From Bacteroidota bacterium (GTDB taxonomy: Bacteria; Bacteroidota; Bacteroidia; Chitinophagales; Chitinophagaceae), in the NCBI GenBank assembly GCA_018267545.1, contig JAFDYG010000490.1, positions 1 to 64,000 of the forward strand: a DNA stretch of 64,000 nucleotides, written 5' to 3'. Of the stretch, positions 1-64,000 are shown piece by piece (within the stretch, counting starts at the first letter, position 1; each line of letters begins with the position of its first letter). The notes under the pieces are model-generated. The model ran no database searches. It had not been told where the DNA came from and was given only the letters and a program-made list of their open reading frames with translations. Position numbers and translations under genes: made by a program.

Positions 1-495
1 CGCATTGATGGCAATCCCCGCCAGCAGCAGCGTCGCAACCACAGTCTTCCCACCCACTCTCGAGAACCGGAAGACCACTACACTGCTCAGACAGGCTCCA
101 CCGAATGTCGCCAGGTTCAACAGGTAATGCCCCTGCGCACCCTTCATCGGCGCCCAGCTCGCCAGCACGACGATCACCGAGACCGCCGCCAGGCTCGCGC
201 CCGAAGAAATTCCAACCAGCCCCGGATCGACCAGCGGATTGCGAAACAAGCCCTGTAAAGAGGCCCCCGCAATCGCAAGCCCGCCTCCCGTCAAGATGCC
301 CAGACAGATCCGGGGCAGCCGTATCTGCATCAGCACGGCCTCCATCGCCGGAGTGTACGTTCCCTCTCCAACCCGCAAGCCCAGCTGATTCAAAAGAATG
401 GTCAGCACCTGCACCGGCGGAATCCGCATAGCGCCGATCCCGCCAGCCAATACGATGCTACCTATCAATAATAAAATCAATAGTCCCCTCTTCAT
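1..495 (-). CDS. hmuU: Haem ABC transporter permease HmuU, FecCD family (partial, 3' end outside window)
   Basis: The minus strand is open from an ATG at 495 to the window edge (165 codons). It starts MKRGLLILLLIGSIVLAGG, a first membrane span, followed by segments typical of the FecCD permease family: a QIRLPR-like motif (MQIRLPRICLG), GAxLQGLFRNPLVDPGLVG and a GAS run. By family it would form the inner-membrane channel that carries haem or a siderophore into the cytoplasm with an ATPase encoded further downstream, beyond the window. The start codon overlaps the stop of hmuT in an ATGA tetranucleotide (492-495), so the two are probably translationally coupled. Haem as substrate is inferred from hmuY and hmuT; the permease alone could serve iron chelates or cobalamin. 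Confidence 0.9.
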   Translation of the reverse strand, partial: MKRGLLILLLIGSIVLAGGIGAMRIPPVQVLTILLNQLGLRVGEGTYTPAMEAVLMQIRLPRICLGILTGGGLAIAGASLQGLFRNPLVDPGLVGISSGASLAAVSVIVVLASWAPMKGAQGHYLLNLATFGGACLSSVVVFRFSRVGGKTVVATLLLAGIAINA

Positions 496-1307
496 CCCTT
501 GATCTTTTTGCTCAGCTCACCGATCGCCTGTGGCAGCCGCAACCCAAAACCGCTTAGCAGCTCTCCATCCATCGTAACGACCTTCCCCTGTTGTCCCGCA
601 CGCGTCTGTGCAACTCCAGGCACCTTTAGCAAGCCCTCCGTTCCGCCAAGGCTCTTCAGCCCGCTATCGAACAGAAGCAGCACATCCGGATCCGCCGCGA
701 CCAGGGCCTCGGCCGTCAAAGGCCGGAAATCGGCAAAGTCCTTGACGGCATTCTGTCCGCCCGAGAGCTGTATCAGTTTATCGACAGGGGTACCCGTTCC
801 TCCTACCATCATCGTCCCGGCTCCCCTGGCGTAGATAAACAGCACCTTCTTATTATTTTTATCGGCATGTACCGCCGACAGCTGCTGATCGAATTGCTGC
901 TGAACCGCTGTAGCCTTTCCTTCCGTACCCGTCGCCTTCGCCACCTCCTTCAACAAAGCCCTGACTCCCTCTACACTAAGGTCCTGCTTGAGAAACAGCA
1001 CCTTTACCTGCGTCGTCTTTAGCTGTTCCTGCAACGAAGGATTTAGCTGGTTATCCAATCCCAGGACCAGCGTGGGTTGTAGCGACAAGACACCCTCCGC
1101 CGAGATGTTCCGGTTATGACCGACCTTGGGTTTCGACTGTAAAGAAGCCGGGTAGGTGCTCGTAACGTCTACCCCGACAATCTGCTGCTCCAATCCCAGT
1201 GCGCAAAGCATCTCACTGATGGTGCCGTTGAGAGAAACGATACGCTGCTGCGCCCGGAGACCAAATACAATCAGCAACAGGCTGCTGAATAGAATAATTT
1301 TTTTCAT
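492..1307 (-). CDS. hmuT: Haem ABC transporter substrate-binding protein HmuT
   Basis: 271 residues with a cleavable signal peptide (MKKIILFSSLLLIVFGLRAQ) and a periplasmic-binding fold of the BtuF/HmuT type. N-terminal RIVSLNGTISEMLCALG, the GVDVTSTYP segment, a central ISAEGVLSLQPTLVLG, and a C-terminal lobe with RGAGTMMVGGTGTPVD and FGLRLP follow HmuT proteins closely. It should bind haem in the periplasm and hand it to the permease encoded by the overlapping next gene. No Cys lipobox is present, so it is soluble. The operon places it after the HmuY lipoprotein, but 208 bp with a terminator-like hairpin separate the two, so hmuTU may be expressed at a different level from the receptor. Confidence 0.9.
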   Translation of the reverse strand: MKKIILFSSLLLIVFGLRAQQRIVSLNGTISEMLCALGLEQQIVGVDVTSTYPASLQSKPKVGHNRNISAEGVLSLQPTLVLGLDNQLNPSLQEQLKTTQVKVLFLKQDLSVEGVRALLKEVAKATGTEGKATAVQQQFDQQLSAVHADKNNKKVLFIYARGAGTMMVGGTGTPVDKLIQLSGGQNAVKDFADFRPLTAEALVAADPDVLLLFDSGLKSLGGTEGLLKVPGVAQTRAGQQGKVVTMDGELLSGFGLRLPQAIGELSKKIKG

Positions 1308-1386
1308 GCTTATATCTTTTTAATATTGAATCGCGATAAAAAATTTTAGAAAAATTTAATTTTTTATCGCAATACCGCTTATATCT
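1308..1386 (-). repeat. 13-bp inverted repeat bracketed by a 10-bp direct repeat, hmuT leader
   Basis: A perfect 13-bp inverted repeat (GCGATAAAAAATT at 1333-1345 and its complement at 1358-1370, 12-nt loop) ends about 25 bp before the hmuT start. It lies between two copies of GCTTATATCT (1308-1317 and 1377-1386). It could be an RNA leader structure, an operator, or a short insertion with a target duplication. Confidence 0.6.
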
Positions 1387-1414
1387 GCACTTTCGGCCTT
1401 GGGGCCTCAAGTGC

Positions 1415-1435
1415 TTATTGGACTCCGTCCAATAA
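1415..1435 (-). promoter_or_regulatory. 9-bp stem-loop in hmuY-hmuT intergenic region
   Basis: TTATTGGAC at 1415-1423 and its exact complement GTCCAATAA at 1427-1435 form a tight hairpin with a 3-nt loop, directly after the terminator-like hairpin in the direction of transcription. Function unknown. Together with the flanking hairpins it suggests a structured hmuT leader RNA. Confidence 0.4.
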
Positions 1436-1462
1436 AAGCCGGCCCTGTAGAAACAGGGCCGG
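1431..1462 (-). terminator. Terminator or attenuator after hmuY
   Basis: CCGGCCCTGT (1439-1448) pairs perfectly with ACAGGGCCGG (1453-1462) around a 4-nt loop. On the minus strand the stem is followed by CTTTTATT. It lies inside the presumed operon between hmuY and hmuT, so it probably reduces rather than abolishes expression of hmuTU. Confidence 0.65.
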
Positions 1463-1515
1463 GATACTGAAACAATAACATTTACTCGCTTGTTATGCTT
1501 CAGACCAATTGTTAG

Positions 1516-2154
1516 TTATTTTAAAGTATTCAAGTTCGTGCTGCCATCCTGCTGTACCCAATACCGAAAAGTCATGTAGGGAACAGGCGTGGAAAGACTG
1601 GGATTGGCAGGCGCTCCTTTGTACAAACTGATCATCTCCAGCTTGGCGTATTTTCCATTGGCCATCTTGATCACGAGGGTCTTTCCCGTCAGCGGTGTCA
1701 TGATATGCGTCGTGCTATTGTATTGATACCAACCCGGCCAGCTCGCAGAAGGATAGCCATCCATCCCAACCGACCCATTGACATTCGCCGTAGCAGGCAC
1801 TACCTTCACGCTATCGAATGGCTGATTGACTATATACAACGCTCCCTGCGCCGTACCGCCAAAACCCGGACTATTCTGGTTTGTACTATTATTGATCGTA
1901 ACATAGGAGTTATAGATATTCGTAAATGCGATATCCCAGTTGTTCGTCCTCTTCTGCGAAGAGTCTACAGTTGCATTCGTAACAAAGCTGAAATAGATAG
2001 GCTTCGACGTACCACCCGGCGCAGTCGTCAGGTCCCCCGGCAGATCGCTCACCTTAGTCGCTTCCGTATTGACCGGCGTAACCTCTTTATCCTTCTTACA
2101 AGAAACCGCCGCAGCTACCAGGAACACAAAACACAAACTTTTTACCTTTAACAT
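1516..2154 (-). CDS. hmuY: HmuY family haem-binding lipoprotein
   Basis: 212 residues. The start MLKVKSLCFVFLVAAAVSC is a lipoprotein signal with Cys19 as the lipidated residue, followed by a charged KKDKE linker. The body matches the HmuY family (PF14064), with NNWDIAFTNIYNSYV, an Asn-rich stretch, a GALYIVNQPFDSV segment and C-terminal strands containing KYAKLEMISLYKG and MTFRYWVQQDG. HmuY proteins are surface haemophores that pass haem to the partner TonB-dependent receptor. That receptor ends 2 bp before this start, so the pair is one transcription unit. I cannot assign the haem ligands from sequence alone because they differ between family members (His in Porphyromonas, Met in others). 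Confidence 0.9.
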   Translation of the reverse strand: MLKVKSLCFVFLVAAAVSCKKDKEVTPVNTEATKVSDLPGDLTTAPGGTSKPIYFSFVTNATVDSSQKRTNNWDIAFTNIYNSYVTINNSTNQNSPGFGGTAQGALYIVNQPFDSVKVVPATANVNGSVGMDGYPSASWPGWYQYNSTTHIMTPLTGKTLVIKMANGKYAKLEMISLYKGAPANPSLSTPVPYMTFRYWVQQDGSTNLNTLK

Positions 2155-2156
2155 AT

Positions 2157-4175
2157 TTATTGATTTTTATTTTTTTCCCCCAATTGGGCGGAGCGCAATT
2201 TCTTCTCATTAAATGTCCATCTAACGCCCGCCGTAATCTGCCTCCCCATCTGTCCCGTCACCAATTCATTCGCATATCCCGCCACATTATCAACCCCCGC
2301 CTGTATCGACAGCCTCTTCTTCCAAACCTCCTTCTCCACGCTAAAAGAAACAATCCCATACCCCGGCGCAAACTGATCGTGACTATCGATATATCCATTC
2401 CCATTCGTATCGTTGAGTCCCGCCCGGCTGAGATAGTTGAACCGCGCACTAGCCCTCAAACCCCAAACCGGCGCATAATAAAACAACCGGATATTCGCTT
2501 GATGCCTCGACCGCTGCGCCAGCCCGAAATAGTCCTTCCCCTTGACCGAATCGGCGACGGCCCGGTCCTTTGCATAAAGCAGCTGATAGCCCGCCTGCAC
2601 TTCAAGCCCACGGCCGACCTGCCAACGCCCGGAGAACTCCATCCCTTCGGTAAATACTTTTGAAACGTTCTTATACGAATAGACAAACCAGCCATTCGTC
2701 TTGGCCGCTATCGGTATCGACTGGATCAGGTTTTGTATCGAATTGTAAAAGAAATTCCACTCCAACCTTATCGCAGGCACCGGTTTGTATACCCAACCCG
2801 CATTATAGGACCAGGAACGCTCCGCTTTGAGATCGGCCGCCTGTATCGCCGCAGGATAGACTTCCGTAATCTGCCCCGCTTCCTGCAAAGCTTCGAGCGC
2901 CCCCTTCTTAACTTCCTCCGTCCCCAATACGGTATAACCCACCTGCGGATTGGTAAACGTGAGGTAGAGCTGCCGGAAATCGGGAGCCTTGAATCCTCGT
3001 CCTATCGACGCCTTGAAAGAGACCCGTTTATTGACGTGATATTGCGCCGCCAGCTTGGGGCTGAGCTGACTTCCATACACGTTGTGCAAGTCGCCACGCA
3101 ACCCGCCGGTGATATTCCAGTTCCCCGGATTGTACTGCTGCTGAAGATAAAGAAACCCACTCTGCATGGCCTGCCGCCCCGGATAACGGCTGGCGACCAC
3201 CGACTCCAAATTCCCACCCGCTCCTGCCGTAAACAAAAGCTCCCGGTTGATCGCATAGTCGTGCTGCCATTCCAGCCGGTGCAGCATTTGATGAAAGAAG
3301 CCGCTGTCCGTATTATAGCTGCTCAGATAGTATTCCAGCCGGCTATTCCATTTCTTTGTATAGGCATATCGCCAGGCCGCCGAAGCATTCACGTCGTTTT
3401 CACGCGTGGTATATAAGTTGTGCTGATTCCGGTAAGCCCACCTCCCCGACACGCTCATCGAGCTTCGGTCCGAAAACCGGTAGTTCAGCCTTCCTTGTAA
3501 TGTCGTGCTAAAATAAGGCGGAAGCGCCGGGCCATATTGTCCTGGCAAAGTATAGCCATCCGTCCGGTAATAATTCCCTAGCCACTGGATATCCCCCTTC
3601 CTGTTCTTCAGAATAAAATCCCCATTGGCAGTCACGTCCGCCATCCCATAGCTCCCACCCCTCGCCAGGATCTCGCCCTTCGTTGACTCCGCCGCCCCCG
3701 TAGACCCCGCCCCTCCCGTCGTGATGATATTGACGACTCCGGCCAACGCCTCGCTGCCATATAAAGAAGAAGAAGCCCCTTTTATAATTTCAATCCTTTC
3801 GATATTCCCTACCGTCACCCTACCCAAGTCCAGCTTCCCAGTCAAACGCCCGATCAGCGGCTGTCCGTCGATCAGGATCAGCGTATAGTCGGCGTCCAGC
3901 CCCTGAAGCTGCAAGCCGCTTCCATGCTCATCGTTTGCAATAGTCATCCCCGTCTGCTCCCGCAGTATATCGATCAGTCGCCTGGACTGCATGTTCTGAA
4001 TGGAATGCTTGGATATGACCGTCACCGCAACCGGCAGGCTGTCCTGCTGTCTCGAGGTCCGGGATGCCGTCACGACGATCTCCGCCAGGGAAGAACTTAC
4101 CCGGGGAGTATCGACTTGCGCATACGTTATCCGTAGCACGCAAAATAGCATGACAGTCAACCCTGCTGATTTCAT
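2157..4175 (-). CDS. TonB-dependent haem receptor, HmuR-like
   Basis: 672 residues with a signal peptide ending near YA at 18-19. Around residues 30-150 lies a plug domain: LAEIVVTASR (TonB-box region), LRQQTGM-like DILREQTGM, LQGLDADYTLILIDGQPLIGR and IERIEIIKGASSSLYGSEALAGVVNIIT. The remainder is a 22-strand barrel of aromatic-rich beta hairpins, ending in an antiparallel strand before a short charged tail. It is shorter than SusC proteins and has no carboxypeptidase-like or STN domain, which fits iron or haem receptors. The next gene is hmuY, 2 bp away, so haem is the likely ligand. A -7-like box lies 75 bp upstream. A cobalamin or siderophore ligand is less likely but not excluded. Confidence 0.88.
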   Translation of the reverse strand: MKSAGLTVMLFCVLRITYAQVDTPRVSSSLAEIVVTASRTSRQQDSLPVAVTVISKHSIQNMQSRRLIDILREQTGMTIANDEHGSGLQLQGLDADYTLILIDGQPLIGRLTGKLDLGRVTVGNIERIEIIKGASSSLYGSEALAGVVNIITTGGAGSTGAAESTKGEILARGGSYGMADVTANGDFILKNRKGDIQWLGNYYRTDGYTLPGQYGPALPPYFSTTLQGRLNYRFSDRSSMSVSGRWAYRNQHNLYTTRENDVNASAAWRYAYTKKWNSRLEYYLSSYNTDSGFFHQMLHRLEWQHDYAINRELLFTAGAGGNLESVVASRYPGRQAMQSGFLYLQQQYNPGNWNITGGLRGDLHNVYGSQLSPKLAAQYHVNKRVSFKASIGRGFKAPDFRQLYLTFTNPQVGYTVLGTEEVKKGALEALQEAGQITEVYPAAIQAADLKAERSWSYNAGWVYKPVPAIRLEWNFFYNSIQNLIQSIPIAAKTNGWFVYSYKNVSKVFTEGMEFSGRWQVGRGLEVQAGYQLLYAKDRAVADSVKGKDYFGLAQRSRHQANIRLFYYAPVWGLRASARFNYLSRAGLNDTNGNGYIDSHDQFAPGYGIVSFSVEKEVWKKRLSIQAGVDNVAGYANELVTGQMGRQITAGVRWTFNEKKLRSAQLGEKNKNQ

Positions 4176-4249
4176 TGATTGTGCAGTTAAGAGAATAAAA
4201 ATGCTGAAGCCGCACCTGGTCGTGGTGCAGAAGGCGAGTAAATGTGATG

Positions 4250-4257
4250 CAAACTTA
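4250..4257 (-). promoter_or_regulatory. Bacteroidota -7 box (TAAGTTTG) for haem operon
   Basis: Minus-strand TAAGTTTG fits TAnnTTTG and lies 75 bp upstream of the receptor start. A GCAATTTGC dyad (4264-4272) sits immediately upstream. No clear -33 TTTG is visible at the expected distance. Confidence 0.4.
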
Positions 4258-4369
4258 CAAGGTGCAATTTGCCTCCGTTTACTACATCAGGAAAACGAAT
4301 TTCGAAAGCAGGAAAAGCCCCCTTTCCTACCCGGAGCCTTTCCTAAATTGCTATAAAATCAGACTTAGC

Positions 4370-4693
4370 ATGTGCCAATTCAAAAGTTGCTATGCCGGTG
4401 AGAACGGCTATATTGTCCGCTGTGAAGACTGCCAGCACTTCCAGGTAGGCTTTGGAACTACTGTCCTTACACTCAACGCCTACGACTTCCAGGCCTTCCT
4501 GGGAATCGTGGCCTATAAGAAGGAAAACCATCAACCCATCCACGATCCCAACACCCGGTCCATCGTCCTGCCCACTCCCTGCAGTACGGTACACCTCATC
4601 TTTAGCGAAAATGAGCTCGCAGACCTCCACATCATGCTACAGGAAGCCGACAACGAGCTCCGCACGCAAGAAATGCTCAGACTTTTTAAATAA
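4370..4693 (+). CDS. DUF6686-like small Cys-rich protein
   Basis: 107 residues from the ATG at 4370. An in-frame start at 4244 would add 42 residues of low-complexity sequence across the promoter region, so I prefer the later start MCQFKSC. It has four Cys near the N-terminus (C2, C7, C18, C21, the last two as CEDC), an aromatic-glycine strand (HFQVGFGTTVLTLN), a middle helix and a C-terminal SENELADLHIMLQEAD helix. I recognise it as the DUF6686 type of Bacteroidota, whose function is unknown. It is divergent from the haem receptor with 194 bp between them. The paired Cys could bind a metal or Fe-S cluster; that is inference. Confidence 0.8.
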   Translation: MCQFKSCYAGENGYIVRCEDCQHFQVGFGTTVLTLNAYDFQAFLGIVAYKKENHQPIHDPNTRSIVLPTPCSTVHLIFSENELADLHIMLQEADNELRTQEMLRLFK

Positions 4694-4725
4694 AAAGGGC
4701 GGCCCTTCGCCGCCCCGGTTTTATA
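4691..4725. terminator. Bidirectional terminator between convergent genes
   Basis: GGGCGGC (4697-4703) and GCCGCCC (4709-4715) enclose a 5-nt loop. The plus side continues GGTTTTAT and the minus side TTTTTATTT, so it can serve both the DUF6686 gene and the gene ending at 4739. Confidence 0.8.
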
Positions 4726-4738
4726 TCTTTCCCCCGCC

Positions 4739-5620
4739 CTACCAGCTTATATCCATCACATTGACGTTCTGCCTGCGGGAAGAGGTTACGGCTATTCCTT
4801 GGGAAAGCGAAGACAAAAAATGAAAGCCTTCCAGCTCGTCACCCCGGTCAAAGTTATCGACGACCTTGACGACCTCAGCCTTCCCCGACTCCAGCGACTT
4901 CTTCAAGTCCACAAAGGAGAACTGCCATTTCCGGCCCTCGATCTGATTCTGTATCAGAACGAGCAAGCCCTTCTCTGGAATCCACTGCATATTCTGCACC
5001 CAGGGACCACAGGTGAATTTCTTATAGAGCACCCCTTTTTCGCTGGTCTTGTGCGCGTGCTCCAACGCAGCCGGGTCATACAGCCTCACCTCGTTGGCCT
5101 TGTTGCCATAATCGGCCGTAGCTACATACCATTTGTGGTTGTATTCTACATATTCCGGACGCGTACCCTGGATACAGGCATCATCATCGATCACGTTCAG
5201 AAGATTACCGTTGTCCAGCGTCCCCGTCTTTTGCAAGCCAGCCCAGTTGATACAATAGATGGTCGTCCTCCATGTGTTCAAAGCCTTATTCAAAACGACA
5301 CTGCTGCCCATAAAGATCGGCAGCTTGCCATGAACAGCCAGCCCCGTAGGATGACCGATCACGTCCGTATCGTTTAGGGTAAGCTTGTATTCATGACCTG
5401 TATACTGAAGAGAGTCTCCCTTCCATTCGAATTCCCTGACCATCCCCACCTCCCGGTCTCCATACAAATACGCCTTTCCATTCAACCAGGAAACACCCTG
5501 GCAGGCGCCTAAAGAATCGACCGTAAAAGAACGTGTTAACGTCATGTCGGGCTTGTCTTGATAAAGAGCAACGGGTGCTGCGCTAAGTCCTGTCAGGAGG
5601 AGTAGTAGTAAAAATCTCAT
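4739..5620 (-). CDS. Secreted protein of unknown function, possibly beta-propeller
   Basis: 293 residues. The N-terminus MRFLLLLLLTGLSAAPVA is a signal peptide. The mature part is a series of short beta-type segments with repeated aromatic-Gly-Asp turns (GVSWLNGKAYLYGDRE, HPTGLAVHGKLPIFMG, RPEYVEYNHKWYVATADYG, WVQNMQWIPEKGLLVLIQN, GFHFLSSLSQGIAVTSS), which resembles a secreted propeller of the SMP-30 or esterase-like-phytase kind. I see no catalytic motif I can name. It stands alone: convergent with the DUF6686 gene across a bidirectional terminator and divergent from the DUF218 gene. Function unassigned. Confidence 0.75.
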   Translation of the reverse strand: MRFLLLLLLTGLSAAPVALYQDKPDMTLTRSFTVDSLGACQGVSWLNGKAYLYGDREVGMVREFEWKGDSLQYTGHEYKLTLNDTDVIGHPTGLAVHGKLPIFMGSSVVLNKALNTWRTTIYCINWAGLQKTGTLDNGNLLNVIDDDACIQGTRPEYVEYNHKWYVATADYGNKANEVRLYDPAALEHAHKTSEKGVLYKKFTCGPWVQNMQWIPEKGLLVLIQNQIEGRKWQFSFVDLKKSLESGKAEVVKVVDNFDRGDELEGFHFLSSLSQGIAVTSSRRQNVNVMDISW

Positions 5621-5627
5621 AAGTTTG
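5620..5627 (+). promoter_or_regulatory. Possible -7 box (TAAGTTTG) for DUF218 gene
   Basis: TAAGTTTG fits TAnnTTTG and begins at the first base of the divergent gene, which would give the DUF218 gene a 5' leader of about 65 nt. No -33 element is obvious. Confidence 0.35.
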
Positions 5628-5695
5628 CAACATTACCCCATTTTTCCGCCGCGACTCCTATCGCCATTATTATGATTTGATTAATTATTAAAAAT

Positions 5696-7045
5696 ATGAC
5701 ACGCTTATTCTGGAAATTTATCCCGGCCATCGCGCTTTCTTCCGTTTTGCAATCCCCCCTCTTCGCCCAGCCCGGTATGCTCGACTATCCCGGCTCCCCC
5801 TCTCTGAAGCCGAGTACCACCAAGACTTTCAAATCCGGCCCCGGCAACGGCTACCAAAGAAGCTATCAGTTCGTTCATTCGGCAAACCTGGTCGCGGATA
5901 AGAACTTTTATTGGTTGACCGTCATCGACGCGACTCCCGCGGTCCAAAAGCTGATTACCGGCGACCCGACCTTCCGCACCATCCACGACCGAAGGCTAGC
6001 CCTCCTGAAAAGCCATGCTTCCGACACTTGCAGCTGGGCCTCTTCTCTAGTAACCGACTTCCGCTATACTTTAGCAGATTCCACCGAAATCTCCACCACT
6101 TTACAAACCCTGTATAGAAATAACAAGACTTCCTTCGACGCCCTGGTCGACAATCACCTGCGGCCCTCCGGCTATTACGAACGTTGGATCGCCCTCAACA
6201 ACGAAGACCTCCTCCTCCATGCCTGGGGACAAACCGTCGTAGGCATCAATTATATCATCGACCAGTTTGGCCTGGGTAAGAAGATGCGCTACCCACTCAT
6301 CGACTCCGCCAGCTACGACGTAGACAGCCGCTACTACCGCACCGTGCTAAAAGACCTCTTCGCCTATCTTGGCGAACAGGAAGCCGGCATGACTACCTTC
6401 TACCATCCCTCTCTGGCCGTCGCACTCCAATTGATGGATGTCAACGACCGGGACGAGCCCGCCCGCTTCGAACCCATGGAAACCACCGAGAACCAGGCCG
6501 CAATACAAAAAATAGGTCGTATCGATTGGAACAAATACAAATACGCCACCATCGTTATCCCTGGAAACGGCCCCGTGCTGACCTCCACCCCCATCAGCCC
6601 TGACAATAAGCTACACTGTTCCATCGCAGCCATGCGTTATAAAAACAACTGGGCGCCCTTTATCATCGTTAGCGGTGGCTATTGCTACCCTTTCCGTGGC
6701 CCCTATTGCGAAGCCATCGAGATGAAGAAGTTCCTGATGACCCGATTCGGCATACCGGCCTACGCCATCATCATCGATCCACATGCCCGGCACACCACGA
6801 CCAATATCAGAAATGCCGACCGCCTGATGATTCGTTATGGCATTCCCATCACCAAACAATCCGTCTTTGTCACGACCCAATCCCAAACCAGCTATTCCGC
6901 CGCCGCCACTTTCGACCAACGCAACCTTCGCGAGCTAGGCTATCTCCCTTACCGGGACAAGCAACAGATCTCCATACACGATATTACTTTCTACCCCGTA
7001 ATGGAATCCCTGCATATGGACCCATACGATCCGCTTGATCCGTAA
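5696..7045 (+). CDS. Exported DUF218 domain protein (YdcF/SanA-like)
   Basis: 449 residues with a signal peptide ending at LFAQ. Residues 30-270 are a helical region without a recognised family. Residues about 280-420 form a DUF218 domain: YATIVIPGNGP, FIIVSGGYCYP, EAIEMKKFLMTRFGIPAYAIIIDPHARHTTTN and SVFVTTQSQTSYS follow the order seen in YdcF, SanA and ElyC. DUF218 proteins bind nucleotides or act in envelope and peptidoglycan precursor homeostasis, but no reaction is firmly established. The domain here is exported and preceded by a large N-terminal extension, unlike the short E. coli proteins. The GH18 gene follows after 34 bp and may be co-transcribed. Confidence 0.8.
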   Translation: MTRLFWKFIPAIALSSVLQSPLFAQPGMLDYPGSPSLKPSTTKTFKSGPGNGYQRSYQFVHSANLVADKNFYWLTVIDATPAVQKLITGDPTFRTIHDRRLALLKSHASDTCSWASSLVTDFRYTLADSTEISTTLQTLYRNNKTSFDALVDNHLRPSGYYERWIALNNEDLLLHAWGQTVVGINYIIDQFGLGKKMRYPLIDSASYDVDSRYYRTVLKDLFAYLGEQEAGMTTFYHPSLAVALQLMDVNDRDEPARFEPMETTENQAAIQKIGRIDWNKYKYATIVIPGNGPVLTSTPISPDNKLHCSIAAMRYKNNWAPFIIVSGGYCYPFRGPYCEAIEMKKFLMTRFGIPAYAIIIDPHARHTTTNIRNADRLMIRYGIPITKQSVFVTTQSQTSYSAAATFDQRNLRELGYLPYRDKQQISIHDITFYPVMESLHMDPYDPLDP

Positions 7046-7079
7046 TTTTTGAATACCTTGATCCTATTAAAACCATTGT

Positions 7080-8015
7080 ATGAAAAGAACGAACCTATCC
7101 GCAACGATTGCTTGCCTGTTACTGCTGTCGGCCTGCACCCGCTATGACCGCCAGAATTCCATCCAGCCTACACTGCCCACTACGACCAATGCACAGCTCG
7201 CACCCAATGGAACAGCACTGACCACACCCTTTACGACCGCCTATGTGGAAGTCAACTCCAACAGCTTTCACAATCCCGGTTGCTATACTTATGGCAGCCC
7301 GGCAAAACAGGTGTTTAGCTTCGCCGTTATCTTCGCCGCCAATATCAACCTGGGCAGTAATGGCAAACCCGTCCTCTTCTTCAACCCCCAGGTACAAAGC
7401 ACACTCAATTCGGGCAACGTCGCCTATCTAAAATCCCTGGGGATCAAAGTCCTGCTGGACGTGCTCGGCAACCACCAGAACGCAGGCTGGGGCTGCTTCA
7501 CTACCTACGCCTCTGCCGACAGTTTCGCCATCCAATGCGCCAACGCCGTAACACAATACGGCCTCGACGGTATCGACATCGACGACGAGTATTCTACCTG
7601 CACTACCAACGGCAGTTCACTGATCCTGGCGCTGACCGCCCTTCGCACCCGCCTGGGTACTTCCAAATACATCACGAAGGCCCTCTTCAACGACATCCAG
7701 TATTTCAGCGCCACCTTCAACGGCAAGAAGGCGGGAGACATCCTCGACTACGGCTGGGAGATGACCTACGGCGCCACCAATTATTCCTCCAGGCTCCAAC
7801 CCTATGTCAACGCCGGCATGGCCAAAACCAAGCTGAGCATTGGCGTCGACATCAACGGCTCCGATCAAACCACCGCCTCTCAATTCGTCAAGAACAATGG
7901 CTATGCAGGTATTATGACCTATAACATTAGCAAGACATCTCAGACTAATCTATCCAAAGTCACCAACGTGCTGTTCACAAAACCAACAACCGTAACAGCC
8001 AACTGTCTCCAATAA
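7080..8015 (+). CDS. GH18 endo-beta-N-acetylglucosaminidase-like lipoprotein
   Basis: 311 residues. MKRTNLSATIACLLLLSAC is a lipoprotein signal with Cys19 lipidated. A Thr/Pro-rich linker leads to a TIM barrel: TTAYVEVNSNSF, FSFAVIFAANINL, YLKSLGIKVLLDVLGNH, the catalytic motif DGIDIDDEY (residues 163-171, Glu170 as the acid) and DYGWEMTYGATN. The double Asp before Glu in LDGIDIDDEY is characteristic of Endo F/H-type GH18 enzymes that cut the chitobiose core of N-glycans, rather than of classical chitinases. It would sit on the cell surface or in the periplasm. It ends at a strong terminator. A link to the glycan locus at 44-61 kb is plausible but the genes are far apart. Confidence 0.85.
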   Translation: MKRTNLSATIACLLLLSACTRYDRQNSIQPTLPTTTNAQLAPNGTALTTPFTTAYVEVNSNSFHNPGCYTYGSPAKQVFSFAVIFAANINLGSNGKPVLFFNPQVQSTLNSGNVAYLKSLGIKVLLDVLGNHQNAGWGCFTTYASADSFAIQCANAVTQYGLDGIDIDDEYSTCTTNGSSLILALTALRTRLGTSKYITKALFNDIQYFSATFNGKKAGDILDYGWEMTYGATNYSSRLQPYVNAGMAKTKLSIGVDINGSDQTTASQFVKNNGYAGIMTYNISKTSQTNLSKVTNVLFTKPTTVTANCLQ

Positions 8016-8045
8016 AAAAATGCCCCGCTCGGCGGGGCATTTTTC
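8014..8045. terminator. Bidirectional terminator between GH18 and S53 genes
   Basis: ATGCCCCGC (8020-8028) pairs with GCGGGGCAT (8032-8040) around a TCG loop, flanked by A7 on one side and T5 on the other. It can stop transcription from both convergent genes. Confidence 0.9.
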
Positions 8046-9711
8046 ATTTTTTCAATCCTTCCAGCAACGCCGTTCCAATCGGCACTCCCCATCCCGTCAC
8101 CGCATCATACCCCTTCCCAGCCGTATATCCACCGATCGAAGCCGTGCTATTATTCCCCGAGACGATATCCCTGCACACCGAAGCGCCCAGCGGCTGCCCG
8201 TTAGCCCCCGCCCCATACAACAACGGATTCAAATAACCTACCGGCGTCCCCAGACTCGCATTGATCCTCGCAATCAATGCCGCCCAAAGCGGCGCAGAAG
8301 CGCTCGTCCCGCCACTGGCCCCTCCACGTCCATCGACCACGACCCAATATCCCGTGTTGGCGCTTGCATCGGCAGCCACGTCCGGCACGACACGCCCATC
8401 GATGGCCCCCGGATTAACCGACTCTATCGTAACGGTCTGCCAGTCGGGACGCGCAAAATACGTGCTCACGCCACCACCCGTACTACCCCCATTGTCCTGA
8501 CGAAGTCCGTCTCCATCCTTCCAGGCGACTTCAGTGACAGCCCCCATAGTCGATTTACGCAGCGTAGTACCTCCTACCCCCAGCACATACGGGCTGGACG
8601 ACGGAAAGTCTACATGCGCATGTCCATCCCCTACCTGATCGTCCGAGCCATCATCGCCAGCAGCCACACAAACCGTAACGCCCAGCAACGCCGCAGCCTT
8701 TAGCGTATCGTTGATAGCGTCGAGCGCAGCGCTCGTCCACGCTCCTTGCGCATCCTCGGCATAACCCCAGCTGATCGACAGTACCGATACCGGATTATCC
8801 TGGTCATGCACCGCAGCATCGATGACATTCACCCATCCACTCTCGTCGAACGAAGAAAAATAAACCACGATATCCGCCGCCGGACATACCCCCGCAATCA
8901 CCTCCACATCCAGCATCACTTCCCCCTCCGCCCCATCCCGCTGGTTGGTCGGCGTATTGTTGATCGACACCGTCCGCACAGTCGGCATTGAGATATTCGC
9001 ATTCTTACAAAACGTAACCAGGTCACTCTCGAAATAACCACCCCCGAATTCCACTACCCCAACCGTCTGACCCTTTCCGTTACCATCGGGGAAATCGTAT
9101 ATCGCCGCCAGCTCAGCCGGATAGAACCAGGATCGGCTAGCCGCCGCCCGCTCCGCCAGATCCAGCGAAGTCGTCCGCTTCCGGATCGGCCGCCGTTTCA
9201 CCAGGGACCTAGTATCCAACCCAAAAACGCCGGTCACGATCCCATCCAGCTCAGCCGGCATATGCACTTCCCCCCTCCGTCCCCGATAATTCCCCGAAGC
9301 ATGTGAATAATGAAACAGCTTCAACAAAAAAGCCGATTCGATGACATCCGCCGTTCCCCCCACCCTGATACTGCAGCAAATAGGATCCTCCTTCAAAATC
9401 TGAAAACCCAAACCCGTCAACACCGTCTTCACCTTTTCCATATCCGCCGGATCAGCCCCATACTGCAATTCCAACTCACTCCGGCTGATACGCTTCACCT
9501 GCCCGCTCACCTTGGCCTCGCTCATCCCACCCCCATTCGTCCCCCCTCCTACATTCACCGCCCCACCCACATCCGGCAACGCCTGCTTCCTCCTCACCTT
9601 TATCGTCAGCTCAATCCACTCGTCGGGGTCCGCTACCCCCAATACCTTGGCCCCCGGCCGCACAGCCCTTGCACTCCCCGGTAAACTAACTCGTCCATTT
9701 GTCGATTTCAT
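8044..9711 (-). CDS. S53 family serine-carboxyl peptidase (sedolisin)
   Basis: 555 residues from the ATG at 9711. An upstream in-frame ATG at 9753 adds 14 residues. I prefer the later start because S53 proteins without signal peptides typically open with a RVxLPGS motif, here GRVSLPGSARA. Residues about 1-180 are the pro-domain (activation peptide). The peptidase domain has the Glu-x3-Asp pair in GEVMLD, the oxyanion Asp in VCVAAGDDGSDD and the catalytic Ser in GGTSASAPLW, plus a C-terminal Ca-binding segment (CRDIVSGNN, GYDAVTGWG). S53 enzymes are acid-active endopeptidases. No signal peptide is visible, so export would need another route. It converges with the GH18 gene and is divergent from the YeiH-like gene. 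Confidence 0.9.
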   Translation of the reverse strand: MKSTNGRVSLPGSARAVRPGAKVLGVADPDEWIELTIKVRRKQALPDVGGAVNVGGGTNGGGMSEAKVSGQVKRISRSELELQYGADPADMEKVKTVLTGLGFQILKEDPICCSIRVGGTADVIESAFLLKLFHYSHASGNYRGRRGEVHMPAELDGIVTGVFGLDTRSLVKRRPIRKRTTSLDLAERAAASRSWFYPAELAAIYDFPDGNGKGQTVGVVEFGGGYFESDLVTFCKNANISMPTVRTVSINNTPTNQRDGAEGEVMLDVEVIAGVCPAADIVVYFSSFDESGWVNVIDAAVHDQDNPVSVLSISWGYAEDAQGAWTSAALDAINDTLKAAALLGVTVCVAAGDDGSDDQVGDGHAHVDFPSSSPYVLGVGGTTLRKSTMGAVTEVAWKDGDGLRQDNGGSTGGGVSTYFARPDWQTVTIESVNPGAIDGRVVPDVAADASANTGYWVVVDGRGGASGGTSASAPLWAALIARINASLGTPVGYLNPLLYGAGANGQPLGASVCRDIVSGNNSTASIGGYTAGKGYDAVTGWGVPIGTALLEGLKK

Positions 9712-9753
9712 ACGATTTGTTTTAAAGTGTCGAAATATAAATTTAAAGTCCAT

Positions 9754-9761
9754 TAATTTTG
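9754..9761 (+). promoter_or_regulatory. Possible -7 box (TAATTTTG) for YeiH-like gene
   Basis: TAATTTTG fits TAnnTTTG, 45 bp before the start at 9807, inside the AT-rich 95-bp divergent region shared with the S53 gene. No -33 TTTG at normal spacing. Confidence 0.4.
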
Positions 9762-9806
9762 TAGACTAATAATTTTCCCTATTTTTACCCTTACTAAAAA
9801 CAGGTT

Positions 9807-11255
9807 ATGATACCTTCGAACCAGCCCGGCGCAACAGGCGCCGTAATACCCCCCGCGCCTGCCAACACCCTTAAGTCCCGCCTCAGCGAGGACTGGGTCG
9901 CCTTCATCATCGGCGCCGTCGTAATCACCCTCACCTTCATCATAGCAGGCATCTCCTCTCTGGTCAAGCTGCCTACCCCCATCTATAAATGGGCAACGAC
10001 AGAAGACCTCTTTAAAAAAGTCCTCGCGCCTTCCAACCTTCAGCTTCTGCTGCTCATCGGAGTGGTATTTCTCTTGTTAGCTGTTGCGGCAGTCACCCTC
10101 TTAGGAGGCAACCTGCGCCGTTTCGTAACGGGATTTGGGGTAGTATACTTGCTCGGCATCGTTTCTCTCATAATCGCCGGCAACTCGACCATCAGTTATA
10201 TTGGTCTCGAATATGTAATATTTGGCCTTCTTCTCGGACTCGCAATCAGCAACCTCGGCATCCTGCCCGACTGGCTGCGCGAAGCCGCCCGCTCCGAATT
10301 CTATATCAAAACAGGGCTGGTAATCCTCGGCTCCAGCGTACTGTTTACCGACATCATCAAAGCCGGCCTCCCCGGCATCCTCCAGGCCGTCATCGTCGTC
10401 AGCGTCGTTTGGTTCTTCGCCCTCTGGATCGCCCGCAAGCTCAAAGTCGATGACGAATTCGGCGTCATCCTCGCCTCCGCCGTATCCATCTGCGGCGTCT
10501 CGGCCGCCATCGCCGCCAGCGGCGCCATCAAAGGTGACAAACAAAAGCTCTCCTACGTCACCACCCTCGTCCTCATCGTAGCCCTGCCCATGCTCGTCCT
10601 CCAACCCTGGCTCATCCGCATCCTGCACATTCCCGAAATCGTCGGAGGTGCATGGCTCGGCGGCACCCTCGATACCACCGCCTCCGTAACGGCAGCCGCC
10701 CAGCTCGTCGGCCCCTCCGCACTCAAAGCCGGCGTCATCGTCAAATTCTCCCAAAACGTCCTCATCGGAGTAGCAGCCCTTCTGCTGGCCGTTTGGTGGA
10801 CCTTCAAAAAGAAGAGCATCCCCACCGCCACCGCCTCGGGAAACCTTTCCACTTCTCCATCCAACACCGCCGGCGCCTCAGCTGCACCAGAATCAAATAC
10901 CTCACCCACAACCGCTCCCATCGAACAGGAACGCCCCGGCTTCGGACTCATCTGGGAAAGATTTCCAAAATTCGTGCTGGGATTCATCCTCGTCTCGATT
11001 TTATTTTCTTTTTTTATCCCCGCATCAGCCGCCAGCCACGTCACCGATTCCCTCAATGCCCTCCGCACCATCTGGTTCTCCCTGGCCTTCGTCTGCATCG
11101 GCCTCGAAGCCCGCTTCGTCGACCTGATCAAGCTCAACGGCGGCCGCCCCGCCTTGGCCTTCATCGGCGCCCAAATTTTCAACGTCCTCTGGACCCTCCT
11201 CTGGGCCTACCTGCTCTTCAACGGCCAATTCCTTCCCATCCCTTCCTTAAAATAA
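9807..11255 (+). CDS. YeiH/UPF0324 family membrane transporter (putative sulfate exporter)
   Basis: 482 residues with about ten membrane spans. Family hallmarks are LGLAISNLGILPDW, ARSEFYIKTGLVILGSSVLFTDI, FGVILASAVSICGVSAAIAASGAIKGD, and GGAWLGGTLDTTASVTAAAQLVGPSA followed by KFSQNVLIG. These match PF03601, annotated as putative sulfate or sulfonate exporters although direct proof is scarce. The N-terminus is longer than in E. coli YeiH, and a Ser/Thr/Pro/Ala-rich linker of about 45 residues (around 335-380) splits the last group of helices. The gene stands alone, with an AT-rich promoter region upstream and a hairpin terminator downstream. Confidence 0.85.
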   Translation: MIPSNQPGATGAVIPPAPANTLKSRLSEDWVAFIIGAVVITLTFIIAGISSLVKLPTPIYKWATTEDLFKKVLAPSNLQLLLLIGVVFLLLAVAAVTLLGGNLRRFVTGFGVVYLLGIVSLIIAGNSTISYIGLEYVIFGLLLGLAISNLGILPDWLREAARSEFYIKTGLVILGSSVLFTDIIKAGLPGILQAVIVVSVVWFFALWIARKLKVDDEFGVILASAVSICGVSAAIAASGAIKGDKQKLSYVTTLVLIVALPMLVLQPWLIRILHIPEIVGGAWLGGTLDTTASVTAAAQLVGPSALKAGVIVKFSQNVLIGVAALLLAVWWTFKKKSIPTATASGNLSTSPSNTAGASAAPESNTSPTTAPIEQERPGFGLIWERFPKFVLGFILVSILFSFFIPASAASHVTDSLNALRTIWFSLAFVCIGLEARFVDLIKLNGGRPALAFIGAQIFNVLWTLLWAYLLFNGQFLPIPSLK

Positions 11256-11280
11256 AAACCCATCGATCATATCCCCCAAG

Positions 11281-11310
11281 AAGCCCTGCTCGCCAGGGCT
11301 TTTTCATTTT
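11281..11310 (+). terminator. Terminator after YeiH-like gene
   Basis: AAGCCCTG (11281-11288) pairs with CAGGGCTT (11294-11301) around CTCGC, followed by TTTCATTTT. It overlaps the 3' end of the decayed YhcG gene on the other strand. Confidence 0.85.
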
Positions 11311-12117
11311 TCCTTCACCACCGCCGCCAGCTCCTGTTCCAAATCTTCAATAGAAGGCAGTTCCCCCTTCAAGTTCTCCGGTACCGCATCAGCTATCCCC
11401 ATTCACCTTCAAAGGAAACTGCCTCCCCATATAAGCAAACCCCTGCCCCAGCTCCAAAATAAACTTCTGAATATGATTTATAAGCGCAGTCTCTAAATCC
11501 TTCTCCTGCGCCTCCTTCCCCAACATCAAAAAATCAAAATTGTAAGGATTCTTCAACGTCTCCTTAGCCAGATCAGCTTGCGGCTCAGGTAACGTCATCT
11601 TAAAATTATCGATCGCCTTCCCCTTCCGCCGATAAAGCCTACCCTCAATCTGAGCAGCAAGCACAGCCCTGGACCAATTATTCCTAATAGTCTCCCTAAC
11701 ATAAAACAAAGCCTCCGAAACATCAGAACACTTAGTGATAATCAGCCTATTATGCCCCCACGGAATTTGTCTCACAAGCTCTGGGACTTTTTCATCCCCA
11801 ATTTGTCTCACAACCTGTGAGACTTTTTCATCCTGATAAAACAAATACCATTTCCGAATATAAAACAAATTAGCTCGTGAAAACCCCTTCACCCCCGGAA
11901 ACACCTTCCCCAAATCCCCCGCCAGCCTCTCAATCAACCCATCTCCCCAACTCGACCTCTTCTGCTCCTTACAAATCTCCTTCCCCAAATGCCAATACAA
12001 CTCCAACAGCTCACGGTTTAATGCAACCGCCGCCTTCACCTGGGTCGATCGAATCCGTTCCTTCACCCCAACCAACCACTTCCTATGCTGTTTCTCCAGA
12101 ACCACCTTCTGCACCAT
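11304..12117 (-). pseudogene. YhcG family PDDEXK nuclease (DUF1016), internal deletion and frameshift
   Basis: An intact reading frame of 242 residues runs from 12117 to a TGA at 11389. It has the DUF1016 N-terminal domain (LNRELLELYWHLGKEI, GFSRANLFYIRKWY, IPWGHNRLIITKC, FYVRETIRNNWSRAVLAAQI) and the beginning of the YhcG nuclease domain (NPYNFDFLMLG, HIQKFILELGQGFAYMGRQFPL). It stops just where family members continue into the catalytic core. Directly past the stop, in another frame (to a TGA at 11304-11306), I read IADAVPENLKGELPSIEDLE and a Glu-rich end, which resembles the normal YhcG C-terminus. So the catalytic centre was deleted and the frames no longer match. Such proteins accompany restriction or defence loci; this copy stands alone and should be inactive as a nuclease. 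Confidence 0.8.
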
Positions 12118-12196
12118 AACACCTCCTTTTTAAGCGACCTCTAAACTAGCGATAATATCAGCAATCGAATCCCCAAAAATTCCTTACCTTAAAACC

Positions 12197-13669
12197 ATGA
12201 AATACCAACTCTTTCTCCTCCTTACTTTAACACTTATATCCTGCGCCCACGCGCAAACCGCCACAGCGCAAACTCCCCCCGCCCTATCCTCCATCCGCCA
12301 ACAAGACATCAAAACCGACATCTTCGACATGGCCGGCGACCACTTCCGCGGCCGCGAAGCCGGCACCCTCGACGAAATGAAAATCGCCGTCTGGCTCGCA
12401 GAAAAAGCCCGCGCCATCGGCCTCCGCCCCGGCGGAGACGACGGCACCTACTTCCAGTTCTTCTCGATGGTCCGCAACCGCATCAGCGCCGCAAGCACCA
12501 TCTCCATCGGCAATCACACATTCCCGTTATGGACCGAAGCCCTCCTTCCCCAAACTGCACCCGCTACCGTCGACGCCCCCATCCTATTCATCGACAGAAC
12601 AGACACCAATAGAACCGACATCAAAGGCAAAGTCGTCGCCCTCGTAGCCTCACCAGAAGGCCTCAACCTCCAGGTATCCCTACCACCCCGACGCTATATG
12701 GGCCTCGTCGCCCGCCGCTATGCCACCGGCCTGCTCAACAAAGGCGCAGTAGCCGTCATCTTCATAGCCGACCCACTCGCCGAAGCCGGCTGGGCCCTCA
12801 ACGCCTCCTACGCCGACCACGGCACCTACGCCAACGACGGTGACCCCGGCTCAACCCTCACGGAACGCGCACCCGTCCTATGGCTGCACGAATCCGCCCT
12901 CCCATTCGTAAAGACTCCCTCGCAAAACCTCAAGGCCAATATCTCGATCGAACACTTCCTGTATCCCTCCGTCAACGTCATCGGCATCCAGGATGGCACT
13001 GACCCCACCTTAAAAAAAGAATACGTCGTCTTTAGCGGCCACCTCGACCACGACGGCGTCCGCAATATCCCAGGCCCCGACTCCATCTTCAACGGCGCCG
13101 ACGACAACGCCAGCGTAAACGTAGCGCTCATGGCCATCGCACGCGCCTTCCACAAACAACCCGGCCGCCGCTCCGCCCTCTTCATCTGGCACGGCGCCGA
13201 AGAACGCGGCCTGCTCGGTTCACGATGGTACGCCATTCATCCCACCGTCCCAGCCTCGTCTCTCGTCGCTGTACTCAACGGCGATATGATCGGCCGCAAT
13301 AGCCCCGATAGCGCAGCCCTCCTCGGCTCCATACCACCCCACCGCAACTCTTCGGAACTCGTAGCCATGGGCCTCGCAGCCAATCAGGAAGGACCAAAAT
13401 TCCTCCTCGATACCAATTACGACAAAGCCTCCCACGTCGAAGGCTGGTATTTCCGCAGCGACCACCTCCCCTACGCCAGAGCCGGTATACCCGCCCTGTT
13501 TTTCACCTCGCTGCTCCACCCCGACTATCATACACCCAGGGACGAACCCTCCCGTATAGACACGGAAAAAATCACCCGTATAGCACAGTGGATGTACCGT
13601 ACCGGATGGAAACTGGCCATGAGCGATAAACGCCCAGCCCTCGACCCAAATTTTAAACTGGAAAGATAA
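12197..13669 (+). CDS. Secreted M28 family metallopeptidase
   Basis: 490 residues with a signal peptide ending near CAHAQ (a Cys inside the h-region could also act as a lipobox). An inserted PA-like domain lies around residues 120-250 (DIKGKVVALVASPEG, KGAVAVIFIAD). The M28 zinc site follows: SGHLDHDG (His282), NGADDNASV (Asp302), HGAEERGLLGS (Glu334-Glu335), VLNGDMIGRN and HPDYHTPRDEPSRID for the final His. M28 enzymes are aminopeptidases or, in plants and bacteria, glutamyl cyclase relatives; the substrate cannot be told here. It is divergent from the YhcG remnant and convergent with the acylase gene. Confidence 0.9.
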   Translation: MKYQLFLLLTLTLISCAHAQTATAQTPPALSSIRQQDIKTDIFDMAGDHFRGREAGTLDEMKIAVWLAEKARAIGLRPGGDDGTYFQFFSMVRNRISAASTISIGNHTFPLWTEALLPQTAPATVDAPILFIDRTDTNRTDIKGKVVALVASPEGLNLQVSLPPRRYMGLVARRYATGLLNKGAVAVIFIADPLAEAGWALNASYADHGTYANDGDPGSTLTERAPVLWLHESALPFVKTPSQNLKANISIEHFLYPSVNVIGIQDGTDPTLKKEYVVFSGHLDHDGVRNIPGPDSIFNGADDNASVNVALMAIARAFHKQPGRRSALFIWHGAEERGLLGSRWYAIHPTVPASSLVAVLNGDMIGRNSPDSAALLGSIPPHRNSSELVAMGLAANQEGPKFLLDTNYDKASHVEGWYFRSDHLPYARAGIPALFFTSLLHPDYHTPRDEPSRIDTEKITRIAQWMYRTGWKLAMSDKRPALDPNFKLER

Positions 13670-13740
13670 CCGCGCAGAACAGACCCCTGCGCCAAAGCAG
13701 AATCTCTATAGAACCGCGCAGATCCCAATATCCCCTGCGC
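13668..13740. repeat. Duplicated GCGCAG/CTGCGC dyad between convergent genes
   Basis: AACCGCGCAGA occurs at 13668-13678 and again at 13712-13722. Each copy is followed by CTGCGC (13687-13692 and 13735-13740), giving two 6-bp stems with 9- and 13-nt loops. No T-tract follows, so these are not standard terminators. They fill almost the whole gap between the M28 and acylase genes. Confidence 0.55.
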
Positions 13741-13746
13741 TAACAA

Positions 13747-16068
13747 TTACTCCTCACCGGGCTGATACTTCTTCTCCGCATGCTTCACCACGTCCTCGCG
13801 GTAGAAAAGCACATCCTTGAATGTACCAAACAAATACATAGACGCCTGATCAGAAAAATGCGGCGAAGCCGGATCACTGCTTTCCCCGCCCGTCACGATC
13901 GTCCTCGCCTTCACCCTTTTCCCAAACTCGACCGCAGCGATAAAACTATTCCCCGAAATCCCATACCGTTTCTTCGTATTCGGCATCACCCGGCTCACAT
14001 AAGAAGGCAGCGCGCCAAAAGTCGACGCGACCAATCCCGCCGCAAGACTTGGCTTCGTATCATCATACGTCTCCGTAATCTTACCCGTAAGCCGCTGATA
14101 CCGGCAAACATCCCCCCATTCCACCTTCCACGACCCATACCGCTGCCGCAGCTCATTCAAAGCCGCACTCAATTCCCCCGTCTTCTGCGCCGCCGTAGAA
14201 TGCGCCACCTCTGCCGCTATATTCCCCACCGCATTGGAAGCATCCTCCGACGTCTTCGGCCGCGGAGCATACTGCGCCATCCTCGTCCCCCATTCTACCG
14301 CCAGCGTCGTCGCCACAGAATGAACAGCCGACCGGCGATCCCACTTCTGTAAGATACCGACGGCTTCCTGCAACGTCCGTTTAGTCGAATCAGGAGCCGA
14401 AGCGTATGCCTCGAATAAAGCCGGCAACAAAACATCGAATGCCGTCAGATACCGGTCATATCCCTTTGCAATAAGACTATCCAGCGTAAACTCCGACGCA
14501 CCCGACAACAGCCGGGCTGCATTTACCGCCCGGAAATTCTCACCATCCGGAGCCATGTACGCAGGATACTTGCTCCGATCCGGACTGCTATTACCCGATA
14601 ACGAATACGGCGTAGAGTTACAATTCTGTATCCACCCCGTAGCCGGATTATACGCGTGCACGATCTCGTCCAGCTCATGCAAACCCTTCCATTCCGTAGC
14701 CGCAATCGAGCCATCTACCGGCAACGACCAGTTGTAGGAGCTATCCCTCCTCGGCATAAAGTTACCGTGCCAATAGGCAATATTACCCTGATCATCGGCA
14801 TAAACCGTATTATTGGTGGTATTGGCGCGGAGATCCATCGCCTTCTTGTATTCGTCGAATGTGTTGGCCTTTGTGATCAGCCAGGCCTCCAGCAAGGCAT
14901 TCATCGAGCGATTGTATTCCCGAAGACTCAGCCACTTCCCATCCCGGCTGGCCATCACCGGCCCATGATGCGTGTACAACCCGTTTACCGGCAATGCCTG
15001 TATTTCATCATCCTTCTTATAATAAATCGTAAACGGCTTCACCGTTACCGGCTTTGTGTGCCCCTCATACTCATATACCCACCCCTTGCCATCCTGTTTC
15101 ACTTTCTCTTCATACAAATCGGCCACGTCCGCAAAGCTCGACGTATGCATCCACCCACAGTGCGCATTGAACCCTTGATAGATAAAGAACTGACCCCAGG
15201 TTACCGCACCATACGTATTCAACCCCTCCTCACTCACCAGCTGCACCTCCATCCTGAAGTAGAACGGAACGTGGGGATTGATATATAATTCCGTCGCCTC
15301 CGACTTCGTCCGAAAACCCGAAAGGGCAAATCCATTGGAGCCTCTCTCCAGCACATCCTCCCCAAGCCCAATACCAGGCTGCCCAGTACCTAGCTCTTCC
15401 TCCTGCCGCACCTCGCTCGCTCCCTGCGACTCCGTCTGCTCCGATACATTCATCCCCCGGTCCGCCAGCACCATCCGCTCCACCGGCGACAAAACCTGCG
15501 CCTTTTGCACCGCCGCCACTACATTCTTGCTATAAAAATTCTTGATCTCATCCAACCTCGCCCCACCCGTACTCGTCGCCGACACACTCCCATCCGTAAA
15601 CATCAAGGCATACCAGGGCTCGAAACGCTTCAGCACCAAAGGATGAACATCCGGATGTTTATAAAGATAGTAGTTGACCCCATCGGCAAAAGCATCCAGC
15701 AACTTATGCATCCACGCCGGACTCTTTTCGTAGTCCGCCACGGCCTGCGCACTGTCATAGATAAGCCGCATCATCACATCCGTATACAAATAATTTTCTC
15801 CATACGCCTCCGCCTGCCGTCCCAGCATCTCCAGGTAGTTCTTCTCCACCCGGCTAAAATCGTTTTGACACTCGGCATACATCAATCCGAAGACTACATC
15901 GGCATCCGTCTTCCCATAGATATGCGGTACTCCCCATTCGTCCTGGATAATCGTAACAGCCTTCGCCTCCGCCTCATACCTGCGCCGCTCCTGTTCAGAG
16001 AAAGGTTGAGCCTGCACCAACGCCGGCAATACAAGCCCGGCCCAAAAAGTCATAAGCAGTCTATTCAT
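13747..16068 (-). CDS. Penicillin acylase family N-terminal-nucleophile amidohydrolase
   Basis: 773 residues from the ATG at 16068. The open frame continues upstream to 16206, but that would run into fdhD and hide the signal peptide (MNRLLMTFWAGLVLPALVQAQ). The alpha-subunit part contains EWGVPHIYGKTDADVVFGLMYAECQNDF. The predicted autocleavage site is RGSNGFAL, making Ser244 the nucleophile of the beta subunit. Further family motifs are NPHVPFYFRMEV, GVTWG-like YGAVTWGQFF, ANTTNNTVYADDQGNIAYWH and NCNSTPYS. Members hydrolyse amide bonds of beta-lactam side chains, N-acyl-homoserine lactones or acyl-peptides in the periplasm. Substrate unknown here; quorum quenching is possible but unproven. 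Confidence 0.9.
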   Translation of the reverse strand: MNRLLMTFWAGLVLPALVQAQPFSEQERRRYEAEAKAVTIIQDEWGVPHIYGKTDADVVFGLMYAECQNDFSRVEKNYLEMLGRQAEAYGENYLYTDVMMRLIYDSAQAVADYEKSPAWMHKLLDAFADGVNYYLYKHPDVHPLVLKRFEPWYALMFTDGSVSATSTGGARLDEIKNFYSKNVVAAVQKAQVLSPVERMVLADRGMNVSEQTESQGASEVRQEEELGTGQPGIGLGEDVLERGSNGFALSGFRTKSEATELYINPHVPFYFRMEVQLVSEEGLNTYGAVTWGQFFIYQGFNAHCGWMHTSSFADVADLYEEKVKQDGKGWVYEYEGHTKPVTVKPFTIYYKKDDEIQALPVNGLYTHHGPVMASRDGKWLSLREYNRSMNALLEAWLITKANTFDEYKKAMDLRANTTNNTVYADDQGNIAYWHGNFMPRRDSSYNWSLPVDGSIAATEWKGLHELDEIVHAYNPATGWIQNCNSTPYSLSGNSSPDRSKYPAYMAPDGENFRAVNAARLLSGASEFTLDSLIAKGYDRYLTAFDVLLPALFEAYASAPDSTKRTLQEAVGILQKWDRRSAVHSVATTLAVEWGTRMAQYAPRPKTSEDASNAVGNIAAEVAHSTAAQKTGELSAALNELRQRYGSWKVEWGDVCRYQRLTGKITETYDDTKPSLAAGLVASTFGALPSYVSRVMPNTKKRYGISGNSFIAAVEFGKRVKARTIVTGGESSDPASPHFSDQASMYLFGTFKDVLFYREDVVKHAEKKYQPGEE

Positions 16069-16129
16069 ACCCCCTAATTTAAGGGATAATTGCCACCCCG
16101 CCGCACCCGATTTTTGCCGACCATTTGCG

Positions 16130-16137
16130 TAAATTTG
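16130..16137 (+). promoter_or_regulatory. -7 box (TAAATTTG) directly before fdhD
   Basis: TAAATTTG fits TAnnTTTG and ends 4 bp before the fdhD ATG (16142), so transcription would begin at or next to the start codon. A TTTTTG tract lies 13 bp further up, closer than the usual -33 spacing. Confidence 0.45.
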
Positions 16138-16141
16138 ATAT

Positions 16142-16987
16142 ATGTCCAACATTTCATCCATCCTACCCCCCATCGGCGTCGCCCATTTGCCGGTCGCAAA
16201 GATCACCGGTCACCTCCGCCAGGAGGTGCAGGACGCCGTTGCCATAGAAGAACCATTGGAAATCAGCCTCGAATATGGCCCCGCTGACGACCGTAAAACC
16301 CGGCCCATATCTATTACCATGCGTACCCCCGGCCAGGACGCCGACCTGGCCCTTGGCTTCCTTTTCACCGAAGGCATCTTATCCGGCTCCGCCTCCGTGC
16401 ACTCCATAAGCTCCACACCCAATTCCATCCGTATCTCTCTAGACCCCGCCATTATCCCCGACCTTGCCCGCCTCGAACGGCATTTTTATACGAGCTCCAG
16501 CTGCGGAGTCTGCGGCAAGTCTTCGATCGAATCCTTAAAAACCCTGCCCCCCGCTCATATCCAGCCCAAAACATCCCAACCCCTCGATGCCTCCGTCCTA
16601 CTCGACCTTCCTATAAAGCTTCGCAACAACCAGGACATCTTCGATTCCACCGGAGGCCTGCACGCCGCGGCCCTGTTCGATTACAACGGCGAACTCTTAA
16701 CCCTGCGCGAAGACATTGGCCGTCACAACGCAGTAGACAAGCTCATCGGCCAGGCCCTCCAGCAAGCCCGCCTACCCCTCATCGAACGAATCCTCCTGCT
16801 CTCAGGTCGCGCCTGCTTCGAACTAATCCAGAAGGCAGCCATGGCCGGCATTACCATCATCGCCGCCGTAGGCCCCCCGTCCAGCCTCGCCGTCCAGCTC
16901 GCCGAAGAAACAGGCATCACGCTGATCGGCTTCCTAAGAGAAGAACGATTCAACATATATTCCGCAGCCTATCGTATTCACATCTAA
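16142..16987 (+). CDS. fdhD: Formate dehydrogenase accessory sulfurtransferase FdhD
   Basis: 281 residues. The key motif SSSCGVCGKSS gives Cys121 and Cys124, which in E. coli FdhD receive sulfur from IscS and pass it to the bis-MGD molybdenum cofactor. Other conserved parts are MRTPGQDADLALGFLFTEGIL near residues 60-80, LFDYNGELLTLREDIGRHNAVDKLIG around 180-205 and LLSGRACFELIQKAAMAGI. It acts in the cytoplasm. The molybdoenzyme gene follows after 11 bp in the same direction and is surely the client. No other molybdenum-cofactor genes are in the window. Confidence 0.95.
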   Translation: MSNISSILPPIGVAHLPVAKITGHLRQEVQDAVAIEEPLEISLEYGPADDRKTRPISITMRTPGQDADLALGFLFTEGILSGSASVHSISSTPNSIRISLDPAIIPDLARLERHFYTSSSCGVCGKSSIESLKTLPPAHIQPKTSQPLDASVLLDLPIKLRNNQDIFDSTGGLHAAALFDYNGELLTLREDIGRHNAVDKLIGQALQQARLPLIERILLLSGRACFELIQKAAMAGITIIAAVGPPSSLAVQLAEETGITLIGFLREERFNIYSAAYRIHI

Positions 16988-16998
16988 AACAAGCCATC

Positions 16999-19287
16999 AT
17001 GAACAACGACGCCGAAAGCCCCGACGAGCTGCACAACCTCCACCAAAAAAATATAAAGACCGAAGCCGTCGGCCTTCCCGCCATCGTCTCCAGCTTCCGG
17101 CATATCCTCGCCGAAACCAACCTGCCCCGCGGCCTCAAAGCCCTCGCGCACGTCAATCAAAAACAAGGATTCGACTGCCCATCCTGCGCCTGGCCCGACC
17201 CGGATGACGAGCGCTCCCGCATAGCCGAATACTGCGAGAACGGAGCAAAGGCTGTCGCTGAAGAGATTACGACAAAGAAACTCACACCGGAGTTTTTCGC
17301 CGCCAGCAGCATTGCCGATCTGGCCGCCCTATCCGACTATGAGCTGGGAAAAAAAGGCCGGATCGCCCAGCCAATGTTCCTCCCGAAAGGAGCCACACAC
17401 TACCAGCCCATCTCCTGGGAACAGGCCTTTCAACACATCGGCGATAGACTCAACGAACTACCCTCTCCCGATAACGCCATCTTTTATACCTCCGGCCGCA
17501 CCAGCAACGAGGCCGCCTTTCTATACCAGCTCTTCACCCGGGCCTATGGCACGAACAATCTCCCCGACTGCAGCAATATGTGCCATGAATCGAGCGGCGT
17601 AGCGCTCATCGAATCCCTCGGCATCGGCAAAGGCTCCGTCACCCTCGAAGACCTCTACGTCTCCGAGGTGATCATGATCATGGGACAAAATCCCGGGACC
17701 AACGCCCCCCGCATGCTTTCAGCCCTCCAAAAAGCAAAGCAAAACGGAGCCACCATCATCGCAGTAAATCCACTCCCCGAAACCGGCCTCATGGCCTTTA
17801 ACAACCCCCAGCAAATCAAAGGCATCCTCGGTCTTGCTACCCCCCTCAGCGATTTGTACCTCCCGATCAAGCTCAACGGCGACATGGCCTTCCTGCAAGC
17901 CATCGAGCTGCTGCTCTCATTGGAAGAAGAACAAAACCCCGGCTCTGTCTTCGACATAGAATTCATAAAAAATAAAACCAACGGCTATCAGCAGTTTATG
18001 GAGCACCTCCGGCAGCAATCCCTGCCCGACCTCTCCAGAGCCTGCGGAATCTCCATACAAGATATCGGCAAGGCCGCCGATATGATAAAAGGAAAGAAAA
18101 AAATCATCGTCTGCTGGGCCATGGGGCTCACCCAGCACACCAACGCAGTCGACACGATCAAGGAGGTCGTCAACCTTTTGCTGTTGAAAGGCAGCATCGG
18201 CAAACCCGGCGCCGGCACCTGCCCCGTACGCGGTCACAGCAACGTCCAGGGCGACCGCACCATGGGCATCTGGGAAACACCCCCTCCCGCATTCCTCGAT
18301 GCTCTTCGAAAACGATTCAATTTCGAGCCACCCCAAAAACACGGCTTCGACGTCGTCCATTCCATCCGCGCCATGCACGAAGGAAGAGCCAGCGTCTTCT
18401 TCGCCATGGGCGGCAATTTCCTTTCCGCCACTCCCGACACGACCTATACGGCAGAAGCGCTCCGCAAATGCCGCCTCACCGTACACGTGTCCACCAAGCT
18501 AAACCGCAGTCACCTCATCCACGGCGAAGAGGCAATCATACTCCCCTGTCTCGCCCGCAGCGACAAAGACCTCTCTGGCGGACAGGAACAATTTGTGTCC
18601 TGCGAAAATTCTATGGGTGTCGTTCAATCCTCCAAAGGAGTGCTCAAACCCATCTCCGATGATTTGTTGAGCGAGCCCGATATCATCTGCCGTCTCGCAA
18701 AAGCCACCCTCAAATCGAGCCCCATCGACTGGGACCGGTATACCAAAGACTATGACGCCATCCGCGACGATATAGAAAAGGTCATCCCCGGCTTCGACCA
18801 ATACAACCAACGCGTTCGCCAGCCAGGAGGGTTCTACCTTCCCAACTCCGCACGCGAAGGCCGCTTTACTACACCCGATCAAAAAGCGCAGTTCAACGTC
18901 GCCCGCTATATGGAAATCCAGCTCGGCAAAGGAGAGCTCATGATGATGACCATCCGCAGCCACGACCAGTTCAATACCACCATCTACGGCTTCGACGACC
19001 GCTACCGCGGTATTTACAATGAAAGAAGAGTGATTTTCCTGAATCCGGAAGACATGCAGGAACAAGGACTAAAAGAGAGGGATTCCGTGGATATTTATAA
19101 TCATCACGGTGGCGTCGAAAGAATCGCGAGAAAATTCCTCGCAATATCCTACGCCATCCCGCGCAGCTGCGCGGCGACCTATTACCCGGAAACCAACGTG
19201 CTGGTTCCCATCGACACCGTAGCCGAGAAGAGCAACACGCCGGTTTCCAAGTTGGTCATTATCACTATAAAAAGGACTAATATTTAG
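16999..19287 (+). CDS. FdhF/YdeP family molybdopterin oxidoreductase
   Basis: 762 residues, close to E. coli YdeP in length and motifs: FDCPSCAWPDPDD (Cys60, Cys63), HYQPISWEQAFQHIG, IFYTSGRTSNEAAFLYQLF, CSNMCHESSG, MGQNPGTNAPRML, GKPGAGTCPVRGHSNVQGDRTMG, and a C-terminal cofactor-binding domain with MMTIRSHDQFNTTIYGFDDRYRG. Only two Cys are visible where formate dehydrogenase has four 4Fe-4S ligands, and there is no selenocysteine codon context. YdeP in E. coli is tied to acid resistance but its reaction is unproven. No electron-transfer subunit is encoded nearby, so it probably works as a soluble cytoplasmic enzyme with an unknown redox partner. Its end overlaps the convergent S10 gene by 11 bp. 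Confidence 0.9.
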   Translation: MNNDAESPDELHNLHQKNIKTEAVGLPAIVSSFRHILAETNLPRGLKALAHVNQKQGFDCPSCAWPDPDDERSRIAEYCENGAKAVAEEITTKKLTPEFFAASSIADLAALSDYELGKKGRIAQPMFLPKGATHYQPISWEQAFQHIGDRLNELPSPDNAIFYTSGRTSNEAAFLYQLFTRAYGTNNLPDCSNMCHESSGVALIESLGIGKGSVTLEDLYVSEVIMIMGQNPGTNAPRMLSALQKAKQNGATIIAVNPLPETGLMAFNNPQQIKGILGLATPLSDLYLPIKLNGDMAFLQAIELLLSLEEEQNPGSVFDIEFIKNKTNGYQQFMEHLRQQSLPDLSRACGISIQDIGKAADMIKGKKKIIVCWAMGLTQHTNAVDTIKEVVNLLLLKGSIGKPGAGTCPVRGHSNVQGDRTMGIWETPPPAFLDALRKRFNFEPPQKHGFDVVHSIRAMHEGRASVFFAMGGNFLSATPDTTYTAEALRKCRLTVHVSTKLNRSHLIHGEEAIILPCLARSDKDLSGGQEQFVSCENSMGVVQSSKGVLKPISDDLLSEPDIICRLAKATLKSSPIDWDRYTKDYDAIRDDIEKVIPGFDQYNQRVRQPGGFYLPNSAREGRFTTPDQKAQFNVARYMEIQLGKGELMMMTIRSHDQFNTTIYGFDDRYRGIYNERRVIFLNPEDMQEQGLKERDSVDIYNHHGGVERIARKFLAISYAIPRSCAATYYPETNVLVPIDTVAEKSNTPVSKLVIITIKRTNI

Positions 19288-20827
19288 CAGATTCCCCCGG
19301 CTTCGGCAACGAAGCCTTGATGAATTTCCGCAGGCTCTCACTAGCCTCCACCAGGTCCGGCTTCCGCAGGTACATCATATGTCCGCTGCGATACCCCTCC
19401 CAGGACAACCGATCCTTCAGCTTCCCGCTGGGATCCAGCTGCCAAAGGCTATACTTCGCATTGAAGTAGTCGCAGGCGCCATCATAATAACCCGACTGGA
19501 TCAAAAGGTGCAAAAACGGATTCTCCGCAATAGCCTTACGCAGATTTTCTCCGGTATGATCGTTTTGATTATTCCACGGCCTCACCGGACCAAACAAATA
19601 ATAGGTCAGATCGGTCTTGTATTTTAGCTCGTCCCGCAAATAGATATTCATCGCCGGCGTAAAAGCATGATTCCACGCCGTAAATTCCGCGTTGTAGTCG
19701 GGTGTATCCCCCGCGTCCTGCGCGTCGATCCCCCTGTAGCGCGAATCCAGCCGCCCAACGGTATACCCCTTATCGCGTAGCAATTCTTTCCAGAAATAAT
19801 TGGCAGGGATGATCAGGTTGGACTGCAAAAGCGACTTCTCGGATAACCCGGTATAACGGGACATCTTAGCCGCCAGCTCTTTCTTCTTCGCCTCTTCCAG
19901 GAATCCCCCCTTCCCCAACGCCGGGATCAGCTCGTTCATCGTAAAATTCTCTACTTCAGGTAACACATCCGTCAGGTCCTTCTTCTGCAGATCCGGAGCC
20001 ATCATCTTGTGATACCAGGCGGTCGCAGCGTAGTAAGGGACGCGAAGGGAGGCGCGGACAAATTCACTCCGCTCAATCCCAAGAATCGTAGGCGACACCA
20101 GAATGACTCCATTCAGATACATCCACTGCGACTCCTGCAATTCCAACGCAAGCCCCGAAGCACGCGTCGTTCCATAGCTTTCTCCGATCAAAAATTTCGG
20201 GGAAGCCCAGCGATTCTTACGGCTGACAAAAGTGGCGATCCATTGCGCGAGATACTTGATGTCTTCATTTACGCCAAAGAAACGCGAGGTAGGAATGGAC
20301 GCGCTGACTGCCCTGGAAAAGCCCGTATTCACCGGGTCCAGGTATACGATATCAGCCACGTCTAATATAGAGTTACCATTCTCCTTTACGCCATACGGCT
20401 GAACAGGATAACCTTCATCGTCGATGTTCAATCTGCGGGGGCCGGTATAACCGATCTCCATCCATACAGAAGGAGTACCAGGACCTCCGTTGAACGAAAT
20501 GACCAACGGACGGGCAGCCCGGTCCTTACCCGTAATATCCGAACGTTCATAATAAGTATAGAAAACACCCGCAACCGGCTTGCCCTCCTCATCCCATACC
20601 GGCATCGAGCCAGCCGTAGCATCATAAGGAACTACCTGCCCCTTGATCGTCACCTGGGAGTGTGTCGTAACGGCCGAATCGATATTCAAAACCCGGCTGC
20701 CTGGCGGCATTTTTTCAACCGGAGGAGTAGGCGGCGGCGGAGTAGCCCCCCCACCCTGGCCATTCCGCTGCGCATATCCATGCGATAGAATGCCCGTGAA
20801 AGCGAACAATAATGCAATTTTTCTCAT
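19277..20827 (-). CDS. Secreted S10 family serine carboxypeptidase
   Basis: 516 residues with a signal peptide ending at GYAQ and a Gly/Pro-rich linker with a TPPPPTPP stretch. The S10 fold is clear: RPLVISFNGGPGTPSVWMEIG (oxyanion segment), YLDPVNTGFSRAV, LIGESYGTTRASGLALELQ with the nucleophile Ser217 in GESYG, a C-terminal SGYYDGACDYFNAKYSLW containing the catalytic Asp, and GYRSGHMMYLRKPD containing the catalytic His. Such enzymes remove C-terminal residues from peptides, often at acid pH. It would act in the periplasm or outside the cell. The gene is monocistronic and convergent with the YdeP-like gene. Confidence 0.92.
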   Translation of the reverse strand: MRKIALLFAFTGILSHGYAQRNGQGGGATPPPPTPPVEKMPPGSRVLNIDSAVTTHSQVTIKGQVVPYDATAGSMPVWDEEGKPVAGVFYTYYERSDITGKDRAARPLVISFNGGPGTPSVWMEIGYTGPRRLNIDDEGYPVQPYGVKENGNSILDVADIVYLDPVNTGFSRAVSASIPTSRFFGVNEDIKYLAQWIATFVSRKNRWASPKFLIGESYGTTRASGLALELQESQWMYLNGVILVSPTILGIERSEFVRASLRVPYYAATAWYHKMMAPDLQKKDLTDVLPEVENFTMNELIPALGKGGFLEEAKKKELAAKMSRYTGLSEKSLLQSNLIIPANYFWKELLRDKGYTVGRLDSRYRGIDAQDAGDTPDYNAEFTAWNHAFTPAMNIYLRDELKYKTDLTYYLFGPVRPWNNQNDHTGENLRKAIAENPFLHLLIQSGYYDGACDYFNAKYSLWQLDPSGKLKDRLSWEGYRSGHMMYLRKPDLVEASESLRKFIKASLPKPGESAKY

Positions 20828-20906
20828 ACGTCGATTTTGATTCCCGCTAATATAGGCCGGAAATCAAATCGAAACTTCCCAGATATTAACCGCAACCCCT
20901 AAAACC

Positions 20907-23321
20907 TTACCCCATTGCCGGGTCCGAAATCCCATCCTTCCCATTCTCTACCCGACCGGCATACCGCCTCTCGACCCCATCCATCATCACACTGAAATCA
21001 TACCACCCCGACGAAGTAAATTTCGACATGTCCAGACTGCTGCCCGCCTGCATCGTCACAACTTTCGCTCCATAAGCATTATCCCTCACAACGACCGTAC
21101 CCTTACCCCCCAGCACCAACCGCAGCTTCCCCGAAACATATTCCAGCACCGTCGTCAGCGCAGGCCCATCCTTACTCCCTATCCAGCTCCGGTAAAATCC
21201 ATTCGGCCCATACAAATGCAAATCATATTTACCATCCTCTAAAGAAAACACATCCGACAGTTCATCCCCTGCCTTCACCGCATAGTTCCGCACATTCATC
21301 TCCTTTCCATACGCATATACCGTAAACGGAGCACCCGCAGATCGATTTCCAAAAAGCGTTTTTCCCGCCCTCATCACTACCCGGACCCCGCCATCGATCA
21401 ATCCTCCCTCCGCCGAGAGCTCATACGGCAACGCACAAGAAGGCCGCGTCCCCTTTTCCTGCTCCGGCAGCATCGACCACAGATGCCCATCCTTACGCGC
21501 CCGCGCAATCTCATCTCCCGTCAGCTTCCTGAATCCCGTCGGAAGATCCCTATACTGCGCCTGATTGATATCCTTCAATACCACTTCCTTCCCCAGGAAC
21601 GGCAGGTCGACACGTTCTCCTTTATACGGACGAAATACAGAAGTCAAATCCCCGCAGACCGCCCTCCTCCATTCGCTGATATTGGTCTCTCGAATGTGCT
21701 TACCCGTTTTATGACCGACAAAGGCCTCCAATAACATGATGATGGAAGTATGATCACAGACCTGCGAGTTGACGAAACCACCCCGGCTCCAGGGTGAAGC
21801 AATCACCAACGGTACCCTATAACCGAGACCCACAGGTCCTCCACGAGCTTCCTTCTCCCGCGCCCGCTTCAAATCATGCTCCCGGCTATGATACTCCAGT
21901 CCCGCATCGATGCCCGCAGATACCTTCCCCGTCTCCGGCCGGCTCGTGTCCGGCGCCACAAACGGCGGGACATGATCGAAATAGCCGTCATTCTCGTCAT
22001 AGCAAAGAATAAAGATGGTCTTCTTCCAAACCTCGGGGTTCTTTGTCAGAATATCCATCGCCTCCGAAACATACCACGCCCCATACCAGGGCGCACCGGG
22101 ATGATCGGAAAAATTCGCCGGCGCTACCAGCCAGGATACCGTCGGCAGCTTACCCGCCGCCACATCCGCCCGGAACTGATGGAACACATCCCCCTTCGGG
22201 GCCTTCATTGTCCGCGACGTTCCTTTATCCGTATAATTCAGATCATCCAGCTTTAGAAAATCGGCATCCCCCTGATTCCTTGTAAATGCCCGTTCGTGCA
22301 GATTTTTCGTGCGCTGGTCCAGCTTCGCGTAGTTCTCCGGAGTGATCGTCTCCATGTCCTTTTCCACAAACTTCAATAGCGCCTGCTGTCTGGCCAGCTT
22401 TCGCTTCGTCGTATCATCCGCCGGCGAAACAGCCGACAATTCGGCAACTTCCTTCCGCAGCTTTTCGACAAGCTGCGGGAGATGTCCCATATATGCCGGT
22501 GAATACCGCACCTGGTATTGCGTAAACCACTCGATCGGATTGTCCGTAAAATTGGCCAGCCAGCCTTCCTCCTCTCCTTCAAATCCCTGGTAGATGCTCA
22601 GCTCATTCTGATAAATCCGCCAGTCCACACCCGCATCTTCCAGCCGCTCCGGAAAAGTGGTCCAGGACGCTTCGACACGATAGTCGGTATCCCCATTTCG
22701 GACCCTTGCCCTTACATTGGCCTTCTGCTGGTCCCGGATTGTCCCCGTCCACAGATGCAGCCGGTTCGGCGTCGTCCCCGTCAGCGAAGAGCAGAAGTTC
22801 TGATCGCAAACCGTAAAGGCATCAGCCAATGAATAATAAAAAGGAATATCGCGGCGGTCGTAATATCCCATGGTCAACGGCATATGCCCATACTGCTGGT
22901 TCCCCGAAGGCTTAGCCTGTAGCCAACGATCATACTTCCCCTCATTCCGGGCATCGATCTGGTCGGTCCAGGAGTGCGGTAAAGAACCCATCCAGGTCGC
23001 ATTCGTATCCTGGATGTCCAGCCGGAAAGGGCCATAGGTTTCCCCCGCCGCATTCGCCTGCAGCCACACCGGATTTCCGTCAGCCAGACGGATGGCACGG
23101 GGATCGCGGTAACCGCGCACTCCCCGAAGCTTTCCATAGCAATGATCGAAGGAACGATTCTCCTGCATCAGGATCACCACGTGCTCAGCATCCAGCCAGG
23201 TGCTACCCGCTGCCGGGTTGATCGCCAACGCTTTTTGAATGGAAGGCGGAAGTATGCTGCCAAGCCCGGCGGCCCCGGTAAGAATGGCCGCTTTTTTGAT
23301 AAATTCTCTTCTATTATCCAT
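20907..23321 (-). CDS. Tat-exported phospholipase C (phosphocholine-specific type)
   Basis: 804 residues from the ATG at 23321. The upstream in-frame start at 23384 would place coding sequence inside the divergent regulatory dyad. The N-terminus MDNRREFIKKAAILTGAAG is a twin-arginine signal (Arg4-Arg5). The catalytic domain (PF04185) shows HVVILMQENRSFDHCYGKLRGVRGYRDPRA, SLTGTTPNRLHLWTG, CYDENDGYFDHVPPF and GLGYRVPLVIASPWSRGGFV. Two C-terminal DUF756 domains follow from about residue 610. Enzymes of this type split phosphatidylcholine or sphingomyelin outside the cell. The gene is monocistronic and divergent from the phytochrome operon. Which lipid it attacks cannot be told from sequence. Confidence 0.93.
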   Translation of the reverse strand: MDNRREFIKKAAILTGAAGLGSILPPSIQKALAINPAAGSTWLDAEHVVILMQENRSFDHCYGKLRGVRGYRDPRAIRLADGNPVWLQANAAGETYGPFRLDIQDTNATWMGSLPHSWTDQIDARNEGKYDRWLQAKPSGNQQYGHMPLTMGYYDRRDIPFYYSLADAFTVCDQNFCSSLTGTTPNRLHLWTGTIRDQQKANVRARVRNGDTDYRVEASWTTFPERLEDAGVDWRIYQNELSIYQGFEGEEEGWLANFTDNPIEWFTQYQVRYSPAYMGHLPQLVEKLRKEVAELSAVSPADDTTKRKLARQQALLKFVEKDMETITPENYAKLDQRTKNLHERAFTRNQGDADFLKLDDLNYTDKGTSRTMKAPKGDVFHQFRADVAAGKLPTVSWLVAPANFSDHPGAPWYGAWYVSEAMDILTKNPEVWKKTIFILCYDENDGYFDHVPPFVAPDTSRPETGKVSAGIDAGLEYHSREHDLKRAREKEARGGPVGLGYRVPLVIASPWSRGGFVNSQVCDHTSIIMLLEAFVGHKTGKHIRETNISEWRRAVCGDLTSVFRPYKGERVDLPFLGKEVVLKDINQAQYRDLPTGFRKLTGDEIARARKDGHLWSMLPEQEKGTRPSCALPYELSAEGGLIDGGVRVVMRAGKTLFGNRSAGAPFTVYAYGKEMNVRNYAVKAGDELSDVFSLEDGKYDLHLYGPNGFYRSWIGSKDGPALTTVLEYVSGKLRLVLGGKGTVVVRDNAYGAKVVTMQAGSSLDMSKFTSSGWYDFSVMMDGVERRYAGRVENGKDGISDPAMG

Positions 23322-23371
23322 GTTCTGAAAACTATGAAAGCCCAAGTTAAGGCCATTTAGGAGTTCTAAGG

Positions 23372-23416
23372 CCAACGTTCGCATTAAACTAATGTAAACG
23401 TTGGGGAATTAATTCC
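23372..23416. promoter_or_regulatory. 33-bp near-perfect dyad plus 12-bp palindrome, phytochrome operon promoter region
   Basis: CCAACGTTCGCATTA (23372-23386) faces TAATGTAAACGTTGG (23390-23404) across a 3-bp centre, with only one mismatch and one G-T position in 15. Directly after it comes the perfect palindrome GGAATTAATTCC (23405-23416). Both lie between the divergent phospholipase and haem oxygenase genes and look like operator sites. Confidence 0.6.
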
Positions 23417-23448
23417 TCACATGTTCTAAAAAAAACACAGGAGTACAC

Positions 23449-24021
23449 ATGCTGACAGAAGAATTAAAAGAAAATACCCAGGAAATACACCGGGCAGCAG
23501 AAAAAAAAATGATCGCGGCCTTAAAACAGATCGAAACCACCGCCGACTATATAGGATTGTTGAGCTGGCTGTATGGCTTTTATGCGCCCCTGGAAGGCCA
23601 AATCAAAAAACAGCTCACGGAAGACAATTTTCCCGGTATTACAAAACGCCTGCGAACCGAATATATACTCTGGGACATCCAGGAATCCGGAAGCCCCCTT
23701 CCCGATTCGCCTCAGTGCGAGCAGATGCCCGTCATCGACTCTTTTTATAGCGCCCTCGGCGCCCTCTACGTACTGGAAGGCAGCACCCTCGGCGGCCGTA
23801 TCATCGCTGGTATGATCGTCCGGCAGCTCGACTCCACCAAGAGTCTTTCTTATTTCAACGGCTACGGAGCAGAAACCGGTAATATGTGGGCCTCCTTCAA
23901 GGAATACCTCAACCAACCCTGCACTCCTGCGCAACGGCGCGAGATCATCTCCGCCGCCGAAGATACTTTTCTAACTTTCAAAAACTGGATCGACAAGCAT
24001 GCCCTCCAACCCCAATTATGA
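23449..24021 (+). CDS. bphO: Biliverdin-producing haem oxygenase (BphO type)
   Basis: 190 residues. The proximal haem ligand is His14 in TQEIHRAAEKK, and the distal helix is ALYVLEGSTLGGRIIAGM (around residues 105-122). Length and motifs fit bacterial BphO/HmuO enzymes that open haem to biliverdin IXalpha, CO and iron. Its start has a good ribosome site, AGGAG at 23439-23443, unusual among the genes here. The last 23 bp overlap the phytochrome gene, so its product supplies the chromophore to the next protein. It is the first gene of the light-sensing operon. A role in haem-iron release is possible as well but the context argues for chromophore synthesis. Confidence 0.93.
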   Translation: MLTEELKENTQEIHRAAEKKMIAALKQIETTADYIGLLSWLYGFYAPLEGQIKKQLTEDNFPGITKRLRTEYILWDIQESGSPLPDSPQCEQMPVIDSFYSALGALYVLEGSTLGGRIIAGMIVRQLDSTKSLSYFNGYGAETGNMWASFKEYLNQPCTPAQRREIISAAEDTFLTFKNWIDKHALQPQL

Positions 24022-25498
24022 TTCCGAGCTCTGCGGCAAAGTACCCATTCATCTGATCAATACCGTACAACCCTACGGTGTCCTGCTCGTATTGGATAGA
24101 ACGACGCTGGAGATCATCCAGGCAAGCGAAAATGCCGAGGCGATCTTAGGTCAGCCCGTGCCTTCCATCATTCAGTCACCGATCAGCCGATGGCTCGACA
24201 CGAAGCCCCTGGAAGTACTCGCCGCCGGAAAGAATTCCGACAAGCTCCCCCAGGTCTGGACCATCGGAGGCAAACAATACCTTTCCATCATACACATTAA
24301 GGATAGCTATATCCTGGCAGAGATCGATCTCCAACCCTACCAGGAAGAAGTACAGCGCTCCTTCGTCAGCATATATCAGAAGATAAAATATTCGATGGCG
24401 CTCATCGAAAGCGCCACTACCACCACCGAAGTATGTACCATCGCCGCCCGCGAGCTAAAACGCATCTCGGGCTTCGATAAAGTAATGATCTACCGCTTCG
24501 ACCAGGAATGGAACGGCACGGTCATCGCAGAGGAAATGACCGAAAACATGGAGTCCTATTACGGCTTCACCTTCCCTGCCTCCGATATTCCCAAACAGGC
24601 CCGGGAGCTATATCTCAGAAACCCATATCGATTTATTCCGGACAGAAATTACCAGCCGGTCAAGCTCTACCCGGTCATCAACCCGTCCACCCATTCTTTC
24701 ATCGACCTCTCCGATTGTAATGTCCGCGGCGTCGTTTCCGTCCACCTGGAATACCTCGCCAATATGGGCGTCACCGCCTCGATGTCGACCCGCATCCTCA
24801 ACAATGACCGGCTCTGGGGTCTCATAGCCTGCCACCATAAAACCGCCCGGCACCTGAGCTTCGAGCTTTGCTCCATCTTCGAGCTGCTGTCCAACGTCAT
24901 CTCGGCCCGGATGCATTCCCTGCAAAACAAAGAAAAGCACGAGGCCTATACAAAGACACAGGAAGCCTATGCCCGAATCATGGAACAGGTGTATGAAGCC
25001 GAAAACATTCCGAAGGCGCTGCTAAGCGAGCCCACAACGGTCCTCCAGCTCTTCAACGCCGGCGGAGCCGCCATCACGCAGAATGGAGACCTGACGCAAC
25101 AGGGCGAGGTTCCGGATAAAGACAGTCTCGACGAGCTCCTGCTATGGCTTCATACCCGCCGGCTCAATCGCTCCCTGCACACCGATCACCTCAGCGGCCT
25201 CTTCGACCGCGCAGCTCCCTATATGAATACAGCCAGCGGAATGCTTGCCATCCCACTAAACCCGGCCAAAGAAGAATATCTGCTCCTGTTCAGACCCGAA
25301 GTAAAGAAGGTGATCGACTGGGGTGGGGACCCGGGCGGACGAATCGTCTTCGAAAAAGACGGTCTCAACTACCATCCCCGCCACTCTTTTAAACTCTGGC
25401 GACAGATCGTAAGCGGCACCTCACTGCCCTGGAAGGAAGAAGAGCTGACCGCAGCCGAAACACTAAGGAGTTTTTTATATGAGCACGTCAACAAATAA
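23999..25498 (+). CDS. bphP: Bacteriophytochrome photosensory module (PAS-GAF-PHY) without output domain
   Basis: 499 residues. Cys12 in SELCGKVPIHLINTVQPYG is the biliverdin attachment site of bacteriophytochromes. The PAS domain spans about 10-110. The GAF domain (about 125-310) has FPASDIPKQARELY (Asp196), YRFIPDRNY, VSVHLEYLANMGVTASMS and LWGLIACHH, the His residues that contact the chromophore. The PHY domain (about 320-499) has MLAIPL, WGGDP and the tongue motif HPRHSFKLW. The protein ends there: no histidine kinase follows in the same frame. Instead a separate CheB-CheR-kinase gene overlaps its last 20 bp. It should be a red/far-red sensor that signals by contact with that protein. Confidence 0.93.
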   Translation: MPSNPNYDSELCGKVPIHLINTVQPYGVLLVLDRTTLEIIQASENAEAILGQPVPSIIQSPISRWLDTKPLEVLAAGKNSDKLPQVWTIGGKQYLSIIHIKDSYILAEIDLQPYQEEVQRSFVSIYQKIKYSMALIESATTTTEVCTIAARELKRISGFDKVMIYRFDQEWNGTVIAEEMTENMESYYGFTFPASDIPKQARELYLRNPYRFIPDRNYQPVKLYPVINPSTHSFIDLSDCNVRGVVSVHLEYLANMGVTASMSTRILNNDRLWGLIACHHKTARHLSFELCSIFELLSNVISARMHSLQNKEKHEAYTKTQEAYARIMEQVYEAENIPKALLSEPTTVLQLFNAGGAAITQNGDLTQQGEVPDKDSLDELLLWLHTRRLNRSLHTDHLSGLFDRAAPYMNTASGMLAIPLNPAKEEYLLLFRPEVKKVIDWGGDPGGRIVFEKDGLNYHPRHSFKLWRQIVSGTSLPWKEEELTAAETLRSFLYEHVNK

Positions 25499-28400
25499 AT
25501 ATAACCACTATATCGTCGCGATCGGAGCGTCCGCGGGCGGCCTCGAAGCCATCCACGAGTTCTTCGACAGCATGCCGGATACACCCAACATTTCCTTTAT
25601 CATCATCCAGCACCTTTCGCCGGATTATAAAAGCCTGCTCGTAGAGCTCGTAGCCAGACACACGGATATGAAGGTCTACGAGGCCGGCGATCTTCAGGAA
25701 ATCGAGCGCAAATGCGTATACGTCATCCCCAACACCAAGCTGATCACTATTCAAAAAAATAAGCTCCGGCTGACCGAAAAGACAAACCTAAAAGTACCCA
25801 ACAACGCCATCGACGTCTTCCTGCACTCCCTCGCAAAGGAACGCAAGGAACGCGCCATCGCCGTCATCCTTTCAGGTACGGGTACCGACGGCACAAAAGG
25901 CACGGAAGCAATCAAGAAAGAGGGTGGCCTCGTCATCGCCCAGGACCCCTCCACCGCCAAGTTCGACGGCATGCCCAACAGCGTTATCGCCGCCGGCAAC
26001 GCCGATTTTATCCTCCCCCCCTCCGCCATCTGTAACGAGATCATCAGCCACATCTCGCCGCCCCCCACTTTCTTATACGGCAACGATAAGAAGGACGACC
26101 AGTTCCTGAAATCCGTCTTTGACCTCATCAAGAACGAATCCGGCGTCGAGTTTCATTATTATAAGACCCCTACCATCCTTCGCCGAATCACCAAGCGAAT
26201 GATACAAGGAAATTTCTCTAATCCAGACAAATACGTCAGCTTCCTGAAAGAAAACAAGGAAGAAGTCAAACAGCTCGGACAGGACTTTCTCATCGGCGTC
26301 ACCCGATTCTTCCGCGATAAGGAAGCCTTCGAGATCATACAGGAGAAGGTCATCCCGGCCATCATCGACAATAAAGAAGAAGACGATACTATAAAAATAT
26401 GGGTCACCGCCTGCAGCACGGGTGAAGAAGCCTATACGCTCGCAATGGTGATCGACGAAGTGCTGGAACAAAGCCCCCGAAACCTATCCGTAAAGATTTT
26501 CGCCTCCGACCTCGACGCAGAAGCCATCCAGTTCGCCTCCACCGGCGAATACCCGGCTTCTATCGAAAAAGACATCGACCCGAGACTATTAAAAAAATAT
26601 TTTACCCGAACGGGTAAGACTTATACGATTATCCCGCGCATTCGCAAACAAATCGTATTCGCCCGGCACAATATCATAAAGGACCCTCCCTTTATCCGTA
26701 ACGACCTGGTCAGCTGCCGGAACATGCTCATTTATATCAGCCCGGCGCTACAGCAACGCATCTTTTCCCTATTGCTGTTCGCCGCGGGTAAAGATGGATT
26801 TATCTTCCTCGGACCCACCGAAAATTCCGCCCTCCTGAAAAAGGACGTCAAGGAAATCAGCTCCCGCTGGAAGATTTATCGGAAGACGGCCGAGTCCAAG
26901 GTCAGCTACTACTATCAGCAAGGCTTGAGCGACGGCTATACTCCCCGTAGCATCAATAACACAAAGAATACCCAGCCCAAGGATACCCGTTCCCAATCCC
27001 TGCTCTGGGATGACTTCAAACAAATCCTGACCGAAGACCTCACCTTCGTCGCCCTTTATATCGACGGCAATTTCGAAATCCGGGAAACCGTCGGCCCTTA
27101 TGAAAAGTTCCTGACCCTGCCGCGCAGACAGCTCCACCTCAACCTGCTCCGGATGGTCCCATCCAGCGTCTCCATCCTGCTCAGCGCCGAGATCCGAAAG
27201 GCTGAAAAGTCGGGAGAGAAAATACACCTGCGTAACGTCCGGTACCGGAAAGACGATCAGATCGTCTCCCTGGAAATCTTTATCCGCCCCGGCGGCCAGA
27301 ATCCCGTCAGCCCCCATACCATGCTCGTCCTACGCGAAACCGCCACCGACGAAGCTCCGCAAAACGGTAACGGCAATGGAAATGGCAACGGTCACTACCA
27401 CGGACACGAAGAAGAATACGTCCGGGCCCTCGAGTCCGAGCTCAGCGAGACAAAGAACCACCTGCAGCTGGCCATCGAAGACCTCGAGACAACCAACGAA
27501 GAGCTCCAGTCCACCAACGAAGAGCTCCTCTCGGCCAATGAAGAATTGCAGAGCTCCAACGAAGAGCTGCAATCCCTGAACGAAGAGCTGATCACCCTCA
27601 ATACCGAACACCAGCTCAAGATCCGCGAGCTGCTGGAGCTCAACGACGACCTGAATAACTATTTCCGAAGCACCGATATTGCACAGGTCTTCCTCGACAG
27701 CAAGTTAAGGATCCGCAAATTCAACCCCGCTTCCGCTCGGATGATCAATTTCATCGACTCCGATACCGGTCGCCCCCTGACACATATTTCGAACAATATC
27801 CGTTCGGAGCAATTGCTGACCGACGTACAATCCGTCCTGAGAAACGGCCGCCCCCTCGAAAAAGAAGTCCAGCTGAATACAGGCAAAAACCTGCTCATGC
27901 GGATCATGCCCTATCTCACCCACGACGGAAAGAACGACGGCGTCATCATCGCCTTCGTCGACATCACCGCCATCACCGATCTCAATAATATCATCCGGGG
28001 GGTATTCAACTCCAGCCCAAGCGCCATCTTCGCCTTCCAGGCCAAAAGAGACGTACAGCAGCACATCGTGGACTTCACGGTGCTCTCGTCTAATTACGCC
28101 GCCAACGCCATGATCAAACGCTCCAACGAGGACCTCAAAGGTCTTTCGCTAAAGCAAAACCTGCCACAGCTGATCAGCAACGACCTTCTGTCGAAGTACA
28201 TGGAAGTAGTCGGCGGAGACAAGAGCTTCCACAATACAGTCCAGCTCAAAGACGATAAAAAGTGGTACGAAGTAACCGTCGTAAAGATGATGGACGGCTT
28301 CGTCGCTACCTTTACCAATATTACGGATCGCAAGCTCGCGGAGGAAAAGCTGCGGACCAACTATATGGAGCTCGTAGCGACCCGGGAAACGATGCACAAG

Positions 28401-29630
28401 CTGAATATCGAGCTGGAGGATAAGGTGCTCGAAAGAACCCGCGCCCTGGCCGTCAGCGAAGAACGCTTCCGCCTCGTGTCCCGCGTAACGAACGACGCCC
28501 TCTGGGACTGGGACTTTGTCAATAATGTCGTCTGGTGGAGCGAGACCTTCTACAAACAGTTCGGTCACCCTGCACCCGACCTGTCCATGGACCGCCAGGA
28601 CTGGCAGCAACGCCTGCATCCCGACGATCGCGCCGCCACCCAGCAGAGCATCTATACCGCCATCAACACTCACCAGACCCAATGGAGCCGCGAATACCGG
28701 TTCCGGAAAGAAGACGGAGAATACGCTTATATCCTCGACCGCGCCTACATTCTTCATGATGACAACGGCACACCCTACCGCATGCTCGGCTCCATGCTCG
28801 ATATCACCGAGCTGAAAAAGGCAACCGAAGCCATCGCCCACGCCAAACAAGTTCTCGAAGAAAAAGTAGCGGAACGCACCGGCCAGCTCCAACAGCTCAA
28901 CGAGGCCCTGGAAACCAGCAACCACGAGCTGCAACAGTTCGCATCTATCGCCTCTCACGACCTGCAGGAACCCCTGCGGAAGATCCATATGTTCTCTACC
29001 GCCATCAAGGATAGATATGGCGCAGAGATGCCGGAAGAGATAAAGTCCTATTTCAACAAGATAGTCCGATCCACAGATCGTATGCGGTCCCTGATTATCG
29101 ATGTCCTCAATTTTTCCCGCCTCTCCGCAGAAGTGTCCCATTTTAAACACACCGATCTGGAGACGCTGTTCGAAGAAATAGTCGACGACTTCGAAGTCAG
29201 CATCCGCGAGAAAAAAGCAACCGTCACCGCAGGCCCCCTGCCCCAGATAGATATCCTCCCCGGGCAGTTCCGGCAAGTCTTGCACAACCTGCTCAGCAAC
29301 GCCTTGAAATTCACCCGCCCCGGCGTACATCCCGTCATTCGCCTCGAAGCGGCACGGATCCGTAACCGGGCATTCGACAGCCCATTCGACCCAAATGGCA
29401 ACTACTACTTGTTTACATTGAGTGATAATGGCATTGGTTTTGAAGAAAAGTTCGCCGATGACGTCTTCCGCCTCTTCCAGCGGCTCCACTCGAAAGACCG
29501 CTTCGAAGGCACGGGCATCGGACTGGCGATAACCAAAAAGATTATCGATAAACACAACGGCCTTATTACCGTTCATAGTAAAGAAGGAGAAGGAACACGA
29601 TTCGAATGGATCTTACCCATTAACCATTGA
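25479..29630 (+). CDS. CheB-CheR-PAS-histidine kinase hybrid
   Basis: 1383 residues. The CheB methylesterase domain (1-190) has Ser18 in GASAGG, His45 in IQHLSP and Asp137 in GTGTDGTKG; no receiver precedes it. The CheR methyltransferase domain (about 205-475) has ACSTGEEAYTLAM and SCRNMLIYI. A PAS-like segment lies at about 510-620, an (NG)5 spacer at 629-638, a coiled coil with five TNEELQS-type heptads at 672-706, PAS domains at about 728-830, 835-950 and 996-1109, then HisKA with His1160 in SHDLQEPLRK and HATPase_c (NLLSNALKF, LSDNGIGF, GTGIGLAI). The three catalytic domains look intact. It overlaps the phytochrome gene and precedes a receiver, so it is likely the output of the light sensor. 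Confidence 0.92.
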   Translation: MSTSTNKYNHYIVAIGASAGGLEAIHEFFDSMPDTPNISFIIIQHLSPDYKSLLVELVARHTDMKVYEAGDLQEIERKCVYVIPNTKLITIQKNKLRLTEKTNLKVPNNAIDVFLHSLAKERKERAIAVILSGTGTDGTKGTEAIKKEGGLVIAQDPSTAKFDGMPNSVIAAGNADFILPPSAICNEIISHISPPPTFLYGNDKKDDQFLKSVFDLIKNESGVEFHYYKTPTILRRITKRMIQGNFSNPDKYVSFLKENKEEVKQLGQDFLIGVTRFFRDKEAFEIIQEKVIPAIIDNKEEDDTIKIWVTACSTGEEAYTLAMVIDEVLEQSPRNLSVKIFASDLDAEAIQFASTGEYPASIEKDIDPRLLKKYFTRTGKTYTIIPRIRKQIVFARHNIIKDPPFIRNDLVSCRNMLIYISPALQQRIFSLLLFAAGKDGFIFLGPTENSALLKKDVKEISSRWKIYRKTAESKVSYYYQQGLSDGYTPRSINNTKNTQPKDTRSQSLLWDDFKQILTEDLTFVALYIDGNFEIRETVGPYEKFLTLPRRQLHLNLLRMVPSSVSILLSAEIRKAEKSGEKIHLRNVRYRKDDQIVSLEIFIRPGGQNPVSPHTMLVLRETATDEAPQNGNGNGNGNGHYHGHEEEYVRALESELSETKNHLQLAIEDLETTNEELQSTNEELLSANEELQSSNEELQSLNEELITLNTEHQLKIRELLELNDDLNNYFRSTDIAQVFLDSKLRIRKFNPASARMINFIDSDTGRPLTHISNNIRSEQLLTDVQSVLRNGRPLEKEVQLNTGKNLLMRIMPYLTHDGKNDGVIIAFVDITAITDLNNIIRGVFNSSPSAIFAFQAKRDVQQHIVDFTVLSSNYAANAMIKRSNEDLKGLSLKQNLPQLISNDLLSKYMEVVGGDKSFHNTVQLKDDKKWYEVTVVKMMDGFVATFTNITDRKLAEEKLRTNYMELVATRETMHKLNIELEDKVLERTRALAVSEERFRLVSRVTNDALWDWDFVNNVVWWSETFYKQFGHPAPDLSMDRQDWQQRLHPDDRAATQQSIYTAINTHQTQWSREYRFRKEDGEYAYILDRAYILHDDNGTPYRMLGSMLDITELKKATEAIAHAKQVLEEKVAERTGQLQQLNEALETSNHELQQFASIASHDLQEPLRKIHMFSTAIKDRYGAEMPEEIKSYFNKIVRSTDRMRSLIIDVLNFSRLSAEVSHFKHTDLETLFEEIVDDFEVSIREKKATVTAGPLPQIDILPGQFRQVLHNLLSNALKFTRPGVHPVIRLEAARIRNRAFDSPFDPNGNYYLFTLSDNGIGFEEKFADDVFRLFQRLHSKDRFEGTGIGLAITKKIIDKHNGLITVHSKEGEGTRFEWILPINH
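27492..27596 (+). repeat. Five 21-bp repeats encoding xNEELxS heptads
   Basis: Five consecutive seven-codon units (TNEELQS, TNEELLS, ANEELQS, SNEELQS, LNEELIT) form the coiled coil between the CheR and PAS parts of the hybrid kinase. The DNA units are similar but not identical. Confidence 0.8.
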
Positions 29631-29647
29631 CTTATTAAATTGAGGCT

Positions 29648-30043
29648 ATGCTGAAGTATAAAAAGATAGTACTTGTAGATGATGACGCCGATGACCGCCA
29701 GATTTTTGAAGAGCTTCTCCAGGAAATCATCCCGGATACCCTGCTCGAAAGTGTGGAGAACGGACTGGAAATGATTTCTCTCCTCGACAAGACTCCCGAT
29801 GACGAGCTCCCCGAGCTGATCATCCTCGACCAGAACATGCCCAAGATGACGGGCAAGGACAGCCTCCTTTTCTTAAAAGAGAGTCCACGTTATAAGTTGA
29901 TTCCCACAATCATCTATTCGACTTATCAGGTAAAGGATTTCTATCAGGAATGTCTGGAGCTGGGCGCACAGGACGTCGTAGCCAAACCCGATACACTACA
30001 GGCTTATCGCACGATGATCGAGCAGTTCCTCGTCGTGCATTGA
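29648..30043 (+). CDS. Single-domain response regulator (Rcp-like)
   Basis: 131 residues forming only a receiver domain. The acidic pocket is DDDADD (11-16), the phosphorylation site Asp61 in ILDQNMP, the switch residues YST (90-92) and the conserved Lys113 in VAKPD. There is no DNA-binding or enzymatic output, as in cyanobacterial Rcp1, the partner of phytochrome Cph1. It starts 17 bp after the hybrid kinase and is surely its phospho-acceptor. Output is presumably by protein contact or onward phosphotransfer. Its stop codon directly abuts the stop of the convergent SMP-30-like gene. Confidence 0.93.
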   Translation: MLKYKKIVLVDDDADDRQIFEELLQEIIPDTLLESVENGLEMISLLDKTPDDELPELIILDQNMPKMTGKDSLLFLKESPRYKLIPTIIYSTYQVKDFYQECLELGAQDVVAKPDTLQAYRTMIEQFLVVH

Positions 30044-30937
30044 TTATTCGACTCCCTTTGTCTTCATCGGTATGCTATAAAATCCCGTCGACGCCGTAAT
30101 AAAAAGCGTTTTCCGGTCCTTTCCTCCAAAACACAAATTCCCCGTCCACTTCTCCGGCACAGGAATCCGGGCTATCTTCCTGCCCTCCGGCGAATAGACC
30201 GTTACGCCATTTCCCGTGAGATACAAATTGCCCTGGGCATCCAGCGTCATTCCATCCGAACCCTGCGGACAGAAAAGCACCCGCTCCGATAACGCCCCAC
30301 CCGCTCCAATCGTATACTTATATGTCTTGCCGGCATTGAGATCCGACACATACAAATAACGCCCATCCGGTGTTCCGACGATCCCATTGGGCCGCTTGAA
30401 GTCTTCCGCTACGACCACCGCAGCCGAAGCGCCCGGCGCTAAATAATAAACCTTTTCCCCCTCCAGATCAGGCTTCGTCCTCACCCAATAATCCCGCTGA
30501 TAATAAGGATCCGAAAAGAAAATTCCGCCCTTCGAATCGATCCACAAATCGTTCGGGCCGTTAAACCGGCGCCCGCCAAAATCCTTTACGAGCACCGTCA
30601 CTCTCTTCTTCCCATCGATCGCCCATATCTGGTCGTCCTGGTCGGCACAGGCAATCAACCTGCCCTTTCGGTCGAAATACATCCCATTGGACCGCCCCGC
30701 ACTATCCATAAACAAAACCAATTGCCCATCTAGAGTATATTCCCAGATCTTATTATTCGGCTGATCGGTAAAAAATACATTTCCCTTCTTGTCGACCGCA
30801 GCCCCCTCCGTAAAAAGAAACTGCTGCGAAATGGTCTTCAAAGGGCCACCCACAATCCCCGCAGAATCGAACGCAACGACCTGCGCCATCCCCTTCATAA
30901 CTCCCAGCAACCCAATTACTGCCAATAATTTTTTCAT
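30044..30937 (-). CDS. Secreted SMP-30/gluconolactonase-like protein
   Basis: 297 residues from the ATG at 30937, chosen because it yields the signal peptide MKKLLAVIGLLGVMKGMAQ; the frame continues 17 codons upstream. The mature protein is a six-bladed propeller of the SMP-30 family: FTEGAAVDKKGNVFFTDQPNNKIW (Glu metal ligand), SNGMYFDRKGRLIACADQ, FNGPNDLWIDSKGGIFFSDPYY (Asn), RPNGIVGTPDGRYLYVSDLNAGK (Asn) and GSDGMTLDAQGNLYL (Asp). The metal-site residues appear complete. Substrate is unknown; lactonase activity on a sugar lactone is the usual assumption. It is not linked in an operon with neighbours. Confidence 0.88.
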   Translation of the reverse strand: MKKLLAVIGLLGVMKGMAQVVAFDSAGIVGGPLKTISQQFLFTEGAAVDKKGNVFFTDQPNNKIWEYTLDGQLVLFMDSAGRSNGMYFDRKGRLIACADQDDQIWAIDGKKRVTVLVKDFGGRRFNGPNDLWIDSKGGIFFSDPYYQRDYWVRTKPDLEGEKVYYLAPGASAAVVVAEDFKRPNGIVGTPDGRYLYVSDLNAGKTYKYTIGAGGALSERVLFCPQGSDGMTLDAQGNLYLTGNGVTVYSPEGRKIARIPVPEKWTGNLCFGGKDRKTLFITASTGFYSIPMKTKGVE

Positions 30938-31044
30938 ACCCAATTTTTCAGCAATATACCCGCCATATCGATCAAAAACCACCGCCACCGCTGTTCAAGC
31001 GAAAAAAACAGGATAAGGCATAAAGCAATATCTTTCATAATAAA

Positions 31045-31146
31045 ACAATTTTGTCCTAATTACTTCCTAAAACTAAACAAAAATGTTTTAAAATAAACCA
31101 TTCTAGTTGTATTATTTTTTCTAATTTAGATCAAAATTGTTCTAAT
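31045..31146. promoter_or_regulatory. Candidate MarR operator half-sites upstream of the MarR gene
   Basis: ACAATTTTG (31045-31053) is exactly inverted as CAAAATTGT (31132-31140). The wider sites also match directly as TTGTCCTAAT (31051-31060) and TTGTTCTAAT (31137-31146). A smaller AAACA/TGTTT dyad (31075-31088) lies between. The second site touches the start codon at 31145. Confidence 0.45.
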
Positions 31147-31771
31147 GGGCCTTTCGGCTTCTTCCATCATACCCTTGTTGTCCAAATGGGAAGAATACCT
31201 CAGCACAAACCCTGAAGGCGACATCAACGGATTTGCCCGATGGGTCCTCTCCAATCAGCCTGAGCCCACCCAAGCCGACCCCACCCAAGCCGAAACCCAC
31301 ACCCCCAAAACAGAAATGGACGCCACCGCTCACGCAGCCATCCTCATCGGTCGCATCCACCGCATCCTCCAATTCCAATCCAAGCCCGTCGCCAAAGAGC
31401 TGGGATTCACCAAACCCATGGAATTCGCCATGCTCGTCCAAACAGCGATCATGCAAAACCCCAATAAAAAAGAACTCTGCCAGGAGATGCTCATCGAAGG
31501 CTCTACCGGCGTAGAAATAACCAAACGCCTCGCAACCCAGGGCTTTATCCGGGTAAACACCGATTCTAAAGACAGACGCGCAGCGCGCCTCAGCCTCACC
31601 GAAAAAGGAAAAGAAACCCTCGCCCTCGGCTACACTAAACTAGGCCCGATACACGCCGGCTTCCTCGACGCGCTCGAACCCGAAGAAAAGCAAAAGCTCG
31701 TCGATATCCTCGCCCGCCTAAACGAATACCACACCCGCCAGATGTCGCACGATACATCGTCGTTATCTTAA
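31145..31771 (+). CDS. MarR family transcriptional regulator
   Basis: 208 residues. After an N-terminal helix and a PTQADPTQAE repeat-like linker (about 40-55), residues 58-195 form a MarR winged-helix domain: AHAAILIGRIHRILQFQSKP (dimerisation helix), FAMLVQTAIMQNPNKKELCQEML, GSTGVEITKRLATQGFIRVNTDSKDRRAARLSLTEKGKETL (recognition helix and wing) and a C-terminal dimer helix. It would bind palindromic operators, and repeated AT-rich motifs stand directly upstream, which suggests autoregulation. The adjacent SGNH hydrolase and esterase genes, 68 bp downstream in the same direction, are possible targets. Confidence 0.88.
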   Translation: MGLSASSIIPLLSKWEEYLSTNPEGDINGFARWVLSNQPEPTQADPTQAETHTPKTEMDATAHAAILIGRIHRILQFQSKPVAKELGFTKPMEFAMLVQTAIMQNPNKKELCQEMLIEGSTGVEITKRLATQGFIRVNTDSKDRRAARLSLTEKGKETLALGYTKLGPIHAGFLDALEPEEKQKLVDILARLNEYHTRQMSHDTSSLS

Positions 31772-31814
31772 TTTTATCAATTCCCATATAACACCCGTTA
31801 TCCTTTCTTACACC

Positions 31815-31822
31815 TATATTTG
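31815..31822 (+). promoter_or_regulatory. Possible -7 box (TATATTTG) for SGNH-esterase pair
   Basis: TATATTTG fits TAnnTTTG and lies 17 bp before the ATG at 31840, so the 5' leader would be only about 14 nt. No -33 TTTG seen. Confidence 0.45.
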
Positions 31823-31839
31823 ATCAACAAACCCCTTCT

Positions 31840-32439
31840 ATGGTCTGGTACGAAAATGAAGTCCAACGCCTCGAACAAGAAAGGACATTACTGACCTATG
31901 AACCTAAGCTGCTTTTCTACGGCAGTTCCTCTATCAGGCTGTGGGAAACGCTGGCCGAAGACTTTGCGCCCTATGCCCCCGCCAACCTGGGTTTTGGCGG
32001 CTCCACCCTCGCCGCCTGCGTCTGGTTCTTCGACCGTCTCATGAAACCCTTCAAACCTAATTCCATCATCGTCTACGCCGGCGACAACGACCTGGGCGAC
32101 GGACGTCATCCCGAAGAAGTATTCATCTTCTTCCAACAGCTGGTTAGCCGCACCCGCCAGCAATTCGGCGACATCCCCCTCGCCTTTATCTCGATAAAGC
32201 CCAGCATTAGCCGCTGGAACATTGTCGATAGCATTCGCTACACCAATAGGATTATTGAAGAAGAAATCAACCGTCAAGGCAACAACCTGCACTTCATAAA
32301 TGTCTATAATAGGATGACCGATAATTCCGGTTACCCCAAAAGAGAATTCCTGGACCCCGATGGATTGCATATCAACGATAAAGGCTATGCTTTATGGAAA
32401 GAAATCATTCTGCAATATCTATCCACGCGGATGTCATGA
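31840..32439 (+). CDS. SGNH/GDSL-type hydrolase
   Basis: 199 residues without a signal peptide. Block I is LLFYGSSSIRLWETL, with Ser30 at the nucleophile position of GDS. Block II Gly is in NLGFGGSTLAAC, block III is VYAGDNDLGDG, and block V is DPDGLHINDKGYALW with the catalytic Asp and His. The pattern fits cytoplasmic acyl-esterases or lysophospholipases of the platelet-activating-factor acetylhydrolase type. It overlaps the following esterase gene by ATGA (32436-32439), so the two enzymes are made together. Substrate unknown. Confidence 0.9.
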   Translation: MVWYENEVQRLEQERTLLTYEPKLLFYGSSSIRLWETLAEDFAPYAPANLGFGGSTLAACVWFFDRLMKPFKPNSIIVYAGDNDLGDGRHPEEVFIFFQQLVSRTRQQFGDIPLAFISIKPSISRWNIVDSIRYTNRIIEEEINRQGNNLHFINVYNRMTDNSGYPKREFLDPDGLHINDKGYALWKEIILQYLSTRMS

Positions 32440-33164
32440 AAAGAGAATATCATAAATGGTTTAGCCCACACCTGGAACGAGAAATGGAGCTCCTGGTCTT
32501 CGGCCATGCCGGCGACCCCGTCCTATTCTTCCCTACCCGCACCGCCCACTTCTACGACTACGAAGACTGGCACGTCATCGACGCCCTCAAACGGAAGATA
32601 GAAGCCGGCAATATTCAGGTCTGGTGCCTCGACAGCGTCGACAGGGAAAGCTTCTACTCCAAAAACCTCCACCCCGCCGAACGAATGGTCCGCCACCTGC
32701 AATACGAAAAATACATTATCCACGAAGTACTCGACCGCGTCCGGCAAATCAATCCCCACCCCACCGTCGTAGCCGCCGGCTGCAGCCTCGGCGCATACCA
32801 CGCCGTCAACCTGGCCTTCAAACATCCACAGCTCTTTCATAAAGTAGTCGGCCTCAGCGGACGTTATGACCTTACCAGCTCCATGGAACATTTCGATGAC
32901 CTGTTCGAAGGCTTTCGCGACGAAAACATTTATTACAATACACCCAGCCAGTTCATCCCCAATCTGAACGACCCAAAACTGATCAAACAGCTCAAGGCCC
33001 TCGAGATCATTTTTGTAGTGGGAGAAAAAGACGTCTTTCTGGAAAATAACCGCGCCCTTAGCAACGCCCTCTGGGAAAAAGGCATCTGGAACGCGCTGCA
33101 CCTCTGGGACGGAGAATCCCACAAGGCCAAGTACTGGCGTCACATGGTGCAGCTGTACTTATAG
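32436..33164 (+). CDS. Esterase D/PHB-depolymerase-like alpha/beta hydrolase
   Basis: 242 residues from the ATG at 32436, chosen over an in-frame start 14 codons upstream because it overlaps the preceding stop as ATGA. The sequence follows the putative esterase family (PF00756): MELLVFGHAGDPVLFFPT, WCLDSVDRESFY, the nucleophile elbow AAGCSLGAYHA (Ser117), VVGEKDVFLENN with the Asp and DGESHKAKYW with the His. No signal peptide, so it is cytoplasmic. Co-translation with the SGNH hydrolase suggests sequential deacylation of one substrate class. It converges with the VOC gene with a 1-bp gap. Confidence 0.9.
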   Translation: MKREYHKWFSPHLEREMELLVFGHAGDPVLFFPTRTAHFYDYEDWHVIDALKRKIEAGNIQVWCLDSVDRESFYSKNLHPAERMVRHLQYEKYIIHEVLDRVRQINPHPTVVAAGCSLGAYHAVNLAFKHPQLFHKVVGLSGRYDLTSSMEHFDDLFEGFRDENIYYNTPSQFIPNLNDPKLIKQLKALEIIFVVGEKDVFLENNRALSNALWEKGIWNALHLWDGESHKAKYWRHMVQLYL

Positions 33165-33165
33165 A

Positions 33166-33552
33166 TCAGCTCACCTGATAGATCTGGATGTTATTCCCAC
33201 ACGTATCATCCAATACCGCCAGCGTAGTCGGCCCCATCGACGTCGGCGCCATCTTGAAGACTACACCCAATCCCTTCAACCTCTCATACGCCGCAGCAAT
33301 ATCACCTACCTGGAACGCCGTCCACGGAATGCCTGCATCATAAAGCTCTTTCTGAAATACACGAGCGGGAGCAAATCCCATCGGCTCCAGCACCAGCTCG
33401 ACTCCGTCCTGCTCCTCAGCCGAAACCACCGTCAGCCAGGCATGCTCACCCATCGGAATCTCCCTTTTCTTGACAAATCCCAGCACCTCCGTATAAAACC
33501 GGAGCGCCTTCTTTTGGTCGTCGACCATTACGCTGCATAGTTTGATTTTCAT
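33166..33552 (-). CDS. VOC family (glyoxalase/dioxygenase-like) protein
   Basis: 128 residues with two beta-alpha-beta-beta-beta units: IKLCSVMVDDQKKALRFYTEVLGF, then DGVELVLEPMGF, WTAFQVGDIAAAYERLKGLGVVF and TTLAVLDDTCGNNIQIYQ. It resembles small lactoylglutathione-lyase-like proteins whose substrates are mostly unknown. The usual metal ligands (His/Glu) are only partly visible, with Glu in DGVELVLE. It is the last gene of a three-gene unit behind an AraC regulator (12-bp gap) and an exported SAM-hydrolase-like protein. Confidence 0.85.
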   Translation of the reverse strand: MKIKLCSVMVDDQKKALRFYTEVLGFVKKREIPMGEHAWLTVVSAEEQDGVELVLEPMGFAPARVFQKELYDAGIPWTAFQVGDIAAAYERLKGLGVVFKMAPTSMGPTTLAVLDDTCGNNIQIYQVS

Positions 33553-33564
33553 GACGCTAATCTA

Positions 33565-33966
33565 TCAAACTTTCCCAGCCGCCCTGTCTCGAAAATTGCT
33601 TTTCTTCCAGCTGGCCGGCGTAGCACCCCAGTATCGCTTGAAGAGCCCCTTGAAAGAGGTGACGCCTTCAAAGCCCACCGCCACACAAACCTCCGTAACC
33701 GGCATTCCTTTTAAAAGCAGCCTCCTGGCCTCCAGCAGTCTCACTTCCGTCAGATACCGATGCGGCGTCACTCCATAGTGTAGTTTGAATAAGCGCAGAA
33801 AATGAAACTTGGAAATCAGCGCCCGCCGGGCAATCCCGTTCAAATCCAATTCTTCGGCAAAGTGCTGGTCGATGTATTGCTTGGCCGCAACGATTTGCCG
33901 GCTCAGCTCCCCCCTCGGATACACCGCATCCCGGAGCTGCCTGACTTGCTGCTCATAAAAAGTCAT
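33565..33966 (-). CDS. AraC family transcriptional regulator (DNA-binding domain only)
   Basis: 133 residues from the ATG at 33966, which overlaps the preceding stop as ATGA (33963-33966). Nearly all of it is the AraC double helix-turn-helix: KQYIDQHFAEELDLNGIARRALISKFHFLRLFKLHYGVTPHRYL and LLLKGMPVTEVCVAVGFEGVTSFKGLFKRYWGATPASWKK. There is no ligand-binding domain; the first 30 residues are a short helix. It is translationally coupled to the exported SAM-hydrolase-like gene and followed by a VOC gene, and probably regulates its own unit or the second VOC gene. Confidence 0.88.
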   Translation of the reverse strand: MTFYEQQVRQLRDAVYPRGELSRQIVAAKQYIDQHFAEELDLNGIARRALISKFHFLRLFKLHYGVTPHRYLTEVRLLEARRLLLKGMPVTEVCVAVGFEGVTSFKGLFKRYWGATPASWKKSNFRDRAAGKV

Positions 33967-34862
33967 TTCTTGCGCACCTCCACCTGCCATTCCCCACCAC
34001 TGCTAATCTTGTTTACCGCGGCGAAATCCCCCTGGTTCAACGCAAACGACAGCTGTAGCAAGCTGTTCAAATAGGCCAGCGGCTTGCCCACCGGTACCGC
34101 CCCAAACGTCGAAGTATAAGGCATTTCACCCGAATACACTTCCTTTCCCAAATGCAGTATACGGACTCGTATGATATCCCCGAAGCCCACGTGCAGCTGT
34201 TGGTACAGCTCCCCCGGAATATTCGTCCACACATTCCCGTATTGAACATCCAGCACAGGTATCGTTCCGCTCAGCACGCCCCCTTTCAGCTCGGCCTTTT
34301 GATACGGAATCGACACGACTTCCTGTTTCGCCAACAAAGGCCCTACCTGCTCGAAGCTGATGACTCCCGCCGCCAGCCTCGCCGCCGTAAACGAATACAC
34401 ATCCCGGCCATGAAACGTATAGGACTTCTTCGAGTCCTGCCGCCTGTTCACCGCCTCATTGATTTCTCTTATCTCCGCAATACCGAGCGATTCCGCAATC
34501 AAGGTCAGCGTCCCATTGTCGGGCGTCACGATAAACTGCCCCGTCTTGGTCTTCAGCACCACCGACTTCCGCTCCGTCCCCACACCAGGATCGACCACGG
34601 AAACGAATACCGTCCCCGCCGGCCAATATGGCACCGTCTGCTGCAGCCGGTAAGCCGCCGCCCAAATATCATAAGCCGGTATCTCATGAGTAAGATCGAA
34701 CAATTTAAGCTCCGTAGAAACCCCCATCGCCACCCCCTTCATCTCCGACACGGCCCCATCCTTCACCCCAAAATCGGACTGGTAAACGACGATCTTATTC
34801 TGCGCCCGGCCTGCTATCCCCGCGCAAAACACTCCCACAAAAAGAAGCAATTTCAATAGCAT
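33963..34862 (-). CDS. Exported SAM hydrolase/SAM-dependent halogenase family protein
   Basis: 299 residues. The first 20 ([20 protein letters not shown]) form a signal peptide. The rest is the DUF62/PF01887 fold: [51 protein letters not shown] and [12 protein letters not shown]. Asp91, Arg98 and His151 match the conserved Asp-Arg-His triad of SAM hydrolases (SAM hydroxide adenosyltransferases), so water rather than chloride or fluoride is the likely nucleophile. SAM is a cytoplasmic metabolite, so the export signal is puzzling; the real substrate may be another S-adenosyl compound or salvaged external SAM. It heads a unit with AraC and VOC genes, 27 bp from the divergent second VOC gene. Confidence 0.88.
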
Positions 34863-34875
34863 ACTCGAAATGTTT

Positions 34876-34883
34876 TATCTTTG
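34876..34883 (+). promoter_or_regulatory. -7 box (TATCTTTG) directly before second VOC gene
   Basis: TATCTTTG fits TAnnTTTG and ends 6 bp before the ATG at 34890, implying a leaderless or almost leaderless message. It lies in a 27-bp gap between divergent start codons, so the -33 region would fall inside the other gene. Confidence 0.5.
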
Positions 34884-34889
34884 AAAGTA

Positions 34890-35318
34890 ATGAAAAAAAT
34901 CACACCCTTCCACGTCGCCGTCCCGGTCTATGACTTAAAAGAAACAAGAGCATTCTACCGCGACGTCCTCGGCTGCGAAGAAGGCCGCAGCTCCGACCAA
35001 TGGGTCGACTTCGATTTCTACGGCCACCAGTTCGTCATCCACCTCAAACCCAAGCCCGTACAAGCCGAAGGCCTCCACCACAACCCCGTCGACGGCCACG
35101 ACGTCCCCGTTCCCCACTACGGCGTAGTCCTCGAATGGGACCAGTGGCACGACCTCGAACAAAGACTAAAAGCCAAAGGCATCAAATTCGTCATCGAACC
35201 CTATATCCGCTTCAAAGGCCTCCCCGGCGAGCAAGCCACCATGTTCTTCCTCGACCCCTCCGGAAACGCCCTCGAGTTCAAAGCCTTCCAGGATATTACT
35301 CAACTCTTCGCCAAATAA
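34890..35318 (+). CDS. VOC family protein
   Basis: 142 residues from the ATG at 34890; an in-frame TTG 9 bp upstream lies in the -7 box and is unlikely. The sequence has [45 protein letters not shown], a [27 protein letters not shown] unit and [21 protein letters not shown]. The His in FHVAV, His in GHQFVIH and Glu in ALEFK form a plausible metal triad as in extradiol-dioxygenase- or glyoxalase-like VOC proteins. Divergent from the exported SAM-hydrolase-like gene. Substrate unknown. Confidence 0.88.
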
Positions 35319-35345
35319 TAGCCGTTCATCCACATCGGCCCCCCT

Positions 35346-35393
35346 CATACTGGCTTTTTACCCTACCTTAAGGCCGCTAAAAAAACCAGTATG
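35346..35393 (+). promoter_or_regulatory. Stem-loop burying the start codon of the S41 protease gene
   Basis: CATACTGG (35346-35353) is the exact complement of CCAGTATG (35386-35393), which contains the ATG at 35391. After one mismatch the stem continues for five T-A pairs. The intervening loop is about 20 nt. Confidence 0.45.
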
Positions 35394-38300
35394 AGAATCA
35401 CATTAACCATTACCGCACTGCTCGCGGCCATCGTCTCGCAGGCGCAGGTCAACGCATCCTTATTTCGCTATCCCGACGTGTCCGCCACGCAGATCGTATT
35501 TACCTATGCCAACGACCTCTGGGTCGTCCCAAAAGAAGGCGGCAAAGCCTTTCACCTCAGCTCACCCTCAGGAGTAGAGGTCTGGCCAAAGTTCTCTCCC
35601 GATGGCAACACTATCGCCTATTCCGCCGACTACGACGGCAACAATTCTATCTATACTATACCGTCGACAGGCGGCATCCCCTCCCGCATCACCTGGTACA
35701 GCGGCTTCGAACGCGTCGTCGACTGGTATCCCGACGGCAAACGCCTCCTCTTCGCCTCCGGCCGGCAATCCGGCCGCGAACGCTTCAACCGCTTCTTCAC
35801 CATCGCCGCTACAGGTGGCGCACCCGAAGCGCTCCCCCTTCCCTACGCCGAATACGGTACCCTATCCCCCGACGGTACCCAGCTGGCTTATATTTATACC
35901 TCACAGATAGGCCGCAACTGGAAACGTTACCGCGGCGGCTGGGCAGGAAAAATTCACCTCTTCCACCTCAACGGCTACGCCGACGAAAATATCTCTATCG
36001 GCACAGACGCAGACGAAGAGCTTCCCATGTGGCACGGCAATACCATCTTCTTCCTCTCCGATCGCGGTGAAGAAAAAAGAATGAACCTCTGGGAATACGA
36101 TATCGCTTCTAAAAAATTCACCCAGCTGACCAAATTCACCGACTACGACGTCCACTTCCCCTCCCTGGGACCCAGCGATATCGTTTTCGAAGAAGGCGGC
36201 AAGCTCTTCCTCTATACCATCGCCACACATCAATATAAAGAGGTCCCCGTCCAGGTCATCACCGACCAGAACGCCCTTCGCCCCACCCTCCAGGCCACGG
36301 AGAAATATCAGGCTAGCGCTTCTATCGCCCCCGACGGCAAACAGGTTCTTTTCGAAGCAAGAGGCGACGTCTACACCGTCCCCGCAGAGAATGGTCCCGT
36401 AAAAGACCTTACCCAAACCTCGGGTATCGCCGAACGCAGCCCCGCCTGGTCTCCCGACGGCAAATACATCGCCTACTGGTCCGACCGCTCCGGCGAATAC
36501 GAGCTCACCCTCCGCACAACGAACAACACCTCACCCGAGAAGAAGCTGACGTCCTATGGATCAGGCTTCCGGTACAATCTCTTCTGGTCTCCCGACAGCA
36601 AAAAAATCGCCTTTATCGATAAGGCCATGAAGATCTACGTCTACGATCGCACCACCGACGCGACCACATTCGTAGACCAGGGACTCCGCCTGATGGACGG
36701 CGCCCTCTCGAGTTTCGTCCTCAATTGGTCCCCCGACAGCCGCTGGCTTACGTATAGCCGCGATATTCCCAACAATCATAACGTAGTCTTCATTTACGAC
36801 TATACAAACAAGAAGCTGCACCAGGTCACTTCCGACTTTTACAGCAACAACAGCCCCGTCTTCGACCCCAGCGGTAAATACCTGTTCATTTCGACCAACC
36901 AGTCCTTTACACCGCTCTATAGCGATATGGACAACACTTTTATTTATCCCAATTCTACAAAGCTCGCGGTGCTCGTCCTGCAAAAGTCGACCCTGTCTCC
37001 ACTCTATCCCAAGAACGATACCGTAGCCGTAAAACAAGAAGACAATACGCCCGCTCCGCCAAAGCCACCGGTCGCAGCCGCTCCTGCAAAACCATCCGTC
37101 CCCCCGGTAAACATCGACTTCGACGGCCTCGAATCCCGTATGGTCATGCTCCCGATCGACGCCGGCAATTTCGGTAAGCTCTATGCCACAGAAGGCAAGC
37201 TGATCTATGTTCAGCAGCCCAACACCGGCTCCGAATCGAAACAACAGTCTCTTCGATTCTTCGACCTCGATAAACGCAAGACTAAAACGATCGTCGACGA
37301 CATCAACGGTAGCGAGCTTTCTGCCGACGGTAAACGTTTCCTGGTCATCAAGGACGGTAGCTTCTATATCGTAGCCGCCGACGAAGGCCAGAAGCTCGAA
37401 AAGAAGCTCCGCACTTCCGAGATGCAGCAATGGGTAACACCCCGCGAAGAATGGCGCCAAATCCTCGTCGACGCCTGGCGCCTCGAGAGAGATTATTTCT
37501 ATGACGCAAAAATGCACGGCGTAGACTGGAATAAGGTGAAAGATCAATATCTAAAGCTAACCGACCAGGCCTCTACCCGTGAAGAAGTGGATTTCATCCT
37601 CGGAGAAATGATCGGAGAGCTCAACGCATCGCACACGTACCACGGCGGCGGAGCGCTCGAAGACACCAAACGCGCATCCGTTGGCTTCCTCGGTATCGAC
37701 TGGCAAGCCGATGGTGAGTATTATAAGATCAAGAAGATCATCCGCGGCGCATCCTGGGACGCCGAAGTCCGGTCGCCCCTCGACGCACCCGGTATCAACA
37801 TAAAAGAAGGGGATTATATCCTCGCCGTCAATGGCGTTCCCATCACGACCAAAACCGATCCCTACGCCTCTTTTGGGAACCTCGCCGGTAAGTCGGTCGA
37901 GCTCACCTGGAACAGCACACCGTCCACAGCCGGCGCCCATACCGTCATCGTAACCACCCTACAAGCCGAAAACAGGCTCCGCAACCTCGCCTGGATCGAA
38001 GAGAAACGCCACCGCGTAGAAGAGGCGACCAATGGCCAGGTCGGTTATGTATACGTTCGCAGCACCGGTATCGACGGACAGAATGAGCTGATCCGCCAAT
38101 TCACCGGCCAGCTCGACAAGAAAGCCCTGGTCATCGACGAGCGTTTCAACGATGGCGGCCAAATCCCCGACCGCTTCATCGAAGTGCTGAACCGCAAACC
38201 CCTCGCATGGTGGGCTACCCGCGACGGGGCCGCTTGGCAATGGCCACCCGCCGGCAACTTCGGCCCCAAGGTCATGCTGATCAATGGATGGAGCGGCTCC

Positions 38301-38630
38301 GGTGGAGACGCCTTCCCCGACTACTTCCGCAAGACAGGTCTGGGCCCCCTCATCGGAACCCGCACCTGGGGCGGCCTAATCGGCATCAGCGGCGCACCCG
38401 GCCTGATCGATGGCGCTAATATCACCGTCCCCACCTTCCGCATGTACAACCCCGATGGCACCTGGTTCAAGGAAGGACACGGCGTCGACCCCGACATCCT
38501 CGTCCCCGAAGACCTCACACAAGGCGCCCAGGGCAAAGACAACCAGCTCGAACGAGCCATCACAGAAATTATCGAACAATTAAAGAAGGGCTTCACACCC
38601 CCCAGCCGGCCAGCCGCCGAAACACGCTAA
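35391..38630 (+). CDS. Tricorn-like S41 family peptidase
   Basis: 1079 residues with a signal peptide (ending SQAQ). Residues about 25-330 and 335-540 are two WD40/PD40-type propellers with repeated FSPDG, WSPDG and DPSGKY turns. A Pro-rich linker (APPKPPVAAAPAKPS) sits near 550. The tricorn C1 domain, a PDZ domain (around 770-860) and the TSPc protease domain follow. The nucleophile lies in NGWSGSGGDAFPDYF, most likely Ser970, and HGVDW plus ASHTYHGGG in the C1 region carry the His side. The C-terminus has TWGGLIGISGAP. Tricorn breaks proteasome-derived peptides in archaea; here the protein is exported and probably trims peptides in the periplasm. Confidence 0.92.
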   Translation: MRITLTITALLAAIVSQAQVNASLFRYPDVSATQIVFTYANDLWVVPKEGGKAFHLSSPSGVEVWPKFSPDGNTIAYSADYDGNNSIYTIPSTGGIPSRITWYSGFERVVDWYPDGKRLLFASGRQSGRERFNRFFTIAATGGAPEALPLPYAEYGTLSPDGTQLAYIYTSQIGRNWKRYRGGWAGKIHLFHLNGYADENISIGTDADEELPMWHGNTIFFLSDRGEEKRMNLWEYDIASKKFTQLTKFTDYDVHFPSLGPSDIVFEEGGKLFLYTIATHQYKEVPVQVITDQNALRPTLQATEKYQASASIAPDGKQVLFEARGDVYTVPAENGPVKDLTQTSGIAERSPAWSPDGKYIAYWSDRSGEYELTLRTTNNTSPEKKLTSYGSGFRYNLFWSPDSKKIAFIDKAMKIYVYDRTTDATTFVDQGLRLMDGALSSFVLNWSPDSRWLTYSRDIPNNHNVVFIYDYTNKKLHQVTSDFYSNNSPVFDPSGKYLFISTNQSFTPLYSDMDNTFIYPNSTKLAVLVLQKSTLSPLYPKNDTVAVKQEDNTPAPPKPPVAAAPAKPSVPPVNIDFDGLESRMVMLPIDAGNFGKLYATEGKLIYVQQPNTGSESKQQSLRFFDLDKRKTKTIVDDINGSELSADGKRFLVIKDGSFYIVAADEGQKLEKKLRTSEMQQWVTPREEWRQILVDAWRLERDYFYDAKMHGVDWNKVKDQYLKLTDQASTREEVDFILGEMIGELNASHTYHGGGALEDTKRASVGFLGIDWQADGEYYKIKKIIRGASWDAEVRSPLDAPGINIKEGDYILAVNGVPITTKTDPYASFGNLAGKSVELTWNSTPSTAGAHTVIVTTLQAENRLRNLAWIEEKRHRVEEATNGQVGYVYVRSTGIDGQNELIRQFTGQLDKKALVIDERFNDGGQIPDRFIEVLNRKPLAWWATRDGAAWQWPPAGNFGPKVMLINGWSGSGGDAFPDYFRKTGLGPLIGTRTWGGLIGISGAPGLIDGANITVPTFRMYNPDGTWFKEGHGVDPDILVPEDLTQGAQGKDNQLERAITEIIEQLKKGFTPPSRPAAETR

Positions 38631-38644
38631 ACCACCACCCAGCA

Positions 38645-38672
38645 AAAAGGGACGGCGTCAGCCGTCCCTTTT
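38645..38672. terminator. Bidirectional terminator between S41 and AI-2E transporter genes
   Basis: AAAAGGGACGGC (38645-38656) pairs perfectly with GCCGTCCCTTTT (38661-38672) around GTCA. A/T-rich ends allow use from both convergent genes. Confidence 0.9.
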
Positions 38673-38675
38673 CGT

Positions 38676-39758
38676 TTATGATACCCTAAGCCCTCGCCTC
38701 TTCTTCTGCAACCACGAAGTAAATACCGTATGAAACACCGCCACGATAATCGCCCCCTTAAACATGCCCGTAAACCCCCAAGCCGCCAACCCACCAATCA
38801 CACCCAAAAACAAAACCAAAAACGGAATCCTCCCCCCACTCTTGGCAATCAAAATCGGCTTCAAAAACGCATCGATCACCAGCAACGCCACCCCATAAAT
38901 CACCAGGAAAACCGTCGTTCCCGTCCTCCCCTCCACAAACGTCCAGATCACCAACGGCACCCATACCAGCAACGGCCCCAGTTGTATCAATACCAAAAAG
39001 AAAACGATCCCGGCCAGCAGCAGCGAAAACGAAACTCCCGCAATCGCCAGCCCAATCCAGGCAATGATCGCCGCAATAAACGCAGTTCCCATCACCCCGA
39101 TGGATACCCCCTTGACCGCTTGCGTCGTAGCAGCCAGCAGAGAAAGTCCATCCCGTCTTCCCAATAAATGCTCCATCGAAGACTTGATCGGCGCCAGCAT
39201 CTTCTCGCCTGACGCCAGAAAAAAAGCCGAGATAAAAATCCCTACGATAAACTGTAAGACCGTCCCGATCATCCCCACCCCACTGGTCAGCAAATGCCGC
39301 AAAGCCACCCGCACCTGTTCCCCATTATGCGCAATCGCATCCCTCGGACTATCCTGAAGCTGCTGCCAGAAAATCCGCACATCCTCCCCCACCAACGGCA
39401 TATTCGCAATCCACACCGGCAAATCCGGGATACCATTTTCCTTCACCTTGCCCAGCCAAAGAACGGCCTCCTTTATATGGCTCCTCACCGCCGAAACGAT
39501 GAAAAGAAACGGTATCGCCACGATCGCCACCAGCACGATCGAATAGATAACAGCCGCCAGCTTGCGACGGCCCCCCATCGATCGCACCAGCCACTCGAAC
39601 GGGCTCGCAAACGACACCGAAAAAATCAACGCAAAAGTCAATACCCCAAAAAAGACCTTCAATACGTCATACAACGCCAGCATCAAACTCAACAGCAGCA
39701 AGAGTACCAGGATTGTCTCAATTAGACTACGGGAATCGTTCTGAATATACTTATTCAT
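38676..39758 (-). CDS. AI-2E family (PerM/YdiK-like) membrane permease
   Basis: 360 residues. Two spans at the N-terminus (about 12-55), another near 65-90, a periplasmic or cytoplasmic helical segment (SHIKEAVLWLGKVKENGIPDLPVW) and four to five C-terminal spans with the family motifs GVMGTAFIAAIIAWIGLAIAG, LIQLGPLLVWVPLVIW and DAFLKPILIAKSGGRIPFLVLFLGVIGGLAAWGFTGMFKGAII. The family was named for autoinducer-2 export by TqsA, but members also move Na+ or other solutes. No neighbouring gene points to a substrate. Confidence 0.88.
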   Translation of the reverse strand: MNKYIQNDSRSLIETILVLLLLLSLMLALYDVLKVFFGVLTFALIFSVSFASPFEWLVRSMGGRRKLAAVIYSIVLVAIVAIPFLFIVSAVRSHIKEAVLWLGKVKENGIPDLPVWIANMPLVGEDVRIFWQQLQDSPRDAIAHNGEQVRVALRHLLTSGVGMIGTVLQFIVGIFISAFFLASGEKMLAPIKSSMEHLLGRRDGLSLLAATTQAVKGVSIGVMGTAFIAAIIAWIGLAIAGVSFSLLLAGIVFFLVLIQLGPLLVWVPLVIWTFVEGRTGTTVFLVIYGVALLVIDAFLKPILIAKSGGRIPFLVLFLGVIGGLAAWGFTGMFKGAIIVAVFHTVFTSWLQKKRRGLRVS

Positions 39759-39840
39759 AAAATGCCGATTACCGCTAAATTAATACAATTTTAATGCCCT
39801 CCCTACTCTTTACTGCCGCAAGCCTGCCTCGCGCGGACAC

Positions 39841-41190
39841 CTATCTCCCCGGCACCGGCACCACGGGTAAGCTCTCATTCCCCCCTTCCGATACCGACTG
39901 CACGGCAAAGAAATAATTGTCCTTTGTATACGGAACCTTGACGTCCGTCTGCGTCGTAAAGATTTTCTTCTGCCACACCGCGCTCGTCGTTTCCCGCATC
40001 AAAATATAATAGCCCTTTACCTTGCCATAAGCCGGCGCCTTCCACATTAGCTGCGTTCCATTGGTAAGGCTGCGAACTTCTACCCGTACATCCTGCGGCT
40101 TCCCGGGCGACTTGGCCAGGTTGGCCAGATTCGCCAGGTTCATCGCCGTATTCTTCCGTAGGTATTCGAAGTCCATAAACTCCACCAAATCCCCATATAC
40201 AATCCCCTTTTCGGTCCTGACATCCTGGTGCTGGTGATTGTAGTTTTCGTTCATCTCCGTGATCCGAACCGCGGTATACCCACTGTCGACATAAGGCGTA
40301 TGATCCCCGCCGCGTAAAAAACGGTCATTCCGATAGACCATCACCACTTCCAGGTTGTCGACATAACGCTCCCCGATCTCCTTTACATAACGGGCCAGCT
40401 GACGCGCATTCCCGTCATTCTCCAATCCCAGCTGACGAATCTGCTTCGCCTTCTTGTCGAGCTCATAAGCCGGTAAGCCCTCGCTAAACACCCGCACCCG
40501 CGTATTGTCGATGATATTGGTTTCATTGCTGTTATTGCTGCCGACGATATCGTTGTTCAGCACACCCTCGATATTCCAGTTCTGATTCTTCGCCTTCTTC
40601 GCCATATAACCCGAACCCAGCAACCCCTGCTCCTCACCCGCAACCGTTACAAAGATGACCGTCGCAGGAAACGCATGCTTGCTCATAACCCGCGCACACT
40701 CGATCACCGCCGCCGTCCCGCTGCCATCGTCATTGGCGCCCGGCGCATCCGCCACCCCATCCATCACATCCGTACGACGGCTGTCCATATGCCCGCTGAT
40801 GATAAAGATGCGGTTGTCATTCGGGTCGGTCCCCTTCAAAGTCGCAACCGTATTCCCCAGGTTAATCGCCGTCTTCACTCTCCGGCCATCCGCCGCATAG
40901 GTCGTCGTATCCACAAAAGCCGTCAACCGTCCCCCCGAAGCCGCCGCAAACTGATTGAATTTCGACAGCACCCACTCCCTCGCCGCCCCAATCCCCTTCT
41001 TTTTATCCGTGACCGAGCTTACGGTACTCCGGGTTCCAAAAGCGACCAAACCCTTAATATAAGATTGTAGAGAATCCGCGTTGACTTCTTTTACCATATT
41101 CTCGATTTCGGCATCGCGGTTGATTGTTGTCTGGGCATGGCAAAAAGTGAGGGAGCCGGCCAGCACGGCAAATAAAGCAGTCTTTTTCAT
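39841..41190 (-). CDS. Secreted M28 family peptidase with C-terminal FN3-like domain
   Basis: 449 residues with a signal peptide ending at CHAQ. The zinc peptidase core has IISGHMDSRRTD (first His), PGANDDGSGTAAVIECARVM (bridging Asp), VTVAGEEQGLLGSGYM (Glu pair), LNNDIVGSNN and NHQHQDVRTEKG (last His region). Residues about 360-449 (KPQDVRVEVRSLTNGTQLMWKAP, GYYILMRETTSAVW) look like a fibronectin type III domain. It would act as an aminopeptidase in the periplasm or outside. It differs from the other M28 protein at 12.2 kb in lacking a PA insert. Its start is only 14 bp downstream of the preceding terminator's T-tract, so it may depend on read-through. Confidence 0.9.
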   Translation of the reverse strand: MKKTALFAVLAGSLTFCHAQTTINRDAEIENMVKEVNADSLQSYIKGLVAFGTRSTVSSVTDKKKGIGAAREWVLSKFNQFAAASGGRLTAFVDTTTYAADGRRVKTAINLGNTVATLKGTDPNDNRIFIISGHMDSRRTDVMDGVADAPGANDDGSGTAAVIECARVMSKHAFPATVIFVTVAGEEQGLLGSGYMAKKAKNQNWNIEGVLNNDIVGSNNSNETNIIDNTRVRVFSEGLPAYELDKKAKQIRQLGLENDGNARQLARYVKEIGERYVDNLEVVMVYRNDRFLRGGDHTPYVDSGYTAVRITEMNENYNHQHQDVRTEKGIVYGDLVEFMDFEYLRKNTAMNLANLANLAKSPGKPQDVRVEVRSLTNGTQLMWKAPAYGKVKGYYILMRETTSAVWQKKIFTTQTDVKVPYTKDNYFFAVQSVSEGGNESLPVVPVPGR

Positions 41191-41200
41191 CCGTCCAATA

Positions 41201-41229
41201 TAACAAAAATCCCGGCCTCACAGCCGGGA
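41201..41229 (-). terminator. Terminator after DUF4097 gene
   Basis: TCCCGGC (41210-41216) and GCCGGGA (41223-41229) form a 7-bp stem; on the minus strand TTTTTGTTA follows. The T-tract ends about 12 bp before the M28 start codon. Confidence 0.8.
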
Positions 41230-41254
41230 CTTCCTACTCATTTTTGGCTTATCG

Positions 41255-42280
41255 TTATTTAAAGCTCACGTGCACGTTGCCGCCGCCCCCGTCGATCTTC
41301 ACCGGAATACCACCCCCATTGAGCGACCCGCTTATATGATGCTTGTCGAGATCGCCCTTGAAATTATTCATACTGCTGGTATGCACCTGCTCACCGGAGA
41401 TATTCAAATCCATCCCCTTGCCCTGCGGCAGCGTGATGGTAATATCACCCCCAGAGTTGCTCAGGTCCACATATTTACCCATCTCGTTCAGGTTGATCCG
41501 GATATTTCCACCCGAAGTCGAAGCCGCCAGGCTGCCCGAAAGATTATCGAAGTCCACATTCCCACCGGAGGTCTTCGCCTGCAGCTCACCCGCAATGTCT
41601 CCACCTCCTACTTGTCCACCCGAAGTCGTCGCACGAACATTCCCCTTTATCGAACGCAGATGTACATTCCCGCCGGAAGTAGCCAGCCGGATCGTTCCAT
41701 CGCAACGCTCGGCATCCATATTCCCACCCGAAGTTTCCAGGTCGATATTATCCCTCGAATCGACAATGTTGACATTCCCGCCAGACGTACGCCCCGTGAT
41801 CTTACCACTCAGCTTTGCAATGTCGATGTTTCCACCCGAAGTCCGGAAGTCTTCCGTACCCGAAAGATTTTTGATATCGATGTTCCCGCCGCTGGTCCGC
41901 AAAGTAGAGCTGACCGACTGCGGTACGACAAGCCGGAATGAAATCGACAGCGTCTTGTTCCAGTTCGTGTTACGATTCTTGTGCTTGGCGATCGCCTTTA
42001 ATACACCCCCATCGACCGCAACCGTTATGTCGAATTCTTCAAGACGGCGTTCGATCTCCTCCTTGCTGATGCTTCCATCACGACCATTGTTGGGATGTAC
42101 GAACATCTCTACGCGAGCCTCCCCAGCCGCTTCTCCGGAGATGGAGATATTCCCGCCGGACGTTTCGGACTGTACTTGCTTGACCGACTCACGAGGAAAA
42201 GACTTTTGCATGTAAGGGGTTTGCGCATTCAAACCGGCAAAAGGCAAACCGCAGGCTAGTAGAAAAAATATCCGCTTCAT
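41255..42280 (-). CDS. DUF4097-like secreted beta-repeat protein with TSGGN repeats
   Basis: 341 residues from the ATG at 42280, which gives the signal peptide MKRIFFLLACGLPFAGLNA; the open frame continues 21 codons upstream without a signal. About ten copies of a (T/S)SGGN turn recur every 19-20 residues (for example RTSGGNIDI, ETSGGNMDA, KTSGGNVDF), with alternating hydrophobic strands between them. This is the DUF4097 adhesin-like beta-repeat, expected to stack into a right-handed beta helix. Bacteroidota DUF4097 proteins often lie near sigma/anti-sigma or PspC genes, but none is adjacent here. Function unknown; cell-envelope or surface role inferred. Confidence 0.88.
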   Translation of the reverse strand: MKRIFFLLACGLPFAGLNAQTPYMQKSFPRESVKQVQSETSGGNISISGEAAGEARVEMFVHPNNGRDGSISKEEIERRLEEFDITVAVDGGVLKAIAKHKNRNTNWNKTLSISFRLVVPQSVSSTLRTSGGNIDIKNLSGTEDFRTSGGNIDIAKLSGKITGRTSGGNVNIVDSRDNIDLETSGGNMDAERCDGTIRLATSGGNVHLRSIKGNVRATTSGGQVGGGDIAGELQAKTSGGNVDFDNLSGSLAASTSGGNIRINLNEMGKYVDLSNSGGDITITLPQGKGMDLNISGEQVHTSSMNNFKGDLDKHHISGSLNGGGIPVKIDGGGGNVHVSFK

Positions 42281-42344
42281 ATTGTAGTTGTTTTTTTTAA
42301 AGTCATCATGCCAGTCCATAATGTTGCACCTATAAAAATTCATT

Positions 42345-42374
42345 ACCGGACAGTTACTGTATCGAAACCGGACA
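42345..42374. promoter_or_regulatory. ACCGGACA direct repeats 22 bp apart, DUF4097/permease divergent region
   Basis: ACCGGACA occurs at 42345-42352 and 42367-42374, two helical turns apart. An ACAGT/ACTGT dyad (42350-42360) overlaps the first copy. Spacing and position suggest an activator or repressor site. Confidence 0.45.
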
Positions 42375-42383
42375 CACCACCCC

Positions 42384-42391
42384 CAAAAATA
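42384..42391 (-). promoter_or_regulatory. Possible -7 box (TATTTTTG) for DUF4097 gene
   Basis: Minus-strand TATTTTTG fits TAnnTTTG, 104 bp upstream of the chosen start and just upstream of the ACCGGACA repeats. No -33 element recognised. Confidence 0.3.
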
Positions 42392-42453
42392 CCCTTCAAG
42401 ACCCTCGAATTCAGCTTATAAGAGCATGGCACCATATATGTCACACAAGAAGT

Positions 42454-44844
42454 ATGCTCAAAAATTTTTTCAAAATCGCCCTGCGGAACCTGTTCCGCCA
42501 AAAGACATTCAGCCTGCTCAATCTGATGGGCCTGTCCCTCGGCATCGCCTGCGTCCTCCTGCTCGCACTACACGTCAAGGAGGAGCTGAGCTACGATAAA
42601 AATTTTTCGAAGCACGACCGCATCTATCGCATGGAATGGGACGACTGGTCCAAATCTTCGCCCCCCCTCGCCGCAGCCATGCAGGCCTACTTCCCCGAAA
42701 TCGCCGCCACCGCCCGCTTCTCCCAGGCCGGTAATTCGGTATTTTACACCAACGACGGCAAGAAAAACAGCGGACTGGGCTATTTTGCCGACTCCTCCGC
42801 TCCTAAAATATTCGACTTCAAAACCGTCGCCGGCGACCCCGTAGCCGCCCTCTCCGAACCCGGAGCCATCGTCCTCACCCGCAGCATGGCCCGCCGTTTC
42901 TTTGGCGACAAAGACCCGGTCGGACAACCACTCACCGCGGACGATCAATACAAGGTATTCGTAAAGGCCGTCATAGAAGACCTCCCCGCCAATACACACC
43001 TGCACTTCGATTACCTCATGTCCATGACCACCTTTTCCAAATACATCAACCCCGGTGGCATGAACAGCAAGGGCTGGATGTTCGGCTGGACCTATGTACT
43101 GTTGAACCACCCCGAAGATGTCCAAAAGCTCAGGGCTAAGCTGCAAGCTTTCTATCTAAACTACCGCAACGACATCACCGATAAGACACGCGCCCAGACA
43201 CAAGCCGCACTCTTCCGCGCCCGCCCCATCACCGACATCCACCTTCATTCCAACCTCATCCAGGAAATGGGGCCAAACAGCAGCATCGTTTATATCTATA
43301 TTTTTATCGGCATCGGCGCACTGATTCTGCTCATCGCCTGTATCAACTTCGTCAATCTCTTTACTACCCAAACCCTCAAACGGCTAAAAGAAGTCGCCGT
43401 ACGCAAAGTACTGGGCGCGCCTCGCTCACAGCTGATTGCACAATTCCTGGGCGAAGCCTTCATCCTCGCAATTTCCTCCGCCATTCTCGCTATCTTCTTA
43501 TACGATCTCGCCCTGCCCTTCTATAACAACCTCACCGGCAGACAGGTGACAGTCATAGAATTGCTCAAGCCCTCCAACCTCCTTCTCCTCCTATCCATCG
43601 TCGCAGTCACCGGCATCCTCTCGGGAGTATTCCCAGCCCTCTTTATATCCGGCTTCCAACCCGCCTCGACCCTCAAAGGCAACAAGCTCCCCGGCTCACC
43701 CGCAGCCCTCCTAAGAAAGGGACTGGTTGTTTTTCAATTTATTGCAGCTGGCTTCCTGATAATCTCCACCGTCCTGGTCTATAAACAGATGATGCTATTC
43801 CACAACAAACAGCTGGGCTTCGACAAAGACCAGGTCGCCATCATCCGCTACTACGGCGACCTGAAAAAAAAGTTACAGACCAATCCAGATTTAATAAAGA
43901 CCGAATTTCTTTCGAACCCCAACATCCTGTCGGTGGCCCAGACCTCCAATATCATCGGCGACGACCTTAGCGTAGAATACGTCGTCCCCTCCAACGTAGA
44001 CCCGAATAAGCAATATTCCAACGTTCGCGTCTATCGCGTAGACGAAAACTATCTACCCACCCTGAATATCGAACTGAAAGAAGGCCGCAATTTCTCCCGC
44101 GACTTCCACGACTCGGTAGCCTTTATCCTGAATGAATCCGCCGCCAAGGCCCTTGGCAGCAATAAACCGCTCGCCACCGGCACAATGATGACAAACCACG
44201 ACGCAGGGAATCAAAGAGGACCCATCGTCGGCATCGTAAAAGATTTCCATTTTGCCTCTCTCCACAGCCAGATCGAACCCCTCGTCCTCGAATATCGCCC
44301 ACAATGGACCGGCAACCTGTTCGTAAAGATGCGCGCAGGCACCACCGCACAGTCTATCGCCTTCCTCCGCGATAAAGTGGCCCAGCTGACACCCAACGAA
44401 TTATTTATCTGTGATTTCCTCGACTCGCGCATCGCGAATCTGTATAAGAAAGAAGACAACATGAGCACGATCCTGCGAATCCTCGCAGCCTTCTCGATCC
44501 TCATCTCCTGTCTCGGTCTCTTTGGCCTGGCCGCCTATGCCGCCGAAGTCCGCACCCGCGAGATAGGCATCCGAAAAGTCATCGGCGCCAGCACCGCCGG
44601 CCTCGTCCGGCTGCTGACGGTCGACTTCATGATCCCCGTCCTGGTCGGCAACGTCCTTTCCTGGCCGCTGGCCTGGTGGGCGCTCCATACCTGGCTACAG
44701 GAGTTTACCTATCGAATCGACATCGGCTGGACAGCCTTCGCGCTTTCCCTGGTACTCACTGCAGTTATTGCTCTCATGACCGTAGGCTTCCGCTGCTGGC
44801 AGGCAGCCCGGGCCAATCCGGTCAAAAGCCTGCGCGCCGAATAG
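42454..44844 (+). CDS. MacB/FtsX-type ABC transporter permease
   Basis: 796 residues, the double-unit form common in Bacteroidota. A first span (about 20-42) follows MLKNFFKIALRNLFRQKTFSLLNLMGLSLG. A MacB periplasmic core domain runs to about 275. FtsX spans with KRLKEVAVRKVLGAPRSQLIAQFLGEAF follow, then a second span (LRKGLVVFQFIAAGFLII), a second periplasmic domain, and a second FtsX block with VRTREIGIRKVIGASTAGLVRLL. It has no ATPase domain and no ATPase gene is adjacent. Such permeases are thought to act in mechanotransmission, lipoprotein or peptide export. It converges with the GH95 gene, leaving 3 bp. Confidence 0.9.
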   Translation: MLKNFFKIALRNLFRQKTFSLLNLMGLSLGIACVLLLALHVKEELSYDKNFSKHDRIYRMEWDDWSKSSPPLAAAMQAYFPEIAATARFSQAGNSVFYTNDGKKNSGLGYFADSSAPKIFDFKTVAGDPVAALSEPGAIVLTRSMARRFFGDKDPVGQPLTADDQYKVFVKAVIEDLPANTHLHFDYLMSMTTFSKYINPGGMNSKGWMFGWTYVLLNHPEDVQKLRAKLQAFYLNYRNDITDKTRAQTQAALFRARPITDIHLHSNLIQEMGPNSSIVYIYIFIGIGALILLIACINFVNLFTTQTLKRLKEVAVRKVLGAPRSQLIAQFLGEAFILAISSAILAIFLYDLALPFYNNLTGRQVTVIELLKPSNLLLLLSIVAVTGILSGVFPALFISGFQPASTLKGNKLPGSPAALLRKGLVVFQFIAAGFLIISTVLVYKQMMLFHNKQLGFDKDQVAIIRYYGDLKKKLQTNPDLIKTEFLSNPNILSVAQTSNIIGDDLSVEYVVPSNVDPNKQYSNVRVYRVDENYLPTLNIELKEGRNFSRDFHDSVAFILNESAAKALGSNKPLATGTMMTNHDAGNQRGPIVGIVKDFHFASLHSQIEPLVLEYRPQWTGNLFVKMRAGTTAQSIAFLRDKVAQLTPNELFICDFLDSRIANLYKKEDNMSTILRILAAFSILISCLGLFGLAAYAAEVRTREIGIRKVIGASTAGLVRLLTVDFMIPVLVGNVLSWPLAWWALHTWLQEFTYRIDIGWTAFALSLVLTAVIALMTVGFRCWQAARANPVKSLRAE

Positions 44845-44847
44845 CCG

Positions 44848-47277
44848 CTATTTCACGACATACCGTTGCCCCTTTTTGGTCTTGAGAACCACAGGCGCCT
44901 CATTGCCATTACGAACGATACAGTCGCCCCCATTCCGTGAAAAAATAGACGCCTTCACCAGCCGTCCACCTTTCCATTCCATATCCACCACAAATCCGCC
45001 CCTGGCGACAAGCCCCTTTACCGATCCATCCGCCCACGCATCCGGCAAGGCCGGCAGCAGGTGCACGTCCCCATCCTGGCTCTGTAACAACATCTCCGCA
45101 ATCCCCGCCGTCCCTCCAAAATTCCCGTCGATCTGAAAAGGAGGATGCGCGTCGAACAGGTTCGGATAAGCTCCCCCACCTTCTCCATCGTATTCCACCA
45201 CATTCTCCCTTGTCAGTCTCAACAAACGCCTAAAAAGCAGATACGAATGATTCCCATCCATCAGTCTCGCCCAAAGATTGACCTTCCATGCCATACTCCA
45301 ACCCGTCCCAACATCCCCACGCAAAATCAATGATTGCCGAACCGCCTTCGCCAGCTCCGGCGTCCGCAGCACCGATATGTCGTGCCCCGGATATAAAGAA
45401 TACAGATGAGACACATGCCGGTGATGCGGGTCCGGCGAAGCATAATCTTTATACCATTCCTGCAATTGCCCCTGACTACCGATCTGATAAGGAAACAACC
45501 GGCTCCGAACCTCCCTCAGCCGCGCGCTAAACACCGCATCTCCTTTCAATACCGAGTCTGCGGACAATAAATTATCGAACAAATCCCGCACAATCCCCAT
45601 GTCCATCGTCGTAGCCACCGAAACATCGGCAACCTTCTTGTCCCCATAGATAAAGTCATTCTCCGGTGACATCGACGGAGCCGTAACCAGCCGCCCCTCC
45701 TTATCCGGGACCAGCCAGTCCAGCACGAATTGCGCAGCCCCCTTCATCAAAGGGTAAGCCGTATCCTTCAAAAAAGCCTTATTGCCCGTATACAAGTAGT
45801 GTTCCCATAAATGCCGAACCAGCCACGCTCCCCCCATCGGCCAGTTCGCCCATTTCGGCTCTCCCCCGCCCTTGTTCCCCACCGGCGTAGCCAGCGCCCA
45901 TATATCACTGTTATGATGCACTACCCACCCATCCGCTCCATAAAATTCCTGAGCCGCCTTCCGCCCCGTCACCGACAGCGCTTGAATAAGCCCTACCAAC
46001 GGAGTAGTCATCTCCGTCAAATTACACTCTTCTGCCATCCAGTAGTTCATCTGCACATTGATGTTCGTCGTATAGTTGGAGCTCCAGGGAGCCCGCAGCT
46101 CCGCATTCCAAATCCCCTGCAGATTGGCCGGCACCCCAGGCGTACGGGAGCTGCTATAGAGCAGATATCGACCATACTGAAAGTACAAGGCCTCCAGTCC
46201 CGGGTCATTCCCGCCCTTCGTATAAGCCGACAGTCTTTCGTCGGTAGGCAGAGCGACAGCCCCTTGTCCCAGCCGAAGCAAAACCCGATCATAATATCGG
46301 TGCACATCCGCTAAATGTCCTTCCCACAGTTGCGCATAGGACTTCGCAGAACCGACTTTCAATAGAGACGACGCGATAACTTCCGCCTTCTCCAGACTCG
46401 GACAACGATCAAAACTCCAAAAGCCCGTCGCCATCGAAACATAAAGCACCACTTCCGACGCCTTGCTCACACTGATCCCACTCGTATCCATCCTCACCGT
46501 CCCATCCACACTCGTCGCCTTCGCCACCATCGCCCAGGACATTCCTCTGCAGGTATCTTTATCGTCATAGATAACCGGATCCTGACTATCCACATAGCTC
46601 GGCTCCACATGCGACGGTGCCTTTCCCCACATCTCATAAGCTCCCCCGACTAGCTTGTGTTTATTCCTCAACAAGCTCGAAGCAGAAATCTTCAGCTGCA
46701 ACGCGCCTTTCTTGCTACAAGTCCATCGAACGACCATCATCTGACCAAAAGCCGGAATAAACACTTCCCGCAAATATTCTACCCCACCCACTTTATACTT
46801 TGTCCGTACCACCGCATCCCGGATATTCAATTCCCGTTCGTACCCCCCAGAATCACTTCCCCCAAAGTCTTGATGAATATGCAAATCCCCCAACGGCAAA
46901 TAGCTCTCCGACCAAACTCCCTGCATCTTCCTCGCCAGCTTCTCCGCCGCAGGATAGTCCTCCTCGAACAAAGCCTTCCGCAAAGGAGCCAGATACCCCT
47001 TCGCCGAAGGATTGACCGTATCCCTCACCGGTCCACCCGACCAAAGCGACGACTCGTTCAATCCAATCACCTCATCCCCCACACGCCCATACACCATTCC
47101 CCCCAATCTTCCATTCCCCAACGGCAAGGCCTCCGTCCATACCGCCGCCGGCTGACGATACCATAGCCGCTCGTCTTTCACCTGCCGCTCATCCTTCACC
47201 TTTCGCCCGTCTTTCACCTGCGCAAAAATCCCGATCGTATTCCACGTCAGGATGCTCAAAAAGAAAATTATCTTCAT
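44848..47277 (-). CDS. GH95 alpha-L-fucosidase
   Basis: 809 residues with a signal peptide ending at IFAQ. The GH95 signature begins at [18 protein letters not shown]. Active-site equivalents of the Bifidobacterium 1,2-alpha-L-fucosidase are visible: Asn405 and Asn407 in [10 protein letters not shown], Glu539 in SMSPENDF and Asp717 in [13 protein letters not shown]95 enzymes remove terminal alpha-1,2-fucose (or related alpha-L-galactose) by inversion. Between signal peptide and domain lie three tandem copies of a VKDERQ-like hexapeptide. The start overlaps the stop of the GH35-GH92 gene as ATGA. It is the last gene of the locus and supplies the capping-sugar activity for complex glycans. Confidence 0.92.
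47164..47217 (-). repeat. Three 18-bp tandem repeats at mature N-terminus of GH95
   Basis: Residues 21-38 read [18 protein letters not shown], encoded by three consecutive 18-bp units that differ at only a few positions. They lie between the signal peptide and the catalytic domain and look like a recent slippage expansion. Confidence 0.75.
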
Positions 47278-50200
47278 GGATTTGTACTTTCCTTAGAATA
47301 GATCGTTAAAATATCCTTTTCCGATAAAGCCTCCACAAATATCCTCGGCCGCCGGAAACCACCTTTATAGAACCGCTGCCCGGGAAACTCCTCATTCCCC
47401 CCAACCATCCACACATTGTCCCCCCCTGATAAATGTACGTTTTTTTCCAGCGGCGTAAATCCCTTCGGCTGCCCGTCGATATAAACCCTTAAACCGCTTT
47501 TGTCGCACACACCCGCGATCAGGTGCCACTTTCCAACCCAGTCCGCTGGCAGATCGACCGTACAGTCCCCCCTTCCCCACCCGCCGGCAAAAAAGCTCAA
47601 CTGCTTCCCATTCACCACCTGCAGCACATGATTGTCTCCATTAGTAAATACATCCACCAATCCACCAACCCTCTCTTCCGGACGCACCCAGATCATCATC
47701 GTCAACCGCTCACCCAAATCATCAAGACTCGGACTACCCTTTATTCGAATAAGCCCACCCTCCGAAACAGCCTTGTTGCCAAAGCCCGACCGATCCACCA
47801 ACCCGCTATCCAAATCCAAAACCAATGCATCGGCAGCCAACGAATATACCCTAAATCGCTGCTCACGATCTCCAACCTTCAACACATGCCAACCCGGCTT
47901 TTCCCCCACAAGCACCATCGACCCGAAACGTTCTTCACCCGCATCCAACCCCACCGTATCAATCCCCACAATCCTCCCATCCACCCGAACCGGCACCCGA
48001 AAATCCATTCCCTTCCACCCAATATTTTTCAAGCCATACTGCAGCTTAGAACTATCTTTAAACATCACCCGCATATCCACCTTATCGACAATCGGCAGCA
48101 CCGGCAGCTTCTCCGAAGCCACCACCTCCACTATCCCAAAATCCAACGAATCCAACCTCAAATGTTGCTTCCCTTTTTTATACAATCGAACCCCGATACG
48201 CTCGTCAATTCTTTTTCCCTCCTCTACCAAAAAATTATACCCAGCCACTCGATATACCCCTGTGCTCCCCTTATTCTCCAAAACAAACCTTCCCGTCACC
48301 TCTTCTCCAGGCTTCACCCGGCGCCGGTCCACCGACAGACCGGAGACAACAAAAGATGGCTTCCGTCGATCACTCGCCCGCAAATCCGCCCCCTCCCTAA
48401 ACACCAGCTCCCCACCCTTCATCACCTCGGCATGCGACAACTCCGTCGTACCAAACGGTTTCCCGTTCAATAACAAACTCCCCTTCTCCAACAACCGCCG
48501 CACTATCCAATCCTTTCCATTCTCCAAATGCACCGTTACCTTCCTAAAAACCGGTTCACCCAACGAATACACCGGACTTCCCGGGCACGAGGGAAAAAGA
48601 CCCATCGCGCTAAACACATACCAGCTCGACATCGCCCCTAAATCATCATTCCCGGGCAATCCCCCCGGCCGGTTACTATACCGCTCAGACATTATTTTCC
48701 GCACCCAATCGACAGTCATCCCATGCCGGTTGGCCTCATTGAAAAAATAAGGCAGGTGCAAAACAGTTTCATTGTCGAATACAATCCGTCCATCCCGCAG
48801 AGCAGAATCCAATCGTTGACAAAACGCCCCCTCTCCACCCATCAGATCGATCAACCCACCCGGGTCATGCGGCGCAAAGTAACTGTACACCCACGCATCT
48901 CCCTCTTTATAACCGGAATTCCCCAGCTTCACCCGAAACGAATCCTCTACCCTCGGCAACAACAACAAAGAAGGTATATACAACAAATGACGATAAGCCA
49001 TCGAACGCCGCTCCAAAGAATCGGCCATCGAACCATCCCCCATCACCTTCCTTGCATACTGCGCCAGCACCCAGTCGTCATAGCCATACTCCACCGTCCT
49101 CGTCACCGACTCCGGATAGGTCATCGGAATATATCCAAGCTGGCTATAAACAGTCCTGTCATCCTGTACAAAAGGTCCCCGAACCAAACTCTTCAGCATA
49201 GCATCATATAATAAAGAACTATCCCCTATCCGGAGACCCTTCAACCACGCATCCACAAGAATCGGCACAGAATGATTTCCCGTCATCGATTCCACCGGCA
49301 GATGACCGTCGCGCTTATATTTATCCATCATCGAAAGCAGCATCTCCTTCTGCTTCTCCGGGTACAGCAAGCTCAACAAAGGATGTAAGGATCGATAGCT
49401 GTCCCACGGTGAAAATTGCCCGTACCCTCCACCAGGCATGCGCCAGGGCACTAATAAAGAATGATATAAGGCCGTATAAAAAATAGTCTTTTTGTCCACA
49501 TCCTCATCTTCCACATCGACCACCGAAAGCGCCTTCCTCCATTCTTCCCTGGTCATCTCCCGCAGCGCATCAAACCCAACATTCCCAATCCTCGCCTCAA
49601 CTACACGCTCATCAAAAGAATACACCACTCCCCCCTCCACCTCTTTCCGAGAGGTATACGCAACACTAAACTGCATACTGTCCCCCACAAAAATCTTAGA
49701 AGCCACACCTTCAGGAAAACTCACCCGAAACACACCCCCATTATCACCCGCCGTCGCCTCCACCACCGTCCCATCATCCTTCAATCTTACCTTATAATAC
49801 CCCGGCTCCGCCTCCTCATCCGCATGCGAAAAAGGCCTCCCCCTCCCATCCCCCGGCATCATATAAAACCGTCCCGCAGAACCATTCGGAAATCCACTGG
49901 CATGTCCATAACTGCTAAACCGTTCGATCACCGAATCCCCATAATCATATCCCCCCTTCCTCGTCTCCGGCGTCAGTTGCCAATACCCCCAGGGCGCCAC
50001 CGCACCCGGATAGGTCCCCCCCTCATTCCCCCATCGCGTATAGACATCACTCTTCGTCGTACCAATAAAGGGATTGACATACCCCAGCAAATCCTCTTCC
50101 ATCAGCTGCTTCGGCCGCGTCGCCCCCTCTTCTATGACAATGCTTACCTTCGAAGCATCCTTCCCATCCTCGTCAAAAATCCGCAAGCTATTCCTCCCCG

Positions 50201-52664
50201 AATGCAACCAGCACTCCGGTATATACAAACCCGGCGCAGGCACTTTCTCCGGATACCGGCCCAGATTATACCCATTGACCCAAACCGAACCATGCCCAAG
50301 CCCCTCCGGCACTATCCTCCATATCGTCACATGCCGCGGATTCTCCGGCAACATAAAATCTGTACTCCACCAGCAAGGCCCCGGAGCCTTACCCGCACGA
50401 TCCCCCATGCCCCCCTTCATCCTCCATCCACGAACCTCTACCGGCGACAAGAACGGAGAGAACCGTACCGGCTGATCAATCCCCCCTTCATTACTAAAGT
50501 TCTCGATGACCACCCTCAACCGTATCGGCCTCCGCATGGTATCGACTCCATCCAATAACACATTGAACGGAGAATTCCATCCCTCATGCCTCGTCAGCTT
50601 CCGGTCATTGATATAGACATCCGCATTTTCATCCACACTCGCAAATCTCAATTCCGCCTGCCGCACTCCCGCCGCCACTTCCGGCAGCACCGTCTCGAAG
50701 GTGGCAACCCCCTGCTTCTTATCGAATACGTCTTCTCCAATTTTATAGGGCCGGGAAACACCATCCTTCACCACTTTCCAATCCGTCAACGAAACCACGG
50801 CAGGCGCTCCCTTAACCAGCAATGTGCGACCAAACAATCCCTTGCGAGCTACCGAATCCAGTCCTCCAATGTACGCAGGTAGCTTGTCCCGCCCGTCATG
50901 CGCAGTAAAGACCGCCAACACATGCCGCCCCGCCCCTAATCTCAACCCGATCGCTCCGGCTTTTATATCCACCGAATCCATCGCCTTACCATCCACATAT
51001 ACCCTCACACGATCCGCCCCTTCCACCAACAACGTATATTCCCCTGACTTCGCTACCCTTACTTCCGTCCGATACCAGGCCGAAGCCGTGCTATCTCCGT
51101 CCGCCCCCATCTGCAACGGCCATTCACTATACTTCCAAGAACTCGCGTCATACCCCGGTTCCGCCACACCCGTCGTCGACACCCGCTTCCACTCCCCCAC
51201 AACTACATGTTTTTCCAACTGTCCAGCCCATCTTACAGGCTTATACTTCTTCGTATCTTCACCCGTATACAATAATGCCCCAACAGTATCCTCCGTCTCG
51301 AACCCCTCCTCTTTCATTTCCCCAACGTAACGAGGGCCAACCACTATCTTATCTCCAATAATCCAACAACGATCCGCCGCTTCATCATTCATCACAAGCA
51401 CCCTTACCTGCTTCCCCATCCAATATACCGAAGGCTCCCGACCCGCCGGCACCGTCACCTCGATCCCCCCGGTCGAAAACTCCATCCGCCCCTTACTCCC
51501 CGCAACCCCATACGCGATCAATGTAGTCACCTCTCCTTGCCGAACTAACCCCAACAACGGCAAGCTATTCCCTACCATCCGCACATCTCCCGCCAGCAGG
51601 CAATCCTTCACCACCGGCACTTTCCCCGAAAAATCAACCTTCGCCCCGACAAAGCTCCGCGCAAACCAGGCCGCTTTCTTAAAAGCATAATAAATAGGCC
51701 GCAGATCACCCGCCTGCCCTACCGCCGCGCCATAATCATAAGAAGCCGCATCCTCATCGTTGTTCGTATACCCAAAGTTGCTCCCCCCATGCGCCATATA
51801 GTAGTTGTACCCGGCCCCGCCCCGCGCAATGATCTTCCAGGTCCGCTCCGCAAACGTCTTCGCTTCCTTCTCCCCTGACCCATACCCATTGTACCAAACA
51901 CTCCAAAATTCCGTCGAAAACCACGGATTGGGCCGCGACGCATCGTCCAGCGACACCGCATCTCCCGCCGGGTCATTCGCATGATGCAGCCCGCTAAAAA
52001 AATAAGGCACCTCCAAGCCCAGCGACAAAGCCTTCTGTTGCAGCCACGTAAAATAGCTATTCGGCATATCCGTCCCCCAGCCCAAAGGATGCTCATTCTC
52101 CAATTGCACCATAATGACCGAACCACCTTTATGCACTTGATTCCTCAGAACAATCGGCAGCAGCCTGTCGAAAAACAGTCCCACATATTTCTGAAATTCT
52201 TCGTTCGGTTCCCGAACCCGAAGTCCCGGCTTGAACTTCAGCCACAACGGATAGCCCCCATTGTCCCACTCCGCACAGTAATAAGGCCCCACCCGTACGA
52301 TCGAGTACATTCCCAGCTCCTGGACCAGTTTCAAAAACGCGCCCAAATCCTTTTCCCCACTAAACTCAAAAGCGCCCTCCCTCGGCTCATGCCAGTTCCA
52401 AAAGGTATAGACTTCCACACAGTTGAAACCACACCGCTGCAGCCGCAGTAATCTATCCCGCCACAACGCCCTCGGCACCCGCGCATATTCGATACCCGCC
52501 GATACCAGAAACGTCCGCTGTCCCTTTATAAAAAATCCCTTCTTGTCGAAATCGATTGAATTCCTCGCAGCGGCCGCCGCAGGAAAGATATGATCGTTCG
52601 GCTGCTGGGCGACGGCAAGTCCCATCCCCCAGCAACACAAAAGCAAACTATAAATTAGACGCAT
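47274..52664 (-). CDS. GH35 beta-galactosidase - GH92 alpha-mannosidase - LamG fusion
   Basis: 1796 residues with a signal peptide ending at AVAQ. The GH35 barrel (about 35-350) has [15 protein letters not shown], the acid/base motif VQLENEHP (189-191) and nucleophile Glu252 in [13 protein letters not shown]; jelly-roll domains run to about 850. A second enzyme starts at about 858: [76 protein letters not shown], all GH92 marks, to about 1430. A CARDB-like beta domain (about 1435-1610) and a LamG/concanavalin domain (about 1615-1790) finish it. The GH92 part is about 570 residues, shorter than usual, and its [13 protein letters not shown] region seems to lack several residues. It overlaps GH89 by 17 bp and GH95 by ATGA. 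Confidence 0.9.
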
Positions 52665-54834
52665 ATTTCTTATAAAGCCCCTTGACTATCTCGATCGAAT
52701 TGCCCGTAGGCTCCTCCGCATAGACCACACCCGTAGTATTGACCCATTTCCATTCCCAATCCCTGATCGACTTCTCGAAGTCCGCCGTCTCCATCCGCGC
52801 CCCACGCCCCATCTTCCCCTTTAGGTACACAAAGAACTGCGCCCACCGCGGTTTATAAAAGTCCTTGACCAACCCCGCCCACTGCCTGCATGAATATTCG
52901 TGCAGCCCGCTTTCCTTATCCCCCCAGAGCGTGATCAGATCACGAGCGTTCTTTTCATACAGGTCCTTCTCCGCCGCATCCACCCCACAACGACGCGCAT
53001 CCCCGATCCATCGACCCAATAAAAAATCCTTTCGGGTAGCCAGCAGCGCATCCATATCGTCCATCAGCGCCAAAAACTCGGCCGTATATCGATCATAGTC
53101 CGCCTCGTTATGTTGCAGATAAGCCAGCACCCATTTCTGCTGTAATGGCAACGCATAGTTGGCAAGCACCTGCCGCGTGACATCCACCAGGTCGTACTGG
53201 AACCCATCACTGCCTCCCAACGAATCGGAAGCCTCCACCAACAGTCCCCAGGCCTTCGCCAGCTCCGCAGGCTGATAGTCCAGCACCGTTCTTATCCGGT
53301 CTCCCCAGGGCTCTATCTGAGGCCTCGATTGCAGGATCGACTCCGGCCCCCCTTCTCCAAGACCTCCCTTATAAACCGTTTCCGACAATATCTTCCAGGC
53401 GGCATTCGCCTTCGAGTTCTCAGCGCCATAACGCTGAAACGCATATGATCGTAGCCACGACGATAGATCGATAACGCTATCCCTCCACACATTGTCCAGC
53501 ATCAATTGATACAAGGCCGGATTCTGCTCGATACCCTCCGGCGTCAGCCCAATTCCCTTCATCGAACCCGAGACAGGACTGGCCAGCGCCTTCGCAGGCC
53601 CTTCCGCCACAGCCCCCATCCTGCCCCAAAGCGAGATATTCCCGCCAAAGTTGTGCAGCATGTTCCAGATCCACGGCTTGCCATAATAGGCATTGGTCCT
53701 CGTCCAGACCGGGTGACTTTCGCTATAAAGGTCCAGCACGATCATCTGATCGTCCGGCACAGCTTTTAACAATGCCTGTATCTGCGGCCCTCTCCAATAA
53801 GCCGAGTCATAATGAAACATCCAGCCCTGCATGACCCAGATCGCCTTCGGGTCGGCGCCGGCCATAGAAGCAAAGACTTTTTTGCTCATCGAGCTCAGAT
53901 AGGTAGAGTCGTCAGTAGGTGGGAGATTTTCGTTAAACGTATCGGCCGAATAGAAGTGATCGGTTCCATATTCCTGCGTCTGCGCCTCGATAAACTGGCG
54001 ACCAATCTTCTCGAAGAGAGGGTCCCCCGGATCGAGAATATAAACATCCGGAAATCCAGCCCCCCAGTTCGTCTTCTTCACCTTCGCCTGGGGATATCGC
54101 TGTACGAAGCTCGGCGGCACATGACCCGTAAACGAAGCCAGCACCGGCTTCATCCCCATCGCCCGCTCAGCCCCAAGTATCTTCTTCTGCAATTCCCGGT
54201 GTGAGTCCATCCAGTGCTGCGGCAGCGGCCCACCCCAGGCATCGATATTCCCCATCCAGAACCAGCTGAAATACGCCGGCCCGCAAAAGAACTTGTCCAG
54301 CTCCCCATCGCTAAAGCCCATGGCCCTGTAGACCCGCTGCCAGATCGCCTCCTCCCCCGTCAACGCCAGCGGCAGATTGATCCCATTCAGGGTCATCCAG
54401 TCGATCTCCCGCTGCCAGCGTTCCCAGTCCCACCAGGCCATCGAGTAATTGAACGTACAGTAGTTGATATAATACCGGTATGTATAAGGCGTCACTCGCC
54501 GCACTTTCCCCTTGACCACCGGCAGGACCGCCGGCAGTCGCAGCTCCCCTCCATTCCAAATCGATAAGCTATGACAGTATTCTCTTAAATAGCAATTTAG
54601 CGCCGAACCCACACTCAATCCATTGCTTCCCCGCAGCACGATCTTCCCCTTCCGGCTCTCTAATTCGAACACATCCTTCCCCTTTACAGGCGCCACATAC
54701 TCCGCGACAAATGCCCCGGCATGCGAACCCGTTACCCGGGCAATAAATGCAGTTACAGCATCCTTATCGATTTGTGAGTACCCATTTTTGATACCCACCA
54801 GTCCAAAAAAAATAAAAAATAACCGCGCTCTCAA
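52648..54834 (-). CDS. GH89 alpha-N-acetylglucosaminidase
   Basis: 728 residues starting with TTG at 54834, since no ATG occurs in frame before residue 132 and the signal peptide (RARLFFIFFGLVGIKNGYSQ) begins right there. The start overlaps the SusD stop as TTGA. NAGLU-family motifs: YRYYINYCTFNYSMAWWDWERW, MTLNGINLPLALTGEEAIW, GGPLPQHW, ADTFNENLPP with Glu302 and GIGLTPEGIEQNP with Glu433. Their 131-residue spacing matches the catalytic pair of human NAGLU (316 and 446). It removes terminal alpha-linked GlcNAc, found for example on gastric mucin and heparan sulfate. Exported, acting after SusCD import or at the surface. Confidence 0.93.
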   Translation of the reverse strand: MRARLFFIFFGLVGIKNGYSQIDKDAVTAFIARVTGSHAGAFVAEYVAPVKGKDVFELESRKGKIVLRGSNGLSVGSALNCYLREYCHSLSIWNGGELRLPAVLPVVKGKVRRVTPYTYRYYINYCTFNYSMAWWDWERWQREIDWMTLNGINLPLALTGEEAIWQRVYRAMGFSDGELDKFFCGPAYFSWFWMGNIDAWGGPLPQHWMDSHRELQKKILGAERAMGMKPVLASFTGHVPPSFVQRYPQAKVKKTNWGAGFPDVYILDPGDPLFEKIGRQFIEAQTQEYGTDHFYSADTFNENLPPTDDSTYLSSMSKKVFASMAGADPKAIWVMQGWMFHYDSAYWRGPQIQALLKAVPDDQMIVLDLYSESHPVWTRTNAYYGKPWIWNMLHNFGGNISLWGRMGAVAEGPAKALASPVSGSMKGIGLTPEGIEQNPALYQLMLDNVWRDSVIDLSSWLRSYAFQRYGAENSKANAAWKILSETVYKGGLGEGGPESILQSRPQIEPWGDRIRTVLDYQPAELAKAWGLLVEASDSLGGSDGFQYDLVDVTRQVLANYALPLQQKWVLAYLQHNEADYDRYTAEFLALMDDMDALLATRKDFLLGRWIGDARRCGVDAAEKDLYEKNARDLITLWGDKESGLHEYSCRQWAGLVKDFYKPRWAQFFVYLKGKMGRGARMETADFEKSIRDWEWKWVNTTGVVYAEEPTGNSIEIVKGLYKKYASNL

Positions 54835-56414
54835 TAATTGGGATTTTGTTTGATCACCCCCTTGCTCTCATCGATAATCTGCTGAGGCAAGGGCATATAA
54901 TAGTCCTTTGGCCTTACAAATGTACGCGCTGGAATGATAACTGAGCCATTATAGGGGGGCAGCGGAGAAGCCGCCTTGGGTTTGCTGACGATCGTATCCA
55001 GGTTGATCAGCTTGTCCTTGTCCCAACGCAGCAAATCCTGCCAACGGGTGTTTTCTGCACCCAGCTCGACACGACGTTCGTGGATCAGCTGGGCCATCGT
55101 TGCTCCGCTTCTCGGCAGCAACCCGGCGCGGGTCCGCACTTTATTCAACTCTGCATCCCCGCCGCCGGGACCATTCTGCCTTATTTTGGCCTCAGCAACC
55201 AGCAGATAGATGTCTGCCGTACGTAACAGCGGCTGCTTGAGATTGAAGTCTATTTGTCCATTGTGAGCCGGGTTGCCGTCCGATACAAAGGCCGTATATT
55301 TTCGGACACAATAGCCCGTCGCCGACATGCTCGGCAGCATCCGTCCCGTAGACTGCCCTTCTTTCCCGGCAAACATTTGATAAGCATCCGGCGCACCGAT
55401 GTCCACGATGTTCTTCTGATAAGGGATGGTATCCCCGACCGAAACCAGCGTAGCCCGCTTACGAATGGTGTCCGCCGTCTCGAATTCATCGGCGAAGTTC
55501 TGCGTCGGCTGATGGAAACCCCATCCCTGCCAGGATCGGTTCGTAAAATACTGGCTGATAGCCGAGGTCGGAACGTTGGCGGTCAGCTGGCTGTTGTTCC
55601 ATACCGCAAACAGTATCTCGGAATTGCTTTCCTGGTTGCCGACGGTAAAGTTATCCGCGTAATTTGTAGCAAGCGCATAGTTGGGATCACTGATGACCTT
55701 CGTTCCATAGGTGACCGCATCCGCAAGACGGTCTTCAATCATATACAGCTTACAAAGCATCCCCCACGCCGCACCCTTGCTCACCCTGCCCCTATCGGCA
55801 TCCCCATAGGTCTCAGGCAGCAGATTCGCAGCTTGCAGAAAATCGTTTTCAGCCTGCTTCCGAACGCTGTCGATCGACGATTTTGCTACATTGTAGTCCA
55901 CCGCCGTTACATTCTTCTCGGTAATGATGGGCACGTCTCCATAGATCTCGCTCAGGATAAAGTAGGCATAGCCACGCAAAAAGTATGCTTCGCCCATCGA
56001 ACGCTGCCTGATCGGATCGTCCATAACCGGCACCTTGGGAATATAGATCAACGCATTGTTCGCCCTTCCGATCTGCTCATAGGCAAACGGCCAGGTAACG
56101 CCGATCAGCTGAAGAGTGGCATCCGCATTGAATCTCTCCACGGCCCAGAAATCGGAGTGGTCACCCGCTACACTGATATCGTCCGACTGGTCATCGTAAA
56201 CATAGATATGGTGCCCGATATAGTCTTCCGTATACAAAATATTATAGATCCCATTGATACCGGCCAGCACGTCGTTCTGGTTCCGCCAGTAGTTCCCGGT
56301 ATTATACTGCCCGCTCTGCACCTGGTCCAGGGGGTGCTTGATACAACCCGCAATCACAGCCGCAGCCGCCAGGGAAAGAATGCCAAGTATTATATAGTTG
56401 CGTCTCTTTTTCAT
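54831..56414 (-). CDS. susD: SusD-like glycan-binding lipoprotein (RagB/SusD family)
   Basis: 527 residues. The lipobox VIAGC places the lipidated Cys at residue 24. The tetratricopeptide scaffold is visible as GEAYFLRGYAYFILSEIYGDVPIITE, AWGMLCKLYMIEDRLADAVTYGTKVI, and the C-terminal DIYLLVAEAKIRQNG, LNKVRTRAGLLP and LIHERRVELGAENTRWQDLLRW, all SusD/RagB landmarks. It would form the lid on the SusC channel at the cell surface and bind the oligosaccharide. It starts 16 bp after the SusC stop and its stop overlaps the GH89 start, so receptor and first enzyme are translationally linked. Confidence 0.95.
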   Translation of the reverse strand: MKKRRNYIILGILSLAAAAVIAGCIKHPLDQVQSGQYNTGNYWRNQNDVLAGINGIYNILYTEDYIGHHIYVYDDQSDDISVAGDHSDFWAVERFNADATLQLIGVTWPFAYEQIGRANNALIYIPKVPVMDDPIRQRSMGEAYFLRGYAYFILSEIYGDVPIITEKNVTAVDYNVAKSSIDSVRKQAENDFLQAANLLPETYGDADRGRVSKGAAWGMLCKLYMIEDRLADAVTYGTKVISDPNYALATNYADNFTVGNQESNSEILFAVWNNSQLTANVPTSAISQYFTNRSWQGWGFHQPTQNFADEFETADTIRKRATLVSVGDTIPYQKNIVDIGAPDAYQMFAGKEGQSTGRMLPSMSATGYCVRKYTAFVSDGNPAHNGQIDFNLKQPLLRTADIYLLVAEAKIRQNGPGGGDAELNKVRTRAGLLPRSGATMAQLIHERRVELGAENTRWQDLLRWDKDKLINLDTIVSKPKAASPLPPYNGSVIIPARTFVRPKDYYMPLPQQIIDESKGVIKQNPNY

Positions 56415-56430
56415 GTTGTCGATTTTCCGG

Positions 56431-59400
56431 TTAGAAATTCACCGTCGCTCCAACGGTAATGTTACGGGATTGAGGATACTGCGCTACGTCCACCCCACGC
56501 TGCAAGCCGGGAGTGACCGCGTACGGATTTTGAACACTAGGCCCCGAAGCCCCCGGATTGGTATATCCCAGCTCGGGAGTATATCCCTTATATCCGGTAA
56601 TTGTAAAGGTATTGTAGCTGCTGACGTAGACCCGGATATCGGGAATCTTCGCACTTCCGATTTGAAGCTTTGGCAGGGTGTATCCGATCGAAACACTCTT
56701 CAACGTAAGATAAGCGCCATTTTGTACCCACATATCCGAAGACCGGTAGTTGTTGTTCAGATTCTCGATCGACAGACGCGGAATGCTGTTGCTCGTATTC
56801 ACCCCATGCCAGCGGCCGTTCTGCTCGGCATACCAGTTGAATACCTGCGTAGCATCCAGACCCGCGAGACGGTCCGCATTGTACAGCGAAAAGCCCGTAG
56901 CGCCGGTGAAATTGAAAGCGAAGTCGAAACCCTTATAGTTTAAAGACCCATGGACGCCAAACTGAAAACGCGGATTGGGATCACCCAGTCTCGTCCGGTC
57001 CTTGTCATCGACCACGCCATCTCCGTTCAGGTCACGGAAATGCACATCGCCAGGCTTAATGTCTCCCCTGTTTGGATCTTTCGCCACGTCCGCAGATTTG
57101 TCGATATCATCCTGCGTCTGATAAAGACCCGCCGTCTTGAACCCATAGAAAGAAGCCATCGGCTGCCCTTCATAAGTACGGGAGATATCGACGTTCTCAC
57201 GGCCATAGATGGGGCCCGAGAGATATACATTGTCCCCGAATAGACGAGTCACCTTATTGCGGATGATCGAACCATTCGCCCCGAATGAATACCCCAGCTT
57301 CCCGGCCGTATTCGAATAGTTGACTTCGATTTCTACCCCTTTATTATTGATCTTGCCCAGGTTCAGGTCGGGCAGGGAAATATTCCCGCCATTGTCCGTC
57401 GTAAGACCATTTCCCCGCTGGGCGCCAAACGTCTCGACCAGCTGAAAAGGGATCAGCATGTCCGTCGTATTTTTATTGAAGTAGGTTACCGTTGCAGACA
57501 GATGATTGTTCAGCGTCGAAAGCTCCGCGCTGATATTGGTCATGACCGACCGCTCCCAGGTAATATCCGGATTGGCGATGCTGATGACATAGGCGCCGTT
57601 TTGGTAGACCGTACCCGTGCCCGTGCTATAGCCGTATCCACCGCCGCCAAGACCGCCGCCGCCACCATACCCGATTCCGCTCAGGTACTGGAAGTCGCCG
57701 ATATTCTGGTTACCCAGCTGCCCCCAGCCGCCCGTGATCTTGAGCGAATTGAGGAAATGGACGTTGTCCCGGAAAAAGTCCTCATCCGATACACGCCAGC
57801 CGGCCGAAAAAGCCGGGAAATAACCCCAACGCTTCCCAGGTGCAAACTTGCTGCTGCCATCCGCCCTGAAAGTCGCCGTCAGCAAATATTTGCTCATGAA
57901 CGAGTAGTTGCCCCGGATAAAATACGACTGCAAACCGGCGGTCGGTGAGTTGAAGCCCGTGTTGCCGGCGCTGCTGCTGTTCCCCAGATCCAGCACACGC
58001 TGGTTGATGCTCGTATCGTCATATCCGATTCGCGAGGCATTGAAGTAATTTCCTTTAAAGGTCTGCGCAGAATAACCACCCGTCAACGTAAGATTGTGCT
58101 GACCAAAGAGCTTGTTATAAGTAAGGTAGTATTCTTCCAGGAAGGACCAGCTCTTCCCGGAACCACGCGTCAACGTAGACGAGCCCGGTCCGCGAGCCTG
58201 TTCCGGCATCGCATTATCGAACTGATAGAGGTCTTCCGTCATCTGGTCGTAACCATAGTTCGCCCGGATCTTCAGCCCCTTGATGATTTCCAGCTCGGCA
58301 TATCCATTCGCGAGAATCCGGTCGAATTGATCATGCTTGTCTGTTTCCTGAGCCGTCGCCACAGGATTGTTGATATCTCCCAGTCCTGAAACGGACGCGC
58401 CATAGCTGCCATCCGGATTGAATATCGGGATCCCCGGGTTGAATCGTAACGCGCTCCACACCAGTCCCGCCTGCGTAGACTTGGTATTGGGAGACGCGCC
58501 ATCCGTATGCGAGTACACCAGGTTCTCCCCAACTTTCAACCGGTCGAAGATCTTATGCTCCGAATTGATCCTTGCGCTGTAACGTTTAAAAAAGGAATTG
58601 GGAATCATCCCCTTCTGGTCGAAATAGTTGCCGGAGAAGCTATAGGTGCTGGAATTATTCCCGCCCCGCAGCGCAAAGTCCGCATTCTGCGTATGCCCCG
58701 TGGTAAACAGAGCTCTCTGCCAGTCGGTCTTTTGCGTAGCATAGGTATCTCCCGACCAAACGGTGGGAATCGTCAATCCATCGTTCGTATAAGCCTCCCG
58801 TTTCAGCTTGACCAGATCCGGAGCCGTCAGCACGTCCAAATATTTTACCGCCTTGTCGACGCCATAATAATAGCCCACGCTCGTCTTCATCTGCTCGCCG
58901 AAACTCCCCTTCTTCGTCGTGATCAGCACCACTCCATTAGCAGCACGGCTGCCATAGATCGCCGAAGAGCTCGCGTCTTTCAGGATTTCCACCGAAGCAA
59001 TATCGTTCGGATTGACATCATTTAGTCCATTGGCCGGTACCCCATCGATCACGACCAGCGGATCTGAGTTGTTCAACGTACCCGTACCCCGGATACGGAT
59101 GCTCGGGTTGCTGCCGGGGCTGCCGTCATCCCGGATAATGTCTACACCGGAAGCACGACCTTGCAAAGCGCCCGCCGCATTGCTCACCGGTAGGTTCTTG
59201 AAGTCGTCCCCCTTTACCGTACTGATACTGCCCGTTACGTCTCTCTTACGCTGTGCACCATACCCCACGACGACCACGTCCGCCAGACCCGTCGCATTGG
59301 GCTGCAGCTTGACCGAAAGGTTATTCGATCCATCCAACCCAACCCGCTGCTCTTTATACCCGACATAGCTGATCACCAGCTCTTCGCCGGTGGCCGCATC

Positions 59401-59859
59401 GATGCTAAAATTTCCGTTCTCGTCCGTCTGAACAGTACGTGCTCCGCTGCCGAGCTTTATCGTTACTCCTCCAAGCGGCTTACCACTCTCATCCGTCACT
59501 TTTCCTTTAATAGCCGTATCCGGTCTCGACGGGTCAGCCGCCTGTCTCAACGGAGTGATGATAACCTTCCGATCGTCCTTGATCGTATAGCCAAACTTCC
59601 CCGACAGCACCTTATCCAGTATACTGTTCAGCGAAGCATCCGTAACATCCAGGTCTATTTTACCCAGCTGCCGCAGATAGTCGTTATTATAAAAGAACCG
59701 GTACCTGCTTTCCTGCTGGATAGCATTGAAGATCTCATGCGCCCCCACCTGCTTGACGTGGAAGCTGAACTTTTCCTGGGAATAGCCATGAGCGGACACT
59801 TGCAGACAGAATGCCATGAGCAAAGCGAGGCTCATTTTCATTGGCAAAAATTTCAGCAT
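56431..59859 (-). CDS. susC: SusC-like TonB-dependent transporter with STN domain
   Basis: 1142 residues from the ATG at 59859; a longer frame begins at a TTG at 59880 that overlaps fecR and is less likely. After the signal peptide (ending at GYSQ), residues about 30-105 form an STN domain (VGAHEIFNAIQQESRYRFFYNNDYL, DASLNSILDKVLSGKFGYTI), the signal-transducing module that contacts FecR anti-sigma factors. A carboxypeptidase-like domain follows (IKGKVTDESGKPLGGVTIKL), then the plug with VVVVGYGAQRKRDVTGSIS, GRASGVDIIRDDGSPG and VEILKDASSSAIYGSRAANGVVLITTKKG. The rest is the large barrel. It imports oligosaccharides with SusD and reports the ligand to FecR and the sigma factor encoded just upstream. 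Confidence 0.95.
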   Translation of the reverse strand: MLKFLPMKMSLALLMAFCLQVSAHGYSQEKFSFHVKQVGAHEIFNAIQQESRYRFFYNNDYLRQLGKIDLDVTDASLNSILDKVLSGKFGYTIKDDRKVIITPLRQAADPSRPDTAIKGKVTDESGKPLGGVTIKLGSGARTVQTDENGNFSIDAATGEELVISYVGYKEQRVGLDGSNNLSVKLQPNATGLADVVVVGYGAQRKRDVTGSISTVKGDDFKNLPVSNAAGALQGRASGVDIIRDDGSPGSNPSIRIRGTGTLNNSDPLVVIDGVPANGLNDVNPNDIASVEILKDASSSAIYGSRAANGVVLITTKKGSFGEQMKTSVGYYYGVDKAVKYLDVLTAPDLVKLKREAYTNDGLTIPTVWSGDTYATQKTDWQRALFTTGHTQNADFALRGGNNSSTYSFSGNYFDQKGMIPNSFFKRYSARINSEHKIFDRLKVGENLVYSHTDGASPNTKSTQAGLVWSALRFNPGIPIFNPDGSYGASVSGLGDINNPVATAQETDKHDQFDRILANGYAELEIIKGLKIRANYGYDQMTEDLYQFDNAMPEQARGPGSSTLTRGSGKSWSFLEEYYLTYNKLFGQHNLTLTGGYSAQTFKGNYFNASRIGYDDTSINQRVLDLGNSSSAGNTGFNSPTAGLQSYFIRGNYSFMSKYLLTATFRADGSSKFAPGKRWGYFPAFSAGWRVSDEDFFRDNVHFLNSLKITGGWGQLGNQNIGDFQYLSGIGYGGGGGLGGGGYGYSTGTGTVYQNGAYVISIANPDITWERSVMTNISAELSTLNNHLSATVTYFNKNTTDMLIPFQLVETFGAQRGNGLTTDNGGNISLPDLNLGKINNKGVEIEVNYSNTAGKLGYSFGANGSIIRNKVTRLFGDNVYLSGPIYGRENVDISRTYEGQPMASFYGFKTAGLYQTQDDIDKSADVAKDPNRGDIKPGDVHFRDLNGDGVVDDKDRTRLGDPNPRFQFGVHGSLNYKGFDFAFNFTGATGFSLYNADRLAGLDATQVFNWYAEQNGRWHGVNTSNSIPRLSIENLNNNYRSSDMWVQNGAYLTLKSVSIGYTLPKLQIGSAKIPDIRVYVSSYNTFTITGYKGYTPELGYTNPGASGPSVQNPYAVTPGLQRGVDVAQYPQSRNITVGATVNF

Positions 59860-59863
59860 AACT

Positions 59864-60913
59864 CTAGTTTTGGTCGACAATTAATTTTACCTGGTTACTG
59901 TCTATTTTATAATTGAACTTCGTCGTCATTTTTAGGATGTCCAGGGCTTGCTGCAGGCTTTCTTTCTCGAAAATACCGCTCACATGCTGCCTGCGCAGTC
60001 CCTCGCTTTCAAACGCTATATGCACCGCATACCGCCGCTCCATCTGCCGCACCACCTCTTCAAAAGGCTCATTATTGAAAATGAGCTTGTCTTCTACCCA
60101 GGCCGTCTCCGGAACCACTTCTTCGTGCTCGGTCTGGGGCAACGATAGCACCTGATAACGCAATTCGTTCTCCGTAAGGCCTTTTTCTTTATTGGTATTG
60201 GCAACCGTCAGCTTCTCATTCGGCGAAAGAAGTATTTTCTTCTCGGGGTCTTCATTCAGAATCACCTGTATCTTTCCGCTAATCAAGGTCGCAGAAACCT
60301 GCGCGTCCTCCCGGTAAGCCTTTACGTCGAATCTTGTACCCAGAACCCGCACCGTAATCTTCCCCGTATGTACAAAGAAGGGTTGATGAGTCTGCTGCGC
60401 CACATCGAAAAAAGCCTCCCCTTCCAGCTCCACTTCCCTGGTCTTCCCGACAAAAGAAGAAGGATAGATCAGCCGGCTTCCCGCATTCAACCACACCTTC
60501 GTCCCATCCGCCAGCACCAGCATCGACTTGCCCCCATAACCCACCTGCGTGGAATTACTGGCCACCACGGGGGGCCGCCGGCTCACCCGGTAATAAGCGA
60601 CAAATCCTCCTAATAGCACGATCAAAAGCGAAGCGGCCGCAACCCATACTTCCCAACGGGGCATCCTCCTTACTGTCGCCCCCTTGTTCATTTTCTCCGC
60701 CAAATGCGCCCAACCGCTGCTCGCCAGATCTTCGGCCGGCAAAGGCTTCTCCATACTTTTCAATGAAGACGCCACCTCCGACAGATATGAAAAAGACGTG
60801 TGAACGGACAACAATTGCTCCAGTTCCTCCAGCTCCTCGGGCAAAGCCACCTTCCCCATCTTCTTCGCCATTAATTCGATAATCCGTTGATGTGCAGTTG
60901 AAAAATCTCTCAT
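59864..60913 (-). CDS. FecR family anti-sigma factor (FecR-DUF4974)
   Basis: 349 residues. The cytoplasmic N-terminal helix bundle (1-85) is followed by one membrane span (about 89-108, WVAAASLLIVLLGGFVAYY). The periplasmic part has the FecR domain (GGKSMLVLADGTKVWLNAGSRLIYP, GEAFFDVAQQTHQPFFVHTGKITVRVLGTRFDVKAY) and the DUF4974 domain (LIFNNEPFEEVVRQMERRYAVHIAFE, SLQQALDILKMTTKFNYKI) at about 270-345, which has the same fold as STN domains. It keeps the ECF sigma factor inactive until SusC reports ligand. It is 18 bp after the sigma gene, and the SusC ATG follows its stop by 4 bp. Confidence 0.95.
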   Translation of the reverse strand: MRDFSTAHQRIIELMAKKMGKVALPEELEELEQLLSVHTSFSYLSEVASSLKSMEKPLPAEDLASSGWAHLAEKMNKGATVRRMPRWEVWVAAASLLIVLLGGFVAYYRVSRRPPVVASNSTQVGYGGKSMLVLADGTKVWLNAGSRLIYPSSFVGKTREVELEGEAFFDVAQQTHQPFFVHTGKITVRVLGTRFDVKAYREDAQVSATLISGKIQVILNEDPEKKILLSPNEKLTVANTNKEKGLTENELRYQVLSLPQTEHEEVVPETAWVEDKLIFNNEPFEEVVRQMERRYAVHIAFESEGLRRQHVSGIFEKESLQQALDILKMTTKFNYKIDSNQVKLIVDQN

Positions 60914-60931
60914 TCTGAGAGCAGGACACCC

Positions 60932-61507
60932 TTATTCCGCATTTTTCTTAAAAGAAACGGAAAAATTTTTCGGCAGGGAGGGGCGGAGCGCCTCCTCCAG
61001 CTTCTTCAGGGCAATGGTCAGCTGGGTAGTGACCGTCTTATAAGAGATGTCAAGAATACTGGCCACTTCGGCAGCCGACAAGCCATCTTCTTTTACTAGT
61101 TTGAATATCAATTTACAACGACCCGGCAGTCCGTCGATCGACGCCTCGATTTTCCGCCTCAGCTCGTCGGTGACCAGCAGCTGCTCCGGGTCGGGACTCA
61201 AATAGAAATGATGAACCACCTGGTTCTCCAGGTCGATCGTAACCCCCTTAACTTTTCGAAGATAATTGGCCGCCGTATTCCGGACCGCTACATAAAGATA
61301 CACCTGTATATTGTCGATCGAATTCAGCTTCGACCGGTTCTGCCATAGCTTCAAAAAAACATCGTTGACGATCTCCTCCGCCTGTTCGCGGCTTTGAATA
61401 AAAGTAAAAGCAAATTGGAACAGCTTGAATACATGCTCGGTATAGAACTGCCGGAAAGCAGTCTCATCATTTTCGAATTGTATCCGATACAGTAGTGCGG
61501 AGGACAT
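60932..61507 (-). CDS. ECF RNA polymerase sigma factor (Bacteroidetes SusC/FecR type)
   Basis: 191 residues from the ATG at 61507; a further in-frame start 13 codons upstream would overlap the previous gene. Region 2 is TAFRQFYTEHVFKLFQFAFTFIQSREQAEEIVNDVFLKLWQNR with the core-binding helix. Region 4 is IDGLPGRCKLIFKLVKEDGLSAAEVASILDISYKTVTTQLTIALKKLEEAL with the -35-binding helix-turn-helix. It should direct transcription of the susCD locus when released by FecR. It starts only 10 bp after the stop of the upstream FG-GAP gene, so it may also be transcribed from a promoter farther up, outside the window. Confidence 0.94.
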   Translation of the reverse strand: MSSALLYRIQFENDETAFRQFYTEHVFKLFQFAFTFIQSREQAEEIVNDVFLKLWQNRSKLNSIDNIQVYLYVAVRNTAANYLRKVKGVTIDLENQVVHHFYLSPDPEQLLVTDELRRKIEASIDGLPGRCKLIFKLVKEDGLSAAEVASILDISYKTVTTQLTIALKKLEEALRPSLPKNFSVSFKKNAE

Positions 61508-61517
61508 AGATGGTGTT

Positions 61518-64000
61518 TCACGGCCTGACCAATTGCACCGGACCATTGTTCTTAACTGCTACTATCAGAAGCCCGGCGGCCGTCTTTACGGATGTAATAT
61601 TACGAATATCTCCCATCATGGACAACCTTATCCCTTCATTCGCGACAGGAACGAAGCTTCCCCTCGCAGATCTTTTTAGCAAAATTCCCATGCCTGCATC
61701 CAAAGGGCCCTGCTGCGCACGTAAAGGATAAAAATTCCCGGCCAGCAACAAATCCTGCAAGCCATCTCCATCGAAATCTCTGACCACAATACCGTTGACC
61801 GGGCTCATCTGAGCCTCTACCGGCAAGGCCTCCGGCCGAAACCGCTTCCCATCCCGACGCAACAGCAAAGACCTCATCTCCTGAATAGAAACCGTCTTCC
61901 CCGTCGCCAATTGCTCCGCCGTAAACAAGTCCGTCAGCTGCGCGTCGGCATAGTCCGCGTATCTGCTAAACTTTTTTTGCAGCACAGGCATTTGATCGAA
62001 TAATTCATCCCGCGTACAATAAGGATAGCTCTTCCCATCTTTATAATAACAAAGCATCGGATCCATCACCCCATCCTTATCGAAGTCTCCATAGGTAATC
62101 GTCAAAGGCGTCGACGGCCCCGCCTGAAACTGCGTGTTGAGACCTAGATTACCGGCAATGATATCATCACCCACAGCCGCCAGTCTGCACCACCATCCCC
62201 GCGTCGAATCCAGCCCATATTCCTTGGTTTGATTAACCAGCTTCCCTGTATGATTCTCAAAGACCGAAACCGGCATAAAGGGCCCCGCGACGACCAGGTC
62301 CATCCAACCGTCCTTATTCAAATCCATCCACAATGCATCCGCCACCATCCCGCAATCCGCTAGCGATACATCCTTTTCAAATCGAATCTGGCCTCCTTTG
62401 CTCCTATTCTTCAAGATCATGCTCTCCGGAGGAGCCGGGAACAACCCCGGCTGAACATATCCACCCACAAACAAATCGGGCAATCCATCCTTATCGATAT
62501 CGGCCGCCCGCACACAAGACCCGCTGACCACCTCCGCAGGCAACGCATCCACCAACAATCGAAAATGCCCCTTCCCGTCATTTTGAAAGAACCGGTCCTG
62601 GTAATGCTTGTCGTTCAACGGATAGTCCGCACCCCCACTCACCAGGTAAAGATCGAGGTCCCCATCGCCATCCGCATCGAAAAGCAACGCATCCGAATTC
62701 GTATATTCCTTCGACTGATTCCAGGGCTGATCGGCCGCCAAAACAAACTTCCCCTCTTTCGTCTGCAAATACAGCTGGCTTTCATAACCCGCAGACGCAC
62801 CGATAAACAAGTCCTCCAATCCATCTCCATTGACATCTCCCTTTGCGACCGACGGACCTGTCTTCGACACCTGAAAAGGCAACAAAGGCGAAATCTTGAA
62901 ATCGATAGTCGGCGCCTGACTATGCACAAACTTCACTCCGCTACCGGCCGTCACATCTCGAAAACCCGATACGACTTTACTACTCCCATCAGGCAACACA
63001 TTCCCCTCTCTTTCATCCAACACCAGCAACGTATCCGCTCTTACTTCTTTCATACTTATCACTTTTCCTGACGGCCACCTGACTACCAACGACGCGACAC
63101 TATCCCCCCCCAACCCCACATGCATCACAGGATCAACCGAGGACTGAAATCCCCTCGATGTATACTCCTCTTGCTCCTGCGACAAATGCGCCGAGACAAC
63201 CGAAACCTTCGCTCCCATACCAAACGTATTCTTCCCTTCTCCCCTCAGCTGCAAACGTAGGTAATGCCCTCCGGCCCCATTATTCCGATACACCATCACC
63301 CCATCATTCAAATTATTGACCACCAAATCCAAATCCCCATCATTATCCAAATCCGCATAAACAGCCCCGTCGTGAATCCCCTTCCCCGTTATTCCCCACT
63401 CCTTCGTCACATCGGTAAAGCCCAGCTCGTGATTATTCCGGAACATGTAATTCGTCAACGGCGTCGACGGCATATCCTGCAACAGCTTCCACATCTCTTT
63501 CTTGTCCCCACCTACTTCCTTGTAGTTCGAAGAATAACCCGAAGTATATTTTACAAAGTCGAGATTGGTGATATCCCTTAGTATCCCATTCGAAACAAAA
63601 AGATCCTTCCACCCATCATTATCGAAGTCCGCAAACAAAGGCGCCCAGCTCCAATCCGTAGCCGACACCCCCGCTAGCTGCCCCACTTCGCTAAAAACAG
63701 GCATCCCGCTGCTATCCACTCCCCGGTTCAGCTGTAGCGTATTGCGCATTTGCTGATGCCCCAGGCCATGATCCACCCGCATCGTATACTTGTCATATGT
63801 ATCCGCACCCCGCAACAGCTTCTGCCGGTGATTGCTTTCCGGCAACATATCCAGCACCATGATATCCGGAAGGCCGTCATTGTTATAATCCGCAATATCC
63901 GACCCCATCGCAAATTCGGATAGATGCCCCACCGCCTTGTCCAATACCTCGCGAAAAGTCCCATCGTGATTATTCAGGTATAGAAAATCCCGCTCGTCAT
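61518..64000 (-). CDS. FG-GAP/VCBS repeat protein with ASPIC/UnbV domain (CRTAC1-like), 5' end outside window
   Basis: The frame is open to the window edge (about 827 codons visible); an apparent start at 63944 is only an internal TTG. Repeated calcium-binding propeller turns occur throughout: DYNNDGLPDIMVLDM, DFDNDGWKDLFVSNG, DLDNDGDLDLVVNNL, DVNGDGLEDLFIG, DADGDGDLDLYLVSGG, DIDKDGLPDLFVGG, DFDKDGVMDPML and DFDGDGLQDLLLAGN. The segment from HYLRLQLRGEGKNTFGMGAKVSV to VVRWPSGKV is an ASPIC/UnbV domain. In Bacteroidota such exported proteins commonly lie in SusCD-type loci, with a role perhaps in binding. Function unknown. It is on the same strand as the sigma factor 10 bp downstream and probably belongs to a transcript that begins outside the window. 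Confidence 0.9.
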   Translation of the reverse strand, partial: DERDFLYLNNHDGTFREVLDKAVGHLSEFAMGSDIADYNNDGLPDIMVLDMLPESNHRQKLLRGADTYDKYTMRVDHGLGHQQMRNTLQLNRGVDSSGMPVFSEVGQLAGVSATDWSWAPLFADFDNDGWKDLFVSNGILRDITNLDFVKYTSGYSSNYKEVGGDKKEMWKLLQDMPSTPLTNYMFRNNHELGFTDVTKEWGITGKGIHDGAVYADLDNDGDLDLVVNNLNDGVMVYRNNGAGGHYLRLQLRGEGKNTFGMGAKVSVVSAHLSQEQEEYTSRGFQSSVDPVMHVGLGGDSVASLVVRWPSGKVISMKEVRADTLLVLDEREGNVLPDGSSKVVSGFRDVTAGSGVKFVHSQAPTIDFKISPLLPFQVSKTGPSVAKGDVNGDGLEDLFIGASAGYESQLYLQTKEGKFVLAADQPWNQSKEYTNSDALLFDADGDGDLDLYLVSGGADYPLNDKHYQDRFFQNDGKGHFRLLVDALPAEVVSGSCVRAADIDKDGLPDLFVGGYVQPGLFPAPPESMILKNRSKGGQIRFEKDVSLADCGMVADALWMDLNKDGWMDLVVAGPFMPVSVFENHTGKLVNQTKEYGLDSTRGWWCRLAAVGDDIIAGNLGLNTQFQAGPSTPLTITYGDFDKDGVMDPMLCYYKDGKSYPYCTRDELFDQMPVLQKKFSRYADYADAQLTDLFTAEQLATGKTVSIQEMRSLLLRRDGKRFRPEALPVEAQMSPVNGIVVRDFDGDGLQDLLLAGNFYPLRAQQGPLDAGMGILLKRSARGSFVPVANEGIRLSMMGDIRNITSVKTAAGLLIVAVKNNGPVQLVRP

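What the first reader, a model, noticed from the sequence alone, without database searches (positions are those of the whole stretch)
47274..52664. Two complete glycosidases (GH35 and GH92) fused to a LamG domain in one 1796-residue exported protein
Residues 1-850 form a whole GH35 beta-galactosidase with both catalytic Glu motifs. From residue 858 a GH92 alpha-mannosidase follows, then a CARDB-like and a LamG-like domain. The reading frame is continuous, with no stop or frameshift at the linker ([12 protein letters not shown]). GH35 and GH92 act on different sugars, so the fusion suggests one substrate carrying both beta-galactose and alpha-mannose, with the lectin-like end holding the enzyme on it. 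I know of no described enzyme with this order.
Basis: partly seen in the sequence, partly recalled or inferred. Interest (0 to 1): 0.75.

Follow-up and report, generated by a model that had tools for sequence, protein, structure and literature searches.

The report
Repeatedly fused glycan-trimming enzymes in Puia
A bacterium related to Puia encodes one exported protein that carries two complete sugar-cutting enzyme modules, and relatives show that neighbouring enzyme genes of this glycan-digestion cluster were joined more than once, in some species into a three-enzyme protein of about 2,700 residues.

Summary
The 1796-aa ORF at 47274-52664 (-) carries a GH35 module, a GH92 module and a LamG domain, with aligned catalytic residues present and no stop at the junction. 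It is not an artefact: GH35-GH92 fusions occur in five other genomes of the genus, and the internal signal peptide seen in split relatives is missing at all 6 fused junctions printed. The larger finding is the locus. A SusC/SusD cluster with gene order GH89-GH35-(NagX)-GH92-LamG occurs in Puia and in Mucilaginibacter and Pedobacter. Within Puia it occurs split, as GH89-GH35|GH92, as GH89|GH35-GH92 (the window), as GH89-GH35-GH92-LamG (about 2,700 aa), and with a GH89-GH20 fusion. The GH35-GH92 state needs three changes on the tree, and one fused clade is rejected. LamG also belongs to the stand-alone GH92. Other GH-GH fusions occur in the genus: a new variant of known multicatalytic PUL enzymes, most likely a bifunctional, probably periplasmic exo-glycosidase acting after GH89.

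The parts
47274..52664 (-). 1796-aa GH35-GH92-CARDB-like-LamG fusion protein
   Evidence: relatives of the same order in G022 (65% identical, cut by the contig end) and G027
52605..52664 (-). Signal-peptide-like start (about aa 1-20); no lipobox seen by eye
   Evidence: Read from the sequence; no signal-peptide predictor was run
51672..52535 (-). GH35 catalytic domain (aa 44-331), acid/base Glu191, nucleophile Glu252
50190..50378 (-). Beta-galactosidase galactose-binding domain (aa 763-825)
50088..50135 (-). GH35/GH92 junction (aa 844-859): short, no hydrophobic segment, predicted with block pLDDT 87-89
49674..50081 (-). GH92 N-terminal domain (aa 862-997), shortened
48396..49601 (-). GH92 catalytic domain (aa 1022-1423), Glu1254 and GNDD 1338-1341; FDNET from 1296 in place of HGN(E/Q)P
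47745..48362 (-). Beta-strand-rich, CARDB-like segment (about aa 1435-1640)
   Evidence: model; CARDB matched in 3 of 12 A1 members, not in the window's own
47310..47714 (-). LamG / ConA-like domain (aa 1651-1785)
44848..47277 (-). GH95 enzyme, 4-bp overlap with the fusion gene; Thr403 at the Thr370/His419 position
52648..54834 (-). GH89 (NAGLU-like) gene, 17-bp overlap with the fusion gene; Glu302 and Glu433 align with Glu of human NAGLU (that these are its catalytic pair is recalled)
54831..56414 (-). SusD-like protein
56431..59880 (-). SusC-like TonB-dependent receptor; STN domain below its cut-off
59864..60913 (-). FecR-type protein
60932..61546 (-). ECF-type sigma factor

Best explanation
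The ORF is a genuine bifunctional exo-glycosidase of a polysaccharide utilisation locus (PUL) in a species of the genus of Puia dinghuensis (Chitinophagaceae). It arose by fusion of two neighbouring genes, a GH35 and a GH92-CARDB-LamG gene, with deletion of the GH92 signal peptide; in other lineages a spacer gene lies between the two. Proposed function: SusC/SusD import a branched glycan fragment. GH89 removes terminal alpha-GlcNAc, which exposes beta-galactose. The GH35 half removes the galactose. The GH92 half then removes the next alpha-linked sugar, most likely mannose. In the window GH95 removes an alpha-L-fucosyl or alpha-L-galactosyl cap. Shown: domains, conserved catalytic residues, conserved gene order, repeated change between split and fused, no internal signal peptide in fused forms. 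Inferred: fusion rather than fission as direction, periplasmic location, the sugars, the order of action, any gain from fusion such as fixed stoichiometry or a single export event.
For: Domains and motifs. Operon: GH89, fusion and GH95 genes overlap by 17 and 4 bp. Gene order conserved in the Puia loci read and, with NagX between GH35 and GH92, in 14 loci of Mucilaginibacter, Pedobacter and one Sphingobacteriales MAG. Fusions in G000, G022, G027 (35-92), G001, G018, G028 (89-35-92), G003, G004 (89-35), G008, G031 (89-20). Three changes of 35-92 state and one of 89-35; a single clade of the six 35-92 fusions is rejected (p 3.5e-7 on all markers; 3.0e-47 on GH35+GH92 only). Seven split GH92 relatives printed start with a signal-peptide-like segment and six fused ones lack it. 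Model of residues 851-1796: pLDDT 90.8; Foldseek ranks 1-39 are all GH92 chains (E 3e-41 to 3e-31, TM-score by target length mostly 0.62-0.75, 0.38-0.42 for the multi-domain 7nsn). Two bacterial GH89s are reported to recognise GlcNAc alpha1-4Gal (PMC8225759, passages), which fits GH89 before GH35.
Against: No activity was measured. The GH92 N-domain is short, a loop is lost, and the family carries [FYH]DNE instead of HGN(E/Q), so it may have another specificity or be weak. Another bacterial GH89, Bt3590, cuts terminal GlcNAc from heparosan oligosaccharides (PMC8225759, abstract and passages), so GH89 does not fix the next sugar as galactose. Gene order is not order of action. Location is inferred from the start of the protein and from no T9SS domain among the hits. 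The junction model has pTM 0.67, so placement of the halves is not fixed. In G029 no GH35 and in G032 no GH92 lies beside GH89 in the stretch read, so the two are not obligatory neighbours.
Confidence: 0.6

Rival explanations
1. The fusions are neutral. Adjacent, overlapping, co-transcribed genes fuse easily once the spacer gene is gone, and the chain works no better than two separate enzymes.
For: Genes overlap by 4-17 bp in the window and GH35 and GH92 overlap by 4 bp in split relatives G004 and G020. Unrelated GH-GH fusions exist in the genus: GH92-GH9, GH35-GH20, GH92-GH92, GH35-GH29. Outside Puia all 14 annotated loci that hold both GH35 and GH92 have NagX between them, which by itself hinders fusion.
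Against: At least five changes of fusion state in one locus within one genus, read as three 35-92, one 89-35 and one 89-20 fusion. No background rate was measured.
Confidence: 0.4
2. The GH92 half has changed specificity, or is no longer a mannosidase, so the protein is a beta-galactosidase plus a different alpha-glycosidase.
For: [FYH]DNE in 56 of 56 rows against HGN(E/Q) in the four solved enzymes aligned. Loop of 5-6 residues in the window clade against 23 in 45 of 56 rows. N- and C-domain residues that vary drive +1 specificity in GH92 (PMC9522356, section 9 read).
Against: Catalytic Glu and PGNDD are kept (PGNDD 56 of 56; the Glu position reads YxE in 56 of 56). The top structural matches are alpha-mannosidases.
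Confidence: 0.25
3. The protein is displayed outside the cell and the LamG domain holds it on a polymer or mucin.
For: LamG domain, a ConA-like lectin/glucanase superfamily model.
Against: No lipobox seen by eye and no T9SS domain among the hits; LamG is equally present in stand-alone GH92s; exo-acting PUL enzymes are usually periplasmic (recalled).
Confidence: 0.15
4. Assembly or sequencing error merged two genes.
For: The window genome is a 553-contig assembly.
Against: GH35-GH92 fusions in five other genomes, among them the 30-contig genome matching Puia dinghuensis; no relic of a signal peptide at the junction.
Confidence: 0.01

Closest known systems
Stand-alone GH92-CARDB-LamG proteins of Chitinophaga, Mucilaginibacter, Pedobacter, Niastella and Bacteroidales MAGs
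   Same: Same GH92 N and catalytic domains, middle segment and LamG; 29-50% identical to the window part in A2
   Different: Separate gene, own signal-peptide-like start in those printed, mostly about 1,020-1,200 aa; most keep the 23-residue loop
GH92 alpha-mannosidases of PDB 6f8z (BT3130), 2wvx (BT3990), 2wvy (BT2199), 7zgm (plant N-glycan alpha-1,3-mannosidase)
   Same: Fold, catalytic Glu, last Asp of the GxxD motif
   Different: Single enzymes with HGN(E/Q)P; the window has FDNET, a shorter N-domain and a lost loop
GH35 beta-galactosidases of PDB 3d3a and 6eon (name BT0290 recalled)
   Same: Catalytic domain with both Glu and a galactose-binding domain
   Different: 612 and 779 aa chains; here 850 aa with a middle that hardly aligns and a fused GH92
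Multicatalytic PUL enzymes of Bacteroidetes, e.g. fused acetyl-feruloyl esterases (PMC7110780) and CE15-GH8 (PMC8417218); seen as search listings with the start of the abstract
   Same: Two catalytic domains in one PUL protein
   Different: Those carry esterase domains; this carries two, in relatives three, glycosidase modules of different families

Membership tests
GH35 | Pfam GH35 catalytic domain above curated cut-off | tested here: met
   248.6 bits against 27
GH35 | Both catalytic Glu residues | tested here: met
   Glu191 and Glu252 align with PDB 3d3a; 6eon has Ala at the first of these positions, taken as an engineered mutant
GH35 | Beta-galactosidase activity | not testable with these tools
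   No assay
GH92 | GH92 N and catalytic domains above cut-off | tested here: met
   91.6 bits against 34.5 and 363.1 against 24.6; TIGR01180 366.4 against 249.55
GH92 | Catalytic Glu (EGN/EGD) and G(N/D)(D/E)DxG motif | tested here: met
   Glu1254, GNDD 1338-1341
GH92 | HGN(E/Q)P motif of the four solved members aligned here (not part of the Pfam definition; bears on specificity) | tested here: not met
   FDNET in the window; [FYH]DNE in 56 of 56 rows
GH92 | Calcium-dependent alpha-mannosidase activity | not testable with these tools
   No assay
Polysaccharide utilisation locus | SusC/SusD pair beside glycoside hydrolases | tested here: met
Multicatalytic CAZyme | Two complete catalytic domains in one chain | tested here: met
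   for the three-enzyme relative L042
Multicatalytic CAZyme | Both domains active in the fused chain | not testable with these tools
   No assay
GH95 neighbour as alpha-1,2-L-fucosidase | His at the AfcA His419 position | tested here: inconclusive

The most novel reading that the evidence does not exclude
Puia has repeatedly built assembly-line glycosidases: the order of modules GH89-(GH20)-GH35-GH92 follows the order in which sugars are removed from a capped glycan (alpha-GlcNAc, beta-HexNAc or beta-Gal, then alpha-Man or another alpha-sugar). Selection for physical coupling drove independent GH35-GH92 fusions, and the GH92 belongs to a family of unknown specificity.
Probability: 0.25. Interest if true: 0.7.

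Novelty: new variant of a known kind. Interest (0 to 1): 0.5.

Why it matters
Bifunctional CAZymes are known, but one locus seen split, half-fused in both ways and fully fused among close relatives is a natural experiment on whether joining successive exo-enzymes helps glycan digestion. It also gives a Rosetta-stone link: GH89, GH20, GH35 and this GH92 family probably act on one glycan, which narrows the search for the substrate and for the specificity of a widespread GH92-LamG family for which I saw no characterised member.

Tried and rejected
Rejected: assembly error (GH35-GH92 fusion in five other genomes, no relic signal peptide). LamG as a gain tied to the fusion. One ancestral fusion of the six 35-92 proteins, and one ancestral triple fusion (AU tests; triple p 1.2e-54 and 4.2e-9). 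Two fusions plus fissions is not excluded by counting, but is less likely because split G004 has its own GH92 signal-peptide-like start.

Led nowhere or limited: the plasmid search found no record covering 80% of the protein (136 records with partial matches, 5 listed). NagX search of the window's own genome found 4 matches elsewhere, best 57%, so its loss beside the fusion says little about function. Ten paper searches listed no paper on GH35-GH92 or GH89-GH35 fusions; only open-licence PMC papers are held and listings were capped in part, so this is not proof. Of the 46, 4 are fused (each equal to a Puia genome already read), 16 have a separate GH35 (14 with NagX between, 2 Puia), 26 have no GH35 in the stretch, 5 of these with GH89. 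Of the 32 other genomes, I fetched the locus from 14, chosen for strong matches, so 6 fused of 33 is a lower bound. Of 8 stretches fetched, 7 proteins were scanned. The trees used 21 and 20 chosen loci. A conflict: SusC/SusD of G028 group with G243 and Niastella while its enzymes group with G018, so the test was repeated on GH35+GH92 alone. I had seen the FastTree before the AU tests; the groups were set by gene structure. Signal peptides were judged by eye. Foldseek ranks 40-50 are weak matches of lectin-like parts to other proteins, among them a GH43 arabinanase and clostridial neurotoxin binding domains; nothing was made of them.
Full report
Observation. The minus-strand ORF 47274-52664 codes for 1796 aa. 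Pfam finds GH35 (44-331), a beta-galactosidase galactose-binding domain (763-825), GH92N (862-997), GH92 (1022-1423) and Laminin_G_3 (1651-1785), each above its cut-off. The GH35 Glu pair (191, 252) and the GH92 Glu1254 and GNDD motif are present. The 'CARDB' segment is not a Pfam hit in the window but is in 3 of 12 A1 members; the model of residues 851-1796 (pLDDT 90.8, pTM 0.88) shows beta strands there. Foldseek ranks 1-39 are GH92 chains.

Setting. On the same strand, upstream to downstream: ECF-type sigma factor, FecR, SusC, SusD, GH89, the fusion, GH95. GH89 overlaps the fusion gene by 17 bp and the fusion overlaps GH95 by 4 bp. This is a polysaccharide utilisation locus.

Relatives. The genus is that of Puia dinghuensis: same-genus genome G001 has a contig of the same length, with the locus at the same place, as P. 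dinghuensis CGMCC 1.15448. In the genus search 26 of 33 genomes had some match. I read the locus in 14 of the 32 other genomes. States: GH89 | GH35-GH92-LamG in G000 (window), G022, G027. GH89-GH35-GH92-LamG, 2668-2713 aa, in G001, G018, G028. GH89-GH35 | GH92-LamG in G004, and in G003 on two contigs. All three split in G017 and G020. GH89-GH20 fused in G031 and G008 (Pfam); GH35 and GH92 are separate in G031, and G008 is cut by the contig end. GH89 | GH92 in G029, GH89 | GH35 in G032. G016 has a GH35 beside distant Sus genes. Among 46 annotated LamG-GH92 loci of named records, 4 show GH35-GH92 fusion, each equal to a Puia genome above; 16 have a separate GH35 (2 of them Puia), 26 have none in the stretch. 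In the family search (394 genomes, E <= 1e-100) 17 had a match; 5 of these were known, and I fetched the other 12: none shows a GH35-GH92 frame. G096 keeps GH35 and GH92 apart with a methionine-synthase-like ORF between.

Other lineages. 14 loci (10 Mucilaginibacter, 3 Pedobacter, 1 Sphingobacteriales MAG by record title) have GH89, GH35, a NagX-like gene and GH92-LamG together. The 375-aa spacer matches NagX (NF046061, 155 bits, below its cut-off of 480; Pfam Acyl_transf_3 also below cut-off). NagX is a proposed glucosamine acetyltransferase distantly related to human HGSNAT (PMC9007349, passages). So an older form of the locus may have paired a NAGLU-type and an HGSNAT-type protein, and GH35-GH92 fusion needed loss of this spacer, if that order is ancestral. 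In Puia, NagX is kept between GH35 and GH92 in split G031.

Number of fusions. A maximum-likelihood tree of 21 loci on SusC, SusD, GH89, GH35 and GH92-LamG puts the window with G022 and G027, beside split G096 (100/100), and puts the triple fusions elsewhere: G018+G028 beside G004, and G001 beside G003, with split G017 in the same larger clade. GH35-GH92 state changes at least three times, GH89-GH35 once. Holding the six 35-92 fusions together is rejected (p 3.5e-7; 3.0e-47 on GH35+GH92 only). Holding the three triple fusions together is rejected too (p 1.2e-54; 4.2e-9). The seven split GH92 proteins printed start with a signal-peptide-like segment and the six fused ones pass straight from GH35 into GH92; the five GH89-GH35 junctions printed likewise lack one. 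This makes fusion the likelier direction.

Window clade features. The three 35-92 proteins of this clade have 5-6 residues where 45 of 56 aligned GH92s have 23 in a catalytic-domain loop; sister G096 has 22. L061 (Chitinophaga silvisoli) and L071 ([Flexibacter] sp.) have 4, L090 has 18 and four distant rows have 10. [FYH]DNE is found in 56 of 56 rows (FDNET 40, FDNEP 8, YDNET 4, HDNEP 4) where the solved GH92s in the printed alignments (6f8z, 7zgm, 2wzs/2wvx, 2wvy) have HGNE or HGNQ; the other solved GH92s were not printed. This LamG-bearing family may therefore not share their specificity.

Function. Two bacterial GH89s act on GlcNAc alpha1-4Gal, while Bt3590 cuts heparosan oligosaccharides (PMC8225759, passages). 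GH89 followed by GH35 fits removal of an alpha-GlcNAc cap and then beta-galactose, but is not forced. Characterised GH92s are alpha-mannosidases (PMC9522356, passages). GH20 in two genomes would take beta-HexNAc. GH95 in the window has Thr403 where the L-galactosidase BACOVA_03438 has Thr370 and the fucosidase AfcA has His419; the authors leave that position undecided (PMC4491172, passages), and 8zbv, named a fucosidase, also aligns a Thr. The substrate is most likely a branched glycan with alpha-GlcNAc, beta-Gal and an inner alpha-linked sugar; its source is unknown. Location in the periplasm is inference.

Junction. A model of residues 345-1440 (pLDDT 86.5, pTM 0.67) gives the linker region blocks of 87-89; stretches under 50 lie at the ends and at about residues 593-604, 872-880 and 923-929. 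The linker is short and probably ordered, while placement of the two halves is uncertain.

Is it special? The genus also has GH92-GH9 (G000, G002), GH35-GH20 (G000), GH92-GH92 (G018, G028) and GH35-GH29 (G030) proteins; 6 of the 7 proteins that I scanned had two catalytic domains, but they were chosen because they were long. Multicatalytic PUL enzymes are a known kind (PMC7110780, PMC8417218; listings). New here, as far as my searches reach, are the GH35-GH92 and GH89-GH35-GH92 combinations and their repeated origin.

Verdict. Real, interesting, a new variant of a known kind. On checking I lowered the main confidence from 0.65 to 0.6, because a bacterial GH89 acts on heparosan and because NagX lies between GH35 and GH92 in the non-Puia loci that hold both.

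Noticed in passing
L042:6764-14905, L048:5758-13764, L049:5208-13298: GH89-GH35-GH92-LamG triple fusions of 2668-2713 aa in G001 (P. dinghuensis), G018 and G028.
   Followed up: yes
L051:13848-18302 and L052:1412-5530: GH89-GH20 fusion proteins (1484 and 1372 aa) at the same place in two Puia genomes.
   Followed up: partly
L062:8759-9886 and 16 other loci: A NagX (HGSNAT-like) gene before GH92 in loci with a NAGLU-type GH89: counterparts of two successive lysosomal heparan sulfate enzymes in one operon.
   Followed up: partly
L049: In G028, SusC/SusD group with G243 and Niastella while the enzymes group with G018, as if the transporter pair had been swapped.
   Followed up: partly
L148:2596-6510, L150:1709-5794, L151:3353-7810, L152:3401-7978, L153:4030-7971, L154:4-4128: Other GH-GH fusions in the genus: GH92-GH9, GH35-GH20-PA14, tandem GH92-GH92, GH35-GH29.
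   Followed up: partly
61518-63944: FG-GAP/ASPIC-UnbV repeat protein next to the ECF sigma gene; relatives sit near the ECF gene in G022, G020, G008 and G003. Role unknown.
   Followed up: no
L134:9798-10952: A cobalamin-independent methionine-synthase-like ORF lies between GH35 and GH92 in G096, the split sister of the window clade.
   Followed up: no
44848-47277: GH95 lies beside the fusion in the window and G027, not beside the three triple fusions; in G022 the contig ends first. Thr403 hints at an L-galactosidase-like pocket.
   Followed up: partly
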